From Cymodocea nodosa (lineage: Eukaryota; Streptophyta; Magnoliopsida; Alismatales; Cymodoceaceae), in the NCBI GenBank assembly GCA_036874045.1, contig CM072347.1:8744501-8808500 (forward strand): DNA of 64,000 bases, written 5' to 3'. The notes below the pieces were generated by a model that made no database searches, had not been told where the DNA came from, and saw only the letters and a program-made list of their open reading frames with translations. The translations under genes were made by a program, and so were the position numbers. Within the stretch, counting starts at the first letter, position 1, and every line of letters starts with the position of its first letter. This document shows positions 1 to 64,000 of the stretch, one piece after another.

Positions 1-1440
1 CTACAACTGAATAATTAGCAAACCTATTTACTAAGCTATTAGATGAAAATTCTTTTTCTAATCTTAGAAGAAACTTAAGCATATGCAAATTATTAGATGT
101 TTAAAATATTTTCCAGTGTATCTTGATTTTAAGTGCTTTAATGTTTTAACTAATTTCTGAATGATATTGTGAATGCTAATTATTTTCATGATTTTATATA
201 ATTTGATAATTATAAAGTATCATTTAAAATTTTAACATTAAATGTGTTGAAAATTTTAATTAAGAAAAGAAATTTAAGGTTAGATATGTATTTCAAATTT
301 TAATTTGGTTGTTAGATGTATTATGTATGATTAAAGAATTGAACACTAAAATTCGTCATATGAAGTCATAAATATTTGTATCTCATTTCATATTATTCAG
401 AATTGATATCTAACAATAACATCATTTTATTTTTGTTTATGCTTAATGTTCTAAAAATTTATGGACAAAGTCCAAATGATGTGCTTATTAAGAGAAAATT
501 ATTCTCATAGGCCTATTATACTTGAGCAATTAAGTATGTAGGGATGTCTTGAAATTTAGCAACCTAAGGTCATGTTTGATCTAGGATTATTGACTGAAAG
601 CTTGATGTTAAAGGACTTAGTATATGTATTAAAAAAAAAAAATTGGTGCAATAGTTCAAATGATTAACTTATTACTAACAAATGCACTAACATATATCAA
701 TTTTTGATTGTGCTTCATGAAAATATACTGTTTATACTTATATATGAGATTGAAAGTTCGAAATTACTTGGTTATGCTTAAGAAATCTATATATCAGAAA
801 ATATTTGGTTTATTATCTGGAACTTTAAGTTTTCTGGTATAAAGTGAAGATTAGAAGCACATGAAATGTTGAACAAAAATAACATGTTATATTATATTAA
901 GTCTTTTAGTATTTCTTTATTTCAATATTTCTGCATTTTTGTGTTTAAGTATTTAAATTTCAGTTACTATTTTAAATTTGATGCAATGTGTAAGGGGAGA
1001 AAAACTTAAAAAATCAGTTAGATTATATACATATTTTATCTAACTTAGAGGTCTAAGTAGAACATTCTAGCTTATTTAATCAAGCCTAGATAGCTTATTT
1101 AATCAACACTTAAATGATTAAGTATACGAACTTCATAATGTTATTAGGTAAGTTTACACATATTAAGTTTATGAAAAAATATTTATATGAGTCAAAAAAA
1201 AGAAAATGAAAATTTGTAAATATACGAAGTTAGTTCGTAAACTTAGGGGCATAAGACTACGAAGGACTTTATAAACTTATGATTTAAGATTATTGACAAT
1301 AGTTATCTTAGTTTAAAAAAAAAATTTAAATCCATTTACCCAATAAACTTTACATATTTAAGTGTCGATAGTTAACTTAAAACTTCATTTAGTTCGTCGT
1401 CTTCTACCTATAACTTGATGGAGCTAGGACAAGTGATTAC
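1..1440 (+). other. AT-rich retroelement noncoding DNA
   Basis: No credible ORF is visible. The stretch around 510-620 (text about 'acttgagcaattaagtatgt', then 'gcaacctaagg' and 'attgactgaaagct') matches, with decay, the 3' noncoding DNA of the F-box elements at about 40165-40275 (+) and 49730-49850 (-). A purine run at about 990-1003 may be an old polypurine tract. From about 1100 to 1400 short motifs of the type TTCGTAAACTTA / CGAAGTTAG recur, resembling the GTTA-rich leader before the accessory ORF near 57.0 kb. I read it as decayed retroelement DNA. The module order (3' UTR-like before accessory ORF) differs from the element at 47-64 kb. Confidence 0.5.
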
Positions 1441-1457
1441 AAGCAAAAGGCTAAGGC

Positions 1458-3720
1458 AAAATGGCTAAGAGAATGTCAAATTGGGAAAGTAAGGTAGATT
1501 TTAATATCTTTCATCAAGTTACTACTTACTGGCACAATGATAAAAGGGTGAAAAAGGTTGATTTAGTAAAATAGACAAAGCAGTTATACATTCAATGTTG
1601 TGAAATAACTAGGCTGTGTAACTTAGAAAATATTTTGTCCACTAAAGATTTTGCCATTAAAGTCAAACGAGCCATAGAAAAAGAAGAAGCAAAGGAAAAA
1701 GCTTTGAAACCTCCCAGCACAGTAGCTCATGATCTTATTAAAAAGAAATCTATTTTCTAGATTCAACGAGAAATATATGTTCAAGCTACTGGAAAAACTT
1801 ACAAGTTTGGAAATATAGAATATGGCCAACATACTATTAGGACAAAGTAGAAAAATGCTAATGAAGAAGAATGGGAAGAAGCACCACCATTCTTCACTGC
1901 TCATTCTATGTTTGATAAAGATAGATATGAGGAGATAGTAAATTTATTATTAGCAACTAGAGAAGACTTGAGAACTACCAAGTAACAAGCTTCTATTGAA
2001 TTTGATCAATGGACAAAGAATCAAATCGAAATTAAAGATGCTTCAAGAGATAATAAGGTATAAGATGTTACTATATACTCTTGAAAATGAAGAAAGGTAA
2101 TTATTTTCTAAATTTGTCAAACTACTGTTGGATGCAAAATTATCTATACAAGAAGCATAGATGGCAGCCTCCAAAGAATTTGACAAAAGAAAAAGAGAAG
2201 GAATTAAATATAGGTTATGGAAAAAGAAGCAGTTCGAGATGGAAAATACTAGAAAATTAGAAAGTCCAGTGAGCAATAAGGAGAAATTGAAGATGAAGAA
2301 GAGCAACCCTTGATAATCAAAAAAAGAAAGTTTGAGAGATTTCCTCAAACTTATATTAGAAAGTTGAGAACAATAAGTTCACAAGGAGCTTCTTCTAGTT
2401 GAACAACTACTTCACCACAAAATGTTGATCAGCCAATTATTCCTACTCTTCAAATAAATCCAACTATCATTGTTAAAGAAATTTTGGAAGAATTGATAGA
2501 TAGAATAAATTTTGAAGATACAGAGATAGAAGAATTCCCATTGGCAGATATTCTAGAATCAATTGTATAAGATATTTTTGAGAATATTGTGGCACCAATG
2601 GATGAAGATATTATTGAAAAATTTATAGAAACAGAATATAGAGAACATGATTTTGAAGAAATAGAGTATACAAAAATACCTCCTCCTATAATTGAAGAAG
2701 AAATAATTGAAGAAGAAGATAGAGAAGAAACATTTGCAGAACAAATGGAAGATATTGTTCAAAGACTAGTTAAACAAGTAGACCAACCACCACTTCAAAA
2801 ATTTCCTAAGACGAAAAATTCTTCACTATACTTTAGAAATTAAGAAGCTTGTGAGAAGTATAAGGTCTATAAATCATTTGATATACTATTTAGCAGACCT
2901 TTAGATTGGAGAAAATTACAGGAAATTTATGGCTTATTTGAATTTCAAGGGCTAATCAACTTTATACAAGAAGAAAATACTTTTTCTTATATCAGTGGAT
3001 TAGTTCTAGCTTTTTATAGCAACTTAACTAAAGTAGAAGGCAAACTGATAACAAATATTGAAGAATAGGACATTGAGTTAAGTCTTGAACTATGTTATCA
3101 GCAACTTGGATTAAGAAATACTGGTCTAGAAATTTTGGAAAATACAACTAGTTAGGTTGGACAAAATTAGATATAAAATCATGCCTATGTATAGATCATG
3201 CTATTCCATTATTAAACAGAATGAAATACCTAAATGGAAAAGCTCGATTTATTACCTTTGTTCTTATCAAGACAATTTATCAAAAGTAAGGGCATGAAAT
3301 GGAATTAAGCCAGTTTGTCAAATTGGCCACTTATGCTATTATCAAAAAGATCCAAGTAAATTGCTATCGAGTATTCATCTCCAAAATTAAGTTAGTATAA
3401 ACAAAGTTATTTTTTGGAGATGCCCTATTCTTATTAATTAGTGGATCTTTAACTTTGGCTAAATGGAAAATCTACCAATAGAGGTCAAGGTATTTGACTA
3501 TAAAAGATTTTAAAAGATTTACTATAAATGATAGTGAAACAACTTATAGACAGTCAAATACAATAGTAGTTTCTACTTCAGAAGGTCTAATTAACATACA
3601 AATACAACCTTCAACTTTTAAAGCTCGATGTTCCATAGATCTTCTGCTACTTGCCTAGCTAGAACAAATGTAAGAATCCATGGTAAAAATGCAAATAGAT
3701 ATAGAAAAATTATAAAGAAA
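1458..3720 (+). pseudogene. decayed retroelement accessory ORF (plant transposon-protein domain)
   Basis: An acidic, coiled-coil-like reading frame starts near ATG 1461 and is broken by many stops and probable frameshifts; the longest open piece is 2589-2843. The part at about 2843-3170 aligns well with the accessory protein at 55380-54967 on the - strand. Shared positions include an F-x-x-(Q/N) start, SRPLDW/CRPINW, a GLFEFQ/DLFEFQ block and a run of similar residues to ILENTT/ILEDTT. The last part (about 3408-3540, FFGD..LLISG..LAKW) matches the C-terminal end of the same protein (54801-54700). This kind of domain lies downstream of pol in plant elements; its function is unknown. It sits directly before a Copia-type polypurine tract and LTR, so it probably belongs to the SIRE-like element, although its relative is in a Ty3 element. 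Confidence 0.6.
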
Positions 3721-3965
3721 TGAAAATTCTTCTCTAATGTACTCTAAAACTTTTGTATTGCTTTTCTTTTTGAAATGACAAAAAGGGGGAGAAAGTATTA
3801 TATTTTTCAAATATATGTGATTGAATGAATGCTATGCTATGAATGTTTTGAATTTTATTTAAGGAAGAAAAATGAGTGTACTAAATGACTGTTATGAAAT
3901 GTTAAATTATTATTGAATGACTGAATTATTTGAAAAAGTTTTATCATCATAAAAAATGGGGAGAT
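3721..3965 (+). other. pre-LTR spacer with polypurine tracts
   Basis: There is no ORF. It holds two purine runs: 'aaaaagggggagaaag' near 3780-3795, and 'aaaaaatggggagat' ending at about 3965, immediately before the LTR. The second is placed as expected for a Copia 3' polypurine tract; the first looks like the purine run that often follows pol in SIRE-like elements. Confidence 0.55.
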
Positions 3966-5721
3966 TATTAGGGATAATGTTCTTATCTATTAATATGTTT
4001 ATATTTTGAAGATTGACAAAATGATTTATACTTCAGTTATGTAAAATGATGAACTTTAGAATAGTATCAAGTCTATAAGTTTCTAGACTGTCGTAAAAGT
4101 TATATAGTTAACTTTACGTATAATCGTAAACTTATCTAATTCATAACACTAGTTTAAAACTCTAGAATTTATCTAAATATATAATTTTACAAAGACTCGT
4201 AAAGTTATAATGGTAAAGTTATAACTTTACAGACATTCGTAAAGTTATGAAGTTGCATATATACATATATATATAAGTTATGAATCTTAAGCTCGTAAAG
4301 TTATGACTTTAACGTTATGGATCTTCGTAAACTTATGATATATAGAATTCATAAAGTTATAAAGATAACTTGACAAACCTTCGTAAGGTTATCTCTTAAG
4401 AGGTTTGTAAAGTTATAAGTCTAGTATACGTAGTTTGTCAAAGATAAACAATTGTGCTTTACACGTGTCAGCTCGTATGAGTTCATAAAGATAAGGGGAT
4501 AAGTTTATGAATGTTCATAATGTTTTGTTATGCATAAGCTCGTAAAGTTATGAGCATAACTTTACAAAGGGTCATAATGTCTTCACTTTGATAAATTGAT
4601 AATTGCTTCTTTTATTTAATCAAAGTTTGTTGTAGGATTATCTATTTTGCAGATGACACATGGCACATACGTACTCACACACATTCTACCATATTTCTAA
4701 AGACTCAGTCAAATATTTATTGATGGCAATCAGAGATCGATTTAACAAAGTCAAGATTGAAAATCGTGGTTCGAAAAAGTTTAGAAACTAAACAAGTCTG
4801 TTAAGCAAAGCTTAACTCAATGAAGTAAGTCTGTTGAGTTACGGTGAAGTCCACAAGGTAGGTCCATTGAGTCACAATTAAGTCTACGGAGTAAGTTCGT
4901 TGAGTTTCACTATCTCCATAAGCTAGTTATTTTTCTACTATTCACATAGTGAGCAGTTATAGGAAATTTGGAAGAGAAAGAACATGTATGTAGGATCATG
5001 TGTAATCAATTAGAGTTCTTTATGTAATATAAATTGAGTAAAATCAAAGTTAGAAGTGAGTTCCCTTTCAGTAGTAACTCCAAAGAGAAAACTCTCAGAA
5101 GTCTTGAAGATACTTGGAGAGTGAGAGTTGAAAGTCATCCGAAGGAACTTCATGGTAAAAAATTCATTTCCTATAGATTCAAGGATTGCCGTATCTATAA
5201 GAGGAAAGTTTTTACTATGTTTATGCTTTCATGATTAATTCCTCTTTACATTACATCAAAAATTAAAAAAGAGAACCTATCCACAAGGGGTGTTGTAGAT
5301 GAAACTCTGAAAGGTGTTCTTTTAGAAGAGTTTCAGGTAACTTTACAAATAGGGTGTTCATAAAGTTATGCAGATAACTATATGAGGGTTCATATAGTTA
5401 GCACAGTAACTGTACGAGGATTTGTATAGTTAGAGGGAGAACTTGACAAAGGATCAATGCCTTATCAAGTTGATTTTGCTTTGAGTAAAGCTATAGTACA
5501 CTAGGTTTTGAGTGAACTAAAAACTTCTAAGAATAGTGAATTCTTGAGTAGGGACTCAAGGAGTAGACATACCCTGGTTGAGGGGAACCACTATAAATTG
5601 TCTATGTGATTTAATCTTTGTTTTATTTCCGCATTAACTAGATTTAAAAAGGAACCAAAAATACTACATAATCTGTAGTATACTTAATTCACCCCCCTCT
5701 TAAGTATAAACCTTTCCTACA
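3966..5721 (+). repeat. SIRE-like Copia 3' LTR
   Basis: The LTR starts TATTAGGG (decayed TGTTAGGG) after a polypurine tract and ends CCTACA, where Ty3 pol coding sequence resumes abruptly. The end region has the AATTCACCCCCCTCTTA signature of SIRE-like LTRs. Positions 4090-4565 hold many copies of a CGTAAAGTTAT-type motif, including a perfect 10-bp hairpin at 4542-4565 (GTAAAGTTAT, loop GAGC). Positions 4800-4920 and 5340-5440 hold further GTTGAGTT and TATAGTTA motifs. The matching 5' LTR is outside the window, so no target duplication can be checked. Confidence 0.7.
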
Positions 5722-6680
5722 CCTTCCATTATTGAGTTGCCTTCTCTTGAATTGAAATCCTTGCCACAAGACCTCAAGTATGTTTATTTGGAAAGGGAGG
5801 ACATCTTGCTAGTTATTTTCTCTTTCCATCTTTCTAGTGAGCAAGAAGAGATGTTGTTGGTAATTTTAAGAGAACATAAGGAGGCCATTGGTTGGACAAT
5901 GGCGACATTAAATGAATTGACCCTAGTTTATGTTAACATAGAATTCACTTAAAGAATGATATTACACCTTCTACGGATCCATAGAGAAGATTAAACCCTA
6001 ATATAAAAGATGTGGTTAGAAAAGAAATTATTAAGTGGCTAGACCATGACATCATTTATCTTATTTCTGATAGTCTTTTTTTTTTTAATCCTCCAAGAGT
6101 ATCCATAGAGGTGATAACGTGTGAGTCTCAATGGACACTCAAACGATTTGGTATACACCAAGAGTATCTAAGGAGGCGAAAGCTTATAGGAGGCCTTGCT
6201 AGGCCCCAACATGGTAGATTTCTCCAAGTATCGTGCACTTTGTCTCGTAGAAATTCTCAATTAGTTGAGGGTACCCTAAATGACCTCATCCACCAACTCG
6301 ATTAAGATTACTAATAGAGGTAAGACTTGCAATGTTGACACGTGAATTGGGCAAATGGTTAACTCCAAAGTTCTTATAGAAGTGAGTACTTGGTAGTAGG
6401 TGTAAATGCACCTTAATAGTCTTTGGGTTAGCCCTATTTAGGTTGTCCCAAAGAAATCTAGTATTATAATCATAGAAAATAGTAATCATGAGCTAGTCCC
6501 TACTAGAGTGTAGACAAACTAGCGAGTGTGCATAGACTATAGAAAACTTAATATAGCTACTAGGAAAGATCATTTTCCCTTGCCTTTTATGGATTAGATG
6601 TTAGAAAAGTTAGTTTGGTAAGAATATTATTGTTTCCTAGATGGTTATTTTAGATATAACCAAATTCCTGTAGCACTTTG
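5722..6680 (+). pseudogene. Ty3/Athila-like pol, left part (protease end to reverse transcriptase)
   Basis: Translation in fragments gives the region between protease and RT (LELKSLPQDLKYVYLE, then EAIGWTM) and the start of RT (KEIIKWLDHDIIYLISDS, later RVCIDYRKLN, TRKDHFPLPF). It is close to the pol at 57-62 kb. It begins where the SIRE-like LTR ends and stops at 6680, where a Copia element inserted; the coding text continues at 21979 after one copy of CTTTG. There are several stops and a 337-bp insertion at about 6079-6415, so it is an old, dead copy. Confidence 0.85.
6070..6424 (-). mobile_element. small poly(A)-tailed retroposon-like insert
   Basis: ATAGTCTTT occurs at 6070-6078 and again at 6416-6424, and the RT coding text is continuous when the DNA between is ignored (ISDS..., then WVSP-like text). 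The insert starts with a run of 11 T (6076-6086), which is a poly(A) tail on the - strand, and is about 337 bp long. No clear tRNA A and B boxes were found, so it may be a SINE of unrecognised type or a retroposed transcript fragment. Confidence 0.5.
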
Positions 6681-7690
6681 TGTTAGGGCAAGTACTACAA
6701 GTGTGGAGTATGCCACAAGAAGTCTAGGTTCAATAAGAAGCTTGCTAACAGTAAGTATCCGGTAGATATATATTTTCGGTAGGTTATCAGACCTAAGTAT
6801 CTGAAAATAAAGTTTCAATCGGAGGCTTTGAGCTAACTATCCAAAAGTCAGAAGATTTCGGAGGGTTACTAGCTATAACCATCCAAAATGACTTAAAGGA
6901 TACTTAAGTGGACATTCAGACAATTAAGAAGCTAAGTATCCAAAAGTCAAACACTTAAGTGGACCTTCGGATAGTTAAGAAGCCAAGTATCTGAAAAGTA
7001 AAGACTTAAGTGGATCTTCGGATAGTTAGGCAATAACTATTCGAAAATCATAAGTTTTTGGAAGGTTAATAGCAGAACCTTTCAATATGACTAAAGAGAC
7101 ACTTAAGTGAGTTTTCAAATAGTTAAGACAGTAACTATCTGAAAAACATGTAGTTTTCAGAGAGTTAACGATAGAACCTTCCAAAGGATAGAGAGAGAGA
7201 AGTAAGTGGGTTTTCAAATAGTTAAGTTTATAACTATCCAAAATACCGAATCTCTTCGAACAGTTAGCTTGCTACAGTACTGCCCGTTAGAAAGAAGAAT
7301 TTCTTCTGATAGTTAAGTCTGTAACTATCTGAAATGTTGCAGATTTTGATAAGTTAGGAAGATAAGGCTCTAAAATTGAGAGTCCCTTCTCCAAAGCATT
7401 ATTTCTCTACTATAATGGCTTGTATGTAATTAAAGGTTTATAAACCCTAAGTTGGGTAGTATATAAACCTTTATGATGTTGTAAAACATTGCCATTGATT
7501 GTGTCGAAGCTCATAAAAGAACCCTCAACTCTTCGTGGATGTAGGCTGTTGCTGAACCACGTAAATCCTATGTCTTCATTGTGTTATTTCTTCTTTTACT
7601 CTTCACTTCCAATTTCGGTAAGTTTAGAGGTGAGTGTTTCAGTATCGTGCCATAGAAAGTTGACTGAACGATCTGTTCCAAAGTCTAACA
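6681..7690 (+). repeat. Copia 5' LTR
   Basis: It runs TGTTAGGGCAAG to AAGTCTAACA and its partner is 20969-21978. A TATA box lies at 7459-7468 (TATATAAACC). The first 600 bp are an array of alternating CGGATAGTTA and TAACTATCCGAAA-type half-sites, many of them forming hairpins. Confidence 0.93.
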
Positions 7691-7692
7691 AC

Positions 7693-7705
7693 TGGTATCA
7701 AAGCC
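7693..7705 (+). other. Copia primer binding site (initiator Met-tRNA type)
   Basis: TGGTATCAAAGCC lies two bases after the 5' LTR. It matches the usual plant TGGTATCAGAGC site with one change. Confidence 0.85.
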
Positions 7706-7750
7706 GAAAGTTCTTCAGTTTAACAGAATGGAAGACGATAGAAAACTCAG

Positions 7751-9289
7751 TGTTCAAGCTTTAATTTTGCCCATTTTTAATGAATTTTATAAGTAATTTT
7801 GCATGATATTATCTATCTATGGTGGATAAATGATATTAATTATGGGTAATATAAGTCTTGAAATATAGTGCAATATAGAAATTTAATTAACAAGTGCATC
7901 CCTCATTGAATATAATTTTACATGGAACACATTGATTTTATTTTGAATGTCCTATGTTGGCTAACGTCTCTTGGAGTTCAATTTCCATTAATTGTAGGTA
8001 ACACACATATGGAAGGAGCTTAATGCAAAAGACCAAAAGAAGATGTAAAGAATCAAAAGTTGGTGGACTAAACTTTAAAGAAGAGGGCATGCCAACACCT
8101 TATTGACCCTCCTAGATCTATGGCATCCTATTGGCTTGGTGATAAAACCAAGGTGCCACATCAAAGAGAGAGAACACATGCTAACATAAAGGCAAGGAGA
8201 GAGGAATTTCGTAGGCCAACTTGGTGTTTCCAAGGAGAGAAAGAAGGAGGAGAAGAAGCTTGGAGGTGAGGCTTGTGCTTCTAAAGAGAGACCATCCATT
8301 CATGCTATTCACCATTCCAAGGGCTAAGGAGAAGACGTCCAAGCTTGGAGGTGGATTTGCTGCCAAGTTCCATTGAATTCAAAGCTCTAGAGAAGAAGAT
8401 AAGAAGCTCCTAAGGTAGTGACAACTCTTAGAGTTTATTATTTTCTTGTATAGAAGGAAGAATTGATGAGAAATGGTGGTGAACATCTCAATTATATGTC
8501 TTCTTAGCTAGATAGAGTTCAATGAATGTATATGAATGTTTAATTCTTCTTTTCAACTTCTAATTTGCATCCTCTATTCACGTGTATTGTTGGGGCTGTT
8601 GGTGAGGCTTTCACACGAGTGAATGACACTCATCAATGGTGGCTTGGCGCATTTGAGAAGAAGGTGTGAATTGAAAGAAGAAGAAAATAAGTGTTGATGT
8701 TCATTTGAATGAAGAATCTATCACTTATATCTAGTTGTTAATTTTAATTTCAGTAGTTAATTGAGTTTGTTATATCTTATATTGATCACATTTTGTCCTA
8801 ATCAATCTCCAAAAAGAATTTCTAATGCAAGTAGTATAGTATAGTTTAGCTAGATTAGCAAATAGCATAGTTGCATGCATTTAGTATAAATTAGAATAGA
8901 GTAGTATAGTCTATTGAACCTTGTTGTTTTATTTTTCTTTCCTTAATATTGATGCATTGATATCACTTCTGAAATCATGTGGAACTTGTGTGCATGTTAT
9001 AATTGAATGAGTTGATAGATTTACAAGTAAAGAAATTGATTCACATCACCATTTTCCACTACAAATTGCCTTGAAATTGCATGATTTGTGAGCTTGTGTT
9101 AACTTTGATTATTCTACATTCACATGTCATTAATTTACTGAAGTATACCTAAGAGCTTGAAGAACAAGTTGAGTAATAATTGATTAAGTCATAAACACAA
9201 TCCTTGTGGAAGAATGACCTGTATTTGCCATGTACACCAAAAGAACTGTGCACTTACAGTAAAGCTTGAGCTAAAAATATAGCTCAACA
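7751..9289 (+). repeat. Inverted-LTR element, left LTR (wrong orientation)
   Basis: It reads TGTTCAAGCTTTAATTTTG to TAGCTCAACA on the + strand, while the element's genes are on the - strand. It is the reverse complement of 15431-16969 at equal length (1,539 bp). Beyond its U5 end it keeps AGTTTTTG, the leader bases that normally follow the 5' LTR up to the PBS, and then joins the C-run of the polypurine tract (9298-9304). Confidence 0.9.
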
Positions 9290-10836
9290 AGTTTTTGCCC
9301 CCCCACACTTAAACTTTGCTAGTCCTCTAGCAAAATTTACAGAAGAAAAGATTAAGGAATCCCTTTTAAACAAACAAACACAATAAAGAAAATTAAGGCA
9401 AATTAAATTCTCACCAAGTAATGCAACAATACTTATAGATAATCTCCACTCACAAGTTGAGTTCCTGTAATGGTGAGGAATTTAGAATGGACATCTAATG
9501 CCAACCTAAGGAAAATAAGTTTTTAAGATACTATTAAGTGCAAAGTGCTTAGACCCATAATCAATAGCATCTAGGTTCATCTCACTTAATCCAAGAATAC
9601 ATGAAGGTTTCTTTAGGCTTCTATCCTCTAGTACATTGCCCCTTTATTTTCAATTGAGTTTTTTTTTTTTTTTTTATTCTATAAAAGTATTTTCTTTATT
9701 CATTCTATAGAACAACTTCTTCTTCTTCTTCTTTTTTCTTTTTTTTTAAAACCTCTCTTTTCTCACATCCTACCACTACCCTTAGGATACCTCCCATAAA
9801 GGGTTTACATGTGAAGACTAAGAGGTTACTTAGCCTCCGTCCCCAACAACCTTATGAGAACGGGTATCAAACCTTATTCCCAAATTCATATATCTACCCT
9901 TCTCATGGGACAACCTATTGGAAAGATTTCCTAAGCCACTCCTCAAGATTCATGTCATAAGAAGAGTCCTCTAGATACCACATGATTAAGAGTCTAGTGC
10001 AAGAATGTGTATATGTTATAAGTAAGAAACTATGGTTGGCATCTCAAATGCATATTCCTATCCTCACCTTAAAGATAAGCTCAGCTCTAAGTGTAAGACA
10101 TCATAAGGAAAGAACATTACTGAGGAAAATTCAACATGCCACAAAAAGAAATTAAGTTCAAATGAAAACAAAGCTAAAACTAATAAAGAATTAATGATCT
10201 TAACCTTAAGAGCATACAATGGAGATTGAGTAGCATGCTAGTAAGGCTAAGATGCAATAATTCAAAATCAAAATTAAACTAACAAAGCTATTTCCTAAAA
10301 AAAATTAACATGCAAGTTCTTATCATGGATACACATAAAACATGGTGGCATGCAACATATAGAACGAATTTTCAAACTTACCACCAACCTGCTTGTGAAA
10401 GAAACTTACATTTGGAAAATTTTCAATTTCATTGCTGTAGTATGCATCCTAAAACATTTTTTTACTTTCTCCTCCCCCCCGCACTTAGTTTCTGCATTGT
10501 CCTCAATGTAGAAAAGATTGTTACAACAATAAGAATAAGTAAAAAAATGTTAGCGCATACCTATTGTGCACTGCTCTTCAAGTGGTGTAGATAAATTGTA
10601 TTTAACTCTAATTATGGTTGAACATCAATTTGTCAAACAAACACATGATATAATGATAAAGTCTTTCAACCCATTCTACACCCTTCAAGTGTTTGAAAAT
10701 CATGCATATAAAATTTAGACGTGAACTTGCAATAATCAATTTTATTGTTAACTACTAACACAATAATACATATAATGAAAAATTACTAAAAATTAAGAAA
10801 AGAAAAACTACATCTACAACTAAATACATATAAAAA
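9290..10836 (-). other. 3' noncoding region with two polypurine tracts
   Basis: There is no credible gene in 1.55 kb after pol. On the - strand there is an internal G-run (10480-10471) preceded by CATTG-AGGA-CAATG, and a terminal G-run (9304-9298) preceded by the hairpin TTTGCTAG-AGGA-CTAGCAAA. The same two-tract layout is seen in the F-box elements. T- and A-runs around 9660-9750 look like 3' UTR. Confidence 0.7.
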
Positions 10837-13800
10837 CTAATTATAATTGGGTTCCAACAACAAAGCACTCTCTCCATGATTGTAGGTTTTTCTAGGATAA
10901 TATTCTTTAAGTCTTTGACCATTCACTACAGTTTTAAATCTTGTCTTACAATTTTCTATAGTTATAGCTCCATGATTATATATATGTTTAATGATGAATG
11001 GTCCTGTCCATCTAGTCTTAAATTTTCCAGGGAACAAATGTAATCTAGAGTTATATAATAAAACTTCTTGTCCCTCATGAAAGTCCTTTCTCAAAATTTT
11101 CTTATCATGGAATGCTTTTGCTCGTTCTTTTGCAATCTTTGCATTTTCATAAGCCTCTCTTCTTATTTCTTCCAGCTCATTGAGTTGATATTTTCTTGCT
11201 TTTCCTGCATCATCAACACACATGTTAAATGTTCTAATAGCCCATTCTGCTTTATGTTCTATTTCTATAGGTAAATGACATGCTTTCCCATAAACTACTC
11301 TAAATGGTGACATTCCCAACACAGTTTTATGGGCAGTCCTATAACCCCAAAGTGCATCATTAAGCTTTTCTGCCCAATCCTTCTTACTTGGTTTAATTAC
11401 TTTTTCGAGCATGTGCTTGATTTGTCTATTGGATACCTCAACTTGCCCACTTGTTTGAGGATGATATGGTGTTGCTAACTTGTGAGTAACCTCATACTTC
11501 CTCAAAGCCATTTGAAATACTCTATTGCAAAAGTGAGGTCCATTATCACTAATTATAGCTCTTGGAATACCAAATCTAGCAAAAATGTTAGATCTAAGAA
11601 AATCAACAACAACTTTAGCATCATTTCTCTTAGTTGGGATAGCTTCAATCCATTTAGACACATAATCAACAGCCAACAAAATATAAGAATAACCAAAAGA
11701 AATGGGAAATGGTCCCATGAAATCAATGCCCCAAACATCAAAAATTTCAACTTCAATGATAGGATTCAAAGGCATCATATTTCGTTTGGAAATTTTTCCC
11801 ATTCTTTGGCATCTATCACAATGTCTACAATGATCTTTAGAGTCTTTAATTAGAGAAGGCCAATAAAATCCACATTCAAGAATTTTCAAAGAAGTTTTTC
11901 TATGGCTAAGATGACCTCCACAAGCATGATTATGACAAAAATTTAAGACATTAGCAATTTCATCTTCAGGAAGACATCTTAAAATTTGATCAGAACCCAT
12001 TTTATACAAATAAGGTTCCATCCAAACATAATGTTTAGCCATGTACCTCAATCTTTTCTTATCTGGTTTAGATAAATCAGTTGGTATTAACCTTGTAGCA
12101 AGATAGTTAGCAATGTCTGCAAACCAAGGTAACTTACCAACTAGAAATAAACTCTCATCAGGAAACTTTTCATTAATCACATTATTGCATGTTGGAATAT
12201 TTTCTAATCTAGAGAGGTGATCAGCAACTAAATTTTCTTTTCCAACCTTATCTTTAATTTCTATGTTGAATTCTTGCAGCAATAAAACCCAACGAATTAA
12301 TCTTGGTTTTGCATCTTTTTTACTCATCAAATGTTTAATAGATGCATGATCAGTATGCACAATAACTTGATTGCAAACTAAATATGGTCTAAATTTATCT
12401 CGAGCAAAAACAACAGCAAGAAATTCTTTTTCTGTGGTAGTATAATTTACTTGAGCTTCATTCAAAGTTTTACTAGCATAGCATATGACATGATGTTTCT
12501 TATCAATTATTTGCCCAAGTACTATACCTACTGCATAATTAGAGGCATCACACATAATTTCAAAAGGATAATCCCATATTGGGGCATGAATTATAGGAGG
12601 AGATATTAATGCATGCTTAAGTTGATTAAAGGCAGCAAGACAATGTTCATCAAAAACAAACTCAGAATCTTTTGCAAGTAAATTAGTTATAGGTCTTGCT
12701 ATCTTGCTAAAATCATGAATAAATCTATGATAAAAACCAGCATGTCCTAAAAAGCTTCTAACCTCCTTAACAGATTTAGGTGGCTGCAAATGAGATATAA
12801 CGTCAATTTTTGCCTTATCCACCTCAATCCCTCTATTAGATATCACATGCCCAAGAACTATGCCTTCATTCACCAAGAAATGGCACTTTTCCCAATTTAA
12901 AATAAAATTCTTTTCAACACATCTTTGCAAAACCATATCTAAATGATGTAAACAAATATCAAAATTTTTGCCAAAAACAGAAAAGTCATCCATGAAAATT
13001 TCTAAAAATTTTTCATTCATATCATAAAAAATTCCTGCCATGCATCTTTGAAATGTTGCAGGCGCATTACATAAACCGAAAGGCATACGCCTAAAAGCAT
13101 AGGTTCCGCTTGGACAAGTAAAAGTAGTCTTTTCTTGATCCTCAGAGATTATGGGTATTTGATTGTACCCAGAGTATCCATCAAGAAAACAATAAAATTC
13201 ATGTCCAGCTAACCTTTCTAGCATCTGATCAACAAATGGCAATGGGAAATGATCTTTACGAGTTGCAGAATTTAATTTACGATAATCAATACATACCCTC
13301 CAACTAGTTTTTATTCTAGTAGGCACTAACTCATGATCTTGATTTTCAACTACTGTAAAGCCTGATTTCTTAGGTACTACATGCACAGGGCTTACCCACC
13401 TACTATCACTAATAGGGTATATAATGCCATTGTCAAGCCATTTAACTATCTCCTTCTTTACCACCTCACTCATTTGGGGATTTAATCTACGTTGAGGTTC
13501 TCTAAAGGCATAGTTCTCATCTTCTAGGATAATTCTATGTTGAACTATAGTGGGACTAACTCCTACAATATCACTCAATTGCCAACCAAGAGCTCTCTTG
13601 TTTTTACTTAATATCTTCATTAATTTTTCTTCTTGGTTTGGGGTTAAGTTTGCTCCAATTATAATAGGATATTCATTTTGCTTATCTATAAATGCATATT
13701 TCAGATTTTGTGGGAGTGCTTTTAATTTATTCCTTTCCTTAACTTCTAAAATCAAGTCATTATTCATTTCATGCTCACCACTATTCTCTTGTAACGATGC

Positions 13801-15105
13801 CTTGTGTTCTAGATTATCTTCAACGTCTAGAAAGCAAATTTCAGCACTAAGTTCTTCCTCATTACTACTATTTTCAACTTCTTCAAATAATTCAGAAATG
13901 CTTACACTAATGTTGTCATCTACTTGATGGTTTATAGTCCTATCTCTTTTAAAAATGTTCAATGATATCACCTTATTGTTAAAGGAGATTGACATTTTAC
14001 CATTTCTGCAATTAATGTGGGCATTAATAGTTGCTAAGAATGGTCTCCCTAGGATCAATGTAGATTCATTTGGTTCACAAGTTGGTGCATTGGTTTCTAA
14101 AATGATAAAGTCGGCTGGGTATATAAAATCTTCAATTTGAATTAAGACATCTTCTACAATACCCATGGGACTCCTATATGATCTATCAGCTAGTTTAATT
14201 AGTGTTCTAGTTTTCTTAATTCCTGTGATTCCCAATTGTTCATATAAGTGTTTTGGCATCACGTTAACTCCTGCACCAAGATCTAATAATGCTTTTTCAA
14301 TTAAAACATTCCCTATTAAGCAAGTTATTAGAGGAACACCAGGATCATTGAATTTTTTAGCTAAACTATCAAGCAACATTGAACTACTTAACTCAGTTAA
14401 ATAAACTTGCTTACTTAATTTTTTTCTTGGCTTCCTATGCTTGGTACAAAGGTTTTTAAGCACCCTCCCATATGTTGGAATTTTTCTAATTAATTCTAAC
14501 ATAGGCATATTAACATTGATTTTCTCAAATATGGTTCTTATAGCTTCATTTTCCTCATTTTCTTTGTTGTTGTCAAGCCGACTAGGAAATGGTGGTTTGT
14601 TGTTCATATTTTCAGATGTTTCTTCTTTCTTTTTATCCATTTCTAAGTCTATAACAGGGTTTTCTTCAATTAATTCTTCATTAGTTTCATCCATTAGACA
14701 TTTTTCAAGTTCAACTCCTTCATGTTCTAGTTCTACATCCTTATGTTCATCTATTGTCAACATATTTTCTTCCTTTTCATCTACGTTTTCTTCACTTCTT
14801 TTTTCTTCACTTTCATGTTCTAATATGTTTCTTTCTATGGTTTTTCCAGATCTTAAGATTAAATTCACGTTTTTATCTACATTAGAGTCTTCTTCATCAT
14901 CTATGACAATTACATCTTCTTTTTGTTGTAGGAGCTTAGTGGCAACATAATAGCTATCTCCTAACTCTATGATTCTCTCTATATTCCTCATGGACTCTTC
15001 TTTAGAACTACTACTAACATGAGAGCAATCACAAACATCATTTCTTTCATCAATATGAGATTTATGCATATCAAAATCGTAATAAAATTCACTAGCATCA
15101 TGCAA
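10837..15105 (-). CDS. pol: Athila-like pol polyprotein (protease, RT, RNase H, integrase), intact
   Basis: It has 1,422 uninterrupted codons, and the frame is open upstream to 15249. The upstream part encodes a perfect CCHC zinc knuckle (15219-15178), but the first in-frame ATG is at 15069, after it; the listed start at 15105 is a TTG. Residue order: acidic linker; LILRSG; protease with DLGAGVN (about residues 277-283; Leu where the motif usually has Thr or Ser); RT with DYRKLN, FPLPFVDQML, YAFRRMPFGLCNAPATFQ and FMDDF (about 700); RNase H with MCDAS, EKEFLAVVFA, HTDH and ADHLSRLE; integrase with an HHCC finger (HNHACGGHL to CRHCDRCQ), core [16 protein letters not shown] and SGQVEVSN; C-terminal GQEVLLYNSRLHLFPGK. 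The polyprotein would make and integrate cDNA. A capsid domain is absent, so gag must come from elsewhere. Confidence 0.95.
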   Translation of the reverse strand: MHDASEFYYDFDMHKSHIDERNDVCDCSHVSSSSKEESMRNIERIIELGDSYYVATKLLQQKEDVIVIDDEEDSNVDKNVNLILRSGKTIERNILEHESEEKRSEENVDEKEENMLTIDEHKDVELEHEGVELEKCLMDETNEELIEENPVIDLEMDKKKEETSENMNNKPPFPSRLDNNKENEENEAIRTIFEKINVNMPMLELIRKIPTYGRVLKNLCTKHRKPRKKLSKQVYLTELSSSMLLDSLAKKFNDPGVPLITCLIGNVLIEKALLDLGAGVNVMPKHLYEQLGITGIKKTRTLIKLADRSYRSPMGIVEDVLIQIEDFIYPADFIILETNAPTCEPNESTLILGRPFLATINAHINCRNGKMSISFNNKVISLNIFKRDRTINHQVDDNISVSISELFEEVENSSNEEELSAEICFLDVEDNLEHKASLQENSGEHEMNNDLILEVKERNKLKALPQNLKYAFIDKQNEYPIIIGANLTPNQEEKLMKILSKNKRALGWQLSDIVGVSPTIVQHRIILEDENYAFREPQRRLNPQMSEVVKKEIVKWLDNGIIYPISDSRWVSPVHVVPKKSGFTVVENQDHELVPTRIKTSWRVCIDYRKLNSATRKDHFPLPFVDQMLERLAGHEFYCFLDGYSGYNQIPIISEDQEKTTFTCPSGTYAFRRMPFGLCNAPATFQRCMAGIFYDMNEKFLEIFMDDFSVFGKNFDICLHHLDMVLQRCVEKNFILNWEKCHFLVNEGIVLGHVISNRGIEVDKAKIDVISHLQPPKSVKEVRSFLGHAGFYHRFIHDFSKIARPITNLLAKDSEFVFDEHCLAAFNQLKHALISPPIIHAPIWDYPFEIMCDASNYAVGIVLGQIIDKKHHVICYASKTLNEAQVNYTTTEKEFLAVVFARDKFRPYLVCNQVIVHTDHASIKHLMSKKDAKPRLIRWVLLLQEFNIEIKDKVGKENLVADHLSRLENIPTCNNVINEKFPDESLFLVGKLPWFADIANYLATRLIPTDLSKPDKKRLRYMAKHYVWMEPYLYKMGSDQILRCLPEDEIANVLNFCHNHACGGHLSHRKTSLKILECGFYWPSLIKDSKDHCRHCDRCQRMGKISKRNMMPLNPIIEVEIFDVWGIDFMGPFPISFGYSYILLAVDYVSKWIEAIPTKRNDAKVVVDFLRSNIFARFGIPRAIISDNGPHFCNRVFQMALRKYEVTHKLATPYHPQTSGQVEVSNRQIKHMLEKVIKPSKKDWAEKLNDALWGYRTAHKTVLGMSPFRVVYGKACHLPIEIEHKAEWAIRTFNMCVDDAGKARKYQLNELEEIRREAYENAKIAKERAKAFHDKKILRKDFHEGQEVLLYNSRLHLFPGKFKTRWTGPFIIKHIYNHGAITIENCKTRFKTVVNGQRLKEYYPRKTYNHGESALLLEPNYN

Positions 15106-15177
15106 GACATCATATTCATCACTAACATGAGTTGTTTCTTCTACTGGTTGAATTTTTATATTAAATAACTTGCTGGT

Positions 15178-15219
15178 ACATATGCTTTCATCATGACCTT
15201 TTACATGGCAATAAGAACA
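15178..15219 (-). other. CCHC zinc knuckle coding segment outside the ATG-initiated ORF
   Basis: CSYCHVKGHDESIC fits C-x2-C-x4-H-x4-C exactly and is in frame with pol, but there is no in-frame ATG upstream before the stop at about 15252. In normal elements this is the nucleocapsid end of Gag. Confidence 0.8.
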
Positions 15220-15406
15220 AGCACTTTCAGATAAAAAATCATTTATAACTTAAAAGGATCATCATGATGAAAATTTGACATACTTGCAAGAAATTTAAGC
15301 AATAAAATTCACAACTAAGCACAAGAAAGATATGTTTATCAAAATTTGTCAAACAACCAACTAAGAACTTCAAATATGGTAAAAATAAACTAAGCCAAAT
15401 TGCCAA

Positions 15407-15424
15407 TCCCTGGCAACGGCGCCA
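15407..15424 (-). other. Primer binding site (Asp-tRNA type)
   Basis: On the - strand TGGCGCCGTTGCCAGGGA starts a few bases after the LTR. It matches the Asp-tRNA site used by Athila-like elements with one change. Confidence 0.85.
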
Positions 15425-15430
15425 AAAACT

Positions 15431-16969
15431 TGTTGAGCTATATTTTTAGCTCAAGCTTTACTGCAAGTGCACAGTTCTTTTGGTGTACATGGCAAATACA
15501 GGTCATTCTTCCACAAGGATTATGTTTATGACTTAATCAACTATTACTCAACTTGTTCTTCAAGCTCTTAGGTATACTTCAGTAAATTAATGACATGTGA
15601 ATGTAGAATAATCAAAGTTAACACAAGCTCACAAATCATGCAATTTCAAGGCAATTTGTAGTGGAAAATGGTGATGTGAATCAATTTCTTTACTTGTAAA
15701 TCTATCAACTCATTCAATTATAACATGCACACAAGTTCCACGTGATTTCAGAAGTGATATCAATGCATCAATATTAAGGAAAGAAAAATAAAACAACAAG
15801 GTTCAATAGACTATACTACTCTATTCTAATTTATACTAAATGCATGCAACTATGCTATTTGCTAATCTAGCTAAACTATACTATACTACTTGCATTAGAA
15901 ATTCTTTTTGGAGATTGATTAGGACAAAATGTGATCAATATAAGATATAACAAACTCAATTAACTACTGAAATTAAAATTAACAACTAGATATAAGTGAT
16001 AGATTCTTCATTCAAATGAACATCAACACTTATTTTCTTCTTCTTTCAATTCACACCTTCTTCTCAAATGCGCCAAGCCACCATTGATGAGTGTCATTCA
16101 CTCGTGTGAAAGCCTCACCAACAGCCCCAAAAATACACGTGAATAGAGGATGCAAATTAGAAGTTGAAAAGAAGAATTAAACATTCATATACATTCATTG
16201 AACTCTATCTAGCTAAGAAGACATATAATTGAGATGTTCACCACCATTTCTCATCAATTCTTCCTTCTATACAAGAAAATAATAAACTCTAAGAGTTGTC
16301 ACTACCTTAGGAGCTTCTTATCTTCTTCTCTAGAGCTTTGAATTCAATGGAACTTGGCAGCAAATCCACCTCCAAGCTTGGACGTCTTCTCCTTAACCCT
16401 TGGAATGGTGAATAGCATGAATGGATGGTCTCTCTTTGGAAGCACAAGCCTCACCTCCAAGCTTCTTCTCCTCCTTCTTTCTCTCCTTGGAAACACCAAG
16501 TTGGCCTACGAAATTCCTCTCCCCTTGCCTTTATGTTAGCATGTGTTCTCTCTCTTTGATGTGGCACCTTGGTTTTATCACCAAGCCAATAGGATGTCAT
16601 AGATCTAGGAGGGCCAATAAGGTGTTGGCATGCCCTCTTCTTTAAAGTTTAGTCCACCAACTTTTGATTCTTTACATCTTCTTTTGGTTTTTTGCATTAA
16701 GCTCCTTCCATATGTGTGTTACCTACAATTAATGGAAATTGAACTCCAAGAGACGTTAGCCAACATAGGAGATTCAAAATAAAATCAATGTGTTCCATGT
16801 AAAATTATATTCAATGGGGGATGCACTTGTTAATTAAATTTCTATATTGCACTATATTTCAAGACTTATATTACCCATAATTAATATCATTTATCCACCA
16901 TAGATAGATAATATCATGCAAAATTACTTATAAAATTCATTAAAAATGGGCAAAATTAAAGCTTGAACA
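15431..16969 (-). repeat. Inverted-LTR element, 5' LTR
   Basis: On the - strand it starts TGTTCAAGC (16969) and ends CTCAACA (15431), followed by the PBS. It is the correctly oriented LTR of the element. Short ORFs in it (for example 16354-16539) recur mirror-wise in the other LTR and are not genes. Confidence 0.92.
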
Positions 16970-19900
16970 CTCAGGATCAAAAAGTTTGATGGTAAAGATT
17001 TTGGATATTGGAGGTTTCAGATTGAAGATTGTTTGTATCAGAAGGATCTTCATCAACCTCTATTCGGAAGAAAACCAAAGAAGATGGATTAAAAAGAGTG
17101 AGAGTTATTGGACAGAAATGCTCTAGGTCTCATCAGGTTGTCACTAGCAAGGAACGTTCATTCTAACATTGCCAAGGAGAAAACAACAGTTGACTTGATG
17201 AAAGCTTTGTCCAACATGTATGAGAAGCCATCAGTCGCTAACAAGGTATTTCTCATGCATAGATTATTTAATCTGAAAATGCATGAAAGTGGAAATGTAA
17301 CAAACCATGTTAATTAGCTAAATACTATTTTGAATCAACTGCATTCAATAGATATAGTATTTGATGATGAAGTCAGGGCCTTGATTTTATAATCCTCATT
17401 ACTAGAAAGTTGGTCTCTTGTCGTGACTAGTGTAAGTAGTTCACTAGGTCATGAGAAGCTCAAGATGAGTGACATCTAGGATTTAATTTTGAGTGAGGAC
17501 ATTCACAGGAAAAGTGAATTGTTAGCTTCAACTTCTGCCCTTAGTGTTGAAATTAGAGGGAGAAGTAAATCAAAACAATTTAAATCCAAAGGAAGGTCAA
17601 AGTCTAGAGATACTAGTAAAGTGAGATCAGATATCAAATGCTAGAACTGCAATCAATGGGGGCACTTCAAGTCATAATGTAAGGCTTCCAAGAAAGACAA
17701 TAGAGGGAAAGAATTAGAAGGAGCAGTTGCAAATGTTGTCTCCTACGATTCAAATGATGCCCTAGTATGCTGTGTAGATAGTTCAATTGACTCATGGGTA
17801 TTGGACTCAGGAGCTTCATTCCACACTACCTATAGGAAGGATTTGTTGCACAATTATCGTACAACTCCTGTGAAAAAGGTGTACCTAGCTAACAATACAA
17901 GTTTGGATGTGTTGGGAATAGAAGAGGTACACATAAAAACAAAACAAGGGATATGGAAATTGCAAGAAGTAAGATATGTTCCTGATCTTGCAAAGTAATT
18001 AATTTCCATAAGTTTCCTAAACAATGATGGTTATCAGATTGCCTTTGGTGTAGGCAAATGAAAGGTAACCAAATGTGCAAGAATTATTACCTCAAGACAG
18101 AGGATTGACACCTTATATCTAACATCAGATCAAGATGACTCTATTGCAGTAGTCAGTGATACTGAAGACATTGACTTATGACATAAAAGACTAGGACACC
18201 TTAGTGAGAATGGACTGAAAGTTTTAGTGGTAGAAGGGAAAATCCTTAAGCTGAAAAATGTCAATTTAGGGATATGTGAGGACTACATTAAGGGAAAGCA
18301 GAAGAAAGTCAGTTTGCTAGGACCCCTCATGATCCTAAGTCACAGAAATAGGAGTTGGTTCACACAGATGTGTGGGGGCCTACCCCTATCAGTTCTTTAG
18401 GAGGTGCTCTCTATTATGTTACCTTCATTGATGATAGTACAAGGAAGGTATGAGTTTATTTTCTGAAACAGAAATCTAAAGTTTTCCAAGTCTTTAAGAA
18501 ATGGAAAGCAGAAGTGGAAAATCAAAGTGGAAGAAAAATCAAATCCATCAGGTTAGATAATGGAGGAGAATTGATAGCCATGAATTTAAAGTTTATTGTG
18601 AGGAGCAAGGGATTAGAAGGTAGAGGACTATAGCTGGAACTCTACAACAAAATGGAGTTGTTGAAAGGATGAACAGGACCTTAAATGAATGGGCAAGATG
18701 CATGAGAGTACATGCAGGTTTTCCCAAGTCATTCTAGGCAGAAGCTGTCAATATAGCTGCCTATCTGATAAATAGAGGACCATTTGTCCCAATAGGGCTC
18801 AAAAACCTTGAAGAATTATGGATAGGGAAAGAGGTCAACTATACTCACTGAAAAGTCTTTGGATCCAAGTTATTTGTCCACTTGAACAGTGGAAAAAGAG
18901 ACAAGCTAGATTCAAAATTACAGAAATGTTATTTCATTGGCTATGGTAAGGATTATTTTGGTTACAGATTTTGGGTAGAAGAAACCAAGAAAATAATTCG
19001 TGCAAAAGATGTCATGTTTATTGAATCTAAGATGTACAAGCATAGAGAAAGTGCAAATGAACAACAGTTAGAGCTTCAGTCTCAAAGTACTGTTGAGATC
19101 AGTCTAGATAATGATGTTGAACAACCTTAGAAAGAACCTGTAGAAGAAATTCAGCTTCCAAAGGCTGAACATCAAGAATATCTAGATGATCAAGAAGAGA
19201 AGTTGTCACTAGGCAACTTAGAAGATCTAGAAGAGTTTCCAGACAACCTGAAAGGTATGTACTATCATTCAATTATCTATTACTAACGGATGATGGTGAA
19301 CCTGAAACATATCAGGAAGTAATCTATGCAAGTGATGCACACAAATGGGAGTTAGTAATGAAAGAAGAAATGAGGTCCCTAGAGAAGAATAATACTTGGG
19401 AGCTAACTTCATTGCCAAAAGGAAAGAAAATCCTAGGAAACAAGTGGGTGTTCAAGATGAAAGAACAACTAGATGACAACAAGAAATATAAAGCCAGACT
19501 TATCGTCAAGGGTTTTCAGCAAATTCAAGACATAGACTATACAAAAGTATTCTCTCTTATTGTGAAGATGAATACGATAAGAATAGTCTTAAGCATTGTT
19601 GCTGTAGAAAATTTGCTCCTGGAGCAAATGGATGTAAAGACAGCATTTCTACATGGTGACTTGTAGGAAGAACTCTACATGATGTAGCTAAAAGGATTTG
19701 CAGTAACTAGCAAGAAAAGAAAAACAATATGTAGATTGCTGAAAAGTCTGTATGGTTTGAAGCAAGCACCATGACAATAGTACAAGAGATTTGATACCTT
19801 TATCTATACCCTAGGCTTCAAAAGATGTGATATAGACTATTGCTGCTACATAAAACTGTTTAATGATTGCTTCATTATTCTATTGATTTATGTATATGAT

Positions 19901-20954
19901 ATGTTAATTGCTTGTTTTAGTATAGAATAGATTAAGCAATTAAAGAGACAATTGTCAAAAGAATTTGACATGAAGGATATGGGAGAAGCCAAGCAAATCT
20001 TGGGTATGAGAATTATCCGAGATAGAGTGGCAAGCACTTTGAGATTAAATCAGAAGAAGTATCTAAAAAAGGTACTAAGGAGATTTAATATCTCAAATAA
20101 GAGGAAGATTGAACTACTTCTCGAACCCCACTTCAAGTTGTCTAAAGATCAGTCAGCTAAGACTAAAGAAGAAAGGACAAGAATGTCCAGAATACCATAT
20201 GCTTCAATAGTGGAAAGTTTAATGTATGCCATGATATGCACAATACCTAATATATCTCATGTAGTGGGAGTGGTTAGTAAATATATGGCAGATCCAGGAG
20301 CTAAGCATTGGTCCGCAGTACTATGGATACTCAAATATCTCAGATATTCCCTAGATGTAGATTTGAATTTCAAGAAAGAACCAATTAAATTGATTGGCTA
20401 CTGTGACGCTGATTTAGGAAGAGAGTTGGATAAAAGTAGTACTTCAGGCTATGTTTTCTACATAGGAAGTACTGCAATTAGTTGGAGATCCAAGTTGCAA
20501 AGTATTGTTGCACTCTCGACCATAAAAGCTGAATATGTTGCAGTAGTAGAGGCAGCTAAAGAAAGAATCTAGCTAGAGAATATACTAGCCAAATTAAGGC
20601 ACAAATAGAATAGAAGCATTCTATTCTGTGGCAATCAAAGTGCCATTTATTTAGCTAAAAATATGAAGTTTCATTCAATGTCCAAACATATGAGAATGAG
20701 ATTTCATTTCATAAGGGAAGAGATAGAGCAGAACATGTTAGATCTATAGAAGATTGCAGGAGCTGAAAATGCTACAGATATGCTAACCAAAGTTCTGAAT
20801 CTGTAGAAATTAAGGCTCTATATGGCCTTAATTGGTCTCCTAAATAATTGAAAATAAGAAGGAGATGAAGAGTTGATGATTATTTGAGCAACTGTTGCAA
20901 TAATCTATAAGCCAAGTGTAGAGATTGATTTTTCTTTCGATCATTGTGTCAAAC

Positions 20955-20968
20955 TCCAAGTGGAAGAT
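20955..20968 (+). other. Copia polypurine tract
   Basis: CCAAGTGGAAGAT lies directly before the 3' LTR, as expected for the plus-strand primer of Copia elements. Confidence 0.75.
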
Positions 20969-21978
20969 TATTAGGGCAAGTAGTACATATGTGGAGTATG
21001 GCACAAGAAGTTTAGATTCAATCGAAAGCTTGCTAACAGTAAGTATCTAGCAAATATATATTTTCAGTAGGTTATCAGACCTAAGTATCTGAAAATAAAG
21101 TTTCAATCGAAGGCTTTGAGCTAACTATCTAAAAGTTAGAAGATTTCGGAGGGTTACTAGCTATAACCATCCAAAATGACTTAAAGGATACTTAGTAGAT
21201 GTTTGGACAGTTAAGAAGCTAAGTATCCGAAAGTCAAATACTTAAGTGCATCTTCGGATAGTTAAGAAGCCAAGTATCCAAAAAGTAAAGACTTAAGTGG
21301 ATCTTCGGATAGTTAGGCAGTAACTATCAGAAAATCATAAGTTTTCGAAAGGTTAACAGTAGAACCTTCCGATATGACTGAAGAGACACTTAAGTGAGTT
21401 TTCGGATAGTTAAGATAGTAACTATCCGAAAGACATGTAGTTTTCAGAGAGTTAACGATAAAACCTTCCAAAATGACACAGAGAGATAAGTAAGTGGGAT
21501 TTCAGATAGTTAAGTTTGTAACTGTCTGAAATACCGAATCTCTCTAGATAATTAGCCTGCTACAGTACTATCCATTAGAAAGAAGAATTTCTTTAGATAG
21601 TTAAGTTTGTAACTATCCAAAATGTTACAGATTTTGGTAAGTTAGGAAGATAAGACTCCAAAATTGAGAGTCATTTCTCCGAAGCATTATTTCTCTATTG
21701 TAATAGCTTGTATGTAATTAAAGGTTTATAAACCCTAAGTTGGGTAGTATATAAACCTTTATGATGTTGTAAAACATTACGGTTGATTGTGCCGAAGCTC
21801 ATAGAAGAACCCTCAACTCTCCGTGGACGTAGGCTGTTGCTGAATCACGTAAATCCTATGTCTTCATTGTGTTATTTTTTCTTTTACTCTTCACTTCCAG
21901 TTTTGGTAAATTTAAAGGTGAGTGTTTCAGTATCATGCTATAGAAAGTTGACTGAATGATCTGTTCCAAAGTCTAACA
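20969..21978 (+). repeat. Copia 3' LTR
   Basis: It is the same length as 6681-7690 but clearly diverged, and its first dinucleotide is TA instead of TG. It contains a perfect 13-bp hairpin at 21400-21431 (arm TTTCGGATAGTTA, loop AGATAG). The TATA box copy is near 21747-21756. Confidence 0.92.
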
Positions 21979-23420
21979 CTTTGTGACCAAGAGAAAACCA
22001 CATTTACATGTTCTTTTAGTACTTTTGCATTTTGACACATGCCTTTTGGTTTGTATAATGTTTCTACAGTTTTTCAAAGGTATATGATTAGAATCTTTTT
22101 GAACATGATTGATAACTTTTAGAGATTTTTATGGATGACTTTTCTATATCTAGATCTTCCTTTAATGGATGTCTTAAAAATTTAGAATTAGTTTTAAAAA
22201 GATGTATAGATAAGAACTTAGTATTAAATTGGGAAATGCTACTTCATAGTACAACAAAGTATTGTGTTGGGTCATGTAGTATTTAAGAAAGGATTGGAAG
22301 TAGATAAAGCTAAAGTAGATTTAATAGACAACCTACCATCTCCTAAATTAGTTAAAGATATAAGAGCATTTTTTGCTTATACTAGATTTTATAGAAGATT
22401 TATTAAAAACTTTAATAAGATTACTCATCCTTTAACAAATCTATTATCAAAGGATCATAAGTTTGAATTTTCTAGGGAATGTCAAGATGCCTTTGATGAG
22501 CTTAAGGAAGCCCTCACCTCTACACCTATTGTAATCCACCTGATTGGTCCCAACCATTCGAGTTGACGTGTAATGCATTAAATTATGTGATTAGTGCTAT
22601 GTTAGGGCAAAGAATTGATAAAATACCAAGGGTAATCTACTATGCTACTAAAACTCTTAATGCATCCCAAATGAAATATACGGTTATAGAGAAAGAATTT
22701 TTAGCTATAGTTTCTGCTCTTGAGAAATTTAGATCTTATCTATTAGGCTCTAAGGTTATCATTTTTACTGATGATTTTGCCATTAAATATTTATTAAATA
22801 AAAGGGATGCTAAAGCTAGATTAATTAGGTGGATTCTTTTATTACAAGATTTGATATTGAAATCAAGGATAAGAAATGACATGTGAAAATGTGGTAGCCA
22901 ATCATTTGTCTTGGATTGTCACAACCCAAGGAGAGTTACCCATTGATGACTCATTTCCTCATGAGCAGTTAATGGTTATAACTCTAGTTCTTTGGTTTAC
23001 AAACATTATTAATTATTTGGTGACAAAACAATTGCTAAGAAATTGGTTGAAGCAACATATTAAGAAATTCTTAGCTAAGGTTAGGGATTATTACTGAGAT
23101 GATCCCTATCTCTTTAAGTGTTGTCAAGATTATATTCTTAGAAGATGCATTCTAGATATGGAGATTCATAGTGTCTTATTTTTTTGTCATGACCAATCTA
23201 TCAGTGATCATCTTAACCTTATTAAGACTACAACTAAAGTTCTTCAATATGATTTTTTCTAACTCATATTGCATAATTATACATATTTCTATGTTAAAAA
23301 TTGTATGGATTGTCAAAAAATAGGTAGATTGATTAGAAGAAATATAATATTGCTTACACCAATTATTAAAATTGAAATATTTAATATATGAGGCATTAAT
23401 TTTATGAGACCCTTCACCAA
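21979..23420 (+). pseudogene. Ty3/Athila-like pol, right part (RT, RNase H, integrase)
   Basis: It continues the frame left at 6680 (CDQEKTTFTC). It includes RT (FLWMTF-like remnants of the catalytic region near 22130; GHVVFKKGLEVDKAKVDLI at 22266), the connection (FYRRFIKNFNKITHPLTNLL), RNase H (MTCNALNYVISAMLGQ at 22563; EKEFLAIVSALEKF; FTDDFAIKYLL) and the integrase zinc finger and start of the core (CMDCQKIGR near 23305; INFMRPF near 23400). It ends abruptly at about 23420, so most of the integrase core and the 3' end are lost. Multiple frameshifts and stops are present. Confidence 0.88.
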
Positions 23421-23990
23421 TTAATCAACACCTCTCGTTGCTCGTCTACCCCTATGGGTTCACTTAGCTCCCCTGTATTTGATATCAAATTGATTTGGTC
23501 TTGGATTTCTGATCTTAGCTAGCACAAGTGTATTGATCGACACACTGGTTTGGTGGTATGTTGAGAGGTATTCAGAACTCTTCCCCTGGTCCTTTCCAAC
23601 GGTGTAGTACCTCCTAGATTCTCACCTTTGAAAGGTGGCGGAAAGGGAAGGATTTAGTTTGGTAGTTCAATTATTCACCCTTCCTACGGGGGATCTTCCC
23701 GTGTTAAAAAATTGAAGGATCAAGTTTGTTACAGATTCCGTTATCGTTTTGTCACGTGGACACGCCCTAACGACCTGATGGTGACAGGTATAACAATCTG
23801 GTACAAGACAAGCTACTAAAGACAGTGGCACTTAACGATAAAATAACTAACATCCGGGCATCTATAAGGTGCATGGTTCACATTGATTGAATCTGGTGTG
23901 TAGCCATTCTTCAAGATTTGCATTCCTCTCGATAAGAGAAAAAATATAATATTTGTTAGAAAACCTAACCAGATATATTAATCTAACCAC
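23421..23990. other. unassigned block, higher GC
   Basis: The Ty3 pol stops and a more GC-balanced stretch starts ('cacctctcgttgctcgtcta' onward). No ORF, tRNA or LTR end was recognised. It could be part of another transposon or an organelle-derived insert; the sequence alone does not decide. Confidence 0.3.
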
Positions 23991-24331
23991 AAGTGCAACT
24001 ACAAGACATGGATGCATTATTTCTTAAATCTATTTTGGTACATGCAGCATTATAATTTCCACAGAATGCCATCCAAAGTAACTAGTATTTCAGCCAACCT
24101 TGTATGCGCAAGAACCATCCAAGAGATCTACATGGAAACAATTCAAGGTGAGACTGAGGATCTTAGCTGGAGATATGCGGATTTAATATCAAATAAGTTA
24201 TTGGAAAAGGGTGATTAGACATGTGCTTTACCTGCACACAGACCACAGACTGCCATCTTGCCCTGAATACTTTGACATACATTTTGTGCAGATGCTACCG
24301 TCCCCAATAAAAAAAATAAACAAGAATTCCA

Positions 24332-24332
<1 letters not shown>

Positions 24333-24371
<39 letters not shown>
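24333..24371 (+). repeat. (CT)n microsatellite
   Basis: There are about 19 uninterrupted CT units. Confidence 0.9.
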
Positions 24372-24373
<2 letters not shown>

Positions 24374-26437
24374 TTTGTGAAGTTAAGATTTTCTCGTATG
24401 TTTCAAATCCTGATTTTCAAAGAATTCAGAGATGGTGGAAGGCTTCTAAATTATCCTGATACATGATTTCATGTAAGAATTCTACTCTTCTCAAGTGGTG
24501 CATTTATTTTCATCTGTAAAAGTGGCATGCAGGAGTTTGCAAAAGATAACTACCAGATGATCTTTTAGTTCCACAGGTGTGTAATTAGAATCAAGCCGAT
24601 CACTTCACTTGATTGACAGTAGAGTAATATAGTTGATTTTCTACTCTTTTGCAAGGAAAAATGTTCTAAATTAGACAAAAATACTATCATTATGAAAAAT
24701 CAAGCTAATTACTCTAATTTAGGTAGCATTTACCAAGCTTTTGCCCTTAAAAAAAACCTTGTCTTAACACTTGGAGTTCCACAAGGGAAGCATTGTATGA
24801 CAAATTTACCTGTCATGATCCTTCCGTCACTTCCATATGAAATTTTTCCTAGTAAGAGCAAACTCTTTTCTCTATAAGCAGTTCATGTGTTGGATAACAG
24901 TGCACGTAGTCTTGAACTGCTAATAATCGAACGAGAGATGATCCACATTTGCATGCAAAGCATCAATGTCTTGGGCACTGATGCGGTTCTGAGAACGCAG
25001 ATTTACAGGAGCAAATTAAGGAAGGAAACGGCATCCGGCATCCTTGCCTTTCATATGAAAGGGTGTTATGTTACATTTTCTTCCCATAAGGAAACGTTAA
25101 GGCTTCAAGACATCACCATACATATGGTAACCCCTTTCTGAACACTTGTCGGAAATGATTCAGTAAACAATAGGCAAGTTCGGCAGGTCGCCCTTTTCTG
25201 TAGAAATTGATGCCTGTGCACATGCATGGACTGCTCAAGTTCTCACTGAAAAAGGTTTCCTGGATGTTTCGTGTTTTCTTTTTTTTTAAAAAATTTATGC
25301 GGAAGACTTTTGGTTAAAAGACAATATTGAATAATTGGATCATATTCCTTACTCCTACTTGCGTCACATAATCTTTGGGAGATATGAGCTTGTGGGTGGA
25401 GGAAAGGCCCTTAAAACTGGTTTAGTTTGATGTTGTCGCATTTTAAATCACTAATCGAGTTTCAACATATTTTACTTTTTCGTAAGTTCGATGAACAACG
25501 AATCATATTTGGATAAGCATTTAATTTAAATAAGCCAGTATGGAAAAATGATTCCAAAACACTACCTTAGTTTAATTTCATAATGATATCCGAATATCTT
25601 ATGGTATCATCCTCTACCTCAAAGATGGCTTCTTTTCCTTGTCTTCAAAAAATTTGGGGTCCTAAGGAGCCCTGCAAAAAAAAGGAAGTTTGAATCTGCA
25701 TGTTTTGTTTGTAAAAATATATCATTTCGTTACATAATTTAATTTAATTGTAGATTTAATGATGGATTAGAATAAAGGAAAGAATTTCTTTTTATATGAA
25801 AAGATCATTCACATAATGCTAATAATTTCTTTTAATACTATCTATCAGTTTTATCTTCCACCAAGCTGAAAAAAGCCTAGATTCTTATGCAACTCAATGC
25901 CACATCGAAACAAGAAAAAAAGAGAGTCACATTTCCAAGAAATGGCGAAGTTGGAACTAGGAAGTGAGCCATGTGGTTGACTGATTGAACAAGAGGAGAA
26001 TATGGTAAGGAACAAAATTTAAAAAAGATGGTAAGATGGAAAGGATGTCAGAGCCCAACAAGCAGACAAGGACGATTGCTGCTTTGATTGATGTTCCTTA
26101 GCTTAATAATTATTGAAAATTTTATTTTGACAATGGTAATGATTCGAGGTCATGACTTTGATGCATGTGATATTGGAATGGTCTTTGTAAGTAAACTCAC
26201 ATGCTTACTGGAAGGAGACCCTACCATGACTCTGTAGGGTTTGAAGGCAATTGAATAATTTCAAGAGGTCATGTGGGCATGCATGTGTCAGTCAGTCACC
26301 CCCATGGGAGCAACCATCTTAAAACTCTTAGGCAATAATAGTGGACAGCAATCAAACCTTAGCAAACGTAGAATCAAGAGTTGAGCATCACTTCTCATCG
26401 AGTGAATGGAATATACCCAAAAACACCTTCACTGTAA

Positions 26438-26461
26438 AAATAATAATAATAATAATAATAA
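26438..26461 (+). repeat. (AAT)n microsatellite
   Basis: There are about seven AAT/ATA units after GTAAA. Confidence 0.9.
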
Positions 26462-27255
26462 GGCAAAAGTCACCCCATCGAATTACAAGCGTCTACCAGA
26501 GAAAAGGCAGGAAAAAATGCTGCCCAGTAATAGATCAGGTGAGATGGGGCTTGGGACCCATGACACCTCCATGATTGAACCCTTTTCTTCGTTCCACTCG
26601 GACAATAACAGGATCCATCGTCCACCCTGTGAAAAGTCCAGGGTAACGCCATAATTGCCACACCACAGGCATAATTCTTAGAGATGAATCATCGGCTTCT
26701 TTGAGAAACTGAAAAATCCTGATGGCCTTCGGTTAGTCTGTCTGAGAAGCAAGCAAGATTTCCATTTGTAAAGCGCATGAGCAGTAAAGCACTCTTGGTA
26801 AGGTAGTAGATCTGCTGTCTTCAAGCTTCCCATGGCAATTATTTATTAATGGGTACAACACCCACAATCATACCCTCTACAGCAACAGTGGTGTGTGTGT
26901 GTGCCCATTTCGATTATGATGAAATGGTTTTGCCTTGTCCCGTAGCTCCTTCGAGGCGACCCTCCTCCGCCTTGTGAAAAGACAACTGGCATGTGATTAT
27001 AATAGAGTAGTAACAGCAATCAATTTCCGCATTTGTAAGGTGACATTTTCTTATAAATTAAATTTAAATAAGAAGTTTAACGATATACATCAGAAAAAAA
27101 AAACTACCACATGCATCAGCAGTTACATGTCACTGCCAACCTTCGATGATAATAATTCAGTTCCCACGTTGAGGAACCAAAATAATCCGACCACTCCTCC
27201 CGGCACGGACGAACGGATTTGAAGGTTCGGTTACCAGACCATCCATGATCGCTGC

Positions 27256-27262
27256 TATAAAA
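27256..27262 (+). promoter_or_regulatory. TATA box of the host gene
   Basis: TATAAAA lies 92 bp before the first ATG, the right distance for a short 5' UTR. The surrounding DNA becomes GC-rich from here on. Confidence 0.55.
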
Positions 27263-27353
27263 CAATGCGGCGAGAAGCGAGCGACGCTCCCGTTCCCATC
27301 GACGTGTGTGTGGTTTCATTTCGCCGGCGGTAGCAGCGTAGGAAGCCACCGCC

Positions 27354-27713
27354 ATGACGCAGATGGCCCTCTTCTGCTGCCCAAAACAGGTGTCATCCTG
27401 TTCGAGTTCGGGCGGCGGTGGGGCCATGGGCGCACCGGCCGCGTCCCGGAGGAAGGACAACCGTTGCTGCTGCGGCATTCGGAGACTGATGAGGAGGCTC
27501 AGGAAGCAGAGCAAGGTGCTTTGCTCCGCAAGGACTCCCGCTTCCGGGTGCCGCCAGTATGATCCCCTCAGTTATGCGATGAACTTCGATCGGGCCGGGT
27601 TCGACGACGACGACGACGACGGCTCCACCCAATTCACCCACACGTTCTCTTCAAGGTACGTTGCGCCGGTGGTGGCTGACCGTCCCCGGCTTCCTCCCAC
27701 TGCAGGTCATTAG
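27354..27713 (+). CDS. small plant-specific Cys/Arg-rich protein of unknown function
   Basis: 119 codons in one exon. The first ATG is in a good context (CCGCCATGA), and a second in-frame ATG at 27363 would give a MALFCCPK start. Features in order: Cys pairs near the N-terminus, a Gly-rich stretch, a basic segment (CCCGIRRLMRRLRKQSK, about residues 39-55), the conserved block YDPLSYAMNFDRAGF (about 70-84), an Asp run, and FSSRYV. I recognise the basic-RLMRRLR plus YDPLSY-NFD arrangement as a family of short plant proteins often annotated as uncharacterised or stress-induced; no molecular role is established. The codons are strongly GC3-rich, unlike all neighbouring DNA, which fits a real host gene. 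An AAGGTACGT at about 27653 resembles a splice donor, but the reading frame closes normally, so I prefer a single exon. Confidence 0.8.
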   Translation: MTQMALFCCPKQVSSCSSSGGGGAMGAPAASRRKDNRCCCGIRRLMRRLRKQSKVLCSARTPASGCRQYDPLSYAMNFDRAGFDDDDDDGSTQFTHTFSSRYVAPVVADRPRLPPTAGH

Positions 27714-28429
27714 CCTAGTGAACCTTCTCTACTGATCCATTAATTGCAAGACAAGACGCGAGGAGGAGAAGAAGAAGCAGAAGGAAAGATGAATTCCAAG
27801 TTTTGGGTTGTGGGTCTTGTGGTTCGATGATAGTAGTGCATGTTTCGATCTGTAGCTTTTTTTTGTTTTGGGTTTTGATGGTGTGGTAATATTTCCAAGT
27901 TGCCAAGAAATTTTGGTTTCCTAGTAGAGACAACGAGGAGGAAGACCTGCAGATCCTTCTTCACTGCGAATTGGCTTGTGTTGTGCTCAGCAGATCTATC
28001 TACCTTGCCAATTGACCGGCCGACGACGCTTCTGGTTGTTTAGATCTAATCGACTAAAATGCCACCATATTTCTTAAATATATGTTCCAAAAATCCACTT
28101 CATCGTGCATGGTGAACTGGCAGTCGCCACGATTTTCCGCATTCGTAATTTTAATAAAATCCGATTGTACGATTCATTTTTCCGTCGCCACTCTTGGGTA
28201 CCCCGCTTTCGCTTTATTACTACGGGTCCCAATATTTTAATAAAAAATGCAAGTATTCGTATTTACCTTATCTTTTATAAATTTTTTATTATAGGTGTTG
28301 GTAATAAATAATTGGGATTACATCTCTCCTCTTTAATTTCAACTCTCCTAGCGCTAGCGTAAGGAGTACTATGCTGGTTTTGAGTATAATAAAATAATCG
28401 AGAAGATTATAAATATAAAATTTATTAGG
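27714..28429 (+). other. 3' flank of the host gene
   Basis: This is the presumed 3' UTR and downstream DNA. An AATAAAA-like sequence near 28148 could serve for polyadenylation. No further gene was seen. Confidence 0.4.
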
Positions 28430-29160
28430 CCTGTTAATAATTTTTGTTGTTCAAGATTTATGTAATATGCATTTATATGTTATCTGCAGTTAAAATATTT
28501 CATAATTGGACATAAATGCCATAATCAGCCTTGTTTATGTCTGTTATCAAATTTACACAAAATAGTTCTTTTCTACCATATAAACTGCGATATCAAACCC
28601 ATTTGGTTCAGATTTATGCTATAATTTCATAATATATAGTATAATCTACCCTCCGTAAAAATAATGTTGGGTTTACCCTGTACTCTTATAATTTTTTTTT
28701 TTGGGTTTTTGTACAAATACTCTTGATAAGTCTACGAATCACTCATGTGCCCTTATGGGAGTGATTATTATATAATACACTGGAAAACAGGATTGTAGGT
28801 ACCTGTAACAAAAAATATTATAAGTATTTATCTTATGGTTTAGATATATTAATTTAAAATCTATTAAAGGTTGCATTTAAAATAATAGATATTTATCTTT
28901 TTGTAAAAATTTATTTCAAATGCAGTCTTTATTAGTAAGAGATCTTAAATTGATGTATTTAAATCGTAGGACGAACACTTTCAATATTTTTAGTTGTAGT
29001 TGCCTACAGTAATATTGAACTATATATATATCATTAATTGTTGAATTTAAATTCCCTACTTTTCTATCTTTACTAACACCATACGTATACGAAATGTCAA
29101 CGATACATGGTTAACCCTAACTCAAGAGTGAAATGACTAATTTACCCTTGTAACCTAATA
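28430..29160 (+). repeat. direct duplication, copy A
   Basis: Matching blocks in the same order occur here and at 29600-30150: 'cataatcagcc', 'tatcaaatttaca', 'aaaataatgttggg', 'caaatactctt', and 'ggttaaccctaac' with 'gaaatgactaat'. Copy A has about 300 extra bp (28745-29040). The copies are quite diverged, and no coding content was seen. Confidence 0.65.
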
Positions 29161-29599
29161 TAACCCTAACTTGGCCACTTGACCGCCCCCCAATATTGAA
29201 CACTACTCAACCCAATGCTCCACCCTTATCATCTCAAGAGTGAGGAGCTATCTAGCCATGTGGTTGCAGTAGTCTGCTTCCAGTGTTGGTAATGATTAAT
29301 GCATCATGTAGGACATCTAGGAGTGCTACCGTTGGTTGTGTCGTAGAGGGCAGCAAGGAGCATTGGTCGTAAATTGCATTGCAAAGGGTTACGAGGAGCA
29401 TTGGTGTCAAGCAACTATCATTGCAATGGCAACATCAAAGAATCAACTGTTACTAATTTGGTTTGACAATGGTGAGCCACTTCCCCCTTCTTAATTTCAA
29501 CATACTATTTCAAATATATAGAATGTTGAAATTTCGGCTAATATTTCCGTAGACACACATTTCCTTGTGCTAAGGTAAAAAGTTCTATGGCTTAGGCCG
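29161..29599. other. spacer between the duplicated blocks
   Basis: No ORF or known repeat was recognised. Confidence 0.4.
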
Positions 29600-30150
29600 C
29601 CTTTGGTTCGTATTTATGATGACGAAGATTATAAATAATCATCAAAATCTTGAAATTTATGAAATATGCATTCACACGGTATCTAAAGTCAAAGGACTTC
29701 ATAAATGACAATAAATCCCATAATCAGCCTTAACGTTGATTATCAAATTTACATAAAAATAGTTCATTTCTACTATGCAAAATCTAAAAGATTTATGGAT
29801 AAATCTATCATATCAAACATATTTGGTTTAGATTTATTCTATAATTCCATAATCTCATAATCTACCATCCATAAAAATAATGTTGGGCTTACCCTATAAT
29901 CCTAACCCATATATTTCTCTTTTTTGAGTATTCATCCATAAAAATAATGTTAGGTTTACCTTATTATCTAATGTTGATACAAAAATAAAAATTCATATGT
30001 TTCTTTTTGGGTGTTTCCCCAAATACTCTTCATAAGTATAACAAATTCCTTACTTTACTACGCTTACCATCAACATGTGTATGAAATGTTGACTATACAT
30101 TGGTTAACCCTAACCTAGGATGAGAAATGACTAATCTACACTTGTTACTT
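29600..30150 (+). repeat. direct duplication, copy B
   Basis: Partner of 28430-29160. Its start (GCCGCCTTTGGTTCG) resembles the ends of some plant miniature transposons, so the duplicated unit may include a MITE. The block around AAAATAATGTTGGG is itself doubled inside this copy (about 29875 and 29938). Confidence 0.6.
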
Positions 30151-30676
30151 GTTTCTTATATGGTTTGTATCCCAATAGCAGTAGGGCTACCAAATGACTA
30201 AGAGGTCATGGAGTTGACACATGATCTTTCTCTTGGAAGGGGTTTTCTAATGTAGTAAATAGAAGCAACATCATTGAAGCCTATTGGAACCCACCAAAAG
30301 TCCACTTAGTAATTGTCAAATCCCACTGGTGAGCCTTCACTTACATGTTGTGGGATGGAGATGGGAGGGTGAATCAAAATCCATCGATTATGATGGAATC
30401 TACTAATAATTGGGTAATCGGAATCCATTGAAAAAAAAGACAATACCTTGTTGAGAGTTAAGAAGATGATGCCCTCCACATTCTCTAGCTAGCTTTATAT
30501 AAAGCTTGTGAAATTACTACTAGCCACCCTCCAAAGGATGTGGCATTCAATGCATAGAGGAAGGATCGTTTGGGACCCCTCGTTCTTCCTTAAAATCTAG
30601 CAGCTTGTTCTCTTCACCATCCATTAAGATAGACAACTGTCCTTCATAAAGCACCCCCTCTTTAAGAAAGCTCTTT
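30151..30676. other. intergenic DNA
   Basis: No gene or clear repeat was recognised. Confidence 0.4.
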
Positions 30677-31225
30677 GTTTAGAATGAAAAAGTGCATAAT
30701 ATTAATGGTTAAATAATAGTTAATTACATAATATTTAGCTTATCATATGAGAATTAAGTTATTATGTTACAATTGCATGATTATATGCCTTAATCATAGA
30801 ATGTGCATAATTTCAAGGAATTAACGTTAATTAAATATTATTTCTGAAAGATTGAAAACCTGATTTAAGTGTAGTTTTATAGTATTAAGCATGATCTGTT
30901 TTATTTGCACATATTTATATCATGTATAATGCATAGTAACAACTCGTTGAGTTAATGTTCTTTTTCTAAAAAGATCACATGCTAACTCGTTGAGTTATAG
31001 GTTTAAAGGTATAAGAATATCATGTGAGAACTCGTTGAGTTAGCGAGTAAAACTGTAAGTTGTAATTTGAACTCGTTAAGTTAGCATTATGCACGTGTTG
31101 AATTTAAATGTTTTATTATGTCATGTGAGCTGCACATGTTTAACTCGTTAAGTTAGCATAACTATACATGTTGAGTTACTTGAATATATACTAAGGTAAC
31201 GCATTTTGTTAGTGTTATGAGCTTG
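30677..31225 (+). repeat. LTR fragment of the F-box element family
   Basis: It starts TGTTTAGAATGAAAAAGTGC, as the LTR at 34558 does, and follows it with decay (taactcgttaagttagcata block) up to a point matching about 34955. There it is cut by an oppositely oriented LTR (TGTAGGATC). Confidence 0.7.
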
Positions 31226-33446
31226 TAGGATCATTCTATCATAAGAGGGGGGTGAATTGTGTCTTTAATAATTAAATTACCAATAAATAAAATAAGAGCA
31301 CAAAACACTCGTAAATAAAATTCTATTCTTTATAAACTTTAAAGAAAGAATTTACAATTTCTTTTCAGCTCAATTCCCTTCTTGTCGGTTTTGATATAGT
31401 AAAGTCTGATATACAATTCAAAAAGAAAATGAAGCCCTTATTTTAAGCTAATTTCAAATTGTATAAAACTTGATCTTTATGCACGTAGTTCCTTTTCCTT
31501 CTTTTTGTTCAGCTTTTGTATCTCTTCTTCTCTAATTGTCAAATTTCCAGACTTCTTACGTTTACAACTCCTTTTTCTGAAATTGCTTAGAATTCCAAAC
31601 TTCTTCTGATGTTGGAGAATTTTTCTAGATTTGATATGTAGTTGAATATTCAGACTTGATTTTTCAAATTGTGATTTAAGATTGGGATTGAATATTCAGA
31701 CTTGGTTTTTTAGATTGGGATTAGGGATGATTGTAATATAGCTCGTACTCTCTATTTTTAGTAGTTGAAACTATGACTTCAGGTTCAGCATGTTTATCTA
31801 CTTAATTCATAATCTATGTACTAATTTCAAATTCAAATTATCCATGATTTCCACTATGTTTTTGAATTTCCACTATGTCCACTCTCTATTTTGAAATTTC
31901 CACTATCTCCACTATCATTTTGAATTTCTACGATTTTATATCGTAGATCCACTAAAACTTTATCTTCTTGGAGATTTGTAGAATATCTTCTAAGTCACTA
32001 CTTTAGTCGAACACTTACCTTTAAGTCTTGTAAAAACTTGAACACTTATCTATAACTTTTCGAGTTTTTGCACTGTAAAGTATCAATTTATGCATTTTAT
32101 ATATGTTAATTCATGCATATTAAGGATTATAAGTCATCATTATATATGTTCTTATAAAGGATTACATGAAAATCATATTTTTAGACATATGCATGAATTA
32201 GGGATTAAATAGTTGATAATGTACAAATTTATCCTTTATTAAATTAACACCTAGTCAATTAGCCCATGTGTAGATATAATTAATTTATATATTGATTTCA
32301 TACATATCTTAAAAGAATTATCATTAAGATATGAAATCAAATAATCCTCAATTGAGCAAGCAATATATTATGCACATTTCATTTTTGCTTTATAATTGAG
32401 TAGCAATTTATGTGTAATGTGCATATGCATTTAATGTTATGTTTGAGTTGTTGAAAATAGGTGAGGGACCCTTGGATTAAATCATGGGAAATCAACAGCC
32501 TATGGTCGTCCATCACACACTTCCAATTCTTGAAGATATCAATCAATCAACCATCAAGACTTGCTTAATTTAGGAGGTCACAAATTGGAAGGAGTTTGAA
32601 TTCTTTCCATAGATGAATGACAAGGGAAGAGAAAAGTGTATGGCCGACCAAGGAAACATCCATCTCCTTTCTCCTCCACGCAAAAGGCCAAGCAAAGAAC
32701 TCCAAAATTTTCGTCCTCCCTTCTTCCAGCCAAGGTTGTGGATGAGCTAGACGTCTTCCCCCTCATACTAGAAGACCTCCTTTTCTCCACTCCAAGCCGA
32801 CATACGGAAGGATCTCTACAGGTGAAATTGGTGGTATTGGAGGCACGTGTGCAGCATTGGAAGAGCTTGGGATGTGATCTTCAAGATAAGGTAATTAGGA
32901 ACCATCAAAATTGAGAGGAAAGCCAACAAATTCATATATCTTGGAAGTGGTAGAAGACGTGCAACCACCACTTCAAAGCAACTGTAGAGACCACTTTTGG
33001 ATGTGCTATAGGTGGTGACAGCCTTGTAGTGTGCTGGTGTGATGTGATTCAAGGTTGAAAGGGAGCTCTTGCTTGAAGAAAGGTGGAGAACTTAAAGGTA
33101 TATAGGAGAGGAGAGATCCTCATACTTGTAAACATATTTTCATATCAAATGTGTATGAGTATTTAAGTATTTTAAATTTATAAGTGTATGCACGTTTAGG
33201 ATCTTTGTTAAATGTTTATTTCTTTAATTCAAATAGTTGTTTTAGATTAGATCTCATGGAATATAGTTGCTTCATGTGAATGCATGTATATCCTATTTGC
33301 TGTAAATTCCAATGCATGTTCTATTTTGTTATATGTTTTACGATTCGATTCATTTGAGTTTTATGTTGTGCTATAGCTTGTTTTGTAACTATTTCAAGTG
33401 TACAATACGTATGTAGTGTTGTTGGAATTTTTTTGAATGTATTTCT
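31226..33446 (-). repeat. mosaic of LTR fragments including a reversed SIRE-like LTR end
   Basis: From 31226 the + strand shows GAGGGGGGTGAATTG, the reverse of the CAATTCACCCCCCTC end typical of SIRE-like LTRs. The rest is AT-rich. Positions 32570-33060 resemble the transcribed part of an LTR; the short ORFs there (32636-32914, 32816-33052) are not convincing genes. Exact borders were not resolved. Confidence 0.45.
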
Positions 33447-34429
33447 TATTAGGACCCTAGTATTTTGATAATGCAAAAACCTGTGTGAGGAAACAAATTG
33501 TATTTCACAGATATGACAGCTCAGCAAAAGATCAAAAGACAAATAAACAGATACAGGTAGTTCAGAAATTGCTGCTATAAAGCTATAAGAAAATCGAACA
33601 GTTCTAGGCTTAAGTATCCAGAAGAAAGTTAATCTTCGATGAGTTACAGGCTTAAGTATCCGAAGAGTCAATTTAAAGTAGAAATACTGTTAGATAGTTA
33701 GAAGAATAACTATTCGAAAATATAAGGCATTTGGAGAGTTTGAAAGATAGCTGGTTGAATGATCGGAGAGTTAAGGAGTTAACTATCTAAAAGCTCAAGG
33801 CAAATCAGAAAGTTAGGAAAGCTAACTATCCGAAACTTAAGTCATTCATTTACCCACGTGCAGAAATCCAGACAGAAGCTTACAAGGATTTTTTAGAGAG
33901 TTAGAAAGCTAACTATCCAAAAAATAACAAGTTTCGGAAGGTTACAAACTTAACTATCCAAAACTTAAGTCATCCTACTATGCACATGTAGAATTAAGAA
34001 GACAGTAGTCGAAAGCTTAAAAGAAAAATCGGAGAGTTACTATAGCTAACTATCTAAAAGTCAAGAACTTTTCAGTAAGTTAAAGTTACAAGTTCCAAAA
34101 TCATGACACCTCATATGAACAACTTAAATTCTCACGTGACATAGACAAAATGACTTAAGTGATTTTTCGGTGAGTTACGAACATCTTTCGGAAAGTTACG
34201 TAGATAACTATCCGAAAGTTTGAGAAAATCAGAAGGTTATCTTGAAACACCTTTCCAAATGGTAACTTACTATATTTAGACCTACAAACTCAGCAAGTAC
34301 AGCAAAAATCAATCCGTTGAAGTAAAAATATGATCGTTGGACTTACAAGTATAAATACAGACAGATCATTCAATATTCAGTAGAGCTATAAAGTGAGATT
34401 ACAGATACAATCACATATAGAGACATAGT
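33447..34429 (+). repeat. SIRE-like LTR, truncated
   Basis: It begins TATTAGGACCCTAG (TGTTAGGACC-type start) and contains many GAGTTA / TAACTATCCGAAA half-sites. It ends where TGTAGACACCC begins at 34430, apparently interrupted by the Tat-like element. Confidence 0.55.
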
Positions 34430-34557
34430 TGTAGACACCCAAATCTCACCCCCCTTTTTAGGAACTATCTTTTTCACTATTGCAACCCCTGAGGTGTACA
34501 CTATCATTGCGCTTATGCAATTGTGCACCTTTGTCATCTAGAGTAGTGCTAGATGGC

Positions 34558-36414
34558 TGTTTAGAATGAAAAAGTGCATATTATTAACGTTTAAATGATG
34601 GTTAATTGCATAATATTTAGCTTATCATATGAGAATTAAGCCATTATGTTATAATTGCACTGTTATATGCTTTAATTGAAGAATCTGCTTAATTTTGGGG
34701 AATTAATGTTAATTTAGTACATTTATGAACTGTCGGTAAATTGCAGGCTGTGAAATTCTTAAGTATCCGAAAATGCATTTGAGCATTGGATAGTTATACC
34801 TGTAACTCTCTGAAATGTTATTTTATGTTTAAACTGCTGTTGACACGTGTCGAGATCTGGTAGACTTACTTAAGTTATAACTCGTTAAGTTAGCATAACT
34901 GTACGCGTTGAGTTGCTATATTGAATACTAAGGCAACGCGTTAGGTTAGCGTTATAAACTTAAGTTGTTATTTTTGCACGTGTTTTATAGTTAAATCAAT
35001 GAAGAAAGTCCGTTGAGTTATCTGTAACTCCACAGACTATATATTTTCTAATATGCCACTATAGCGGTTGCAGGAACAGATAGTTGGAAGGAAAAACCAC
35101 ATTCGCACGTATCACGTAGGAATTCAATCGCATAGGGAGAAAGAAATCATCGTTGTTGATCTGAAGGAAGGAAATCCAACCGACCATTCAAGCAGAAGTA
35201 GTTACTACTGAAGAAATATAAAAGAAAAGAAGAAAAAAAGAAGTGTGTGTGATCGATGGACGACCAATGTATACAGAGGAGGAGCACCGAGCTTTCTGCA
35301 GAAAGTATCGACGATTCTCCGAAGTATCACACCAACCATCGTATCACCACCATAATCACCAATCATCGGAGGTCTGTGAGGATACTTGCCTGATGTTGGG
35401 TCGATTCTGAGCCAAACACAGTGCTTGACAACCACTGTGAGGAGTGATCGTGTCGCGGGAAGGGAAGCCATTTTCACCAAGTGCCGACTCATATTTCAGG
35501 AGATCGTAAAACTTTTAACCTTGGCTTCGGGTTGATGCCAGTATGCTGAAGAAGAGATCATCTTGCAATTCTAGACTCGCGATTCTATAGGGATAGGAGA
35601 CAAAATTGTAAGTGGTTTAATTTTCAGTGGTGTAATCGCGTTGCAAGTAGTGTTAGAAGTATTTACTATCAAGTGAGATTACTTTACATTTCACCTTTCG
35701 CCCATTACATCAAAAAACAAAAAAAACAAAAACAATTTATCTTTGTTTGTATGTTGTATTTGAGTGTTGTATTGTTTGTGTTGTATCGTGATTAATGTTA
35801 TCTATATCAGTTTTATGATTGTTTTATGTTAGTTTTAATTTTACAGTTTACTTAAATTGGTTCGTACAAAAAACTTAAAGATTTTAATGGTGACTGTTTG
35901 AATCATCTGAATGCTAGTATTGCTTAATGATAAATCCAATGTTAACTAGCATTAAAAAGCTTAATTGATGTTATTTACAATCTGTGGAATCGCCCAATGG
36001 TTGGCCGAATTCCTTTGTAAATAGCAGTATTATAAAGAAGAGACAGGCTCGTGGAGTTAACTTAAGTCCACGAGCATAGTTCGTTGAGTTAGCCATAACT
36101 CAACGAACTTAGTCCGTTGAGTTAACTATAACTCAACGGAGTGCTTATTGAATATAAATTTGAATTGTTCACAATTAAATATTTCTTAAATTCGTCAGCA
36201 ATTCCCTATGGGATCGACCTGTACTTGCATACTGATACAATAGACACTGTGCACTTGCAGTTAAAGTACAAATTGGAATTAATATCTAAATTGTATTAAA
36301 GGTTGTTTGTTTACTTCTAAAAGAAAGAATAGGTATAAAGATAAATTAACTAAGTAAAAAAATAGAAGTAACAAATCCAAGTTTTTCTAGTGTAGTGCTG
36401 GGAAAACCCAAACA
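34558..36414 (+). repeat. F-box element 5' LTR
   Basis: 1,857 bp, TGTTTAGAATG to CCCAAACA. It contains a palindromic G-box GACACGTGTC at 34842-34851, a near-perfect hairpin (35008-35037) touching a TATA-like TATATATT at 35038-35045, and two perfect 12-bp hairpins at 36080-36140. Confidence 0.93.
35038..35045 (+). promoter_or_regulatory. LTR TATA box
   Basis: TATATATT lies about 480 bp into the LTR. The same sequence is at 41313-41320 in the 3' LTR. Confidence 0.5.
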
Positions 36415-36421
36415 AGTTATA

Positions 36422-36439
36422 TGGCGTCGTTGCTGGGGA
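36422..36439 (+). other. Primer binding site (Asp-tRNA type, two changes)
   Basis: TGGCGTCGTTGCTGGGGA lies 7 bp after the 5' LTR. Compared with the TGGCGCCGTTGCCGGGGA type, both differences are C to T. Confidence 0.8.
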
Positions 36440-36479
36440 ATTGAATTGAATTGAGTCGAAGTGAATTGAATTGAGTCAA

Positions 36480-37740
36480 ACATTAAAAATATATATAGAA
36501 CATAAAAATAGTTGCGGTTCAACCAACTGGTTCCATCGGTATGACTGGAACATTAAAAAATAAAAAATAAAAAATTGTATAATAATTTTCTAAAAAAAAT
36601 TGGTTTTATCGAAACATAGTATCGGTTCAACCGAAAGAAAAATAAAAAAATAAAAAATATTAAGGTCTGATCGAAGCATAGTATCAGTTGAACCGAAAAA
36701 AAAAATTGTATATTAATTTTCAGAAAAAAATATTGGTTTTACCAAAACATAGTATTGGTTCAACCGAAAGAAAAATAAAAGTATAAAAAATATTTAGGTC
36801 TGACCGAAGCATAGTATTGGTTAAACCTGTAAAAAAATAGAAAAACTATTCTCTGTAATATTTTTATTATTATATTTGCTTGTACGGAGAGTCCGTTGAG
36901 TCTTGAGTTAGTCAACGAGCTTATTCCATTGAGTTAACTGTAACTCAACAGAGTACTGTAGCTAAGACCTAAAATTAGAAAACCTCCAGAAGGAAGTAGA
37001 TGAATATAGGCATAGAGATTAAATTGTATTGTTCATCTACTTGTGTAAAATTGTATGAAATTGTATGATGTACTTGTAATGTAATTGATTCATATTAATG
37101 AATATAATTTTTCAGATGCAATTTTCATACGTATTTGGATGTGAAATGAATGGAATTTATTGAATATTATGTAATTTGTGGAACTTTATGAATATGTAAT
37201 AGATTTACAATTTGCTGAATGACAAGATAACTGCTTAAAAATTTCTGCATGTTATAAGGTAAAATGTAAATTCTACATAACATAAAATGACCTACAAGTT
37301 AAATCTTTATATAATGTTCAGATTTAAATGTATTTTAATCAAAATGAGGCATTAATGACATAGATTTAACTTTATTACAGAGCAGAATGACAAACAAAGA
37401 AAAAAAAACAGAATAGAAAACTTACGAGAGTGAAACTTAGAAGTTGCCTAGTGTTAACTCAATGAAGTAAGTCTGTTGAGTTAAACGTAACTCCACGAGG
37501 TCAGTAATATAATATAAGGTCACTTCGTTGAGTTATCTGTAACTCAATGAAGTTAGTCTGTGGAGTTAGCAACAGTAACCGACTCTGTTCTGTTGAGTAA
37601 TCTGTAACTCAACGAGGTTAGTTCGTGGATTAAGCAGAACAGTTATTCTTTTAACCACAAACGAAACTTCGTCGGTTTAGCAGTTACCAAAATTTGAAAT
37701 TAGTAGTGGTACACGTACCCACATAAAAACAGGAACATCG
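36480..37740 (+). other. leader with palindromic tandem repeats
   Basis: Positions 36573-36845 hold two copies of a ~132-bp unit rich in CATAGTATCGGTTCAACCG, whose CGGTT-C-AACCG core is palindromic; the related element has one copy (about 57120-57260). Positions 36890-36960 and 37440-37640 hold GTTGAGTTA hairpins. The boundary at about 36973-36986 marks the deletion of the accessory ORF relative to the element at 54.6-57.0 kb. No gene was seen. Confidence 0.7.
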
Positions 37741-37943
37741 ATGCACGTTGCAAGACACGTTCTTGCAATGAGATTTATTCACTTTATGGATGCACAGTAT
37801 ATATATGAAACAGAATGTTATTTACGAGTTACCAGCACTTTTAAAAGAAAGGAGAAAGCGTTGGAGGAACTAGAAGGAGAAACAGCTGATTCAACTTTCA
37901 TCCGACAACAAATATTTATAGAATGGAAAGCTTTAGACTGAAT
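37741..37943 (+). CDS. small ORF upstream of and overlapping the F-box start
   Basis: The 66-codon ORF reads MHVARHVLAMRFIHFMDAQY at its start and has a KRKEKALEELEGE charged segment. The same frame is seen in the other element (ATG 53830 on the - strand), with mostly conservative changes but a different end caused by one base. Its stop overlaps the F-box ORF start by a few codons in another frame. It could be a real small protein, an upstream ORF that tunes F-box translation, or chance; no family was recognised. Confidence 0.35.
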
Positions 37944-39089
37944 CGACAAATGAAATTGATGCAATTACCGTTGGATGTACTAAGGGAAGTATTAAGTAAC
38001 TTGTCAGCTAAAGATCTGTGCAGGCTGTGTTGTGTATCAAAGGAAATTAAAGACTGTATTGAAGAAAAATATTTTTAGGGACTACAAGCTGCAAAAATGA
38101 CTAAGATTAGAGATGGATTCGTATGGAGGTCATTTAATCGTAGTTCAAATACCCATGAATATCTGGCTATGGAAGAAACTACTGGAATTCCACCCAATGC
38201 ATTAGAAGGAATGAGTCATATTATGGGGATAGATGAAGGATTAATCATATACAAGATGAGACCAAGGTATGCAAGTTTATCATTACCTGATATTTTGATA
38301 CAAAATCCTATAATAGGAGAAGAATGGAATATAGGAAGACCTAATATATTTGAAGCACCAACTGAAAATTGTGGGTCAGCTTTAATATTTTCTGATAAAA
38401 ATTCTGCAATTCCTGAAAAATTATATTATTGGAGACCTACAGGAAATTAGGGTGAAGATTTACGCTTAAGTGTGTATAATTTTCTGAACAGATCTTGGAA
38501 TGAAAACATTATGATATATCTAGGACAGAAATCATTAATTAACCAAACACATGTCATACTTGATGGATATATCTATTTAGTCACGGAGATATCAATAGCA
38601 TATAGATCTGATTTATACATAGTGAGCATAGATAGTTATGATGATTATATAGAAATTTTACCTGTACCGAGTGAAATAGCTAAACCACCATCTGCAGAAT
38701 TTAATGAAATTCAAATAGGAATGTGGTATAATGAAGAAGATGATCCTACTTCATGTTTGATAAGATGGTGGGATGAACTGATGAAATTTCAAATATGGAT
38801 TATGGAAGACATGAATGAATGGAAGTGGGAAGAGGAGTATATTGAAATAGATGTAGAAATAGAAACTGCTACATTACCCTGGAACCAAAAAGGATCCCTT
38901 TCTGCATTACATATCATTAATGGTAATACACTCGTATTTGGAATTTATAATATATTGCATGTTTACAAATTAAAAAGGAACAAGAACTGCATTAAAACAG
39001 AATTAATAGCAAGAAGAACTATGCCTAAAAAGTTTGCTTGGACTGATACATTTATTCCATTTGTTTCTACTTTTCAATCATGTTCTTAA
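37923..39089 (+). pseudogene. F-box protein gene carried by the LTR element, two stops
   Basis: The 389-codon frame starts MESFRLNRQ, then an F-box at residues about 14-50: LPLDVLREVLSNLSAKDLCR followed by LCCVSKEIKDCI. F-boxes bind SKP1 and make the protein the substrate receptor of an SCF ubiquitin ligase. The C-terminal 330 residues look like an F-box-associated beta-propeller-type region (WNENIMIYL, GYIYLVTEI, W-rich strands), family not certain. In-frame stops are at 38076-38078 (Gln in the other copy) and 38448-38450 (Trp in the other copy); otherwise the frame is open to TAA 39087. The position, between leader and polypurine tract, is where plant elements may carry env-like genes. The junction 37940/37941 coincides with intron ends in the other element. 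Confidence 0.85.
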
Positions 39090-40833
39090 GCTGTGATTTT
39101 GTGTGTTTAATGTTGTGTATTCTGCATTTATTTTTAGAAAGAAATTTTTTTTTTTTTTGAAGTTTTCATGTTCATTTTATAAAAAAAAACAAACAAAACA
39201 AAATATCAATCCAGTTTGTTAGTATCTGTTCTGGGAAACCAACTGGCTTGCTTGTGAGCCACCAAAGGCATAGGAGCCTGGGTTCCACACAAGACACTGA
39301 TTTATTAATATCTGTTAAATGTTATTTTGTTTTATATTTTGTGTTTATCTAGGAATGAAAAGTTTTTCAGAATCAAAAGTCGGAATATGCAGAAAGATAT
39401 ACAAATGGAACAAGGTATGTAACCAATTACTTATCCTGAATTTTAAATCAAACAAAACTTTATTCATGTCTGCTACAATTACTGTACATATTGTTAAATC
39501 TTTTACATTGAGGACAATGCAAAATGTAGGTATGGGGGGGAGGTAATTAAAGTAACAGCCATGTAAGTTTGTTAATTAAAGGAATTAAAATGGTACTGTA
39601 AAGTTTTGAGGAAATTGAAAATTTTTATGAACTTGCTGTAACTATCCGATAATTGAGACTGTAAAATTTTTATAAACTGCTTGAATGTTATATTTAGAAG
39701 GCTATAGAAGATGCTATAGAATTTATTATTTATGTAAATCTAGATATAGTATCTTATGATTTTTTTTAATTTCATGAGTTTAACAGTTTCACGATTTTAA
39801 AATAAAATCAGAATATTTAATGCTTAATCAAAAAATTATCTGAAGGAGCTGAGATGTGAATTCTAGATTAAATGAAACACATATGATGAAAGATACATTT
39901 ACTTTGACTGATTGAACTTGTAGAATGATTTATGTGTAGATCTTATTAAACTACAAATAAAGTATGAGCTTATAGTTATGGATTCATATTTTTAGTAAAT
40001 GATAGAAGCAGAATTATATGAGATTGGTGTTTTACTACATCTGTATTAATGAAATACGTGCATATACAGTATGTGATTAATGCTTTGTTTTGTGTGTGCA
40101 TTTATCTTTAGAAAAAAAAAAAAAAACTTTGAGAGTTTATTGACTTGTTTGATCACAAGCCTTTTGTACTTGAGCAGATAGGTATGTAAGGATTGTTGAC
40201 CTGAAAAAGGACTCTGAAAATCTGGCAACCTAAGATCCTGATCAGATCTGGGATTGTTGACTGAAAGCTCGTTACATGAGTACATTAGAAAGCTCTTGTA
40301 TGATTCAAGCTTGTCAAATTTACTTTTAAAGTACAAAAAAAAAAAAAAACATATACTGTTTTGAAAAGATACAAGTGTTTTATGAAATACAGATATCTTA
40401 TGAATCGAGTATATTTTCTGTTATCTAGAATTGTTGAAACATGAATCTGGAATTGACTTTTGAAGTTGTTTAATGGAAATACAATTCTTTATTCTACTTG
40501 TCTTAATCAGATTGAATTGGATTGTACTTTGATTCGTATGTTGTTGAAATTTCTTCTAGAAAACTTATTGGAAAATTCAGGATAACAAATGATGAAAAGA
40601 AGAACAAACGATAATATAATTAACACCTATATGAAGATGATATACTTTGTATGTAATTTACATATATTCTAAATATCTTTGCAGGTTGATTACTAAAACA
40701 TACAGAATATATGTTTATGCTAAACAGAAGAAAAAAAACAAAAGGGGACGAATTAATTCTAGCACTTTTTGAAAGACCAATTAATTAGATCTTAGTTTGC
40801 TAAGGGATTAGCAAAATTTAGGTATGGGGGAAG
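39090..40833 (+). other. 3' noncoding region with two polypurine tracts
   Basis: The internal G-run at 39534-39543 is preceded by CATTG-AGGA-CAATG (39506-39519). The terminal G-run at 40826-40830 is preceded by a perfect 8-bp hairpin TTTGCTAA / TTAGCAAA with loop GGGA (40796-40815) and followed by the LTR. No credible ORF was seen; A- and T-runs occur near 39140, 39180, 40110 and 40335. Confidence 0.75.
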
Positions 40834-42691
40834 TGTTTAAAATGAAAAGTGCATATTATTAATGGTTAAATGATGGTTAATTGCATAATATTTAGCTTAT
40901 CATATGAGAATTAAGCCATTATGTTATAATTACACTATTATATGCTTTAATTGAAGAATTTGCTTAATTTTGGGGAATTAATGTTAATTTAGTACATTTA
41001 TGAATTGTCGATAAATTGCAGGTTGTGAAATTCTTAAGTATCCGAAAATGCATCTGAGCATCGGAGAGTTATACCTGTAACTCTCCGAAATGTTATTTTA
41101 TGTTTAAACTACTGCTGACACGTGTCGAGATCTGGTAGATTTACTTAAGTTATAACTCGTTAAGTTAGCATAACTGTATGCGTTGAGTTGCTATATTGAA
41201 CACTAAGGCAACGCGTTAGGTTAGCGTTATAAACTTAAGTTGTTATTTTTGCACGTGTTTTATAGTTAAATCAACGAAGAAAGTCTGTTGAGTTATCTGT
41301 AACTCCACGGACTATATATTTTCTAATATGCCACTATAGCGGTTGCAGGAACAAACAGTTGGAAGGAAAAACCACGTTCGCATGTATCACGTAGGAATTC
41401 AATCGCGTAGGGAGAAAGAAATCATCGCCGTTGATCTGAAGGAAGGAAATCCAATCGACCATTCAAGCAGAAGCAATTACTACTGAAGAAATATAAAAGA
41501 AAAGAAGAAAAAAAGAAGAAGTGTGTGTGATCGATGGATGGCCAGTGTATACAAAGGAGGAGCACCGAGCTTTCTGCAGAAAGTATCAGCGATTCTCCGA
41601 AGTATCACACCAACCATCGTATCACCACCATAATCACCAATCATCGGAGGTCTGTGAGGATACTTGCCTGATGTTGGGTCGATTCCAAGCCAAACACAGT
41701 GCCTGACAACCATTGTGAGGAGTGATCGTGTCGCGGGAAGGGAAGCCATTTTCACCAAGTGCCGACTCATATTTCAGGAGATCGTAAAGCTTTTGGCCTT
41801 GGCTTCAGGTTGATGCCTGTATGTTGAAGAGGAGATCATCTTGCAATTCTGGACTCGCGATTCTATAGGGAGAGGAGACAGAATTGTAACTGGTTTAATT
41901 TTTAGTGGTGTAATCGTGTTGCAAGTAGTGTCGGAAGTATTTACTATCAAGTGAGATTACTTTACATTTCACCTTTCGCCCATTACATCAAAAAAAAAAA
42001 TACCAAAAACAATTTATCTTTGTTTGTATGTTGTATTTGAGTGTTGTATTGTTTGTGTTGTATAGTGATTAATGTTATCTGTATCAGTTTTATGATTGTT
42101 TTATGTTAGTTTTAATTTTACAGTTTACTAAAATTGGTTCGTACAAAAAACTTAAAGATTTTAATGGTGACTGTTTGAATCATCTGAATGTTAGTATTGC
42201 TTAATGATAAATCCAATGTTAACTAGCATTAAAAAGCTTAATTGATGTTATTTACAATCTGTGGAATCGCCCAACGATTGGCCGAATTCCTCTGTAAATA
42301 GCAGTATTATAAAGAAGAGACAGGCTCATGGAGTTAACTTAAGTCCACGAGGATAGTCCATTGAGTTAGCCATAACTCAACGAACTTAGTCCGTTGAGTT
42401 AACTATAACTCAACGGAGTGCTTATTGAATATAAATTTGAATTGTTCACAATCAAACATTTCTTAAATTCATCAGCAATTCCCTGTGGGATTGACTTGTA
42501 CTTGCACATTGATACAATAGACAATGTGCACTTGCAGTTAAAGTACAAATTGGAATTAATATCTAAATTGTATTAAATGTTGTTTGTTTACTTCTAAAAG
42601 AAAGAATAGGCATAAATATAAATTAACTAAGTAAAAAAATAGAAGTAAAAAATCCAAGTTTTTCTAGTGTAGTGCTGGGAAAACCCAAACA
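40834..42691 (+). repeat. F-box element 3' LTR
   Basis: 1,858 bp, TGTTTAAAATG to CCCAAACA, a few percent different from the 5' LTR by eye, so the insertion is not very recent. The hairpins, G-box (41117-41126) and TATA box are kept. The antisense ORF 41480-41770 recurs in all four LTR copies of the family and is probably not a gene. Confidence 0.93.
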
Positions 42692-43937
42692 ATGGCCTTG
42701 GCCTTGTTCGACTGTGCGACTACTACTAGTCCCCCAATGGAGTTTCTTCCATCTAACCTTATGATTTGGGCCTCCCTATTCCCTGATTGACTGATCCTTT
42801 GGTCGGATCGTCAATCATGGCTTCCGATTGTTTGAATTAGTCCTAGACAATCTAGGTCGTCCATTTGGCCCCTATCTTGTTTGGCACATCTTGAGATGTT
42901 GAATCAGTCGTCTGATCACATATTCATGATCAAAGCACATTGAATTGTATAGATACATTATTCGATTGATGTTGACACATGCTGATCGCCTGGTTCTGCA
43001 ACAGACGATTAAGGTCGTCCGTACAAGGTGTTTTGACTTTGAATCCATCTCCTTTGCCATCAAGTACTTTTGATCATCTAGATATGATCAATTCCCCTTG
43101 GGTCGACTGATCCTTCAATTGGATTGCCGATCACGCTTGTGATCTTCTCGGATTAACTCCAAGGGAATTCTAGCCCTTCATTTGGGTGAGGAATGAGAAT
43201 CTCACTTATCCGGCTAATGATCAAGAAATCTGATCATAGGATGAGGCTCATCTCCTCCCTGATTGACCAACCCTTCGATCGGATTGTCAATTGGGTCTCT
43301 GGATTGTCTGAGATCAACTTGGACAATCTAGGCCGTCTATTTGAGGATTCGACTTTTCAAGGCCATTTTGGCATTCTACAAGTCAAATTTGCCAAAACGG
43401 AGGCTGGATTCGGACTCAGCATGTCCAAATTACCTAGGAGGGACCATTTACCAAATTTGGCCACGTGGCACAGCTGCCACGTGTTTCCCTCTTGCGTTGC
43501 CACGTGGCAACCATCATCTCATCGACTCGTTGGTGTTGGATCCGCCTGGATCTGAATCTGGATATCTCCCTTAAAACCTCATAGGGATTCGTGCAAAACC
43601 ACGAATCCACTTTTCTCTCACTGTAAAACCGTGTCGTTAGTCGCCGCACGCCGTCGTCCAGCCACCTCGACCGCCGCTCGTCTCCGGCCATCCCGCGACT
43701 GTTCCTCTGCGTGCAGGTACCCACCCGAATCACTAGTTATGCATTTGCAAAGTTTCAAATTTCATTTTCCACCGAAAGCATGCTGCTTTTCATGGTTGAT
43801 GGTAAAAGCTTGCCGTCAAACATTTTTCCTACATAGGTTTTACGGGTTTTCAGCTTCGGTCCGACCTCCTCTAGTCGTGATTGAGGTGTGTTTGAGCTCA
43901 GGAGGTCGCGCCTCGACATGTATGACCTTCATCTGGG

Positions 43938-45670
43938 GTGCACGAGCTCATTTTTGCTGTTCCCCAGCTTGCTGGAAAAGGTAGCCGTCACCGAAGACGA
44001 TGGCTGCCTTAGCTGCAGGACTCGTCGGGTTCTAGCGAGCATCCGGGTTTTGCTAGACCGTTTGATCTTGCAGTGGTGAGATGCGGTCCGTCTGATCATA
44101 TGGTTAAGTCTTCACCATCTGAACTTTTCTTTTCATCGCGTGAGATCCGACCGTCAGATATCACTCCGATGCATCGCATCGTTCGATCAGATTTAATATT
44201 TGATCGATCTCAACCGTCCGCTCGAGATCAAGCTGGATTACTCTGTTGATGACCGTCAGATCTAGATCTGAGGGTTCTCTAAGTCGTCCAGTCCCGACCG
44301 TTAGATTCAGATTTGATGATCCTGCCATGAGCCTCCCGCTGGCAACATGCGTTCCGCTACACCACACGCTCCGTTGTGCCACTACATGCTCCGTTGTGCC
44401 ACCACCACTCCAACATGCGACGTCGTCCCAACTTGCTCCACTGCGCCACCGCCGCTTCGACGCGCTTCACCGTCCTGTTGCACTGTCGCTCCGTCGCCCT
44501 AGCTCGCATGCTTTTTCAGGCGTCGCATCGTCTTTCCTGCACGACACCATGTGTTCACAGCCATGGTCGTGCCCGGTGTCTCCACTGACGTTTTGCCGTC
44601 AGGCCTTTGTCGACGCCCCGTGCATGTCGGCACTAGCTTTTGGGGGCGAGAGGACTGCGAACCTTAGGATTGAGGTTCGCAGATTGCTGGATTTTGGCAA
44701 CGTCGCTGAAGAAGACGATACTATCGTCCCTCTAGCGGCCCCCTTGGCCGTTTGATATTCGACGGCCGAGAATATCTCAACCGTACGCGTGTCCTGGATG
44801 GGCGTAGGTCCGATAAACTAGACGGATGGGTGCAGCTCATTTTTGTTGTTCCCCAACTCGTTGGAAAAGGTAGCTGTCACCGAAGACGATGGCTGCCTCA
44901 ACCGTAGGACTCATCAGGTTCCGGCGAGCATCGAGGTTCTGCTAGACCATTCGATCTCATAGTGGTGAGATTCGGTTCGTCTGATCATACAGTTAAGTCT
45001 TCACCGTCCGATCTTTTCTTTTCATCACGTGAGATCCGACCGTCAGATATCACTGCAATGCATCGCGCCGTTCGATCAGATTTAATATCTGATTGATCTC
45101 GGTCGTCTGCTCGAGATCAAACTGGATTACTTTGTTGAGGACTATTAGATCTAGATCTGAGGGTTCTCCAAGTCGTCTAGTCCCGACCGTCAGATTCAGA
45201 TTTGACGATCCTACCGTGAGCCTCCCATTGGCAACATGCGCTCTACTGTGCCACCGCCGCTCCGACGTGTGACGTCGTCCCAGCGCGCTCCGCTGTGCCA
45301 CCGCCGCTCCGACGCGCTTTGCCGTCCTGCTGCACCGTCGCCCTAGCTCGCACTCTTTTTCAGGCATCGTGTCGCGTCGTCGTTCTTGCACGACACCATG
45401 TGTTCACAACTACGGTCATGTCTGGTGTCTCCACCGGCGTTTTGCCGTCGGGCCTTTGTCGACGCCTCGTGCGTGTCGGCACTAGCTTTTGGGGGCAAGA
45501 GGACCATGAACCTCAGGATTAAGGTTCGCGGATTGCCAGATTTCGGTGACATCGCTGGAGAAGACGATACTATCGTCCCACCGACGGCCCCCTTGGCCGT
45601 CTGATATTCGACGGTAGAGAATATCTCAGCCGTACCCGTGTCCTAGATGGGCGCAGGTCCCGTAAACTTA
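43938..45670 (+). repeat. tandem duplication of about 0.87 kb in the Tat-like LTR
   Basis: Unit 1 (43938-44826) and unit 2 (44827-45670) share 'aaaaggtag' plus 'gtcaccgaagacgatggctg' near their starts and 'agaatatctca' plus 'cgtgtcct' near their ends. Unit 2 is slightly shorter. Confidence 0.8.
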
Positions 45671-45863
45671 GAGTTTACCCAGATCCGGGTCTCCGTACCT
45701 GGATCCTATAATCAAATCCGGGCTCGGTGGATTAAACCTGAGTTACCGGTTAGACCAGTTAACCCAAGATTAATCCAAGGCTCCAACCCGGATTAACCGA
45801 TTATAGCTGGTTAATCCAAGTTGGGTGACCGGCTAGACCGATTAATGCAGCCTGTTGACGAGC

Positions 45864-45964
45864 TGACGTCATGATGATGTCACGCCTATCTGCTGACATC
45901 ATCACACTGTTTGATGACGTCACTGTCCCGTTTGCTGACATCAGCATTCCATCTAGTGACGTCA
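45864..45964 (+). promoter_or_regulatory. array of six bZIP-type TGA(C/T)(G/A)TCA sites
   Basis: Octamers start at 45864, 45875, 45894, 45915, 45936 and 45957: TGACGTCA three times, TGACATCA twice and TGATGTCA once. The last four are exactly 21 bp apart. TGACGTCA is a known plant bZIP (TGA factor) core. The array lies 150 bp before the first TATA box of the LTR. Confidence 0.7.
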
Positions 45965-45996
45965 ACATCGCTTAAATTAGTTTAATTTAAGCATAA

Positions 45997-46313
45997 CCCT
46001 CTAAGGAGGCCCTATCACTCTTTCATGTGATACCTTAGAGGAGGAATATTACCTGTTTGGGTGTATTCCGGGCCATTTTTACCTCAAGGGAGGTCCCTTT
46101 TGTACATTTTGTATAAAAGCCCTTAAGGATAATTTTATTGCGGACCTTTGTCTACCCTTTAAGGAGGCTCTATGACTCTTTCATGTGATACCTTAGAGAG
46201 GGAATATTACTTATTTGGGTGTATTCCAAGCCATTTTTACCTTAGGGGAGGTCTCTTTTGTACATTTTGTATAAAAGCCCCTAAAGTCAATTTTATTTTG
46301 GACCCTTCTACCC
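45997..46313 (+). promoter_or_regulatory. tandemly doubled TATA block of the Tat-like LTR
   Basis: Two units of about 158 bp (45997-46154 and 46155-46313) each contain TTTCATGTGATACCTTAGAG and GTATAAAAGCC (46111-46121 and 46269-46279). The TATA match and the upstream bZIP array suggest the LTR promoter; this is inference. Confidence 0.6.
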
Positions 46314-46966
46314 TTTTGGGGCGGCCCAACCACAATATTGACTTGTGGTACCCAAAGGGGGGGATATCAATTCTATGACTTTGATATCCTGGGCCCTTCA
46401 TGCATATTCTCTACATGACACTTCTACCCTTGGTTGACTTTTATAAAAAGTCAACCTCAAAGGTTTTTGCCTTTAATTGGGCCTTTTAGGCCCAGGGTTT
46501 CTTGACTTTCCAAACCTGTGTTTAGGTAGATCTTTTGAGTGATCCCACACATAGATCACCCCCTAGTGGATCTGGTCAACTATGTTGACCTTTTCAAAAC
46601 CAAATAGTTGGTTTTGATCGATCAAACTCAAAGTCAACTATTTGACTTTGACCTTAACCCTTTTCCCCTACTTTGACTAAAGACCTACGGTCTTTACATA
46701 GGCCTTATGGGCCTATGGTTTCTGGGGGCGAACCTTTCATTTGTCCCATAATCCCTTGTTTTGTGCTTTAGAGCCCAATAGGACATTTGCATGACCCTCT
46801 AGAGAGGTCGGCTTCGGCCAGGCGAGTAAGATGCCTCACACCTTCCCTACTCGTACCCGAGAGACTTGCCTACAGTCTTGGGGGACTTTTCTTATCGGTC
46901 CTTGATACACGAGAGATCGATAGTGCAGGTTTTCCTAGTCTCCCTTTAATGGACTAGGTGGCGACT

Positions 46967-49182
46967 TGTTTGGGTTTTCCCAGCACTACACTAGAAAAAC
47001 TTGAATTTGTTACTTCTGCTTTACTTAATTAATTTATCTTTATGCCTATTCTCTCTTTTAGAAGTAAACAAACAACCTTTAATACAATTTAGATATTAAT
47101 TCCAATTTGTACTTTAACTGCAAGTGCACAGTGTCTATTGTATCAGTGTGCAAGTACAAGTCGATCCCATAGGGAATTGTTGAAGAACTTGAGAACTATT
47201 CGTTTGTTACAAATCAAATTTATATATTCAATAAGCTCTCCATTGACTTACAGTTAACTCAATGGACTAAGTTCGTTGAGTTATGGCTAACTCAACGGAC
47301 TAACCTCGTGGACTTAAGTTAACTCCACGAGCTTGTCTCTTCTTTATAATATTGCTATTTACAAAGGAATTCGGCCAACCATTGGGCGATTCCACAGATT
47401 GTAAATAACATCAATTAAGCTCTTTAATGCTAGTTAACATTGGATTTATCATTAAGCAATACTAACATTCAGATGATTCAAACGGTAACCATTAAAATCT
47501 TTAAGTCTTTTGTACGAACCAATTTCAGTAAACTGTAAAATTAAAACTAACATAAAACAATCACAAAACTGATATAGATAACATTAATCACGATACAATA
47601 AAAACAATACAACACTCAAATACAACATACAAACAAAGATAAATTGTTTTTAGTATTTTTGTTTTGATGTGAACATGGAAATGGGCAAAAGGTGAAATGT
47701 AAAGTAATCTCACTTGACATTAAATACTTCCGACACTACTTGCAACACGATTACACCACTGAAAATTAAACCACTTACAATTTTGTCTCCTCTCCTTATA
47801 GAATCGTGAGTCCAAAATTGCAAAATGATCTCCTCTTTAGCATATAGGCATCAACCCGAAGCTAAGGCTAAAAGCTTTACGATCTCTTGAAATATGAGTC
47901 GATGCTTGGTGAAAATGGCTTCCCTTCCTGCAACGCGATCACTCCTCACAATGGTTGTCAGGCATTGTGTTTGGCTCGAAATCGACTTGACATCAGGCAA
48001 GTATCCTCACAGACCTCTGATGGTTGGTGATTATGGTGTAGTGATGGTGGTGATGATGGTTGGTGTGGTACTTCAGAGAATTGCGACGCTCATCCTCCTC
48101 TGCACACACTGTCCGTCCATCGATCACACATCGATCACCCCTCTTCTTTTTTTTCTTCTTTTCTTTTATATTTCTTCAGTAGTAACTGCTTCTGCTTGAA
48201 TGGTCGGTTGAATTTCCTTCATTCATATCAACGGCAATGCTTCCTTCTCCCTACGCGATTGAATTCCTACGTGATACATGCAAACGTGGTTTTTCCTTCC
48301 AACTATCTTATTTCAGCAACCACTACAATGGCATATTAGAAAATATATAGTCCGTGGAGTTACAGATAACTCAATGGACTTTCTTCATTGATTTAACTAT
48401 AAAACACGTGCATAAATTTAACTATCCGATGCTTAGGTGCATTTAGGATACTTATAAACTTAACTATCTAATGCTCAGATGCATTTTGGATAGTTACAGA
48501 TAACTCACCGATACATAACTTAAGTAAATCTACTAGATTTCGACACGTGTCAATAGTAGTTTTAATTATAAAATAACATTTCGGAGAGTTACAGGTTTAA
48601 CTATCCAATGCTCAGATGCATTTCGAATAGTTATAGCTAACTCACCGAAAATCCACTTAAGTCACTTTCCCAGAACATGACACGTGTCCTCAACTATTTT
48701 ATAAATAAAAAGAGATTTCAGAGAGTTACATGGATAACTATTCGATGCTCAGCTGCAATTTCGGATAGTTATAGATAACTCACCGAAAGTTCACTTAAGT
48801 CATTCATTATGGTTTCGACACATGTATTTCAGGAAATAATAAAATATTCTCTCAAAACATAACTATTCAACAATTTAAACATAACTATCCGATACATATT
48901 CGGTCTATTAAACATAACTGTCCGAATTTGTTCGGTATGTTAAACATAACTGTCCGAATTATGAGAAAATTCGGATACTTAAGAATTTCATATCCTGCAG
49001 CTTACCAACAGTTCATAAATGTACTAAATTAACATTAATTCCCCAAATTAAGCAGATTCTTCAATTAAAGCATATAATAGTGCAATTATAACATAATGGC
49101 TTAATTCTTATATGATAAGCTAAATATTATGCAATTAACCATCATTTAACCATTAATAATATGCACTTTTTCATTCTAAACA
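46967..49182 (-). repeat. large F-box element 3' LTR
   Basis: 2,216 bp, - strand TGTTTAGAATG (49182) to CCCAAACA (46967). It is about 360 bp longer than the LTRs of the small element, through extra units of the type TAACTATCCGATGCTCAG...TTTCGGATAGTTA between 48420 and 48960. Palindromic G-boxes GACACGTGTC lie at 48542-48551 and 48679-48688. Confidence 0.92.
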
Positions 49183-50935
49183 CTTCCCCCATACTTAAAT
49201 TTTGCTAGTCCCTTAGCAAACTAAGATCTAATTAATTGGTCTTTAAAAGTGCTAGAATTAATTCTTCCCCTTTTGTTTTTCTTCTGTTTAGCATAAAAAT
49301 ATATTTTGTATGTTTCAGTAATCAACTTGCAAAGATATTTAAAATATATGTAAATTACATACAAAGTATATCATCATCATATAGGTGTTAATTATATTAT
49401 CGTTTGTTCTTCTTTTCATCATCTGTCATCTTGAATTTTCCAATAAGATTTCTAGAAGAAATTTCAACAACATATGAATCAAAGTACAATCCAATTCAAT
49501 CTGATTAAGACAAGTAGAATAAAGAATTGTATCTCCATTAAACAACTTCAAAAGTCAATTCCAGATTCATATTTCAGCAATTCTAGATAACGGAAAATAT
49601 ACTCGATTCATAAGATATCTGTATTTCACAAAACACTTGTATCTTTTCAGAACAATATATGTTTTTTTTTTTTTTTCTTTAAGAGTTAATTTGACAAGCT
49701 TGAATCATACAAGAGCTTTCTAATATACCTATGTAACGAGCTTTCAGTCAACAATCCCAGATCTGATCAGGATCTTAGGTTGCTAGATTTCAAGAGTCCT
49801 TTTTTAGGTCAACAATCCTTACATACCTATCTGCTCAAGTACAAAAGGCTCGTGATCAAACAAGTCAATAAACTCTCAAAATTTTCCTCTTTTTTTTTTT
49901 TTTTTTTCTATCAAAACTACAAACATAAAACAAAAACTTAATCACATACTATATATGTACGTATTTCATTAATACAGATGTAGTAAAACACCAATCTCAT
50001 ATAGTTATGCTTCTATCATTTACTGAAAATATGAATCCATCTCAATAAGCTCATACTTTTTTTGTAGTTTAATAAGATCTACACAAATTATTCTACAAGT
50101 TCAATCAGTCAAATTAAATGTATCTTTAATCATATGTGTTTTATTTAATCTAGAATTCACATCTCAGCTCCTTCAAGACTTAAGATAATTTTCTGATTAA
50201 GCATTAAGTATTCTGATTTCATTTTAAAGTCGTGAAACTGTTAAACTCATGAACTTCAAAAAAAACATAAGATACTATATCTAGATTTACATAAATAATA
50301 AATTCTATAGCATCTTCTATAGCCTTCTAAATATAACATTCAAGTAGTTTATAAAAATTTTACAGTCTCAATTATCGGATAGTTACAGCAAGTTCATAAA
50401 AAATTTTCAATTTCCTCAAAACTTTACAGTACCATTTTAATTTCTTTAATTAACAAACTTACATGGCTATTACTTCAATTACCTCCCCCCATACCTACAT
50501 TTTGCATTGTCCTCAATGTAAAAAAAATTTGACTATAAGTACAGTAATTGTAGTAGGCATAAATACAGTCTTGTTTGATTTAAAATTCAGGATGAGTAAT
50601 TGGTTACATACTTTGTTCCATTTGTATCTCCTTCTGCATATTCCGATTTTTGATTCTGAAAAACTTTTCATTCCCAAATAAACACAGAATATAAAACAAA
50701 ATAACATTTAACAGATATTAATAAATCAGTGTCTTGTGTGGAACCCAGGCTCTCATGCCTTTGGTGGCTCACAAGCAAGCCAATTGGTTTCCTAGAACAG
50801 ATACCAACAAACTGGATTGATATTTTGTTTTGTTTGTTTTTTTTTATAAAATGAACATGAAAACTTCAAAATTCCTTTTTTTTTTTTCTAAAAATAAATG
50901 CAGAATACACAACATTAAACACACAAAATCACAGC
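49183..50935 (-). other. 3' noncoding region with two polypurine tracts
   Basis: On the - strand the terminal G-run (49190-49186) follows a TTTGCTA / TAGCAAA hairpin. The internal G-run (50490-50485) follows CATTG-AGGA-CAATG (50518-50505). Collinear with 39090-40833. No gene was seen. Confidence 0.75.
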
Positions 50936-53649
50936 TTAAGAACATGATTGAAAAGTAGAAACAAATGGAATAAATGTATCAGTCTAAGCAAACTTTTTAG
51001 GCATAGTTCTTCTTGCTATTAATTCTGTTTTAATGCAGTTCTTGTTCCTTTTTAATTTGTAAACATGCAATATATTATAAATTCCAAATACGAGTGTATT
51101 ACCATTAATGATATGTAATGCAGAAAGGGATCCTTTTTGGCTCCAAGGTAATGTAGCAGTTTCTATTTCTACATCTATTTCAATATACTCCTCTTCCCAC
51201 TTCCACTCATTTATGTCTTCCATAATCCATATTTGAAATTTCATCAGTTCATCTCACCATCTTATCAGACATAAAGTAGGATCATCTTCTTCATTATACT
51301 ACATTCCTATTTGAATTTCATTAAATTCTGCAGATGGTGGTTTAGCTATTTCACTCGGTACAGGTAAAATTTCTATATATTCATCATAACTGTCTATGCT
51401 CACTATGTATAAATCAGATCCATATGCTAATGATATCTCTGTGACTAAATATATATATCCATCAAGTATGACATGTGTTTGGTTAATTAATGATTTCTAT
51501 CCTAGATATATTATAATGTTTTCATTCCAAGATCTGTTTAGAAAATTATACACACTTAAGCGTAAATCTTTACCCCAATTTCCTGTAGGTCTCCAATAAT
51601 ATAATTTTTCAGGAATTGCAGAATTTTTATCAGAAAATATTAAAGTTGACCCACAATTTACAGTTGATGCTTCAAATCTATTAGGTCTTCCTATATTCCA
51701 TTCTTCTCCTATTATAGGATTTCTTATCAAAATATCAGGTTATAATAAACTTGCATACCTTGGTCTCGTCTTGTATATGATTAATCCTTCATCTATCCCC
51801 ATAATATGATTTATTCCTTCTAATGCATTGGGTGGAATTCCAGTAGTTTCTTCCATATATTCATGTGTATTTGAACTATGATTAAATGACCTCCATATGA
51901 ATCCATCTCTAATCTTAGTCATTTTTGCAGCTTGTAGTCCTTGAAAATATTTTTCTTCAATACAGTCTTTAATTTCCTTTGATACACAACACAACCTGCA
52001 CAGATCTTTAGCTGACAAGTTACGTAGTACTTCCCTTAGTGCATCCAACGGTAATTGCATCAATTCCATTTGTCGATTCTGTATAACACAAACAAAAATT
52101 TAGCAGAGACAAAAATTAACACAACTACTGCACACCCTTGTGGAGTTAAGGCATAACTCAACAAACTAAGTTCATTGAGTTAGAAATTAACTCTACGACA
52201 CTATTAACTAAAAATAAAAAACATATATACATACAGATAGTTGCTTCAGATATGCTGCTTCATTCAGCTGCCCTCCCGGAAGAGGTATCAATTTCATTAA
52301 CCGTTCTATTGACAGGATTAGGTATAGCTTGTATTGGCAATCCTCCAGTAGGTCTAACTTCCATTGGTTCCTTCTGTCTAAGTGATATATTTCTATTCTG
52401 ATTTTGAATTGCAGTATTTCCAAATATAAATTCTAAACGATTGTTTACTTGTTGGATTATCTTTTCTAATTTCTCTATTCTAGCTCCTTGTTCAATTAAT
52501 ACTTCATAACTTATGTTCTTCTCATTTATATTTTCTCCTCCCTGGAAATTATTGTTTCTCCAAGATAAATTCAGGTGATTTCTCCAATTAGGATGATAAG
52601 AATTTCCCAAGTTATCTCTCTGGTTTCTAGCATAAATAATATCTAAGTCATTTATGTGTGCATTCTTTTCTGCTAACTTTTGATTTAATGATAACTCTTC
52701 TATTTTCTTTGTTAATTCATTTAATTTCACTTCAAGCATAGTACTTGAATATATTTCATGCATTCCTCTTGGCAATATTCTTTTATCTGCAATAACTTCA
52801 ACTAAATTTTCCCACTGTGTAGTTCTTTTTGCAAAATTTTCTAAATATGCCCATGCTTCTTCACTACATAATTTTAAAAATCCATTTTGACAAGTAGATT
52901 CTAATAAAGATTTCGTTGAAACATCTATGCCTTCATAAATTATACCTATTAATTGTGCTTTACTCATTGCATGATGTGGACATTGAGTCAATAAATCTTT
53001 AAATCTTTCAAAATATTTCTAGAATGATTCACCTTGTTTTTGGCTACACATTAATATTTCTCTCTTCTTTTTAATCGTTTGATGTGTTGGATAATATTTT
53101 TCTAGAAAAACAGAGCAAAATTCAGTCTATGTAGAAATTGAATTAGGCGACAAAGTATATAACCATCTCTTAGCTGTGTCTTTTAAAGAAAAAGAGATAT
53201 ATCTAAGTTTAATAGCATCTATACTCATGTTCGGCATTTTCATCATTTGACAAACTTCGTTAAATTCTCTAAGGAAGTAATAGGCATCCTCTCTTTCTAA
53301 TCGATGAAAATGTGGCAATTGACTAATATAATTAGATTTCAGTTCAAACCTATCTCCCTCAAAGTTTGGCAATTGAATACATGAAGGTTCATCATTTAAT
53401 TCAGGATATAGAATTTCTCCTAATGGTTTTTCTACTGGAGCAGCCATTTCTACGTTCTCTTTTAAAGAAAGGTTAGCAACACCCCAAAGAATTTCGTTAA
53501 AGTTCAGTTCAAACAATTTTCAGTACTCCTCTGCAATGAAAATTCCTGGGTAGGTGTTCTTACTAATTGTTTAGTGCTTAGAGAACGAGTCCATGTGCTC
53601 ATAAATAAATAATAGAAGATTAATTACATACTAGTCTGAAGCTTTCCAT
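50936..53649 (-). pseudogene. F-box protein gene, two exons with gag inside the intron
   Basis: Exon 1 contributes ATG 53649 to 53632 (six codons, MESFRL). The intron would run 53631-52079 (GTATGT donor, TTTGTGTTATACAG acceptor) and exon 2 is 52078-50936. The joined length of 387 codons equals the small element's 389 minus two codons at its EYLAMEE site. The F-box (LPLDALREVLRNLSAKDLC, then CCVSKEIKDCI) is intact. About six stops follow, most at former Trp or Gln codons (for example near 51732, 51496 and 51247). SCF-receptor role as for the other copy. Splicing is inferred from the sequence junction of the small element, not from RNA. Confidence 0.8.
52260..53447 (-). pseudogene. gag: Athila-like gag (capsid part), downstream of pol
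   Basis: 396 codons from ATG 53447, with the frame open further upstream to about 53516. The capsid region shows IQLPNFEGDRFELKSNYI, YYFLREFNEVCQM and LRYISFSLKDTAKRWLYTLS, the standard retrotransposon Gag pattern. Later come LNELTKKIEELSLNQKL, SYHPNWRNHLNLSWRNN and RPTGGLPIQAIPNP, as in Athila Gags. Two stops (about 53124 and 53020) replace expected Trp codons. It has no zinc knuckle of its own; a knuckle-like motif instead opens the pol ORF at 62 kb. It would form the virus-like particle. It lies wholly inside the predicted intron of the F-box gene. Confidence 0.85.
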
Positions 53650-53650
53650 T

Positions 53651-53830
53651 CTATAAATATTTGTTGTCGGATGAAGTTGAATCAGCTGCTTCTCCTTCCA
53701 GGTCCTCCAACGCCTTCTCCTTTCTTTTAAAAGTGCTGGTAACTCGTAAATAATATTCTGTTTCATATATATACTGCGCATCCATAAAGTGAATAAATCT
53801 CGTTGCAAGAATGTAGCTTGCAACGTGCAT
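53651..53830 (-). CDS. small ORF before the F-box splice donor
   Basis: 60 codons from ATG 53830, homologous to the ORF at 37741-37943 (RFIHFMDAQYIYETE, then KRKEKALEDLEGE). One base fewer in the tail changes the C-terminus. In the next frame an open stretch from 53823 would run across the predicted splice into the F-box frame, giving a longer N-terminus. Function unknown. Confidence 0.3.
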   Translation of the reverse strand: MHVASYILATRFIHFMDAQYIYETEYYLRVTSTFKRKEKALEDLEGEAADSTSSDNKYL

Positions 53831-54552
53831 TGTGGTTCCTATTTTTATGGGTACGTGTACCACTACTAATTTCAAATTTTGGTAACCACTAAACCGACGA
53901 AGTTTCGTTCATGGTTAGAAGAATAACCGTTCTACTTAATCCACGAACTAACCTCGTTAAGTTACAGAAAACTCAACAAAATACAGTCGGTTACTGTTGC
54001 TAACTCCACGGACTAACTTCGTTGAGTTACAAATAACTCAACGGAGTGACCTTATATTATATTACTAACCTCGTGGAGTTACGGTTAACTCAACAGACTT
54101 ATTTCGTTGAGTTAACACTTCGCAACTTCTAAGTTTTACTCTCGTAAGTTCCTCTCTGTTCTTTTTTGTTTCTTTTTCATTCTGCTAACTGTAATAAAGT
54201 TAAATCTATATCATTAATGCATCATTTTGATTAAAAGTCATTTAAATCTAAATCTTTTATAGAGATTTAACTTGTAGGTCATTTTATGTTATGCAGAATT
54301 TACATTTTACCTTATAACATGCAGAAATTTTTAAGTAGTTATCCTGTCATCTAGTAAATTGTAAATCTATTACATATTCATTCATAAAGTTCCACAATAA
54401 CATAATATTCAATATATTCCATTCATTTCACATCCAAAACATGTATGAAAATTGCATCTGAAAAATTTACATTCATTAATATGAATCAATTACAATACAA
54501 GTACATCATACAATTTCATACAACTTTACATAAGTAGACGAATCAATACAAT

Positions 54553-56796
54553 TTAATCTCTATGCCTAAGTTCATCTACTTCCTTCTGGAGTTTTTCTAA
54601 TTGCTGCTCTAATTGATTTAACCTTTCTACTGCTCCCGAAATTCCTCTAGAAGGTACAGCTAGTTCTGCAGCTACAAAATTCCTGTATTCTTTCACTGAA
54701 ATGGTTCTAGATCTGATCCTTTTTGATGTCCATTTCGTGAAATCAATACAGTCCACTATCAGCAGTGGAATCAAATCTCCATAAAATAATTTCTTCTTCA
54801 CTGTTTTCAGCTTAGAGATAAAAACTGCAAACCAATTTATTTGGATCTTATTTACAACTGCATACGTGACCCATTTGACAAATTGACTTAATTCTATGTC
54901 ATGGCCTTATCGTTTATAGACATTCTTAATCAGAATGTTAGCTACCATGTGTGCTTTACCATTTAACTACTTCAATCTGTTTAATAATGGCACACCAGGA
55001 TTGATAGCTAAACAATCCTTAATTTGCTGCTCAGTCCATTCAACTGCAGTTGTATCTTCCAAAATTATTGTTCCTTCATTCTTTAAACCAAAAATGTTGT
55101 GGAGAAGCTCTAGTGTTATCTGTACATCAGCTTCCTCCACATTTGAAATTAATCCTCCTTCTCCTTCTCTCAAATTAGCATAAAAACAGGGTACTAAATT
55201 TTCATATATTGCATGCCCTCTTTCTTGAGATATAAATTGCAGTAGACATTGGAATTCAAATAGATCTTTGATTTCTTGCATTCCATCCCAGTTTATTGGT
55301 CTACAATAAATAATATCATAACCCCTTATTTCCTGGTATTTGGTATAAGCTTCCTGACTACAAAAATGTACTTCATTCAAAATTGTTGTTTCAGTTGGGT
55401 CAGGAAGGTGACTTTGTTGCTCCTAAGGGGTTTGTACTTGATTTTCCTCTAGCATAGGCTGCATTTGAACATTCTCTTCAAATTCCTGAATTTTTGCTTT
55501 TGCTTTTGTCTATGGTGGTGAGTCGGCAGAACTCTCCACTCTGTCTTGAATTCTTTCCATAATTTGCTGAAGAGTTTCTTGCTCTTCAGTGGAATCTGTG
55601 AAATTATTTTTGTCCAAATGGCTTCTTTCAGCCTCTTCATTTTCTTCTCTTTCTTCTTCCTCTTGACTACCAATCTGTTCTGTTACTATTCTTTCTAATT
55701 TTGTAACAGATTGGGATGGAGTCATAGGCAATTCAGTTTCTACCCTAATTTCTGTTTCTTCTTGTACAGGCTGTAGACTAATTTCAACCTGATTTTCTTC
55801 TTGTCTTTGCTCCTACTGCTGCAGCTCCTGCTCCTCCTCAGAATCGGATAGCAGGTTAATAAAAATCTACTCCACAGGCCCTGTAAAAATTGGTACTTCA
55901 GATTTAATTTCTTCATATTCAGACACTTTTTCTTTTCCTTTCTTTTTTCTGATTAGTTGTGCCTGTTCTTCCTCTTCATCTTCTGAAATTAAATCTACAA
56001 AAATAGGCTCTGCAAGCCTTCGAGCCATAGGTACTAGCTCTTCCTGTTTAACTTTTCCTATAATTACTGGTCTTGAAGGACTAGCTTCATCTCCTTTTGC
56101 AGCAGGTTTGGCAACAGTTCTAGTAGTGGCTTCATGATGCTGTTCCACTTTAATTTTATATTGGGCTTTCAACTTTTCTACAGCCCTCTTTTTATACAAT
56201 GCATCAAACACCAAGTGTGCTTTAGCCACTGCCAAATCTTCTGATTCTCCTTGGTTTTTTCCAACTTGAACCAGTTCTGCAAATTCTCTTATTTCTTCTT
56301 CAGTCGAAGGCCCCATCATTTCTGCTCGTGCCAACGGCTTAAATGGTGGAACTGAAGGTCCAGGTTGCTGCTCCTCAAGAGTAGGTCTTTCAGTAGTTGG
56401 TTCCTCTCGTTCTTCAGTTGCCTCTTCTTCATTTTCTTTCCTTTCTTGCTCCCAGATCGCCCATTGAGCTCGTCTACAGATTTGTCTTTTGAACCAGAGC
56501 CGGGACTTACGTTGGATTAATTCTAGGGCAACTTCATTACTTGGCCTTATTTGTCTTTCCTTGCTTACAGCTATTTCTGTTGCTATTCTAATTCGTGTTT
56601 CCATTATTTGAGGTATTTGTATACCCAAATTTACTAAATCTCTTCTGAAATTGAAAAGTTTCGATTCTACCTTTTGTAGCTCTTTCTCTCTTGTCGTATT
56701 TCTGATCTTCTACCGCGTGTGCCACTCTTCTGATTCCTTCAGAAATTCTGATGTATCAACAGCCTCTTCCAAGAATTTAGGCGTCATCTTCCTCAT
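54553..56796 (-). pseudogene. accessory ORF with plant transposon-protein domain and coiled coils
   Basis: One frame of 748 codons from ATG 56796 (MRKMTPKFLEE), with about seven stops and no frameshift. The N-terminal half is highly charged, Glu/Lys-rich and repetitive (EEREEPTTERPTLEEQQ; VDLISEDEEEEQ). The middle part (55380-54967: CSQEAYTKYQEIRGYDIIYC, then INWDGMQEIKDLFEFQ) is the domain found downstream of pol in several plant retroelements, role unknown. The C-terminus is a leucine-rich coiled coil (VERLNQLEQQLEKLQKEVDE). It is the relative of the decayed frame at 1458-3720. The small F-box element has lost it by deletion. Confidence 0.8.
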
Positions 56797-57380
56797 CGTG
56801 GAGTTACACAACAGCACGGAATCGCTCTGATTTCTACTGTTCTAAATTCTAAATGATTTGCTAGATAATGCCCCCAAAACCCTAGGTTTTAGTTTAAATA
56901 AGCCCTAAGTTTTAGACGGGTAATCGGGTCATTTCCTGATCCACTATTACTATTTTATCTATAGTCTTAGCTACAGTACTCCGTTGAGTTACAGTTAACT
57001 CAACGGAATAAGCTCGTTGACTAACTCAAGACTCAACGGAGAAAGCTCGTTGAGTTAAGCGTAACTCAACGGACTCCCCGTACAAGCAAATATAATAATA
57101 AAAATATTACAGAGAATAGTTTTTCTATTTTTTTACCGATTTAACCGATACTATGTTTCCGTCAGACCTAAATATTTTTTATTTTTTTTATTTTTCTTTC
57201 GGTTGAACCGATACTATGTTTCGGTAAAACCAATATTTTTTTCCTGAAAATTAATATACACTTTTTTATGTTCCGGTCATACCGATGGGTCCAATCGGTT
57301 GAACCACAACTATTTTTATGTTTTATATATATTTTTAATGTTTTTTATATATATATATAAACATAAAAACTGATTTCTTA
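56797..57380 (-). other. leader-like noncoding DNA between pol and the accessory ORF
   Basis: In the small element the same sequence (36480-36973) lies directly after the PBS. It contains the CATAGTATCGGTT/AACCG palindromes (57120-57260) and GTTGAGTTA hairpins, for example a perfect 12-bp one at 56980-57007 with loop CAGT and a 10-bp one at about 57048-57071 with loop AGCG. Confidence 0.7.
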
Positions 57381-60300
57381 CTAAATAAAGCTCGAGTAGT
57401 CCTTTACTCTAACTTCCTCTATAATTCCAAAGGAGCTTTTTGGTGTTTTCAGAATAGGTTTCAGTCTTTGTCCATTTACTTTAAATATATTCTGATTTTT
57501 AGGATTTTCAATTTCAATAGCTCCATAAGGATAAACATTTCGAACAATGTAAGGTCATGCCCATCTAGATCTTAATTTTCCTGGATGGTTATGGAGTCTA
57601 GCCATATAAAGATATACTTCTTGTCCTATTTCAAAGCTTTTTGGAATAATTTTTCTATCATGCCAGAATTTAATTTTCTCTTATTCTCTTACAGTACTCG
57701 AATAAGCTTCATTTCTAAATTCTTCTAATTCAATTAGTTGCATTTTCCTATTTTCAACAGCTTGATTTAAATTAGTGTTCAGAGTTTTTAATGCCCAATA
57801 AGCTTTATGTTCTATTTCAGCAGGTAAATGACAACTTTTTCCATATACTAGCTTGAAAGGTGACATACCTAAGCTCGTTTTATAAGCAGTTCTATAAGCC
57901 CAAAGTGCATCTATCAATCTATTAGCCCAATCTGTTCTAGTAGGATTTACTATTTCCAAGAATAATTTAATTTGTTTGTTTGCACTTTCTACTTGTCCAC
58001 TTGTTTGTGGATGATATGATATTGCAATTTTGTGGTTTACTCCATATTTCTTCATTAAGGCTTCAAAACTTCTATTACAGAAATGAGTTCCTCTATCACT
58101 GATAATAGCTTTAGGTATTTCAAATCTGGCAAATATATTTGTTCTTATAAATTGTATTACCACTTTGTTATGATTAGTTTTTGTAGGAATAGCTTCTATC
58201 CATTTAGATACATAATCCACCCCCAACAATATGTAATTAAATTGATTAGACATAGGAAATGGACCCATAAAATCTATTCCCCATACATCAAAGATTTCAA
58301 CCTCAACAATAGGATTAAGAGGCATCATATTCCTCTTTGATATTCTTCCTATTTGTTGACATCTTAAACAACATAAGCAATATTTATGAGCATCTTTGAA
58401 TAGTGTTAGCCAATAAAACCCACATTGCAGAATTTTTGTAGCAGTTTTCCCTGAACCAAAATGTCCTCCACAAGTTTGGTCATGACAAAAAGAAAATATG
58501 CTTGAATATTTAGTTTCTAGAACACACCTCCTTAAAACCAGATCAGGACATTTCTTAAATAAGTATGGGTCTTCCCAATAGTAATATTTTACTCTTGAGA
58601 AAAATAATTTCTTATCCTATCTATTCCAATCCTTAGGTGTTAAACCAGTAACTAAGTAATTAACTATGTCTGCATACCAAGGCATTGTGTTGATGGTCAT
58701 TAATTGTTCATCAGAAAAATTATCCTTAATTTCAATATTTGATTTTTCTATTTGTAATCTTGATAAATGATCTGCTACTACATTCTCACAACCTTTTTTA
58801 TCTTTAATTTCTAGATCAAATTCTTGTAATAATAATATCCATCAGATCAATCTAGGTTTAGTTTCTTTTTTCTTTATTAGATGCTTTAGAGCTGAATGAT
58901 CCGTGTATACTATTACTTTAGCTCCAATCAGATATGATCTAAACTTTTCTAAAGCAAACACAACAGCTAATAATTCTTTTTTAGTAGTTGTGTAATTAAC
59001 TTGAGCATCATTTAAGGTTTTGCTTGTATAATGAATTACTCTAGGAGATTTTTCTATCTTCTGTCCTAACATTGCTCCTACAGCAAAATCAGAAGCATCG
59101 CACATTAATTCAAATGGATGGTTTCAATCAGGTGCTTGAATTATAGGAGTTGAAATTAAGCTAGTCTTAAGTCTGAAAAATGCTTCCTTGCAATTTTTAT
59201 CAAAGTTAAATGGAACATCTTTTAATAGATTAGTTAAAGGTCTAGCTATCTTGCTAAAGTCTTTAATAAATCTTCTATAAAAACCAGCATGTCCTAGAAA
59301 TGATCTAATATCTTTTATTGATTTAGGTTCTGGTAGATTAGATATTACTTCTATTTTAGCTTTACCTACTTCCAACCCTTTTTTAGAAACAACATGCCCT
59401 AAGACTATTCCTTGTTTAACTATGAAGTGACATTTTTCCCAATTTAAAACCAGATTTTTTTCCACACAACGTTTTAATATTTGGTCTAAATTGCTTAAAC
59501 ATACTTCATATGAGTTGCCATATACAGTAAAATCATCCATAAATATTTCTAAAAAATCTTCAGTCATTCCAGTAAATATGCCCTGCACACACCTTTGAAA
59601 TGTAGCTAGCGCATTGCATGATCCGAATGACATTCTCTTTAAAGCATATGTTCCATTAGGACAGGTGAAAGTTATTTTCTCTTGATCCTCTAATGCTACT
59701 GGAATTGATTATACCCTGAATACCCGTCTAGGAAACAAAAATATTCTTGGCTTGGTAATCTTTCCAGCATTTGATCTATAAAAGGTAAGGGAAAATGATC
59801 TTTCCTAGTCACAACATTCAGCTTTCTATAGTCTATACATACTCTCCAGCCTAATTGAATTCTAGTAGGTATCAAGTCTTGACTTTCATTCCTAATAACT
59901 GTTAATCCTGATTTCTTGGGAACTACATGGATTGGACTAACCCACGAGCTATCAGAAATCGGATAAATTATATCATTATCTAACCATTTAACTATTTCTT
60001 TCCTGACTACTTCTTTAAGGTTTGGATTCAATATCCTCTCAGGAATTCTAACAGGTTTAGCATTCTCTTCTAAATATATGTGGTGACAACATAAAGTTGA
60101 ATTTAACCCTTTTATATCAATCATAGTCCATCCTATTGCTTCTTTATAACTTTTTATTACATCTTTTAATTTAGCTATTTGATCCTCTTTTAAATCTGAA
60201 GCAATAATGATTGGACAAGTTCGTTTATCTTCCAGAAATATATAGGTTAATTCAGGAGGTAAAAGTTTTAATTCTAAATGGTTCCCATCAGAAGCTAGAG

Positions 60301-62023
60301 CTCCTAACTAAACATCATCATTTTTTAAATTAATTTTTTCCATATCTCCTTCTATATTTATGCTTTCATTTTCCTCTAAAGTTTCAAAATTGATTTTCCT
60401 ATTTAATTCTTCTTGAATCACATCATCTAACATATCTCCTTCATCCTCTAAAAAGTCTATGGTATGTAAGGACATTTCTAACTCCTCAAACCTTTCTGGT
60501 TTGAAAATATTTAATTGAGTATCCTCATTACCATATGCTAACTTCATTACTCCAGTTTTACAATTTATAATAGCCCCTGATGTTGCTAAAAATGGCCTTC
60601 CCAAAATTAAAGATGTATCACTATTTTTATGCTTAATTTGTTGGGAATCCAAAATTACAATATCAATAGGATATATAAAATTCTTGATTTTAATTAAGAC
60701 ATCCTCTATTTTTTCTCTTAGGTATCTTATACTTCTATCAGCTAATTAAATAACCGTACTAGTAGGAGTTAAGCCTTCTAATCCTAAGGATGCAAATATA
60801 TCACTTGGCATAACATTTATACCTGCACCTAAGTCTATTAAGGTTCTTTCTAGAATGGTATTTCCTATGGTGCATGATATAACAGAGATTCTAGGATCAG
60901 ATAACTTTTTAGGAATTTGTGGCAGAAATAGGGAACTACTTTGCTCAGCTAAAAAGACATTTCTAAGAACTTTTCGCTCTCTTTTCTTAGTACACCAATC
61001 CTTTAGAAATTTAGCACAAGGTGGCATATTCTGCAATAGATCTAACAAAGGAATGTTAACTTGTACTTTTTCAAAAATTTCTTTGATTTTCTCTTGTCTT
61101 TCAGGAATTGTTTGTTGTAATATTTCAGGATAGGGTGCTAAAGATTTTGATTTCAAAGACTCTTTTTCTTTTAGTTGATTTGTTTGATCATTTTTAGCTT
61201 CATTCGCAGATTCAGATTGTTCTTTAGTGATTTCTAGATTTTCAGCTATTACATTTTCATTATCATTTTGATTTTTAGTCTTGTCCACCTTCATATGATT
61301 TTCATTTTGAGTTCTTGGTGGTATATCAGTTCCAGATCTTAATGTTACACATACATCTTCTAGATTTTCGTTACTTTCATGATGTTTTTGTATATCATTT
61401 TCGTGATTATGATCTTCAATTGTTTTTAGTTTTAAAGTGCATTCTTTAAATTCTCTTGCATTAGTATTTTCTATTTGCTGTATATTTTGCAAATTATGCA
61501 GGTTTATAACATTATAATTTTCATTGTCTTGTAGCATAACTTGTATTTTCATTGCATTTTTGTCTAATGCTCTTAATTTTGTTTCCAGATCATCTAATTT
61601 CATTGCATTCAATTTTTGATCAATTTTCTTTATGGTTTTTTCAATTTCGTAAATTATATCCTGTTTAGGTTTTGAATATGCTTCCTTATAGTTTAATTGG
61701 TTGACTTCTTGGTGTTGACACATAAAGTATTCCTGTTTGTCCAAATTTTGCTCTATACTATGCTCTAGTCTGTCATAGCTATCCCAAACTTCAGTGCCTC
61801 TCATCATATTACACATTCTATACTCACCATCAGTTGGGTAAACTATAGGATTCTCATACTCGACTCTATTATATTGAGGATAATTCATTTGTTGTTCATG
61901 GGATCTAACCATCTGTAAACGCCTCAATTTCAAAAAATCAGAATTGTCATGTCCTTCAGAATTACAGAATTCACATATGCTAATAATAGGTTTCAGAAAT
62001 CTTTGAGCATAAGCATATGCCAT
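57381..62023 (-). pseudogene. pol: Athila-like pol with N-terminal zinc-knuckle-like motif, decayed
   Basis: It starts at ATG 62023, 86 bp after the PBS (MAYAYAQRFLKPIIS). A CEFCNSEGHDNSDF knuckle follows whose last Cys is Phe. Then come a long charged linker, LRSGTDIPP, protease (LIDLGAGINVMP near 60820), RT (WRVCIDYRKLN near 59845; FMDDF near 59540), RNase H ([10 protein letters not shown] at 59105; [10 protein letters not shown]), the integrase finger ([10 protein letters not shown] to CCLRCQQ) and core ([10 protein letters not shown] 58290; [18 protein letters not shown]) and the C-terminal [17 protein letters not shown]. Breaks: stops near 60747, 60309, 59124, 58842 and others, and a one-base deletion near 59706. 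No capsid domain precedes it. It is the same class as 10837-15105. Confidence 0.9.
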
Positions 62024-62108
62024 ATTCTCAATTATAGAAGAAAACACACAACTCTGACTATTAAAATGAAACAGCTCTAACAGTTGCTTATATTAATTCA
62101 ATTCAATT

Positions 62109-62128
62109 CCCCGGCAACGGCGACGCCA
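62109..62128 (-). other. Primer binding site with a three-base insertion
   Basis: On the - strand TGGCG-TCG-CCGTTGCCGGGG: compared with the Asp-tRNA-type site TGGCGCCGTTGCCGGGG it has three extra bases after position 5. It lies 7 bp after the LTR end. Confidence 0.7.
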
Positions 62129-62135
62129 TAAAACT

Positions 62136-64000
62136 TGTTTGTGTTTTCCCAACACTACACTAGAAAAACTTGGATTTGTTACTTCTATTTTTACTTAGTT
62201 AATTTATCTTTATGCCTATTCTTTCTTTTAGAAGTAAACAAACAACCTTTAATACAATTTAGATATTAATTCCAATTTGTACTTTAACTGCAAGTGCATA
62301 GTGTCTATTGTATCAGTGTGCAAGTACAGGTCAATCCCACAAGGAATTGCTGAAGAACTTGAGAAACTGTTCGTTTGTTAACAATCAAATTTATATATTC
62401 AATAAGCTCTCCGTTGACTTACAGTTAACTCAACGAACTTTAGTCCGTTGAGTTATGGCTAACTCAACAGACTAACCTCGTGGACTTAAGTTAACTCCAC
62501 GAGCCTGTCTCTTCTTTATAATATTGCTATTTACAGAGGAATTTAACCAACCATTGGGCGATTCCATAGATTGTAAATAACATCAATTAAGCCCTTTAAT
62601 GCTAGTTAACATTGGATTTATCATTAAACAATACTAACATTCAGATGATTCAAACAGTAACCATTAAAATCTTTAAGTCTTTTGTACGAACCAATTTCAG
62701 TAAATTGTAAAATTAAAACTAACATAAAACAATCACAAAACTGATACAGATAACATTAATCACGATACAACACAAATAATACAACACTCAAATACAATAT
62801 ACAAACAAAGATAAATAGTTTTTGGTATTTTTGTTTTGATGTGAACATGGAAATGGGCGAAAGGTGAAATGTAAAGTAATCTCACTTGACAGTAAATACT
62901 TCTAACACTACTTGCAACGCGATTACACCACTGAAAATTAAACCACTTACAATTCTGTCTCCTCTCCCTATAGAATCGTGAGTCCAGAATTGCAAGATGA
63001 TCTCCTCTTCAGCATACAAGTATCAACCCGAAGACAAGGCTAAAAGTTTTACGATCTCTTGAAATATGAGTCGACGCTTGGTGAAAATAGCTTTCCTTCC
63101 CGCGACGCGATCACTCCTCACAGTGGTTGTTAGGCACTGTGTTTGGCTTGGAATCGACCCGACATCAGGCAAGTATCCTCACAAACCTCTGATGGTTGGT
63201 GATTATGGTGTGGTGATGGTGGTGATGATGGTTGGTGTGGTACTTCAGATAATTGCGACGCTCATCCTCCTCTGCACGCACTGTCCGTCCATCGATCACC
63301 CCTTTTCTTTTTTTTCTTCTTTTCTTTTATATTTCTTTAGTAGTAACTACTTTTGCTTGAATGGTCGGTTGGATTTCCTTCATTCATATCAACAGCGATG
63401 CTTCCTTCTCCCTACGTGATTGAATTCCTGCGTGATACGTGCAAACGTGGTTTTTCCTTCCAACTGTCTTGTTTCCACAACCGCTATAGTGGCATATTAG
63501 AAAATATATAGTCCATGGAGTTATAAATAACTCAACAGACTTTCTTCGTTGATTTAACTATAAAACACGTGCATAAATTTAACTATCCGATGCTCAGGTG
63601 CATTTCGAATACTTATAAACTTAACTATCCGATGCTCAGATGCATTTCGGATAGTTACAGATAACTCACCGATACATAACTTAAGTAAATCTACCAGATC
63701 TCGACATGTGTCAGCAGCAGTTTTAATTATAAAATAACATTTTGGAGAGTTACAGGTTTAACTATCCGATGCTCAGATGCATTTCGGATAGTTATAGCTA
63801 ACTCACCGAAAATCCACTTAAGTTACTTTCGCAGAACATGACACGTGTCCTCAGCTATTTTATAAATAAAAAGAGATTTCGGAGAGTTACAGGGATAACT
63901 ATCCGATGCCCAGCTGCAATTTCAGATAGTTATAGATAACTCATCGAAAGTTCACTTAAGTCATTCATTATGGTTTCGACACATGTACTTAAGGAAATAA
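62136..64000 (-). repeat. large F-box element 5' LTR (incomplete)
   Basis: 1,865 bp of an LTR expected to be about 2.2 kb, cut by the window end. It is collinear with 46967-48830 and repeats its hairpins and G-boxes. The ORF 63066-63419 is the LTR-borne frame seen in every copy, not a convincing gene. Confidence 0.9.

Follow-up and report, generated by a model that had tools for sequence, protein, structure and literature searches.

The stretch of DNA analysed here (hereafter the window; 64,000 nucleotides, C21:8744501-8808500 of a 374.6 Mb host assembly in 28 contigs) carries two related LTR retrotransposons, a small and a large one, whose features are collected in Table 1; aligned over 3,905 bases, they share 94.9% identity. 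The small element has LTRs that are 95.3% identical to each other, and its F-box open reading frame (ORF) shows, besides the F-box domain, a match to F_box_assoc_1 that stays under its Pfam cut-off (E=1.1e-5). The large element, on the minus strand, runs from past the window end down to 46967 in the order LTR, PBS, an ORF with zinc-knuckle gag and protease, RT, RNase H, integrase and ORF X, followed by the leader, the capsid gag, the F-box ORF, the PPT and the LTR.

Table 1. Features of the small and the large element, with positions counted along the window
Feature	Position	Strand	Basis or remark
Small element, target-site duplication ATGGC, left	34553..34557	+	matches 42692-42696
Small element, 5' LTR	34558..36414	+	direct repeat with 40834-42691; ends read
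Small element, 4-base filler at non-splice deletion junction	36969..36972	+	56963-54603 of large element absent
Small element, exon 1 coding part (MESFRL)	37923..37940	+	reading of sequence
Small element, splice junction in DNA	between 37940 and 37941	+	junction pattern at 183 genome places
Small element, F-box ORF, exon 2	37941..39089	+	F-box E=1.4e-10; two internal stops
Small element, 3' LTR	40834..42691	+	direct repeat with 34558-36414
Small element, target-site duplication ATGGC, right	42692..42696	+	5 bp, same as left
Large element, 3' LTR	46967..49182	-	repeat comparison, ends read
Large element, F-box ORF, exon 2	50936..52078	-	F-box E=8.3e-11; several stops
Large element, T-rich tract and acceptor TACAG	52079..52098	-	comparison with other copies
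Large element, intron, 1,553 bp	52079..53631	-	alignments with small element and other copies
Large element, capsid gag ORF, within intron	52260..53602	-	Retrotrans_gag E=2.3e-18 on 52263-53519
Large element, splice donor GTATGT	53626..53631	-	comparison with other copies
Large element, exon 1 coding part (MESFRL)	53632..53649	-	reading of sequence
Large element, leader	53632..54602	-	TATATATAT at 53773-53765
Large element, ORF X region	54556..56709	-	interrupted
Large element, reverse transcriptase, RNase H, integrase	57684..60307	-	Pfam RVT_1, RT_RNaseH, rve; interrupted
Large element, 5' ORF region (gag zinc-knuckle and protease, no capsid)	60311..62092	-	interrupted ORF
Large element, 5' LTR	62136..64000	-	92.9% to 3' LTR; extends beyond window

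Several further repeats lie in the window. The LTRs of the two elements form a mosaic, in which the first 213 bp (34558-34771 against 49182-48970) are 95% alike and the remainder (34970-36417 against 48417-46964) about 89%, perhaps through template switching. Between the elements, a G+C-rich stretch (43945-45672) contains two copies that are 84-87% alike and stands out from its AT-rich surroundings. Furthermore, a 1.55 kb inverted repeat of 99.2% identity (7749-9297 and 16971-15423) sits between direct repeats (6683-7690 and 20971-21978, 90%), as would be left by a young element nested with older ones.

The large element shares with Ty3/gypsy elements its LTRs, the PBS and PPT (both read by eye) and the RT-RH-INT order within pol. 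Its 5' ORF region holds a zinc knuckle, read by eye, and a weak match to Asp_protease_2 (E=0.022, under cut-off); its capsid gag ORF is interrupted in the window copy, with a start (53602) read by eye; and no Pfam family reaches its cut-off in the ORF X region (718 codons), which is a module present or absent among family copies. A PBS complementary to tRNA-Asp is a trait of the Athila clade, and the PBS of the large element may be of the Athila type; its gag, too, is one that we take to be Athila-like. The usual Ty3/gypsy order, as summarised in PMC6317226, places GAG first and PROT-RT-RH-INT after it, and this order is not found in the window element, where the capsid gag lies 3' of the integrase. 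The split and reordered gag-pol (capsid at 52260-53602, the other parts at 57684-62092) recurs in L032 and the adjoining L003, the former running from LTR through ORF X to leader in the window's order and the latter holding gag and F-box. Among the five upstream stretches fetched, L032, L033 (without integrase) and L034 (without RT) have pol segments ahead of the leader, while L035 (LTR and leader) and L031 (leader, with parts of the 3' tail in inverted orientation) show no pol. One intron-containing copy (L023) has a short inverted leader piece between the integrase region and gag. The window family thus has a rearranged Athila-like Ty3/gypsy order, with the capsid gag downstream of pol.

An earlier sequence-only reading of this DNA had proposed that the collinearity of the small element with the large one breaks off after 53632 and resumes at 52078; the alignment confirms this join, with 1,553 bp (53631-52079) skipped. 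Its description of the skipped DNA as a plant-like intron likewise holds, since the segment begins GTATGT and ends TACAG, and its GT-AG ends are conserved in other copies: among 30 first-round intron-containing copies GT is intact in 29 and AG in 29, and in a second set the donor is present in 20/20 and AG in 16/17. This second set derives from an L023 query that returned 40 places with a similar 5' flank and intron start (L023 and L007 included), for 20 of which both flanks were fetched; the acceptor region was present in 17, and the other 3 were dropped from the two-flank analyses. The T content reaches 44% in the last 180 intron bases, the intron as a whole being only slightly richer than its flanks (31% vs 29%). 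Taken literally, the alignment of the two window copies contains one mismatch, at the last base of exon 1 (A at 53632, G at 37940), and from these copies alone the gap would be placed as AG..CA. However, 23 of the 30 intron-containing copies have G at this base, like the small element, and 7 have A; a parent of the G type would give the join by GT-AG excision without any base change, and the mismatch does not break the GT-AG rule. Two other statements of the sequence-only reading stand in part: the capsid gag does lie wholly inside the skipped DNA, which was said to hold the whole gag ORF, but the zinc-knuckle/protease part is in the 5' ORF; and in the small element of the window the ATG of MESFRL does share the reading frame of the F-box ORF, but the fusion is not conserved in the sister family described below.

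The small element is also without the stretches from about 62.09k to 57344 and from 56963 to 54603 of the large element, which the sequence-only reading had passed over. Neither deletion qualifies as an intron: at the 56963/54603 junction four filler bases are inserted and the donor side lacks GT, and the 5' deletion near 57343 shows no GT-AG. The filler junction is common to two of the 30 intron-containing copies (L007 and L009), which keep gag and intron and are without ORF X at the same junction as the small element; the 5' join near 57343, read in L035 (upstream of L007) only, agrees with that of the small element bar a short repeat. Since these junctions occur in intron-containing copies (the filler junction in L007 and L009, the 5' join in L035 upstream of L007), structural differences within that sub-lineage come down mainly to the intron. 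The view of the small element as a mobilised spliced RNA is supported but needs refining: the exact excision stands, but the large element of the window cannot simply have supplied the spliced RNA that became the small one. Upstream stretches of 13 intron-less copies were examined for their backgrounds, which comprise ORF X in four (L038, L045, L073, L071), the integrase together with the filler junction in four (L050, L064, L044, L069), the filler junction with no pol match in L036, and the integrase with part of ORF X in L063, the stretches of L056, L068 and L041 having no clear background.

Two of the three intron-less elements checked (the window element and L036) are LTR-bounded insertions with a 5-bp target-site duplication, and L044 has no matching duplication among the flanks checked. 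An origin of the small element as a LINE-type processed copy is ruled out by its LTRs and target-site duplication. A complete LTR element with such a duplication points to a template that was an LTR-started RNA with PBS and PPT, spliced and yet reverse-transcribable.

Across the host assembly the spliced-junction pattern (at most one mismatch) occurs at 183 places, 100 of which were listed individually, and its reversed control at none. For the donor pattern the count is 3,087 places, which may include relatives and were counted at an unmatched stringency, so that the ratio to 183 is a rough guide only. A join-spanning query gave 40 matches, the window's own included, each in one piece, and the expectation that intron-less copies all break at the same bases was borne out in 40/40 (39 fetched copies and the window element), within a sample picked by a junction-spanning query that could miss other deletion types. 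The last base of exon 1 is G in 38 of the 39 fetched copies and A in L044, and the exon 1 ATG is retained in 39/40, the window element counted. As all copies were chosen by similarity to set queries, both the frequencies and the lack of other junctions are subject to bias. The observation itself is confirmed, with more in its favour than the sequence-only reading had claimed.

A sister family has the corresponding join as well. Its spliced-form pattern (at most three mismatches) occurs at 26 places (control 0), and the corresponding join was found in all 10 of those that were read. These intron-less copies are 86-95% identical to each other and 72-83% (5' flank) and 83-87% (3' flank) identical to the window family, with a 5' flank nearer to the diverged relative in L035. 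The sister copies read have no exon-1 ATG and a different frame, and consequently an F-box ORF there would start in exon 2; the MESFRL fusion is thus a trait of the window's family.

The diverged relative in L035 (leader about 70-80% and gag about 81-88% identical to the window family) has donor, gag, acceptor and F-box ORF start all in place, its F-box being truncated. With donor, gag and acceptor present in so diverged a relative, the best reading is that the intron with its gag is old and the intron-less form derived; the opposite polarity, which the sequence-only reading had raised against itself, was not borne out. A later insertion of gag into an ancestral intron-less form has in our view a very low probability, no point in its support having been found: the donor, gag and acceptor occupy the same places in the diverged relative, and copies with and without the intron are intermingled on the tree described below, so that repeated identical insertions would be needed. 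Deletion at the DNA level without splicing, followed by amplification, finds a parallel in other deletions of the family (e.g. the 56963/54603 junction with its filler), but we judge it highly improbable here, as the missing segment is bounded precisely by GT and AG within a donor and an acceptor of plant type, the join is ambiguous by only 1 bp and so offers no repeat to guide recurrent deletion, and the corresponding join exists in two families.

How often the spliced form arose was approached with 87 rows (30 first-round and 17 second-set intron-containing copies and 40 intron-less ones), whose tree implies 18 changes of intron state (bootstrap 18-20), at least 4 being forced by the starred branches; 42 of its 84 inner branches are open. 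The intron label is also clustered on this tree (shuffled mean 28.9 changes, 0/500 as low). A single clade for the 40 intron-less rows is rejected (AU p=0.0116), and one for 38 rows gives p=0.0269, for a group named after seeing a tree. Four gametes are present in 495 of the 589 site pairs across the intron, a pattern that probably stems in part from C-to-T decay. Of two pairs chosen for their tight linkage, 5:222/3:40 (about 95 bp upstream and about 40 bp downstream of the intron) is the second tightest of the 589, with 85/87 rows parental, and both its haplotypes occur in both states (AT in 42 copies with and 29 without the intron, GA in 4 with and 10 without); in the tightest, 5:272/3:273, -A is found in 27 copies with and 3 without the intron and CG in 19 with and 34 without. 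A single splicing and reverse-transcription event, whose intron-less product was then amplified and reached other backgrounds of the family by recombining with relatives that keep the intron, would suit the subfamily alleles common to most of the 40 intron-less copies. Modules are shuffled among family copies, which shows recombination, four-gamete patterns are common generally, and template-switching recombination seems active in the family and could carry the intron-less state between backgrounds. Such a transfer would, however, need two crossovers close to the intron in order to keep both flanks, single-crossover products for 5:222/3:40 number only 2/87, one clade is rejected and the sister family has intron-less copies of its own; we regard a single event as unlikely. 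The intron-less state might also have arisen before the two families parted, but both states would then have had to persist in each of them. Taken together, these comparisons suggest that spliced RNA was most likely mobilised repeatedly, and the recurrence of its reinsertion appears well supported, although not proven.

We consider it very probable, on the strength of these sequence comparisons, that an Athila-like family carries gag in the intron of an F-box unit, and that its spliced RNA was repeatedly reverse transcribed and integrated in at least two related families. The F-box gene at the end of the unit was probably captured from a host. An RNA that retains the intron would yield Gag and could also serve as the genome, whereas in an intron-free RNA the F-box ORF would come first; Gag from unspliced and F-box protein from spliced RNA would fit the layout. 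As the spliced RNA would keep its LTR ends, PBS and PPT, it could be reverse transcribed and integrated, with the capsid, and for pol-less copies also the enzymes, presumably supplied in trans. Many repeats of this process in at least two families would account for satellites devoid of gag, the small element of the window among them. The splicing of the RNA, the alternative products Gag and F-box protein, the supply in trans and the internal promoter considered below are all inferred from the DNA. More tentatively, and with considerable doubt on our part, the mobilisation of spliced RNA might be built into the life cycle, one intron toggling between Gag genome and F-box messenger and the satellites benefiting the family. 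By analogy with P0, a viral F-box suppressor, an F-box protein delivered by satellites could perhaps act as a ubiquitin-ligase adaptor against a host silencing factor.

The coding potential of the unit was assessed from its domains and substitution patterns. The F-box domain exceeds the Pfam cut-off (41.0 and 41.8 bits vs 20.5), and no relatives of the F-box protein were found at E<=0.001 among 1,735 candidates scored with a query of limited sensitivity (X at stops). Gag relatives were sought in viral contigs, where 12 stretches fit a pattern and none was confirmed, and plasmid records gave no match. Selection on the F-box frame is suggestive at best: its net omega between families is 0.44 over about 95 codons (against 0.52 and 1.74 for the controls read out of frame), its internal N/S is 1.86 vs 3.45 for singletons (p=0.03) with controls that do not separate (p=0.002 and 0.31), and the F-box ORFs of the small and the large element are compatible with neutral change (P=0.28). 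In gag, changes shared by several copies have an N/S of 1.03 vs 4.74 for singletons (p=4e-6, against p=0.03 and 0.15 for the controls read out of frame), and these fewer amino-acid changes among shared variants would be in line with selection on active copies. Moreover, TATATATA lies in AT-rich DNA 125 bases before the exon-1 ATG of the window's small element and is found in the leader piece of 89/90 copies, which makes a putative internal promoter for the gag/F-box unit in the leader plausible.

Retroelements are expected to exclude spliced RNA from their particles, and here the junction stands at 183 places, apparently through repeated events. By counting such places in DNA one can gauge how frequently spliced RNA has been copied in nature, and they imply that the window element needs no packaging signal in the gag region. 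Furthermore, a capsid gene behind pol and inside an intron would be an unusual way to make Gag apart from Pol. In literature searches for F-box-bearing retrotransposons, for gag after pol and for families of spliced LTR-retrotransposon copies, which covered few subscription papers, no paper among the matches listed describes such a system in its title or abstract opening.

The spliced expression that we infer for the gene near the 3' LTR is like that of Bagy-2, an element with gag in the usual place and with an env-like gene where the window family has the F-box gene. Bagy-2 is assigned to the Athila clade (PMC6317226), and its env-like gene near the 3' LTR is expressed by splicing (Vicient et al. 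2001, cited in PMC3735527 and PMC7264820); the accessible portions of these accounts mention no mobilised spliced form, unlike the situation in the window family. Ogre, another plant Ty3/gypsy element, is described as having a partially spliced intron between parts of one polyprotein, whereas the window intron holds the capsid gene. In the plant LTR retrotransposon BARE1, facultative splicing of a 104-nt intron yields a spliced Gag RNA and separates the translation products; its authors argued that such RNA must stay out of particles and is unpackaged, and reported that DNA copies of it are not amplifiable from barley DNA (PMC3735527); the window family is the opposite, its spliced form being present as DNA copies. 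Non-autonomous Athila elements of Arabidopsis are mostly without pol, spread with help and recombine between families (PMC2410132), but keep gag, and in its accessible text that report mentions neither intron-less forms nor an F-box gene. For Diaspora, of the Athila lineage, packaging of spliced subgenomic RNA was proposed in 2005 as a one-step gene deletion (PMC1142308). That proposal was a conjecture on the loss of env, whereas the window family offers an observed exact excision, of gag and on many backgrounds, a documented case in which splicing removed a structural gene in a single step. A further likeness is to the SD'-associated retroelement (SDARE) of MLV, a defective element that arises when a spliced subgenomic RNA enters particles and, once reverse transcribed, is integrated (PMC2925334): here, too, copies that are without exactly a parental GT-AG intron stand alongside the parent. 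SDARE, as described there, belongs to a vertebrate retrovirus and joins a donor inside gag to the canonical acceptor, whereas in the plant element of the window the capsid gene is itself the intron of the F-box unit, and the junction is found at 183 places in one assembly.
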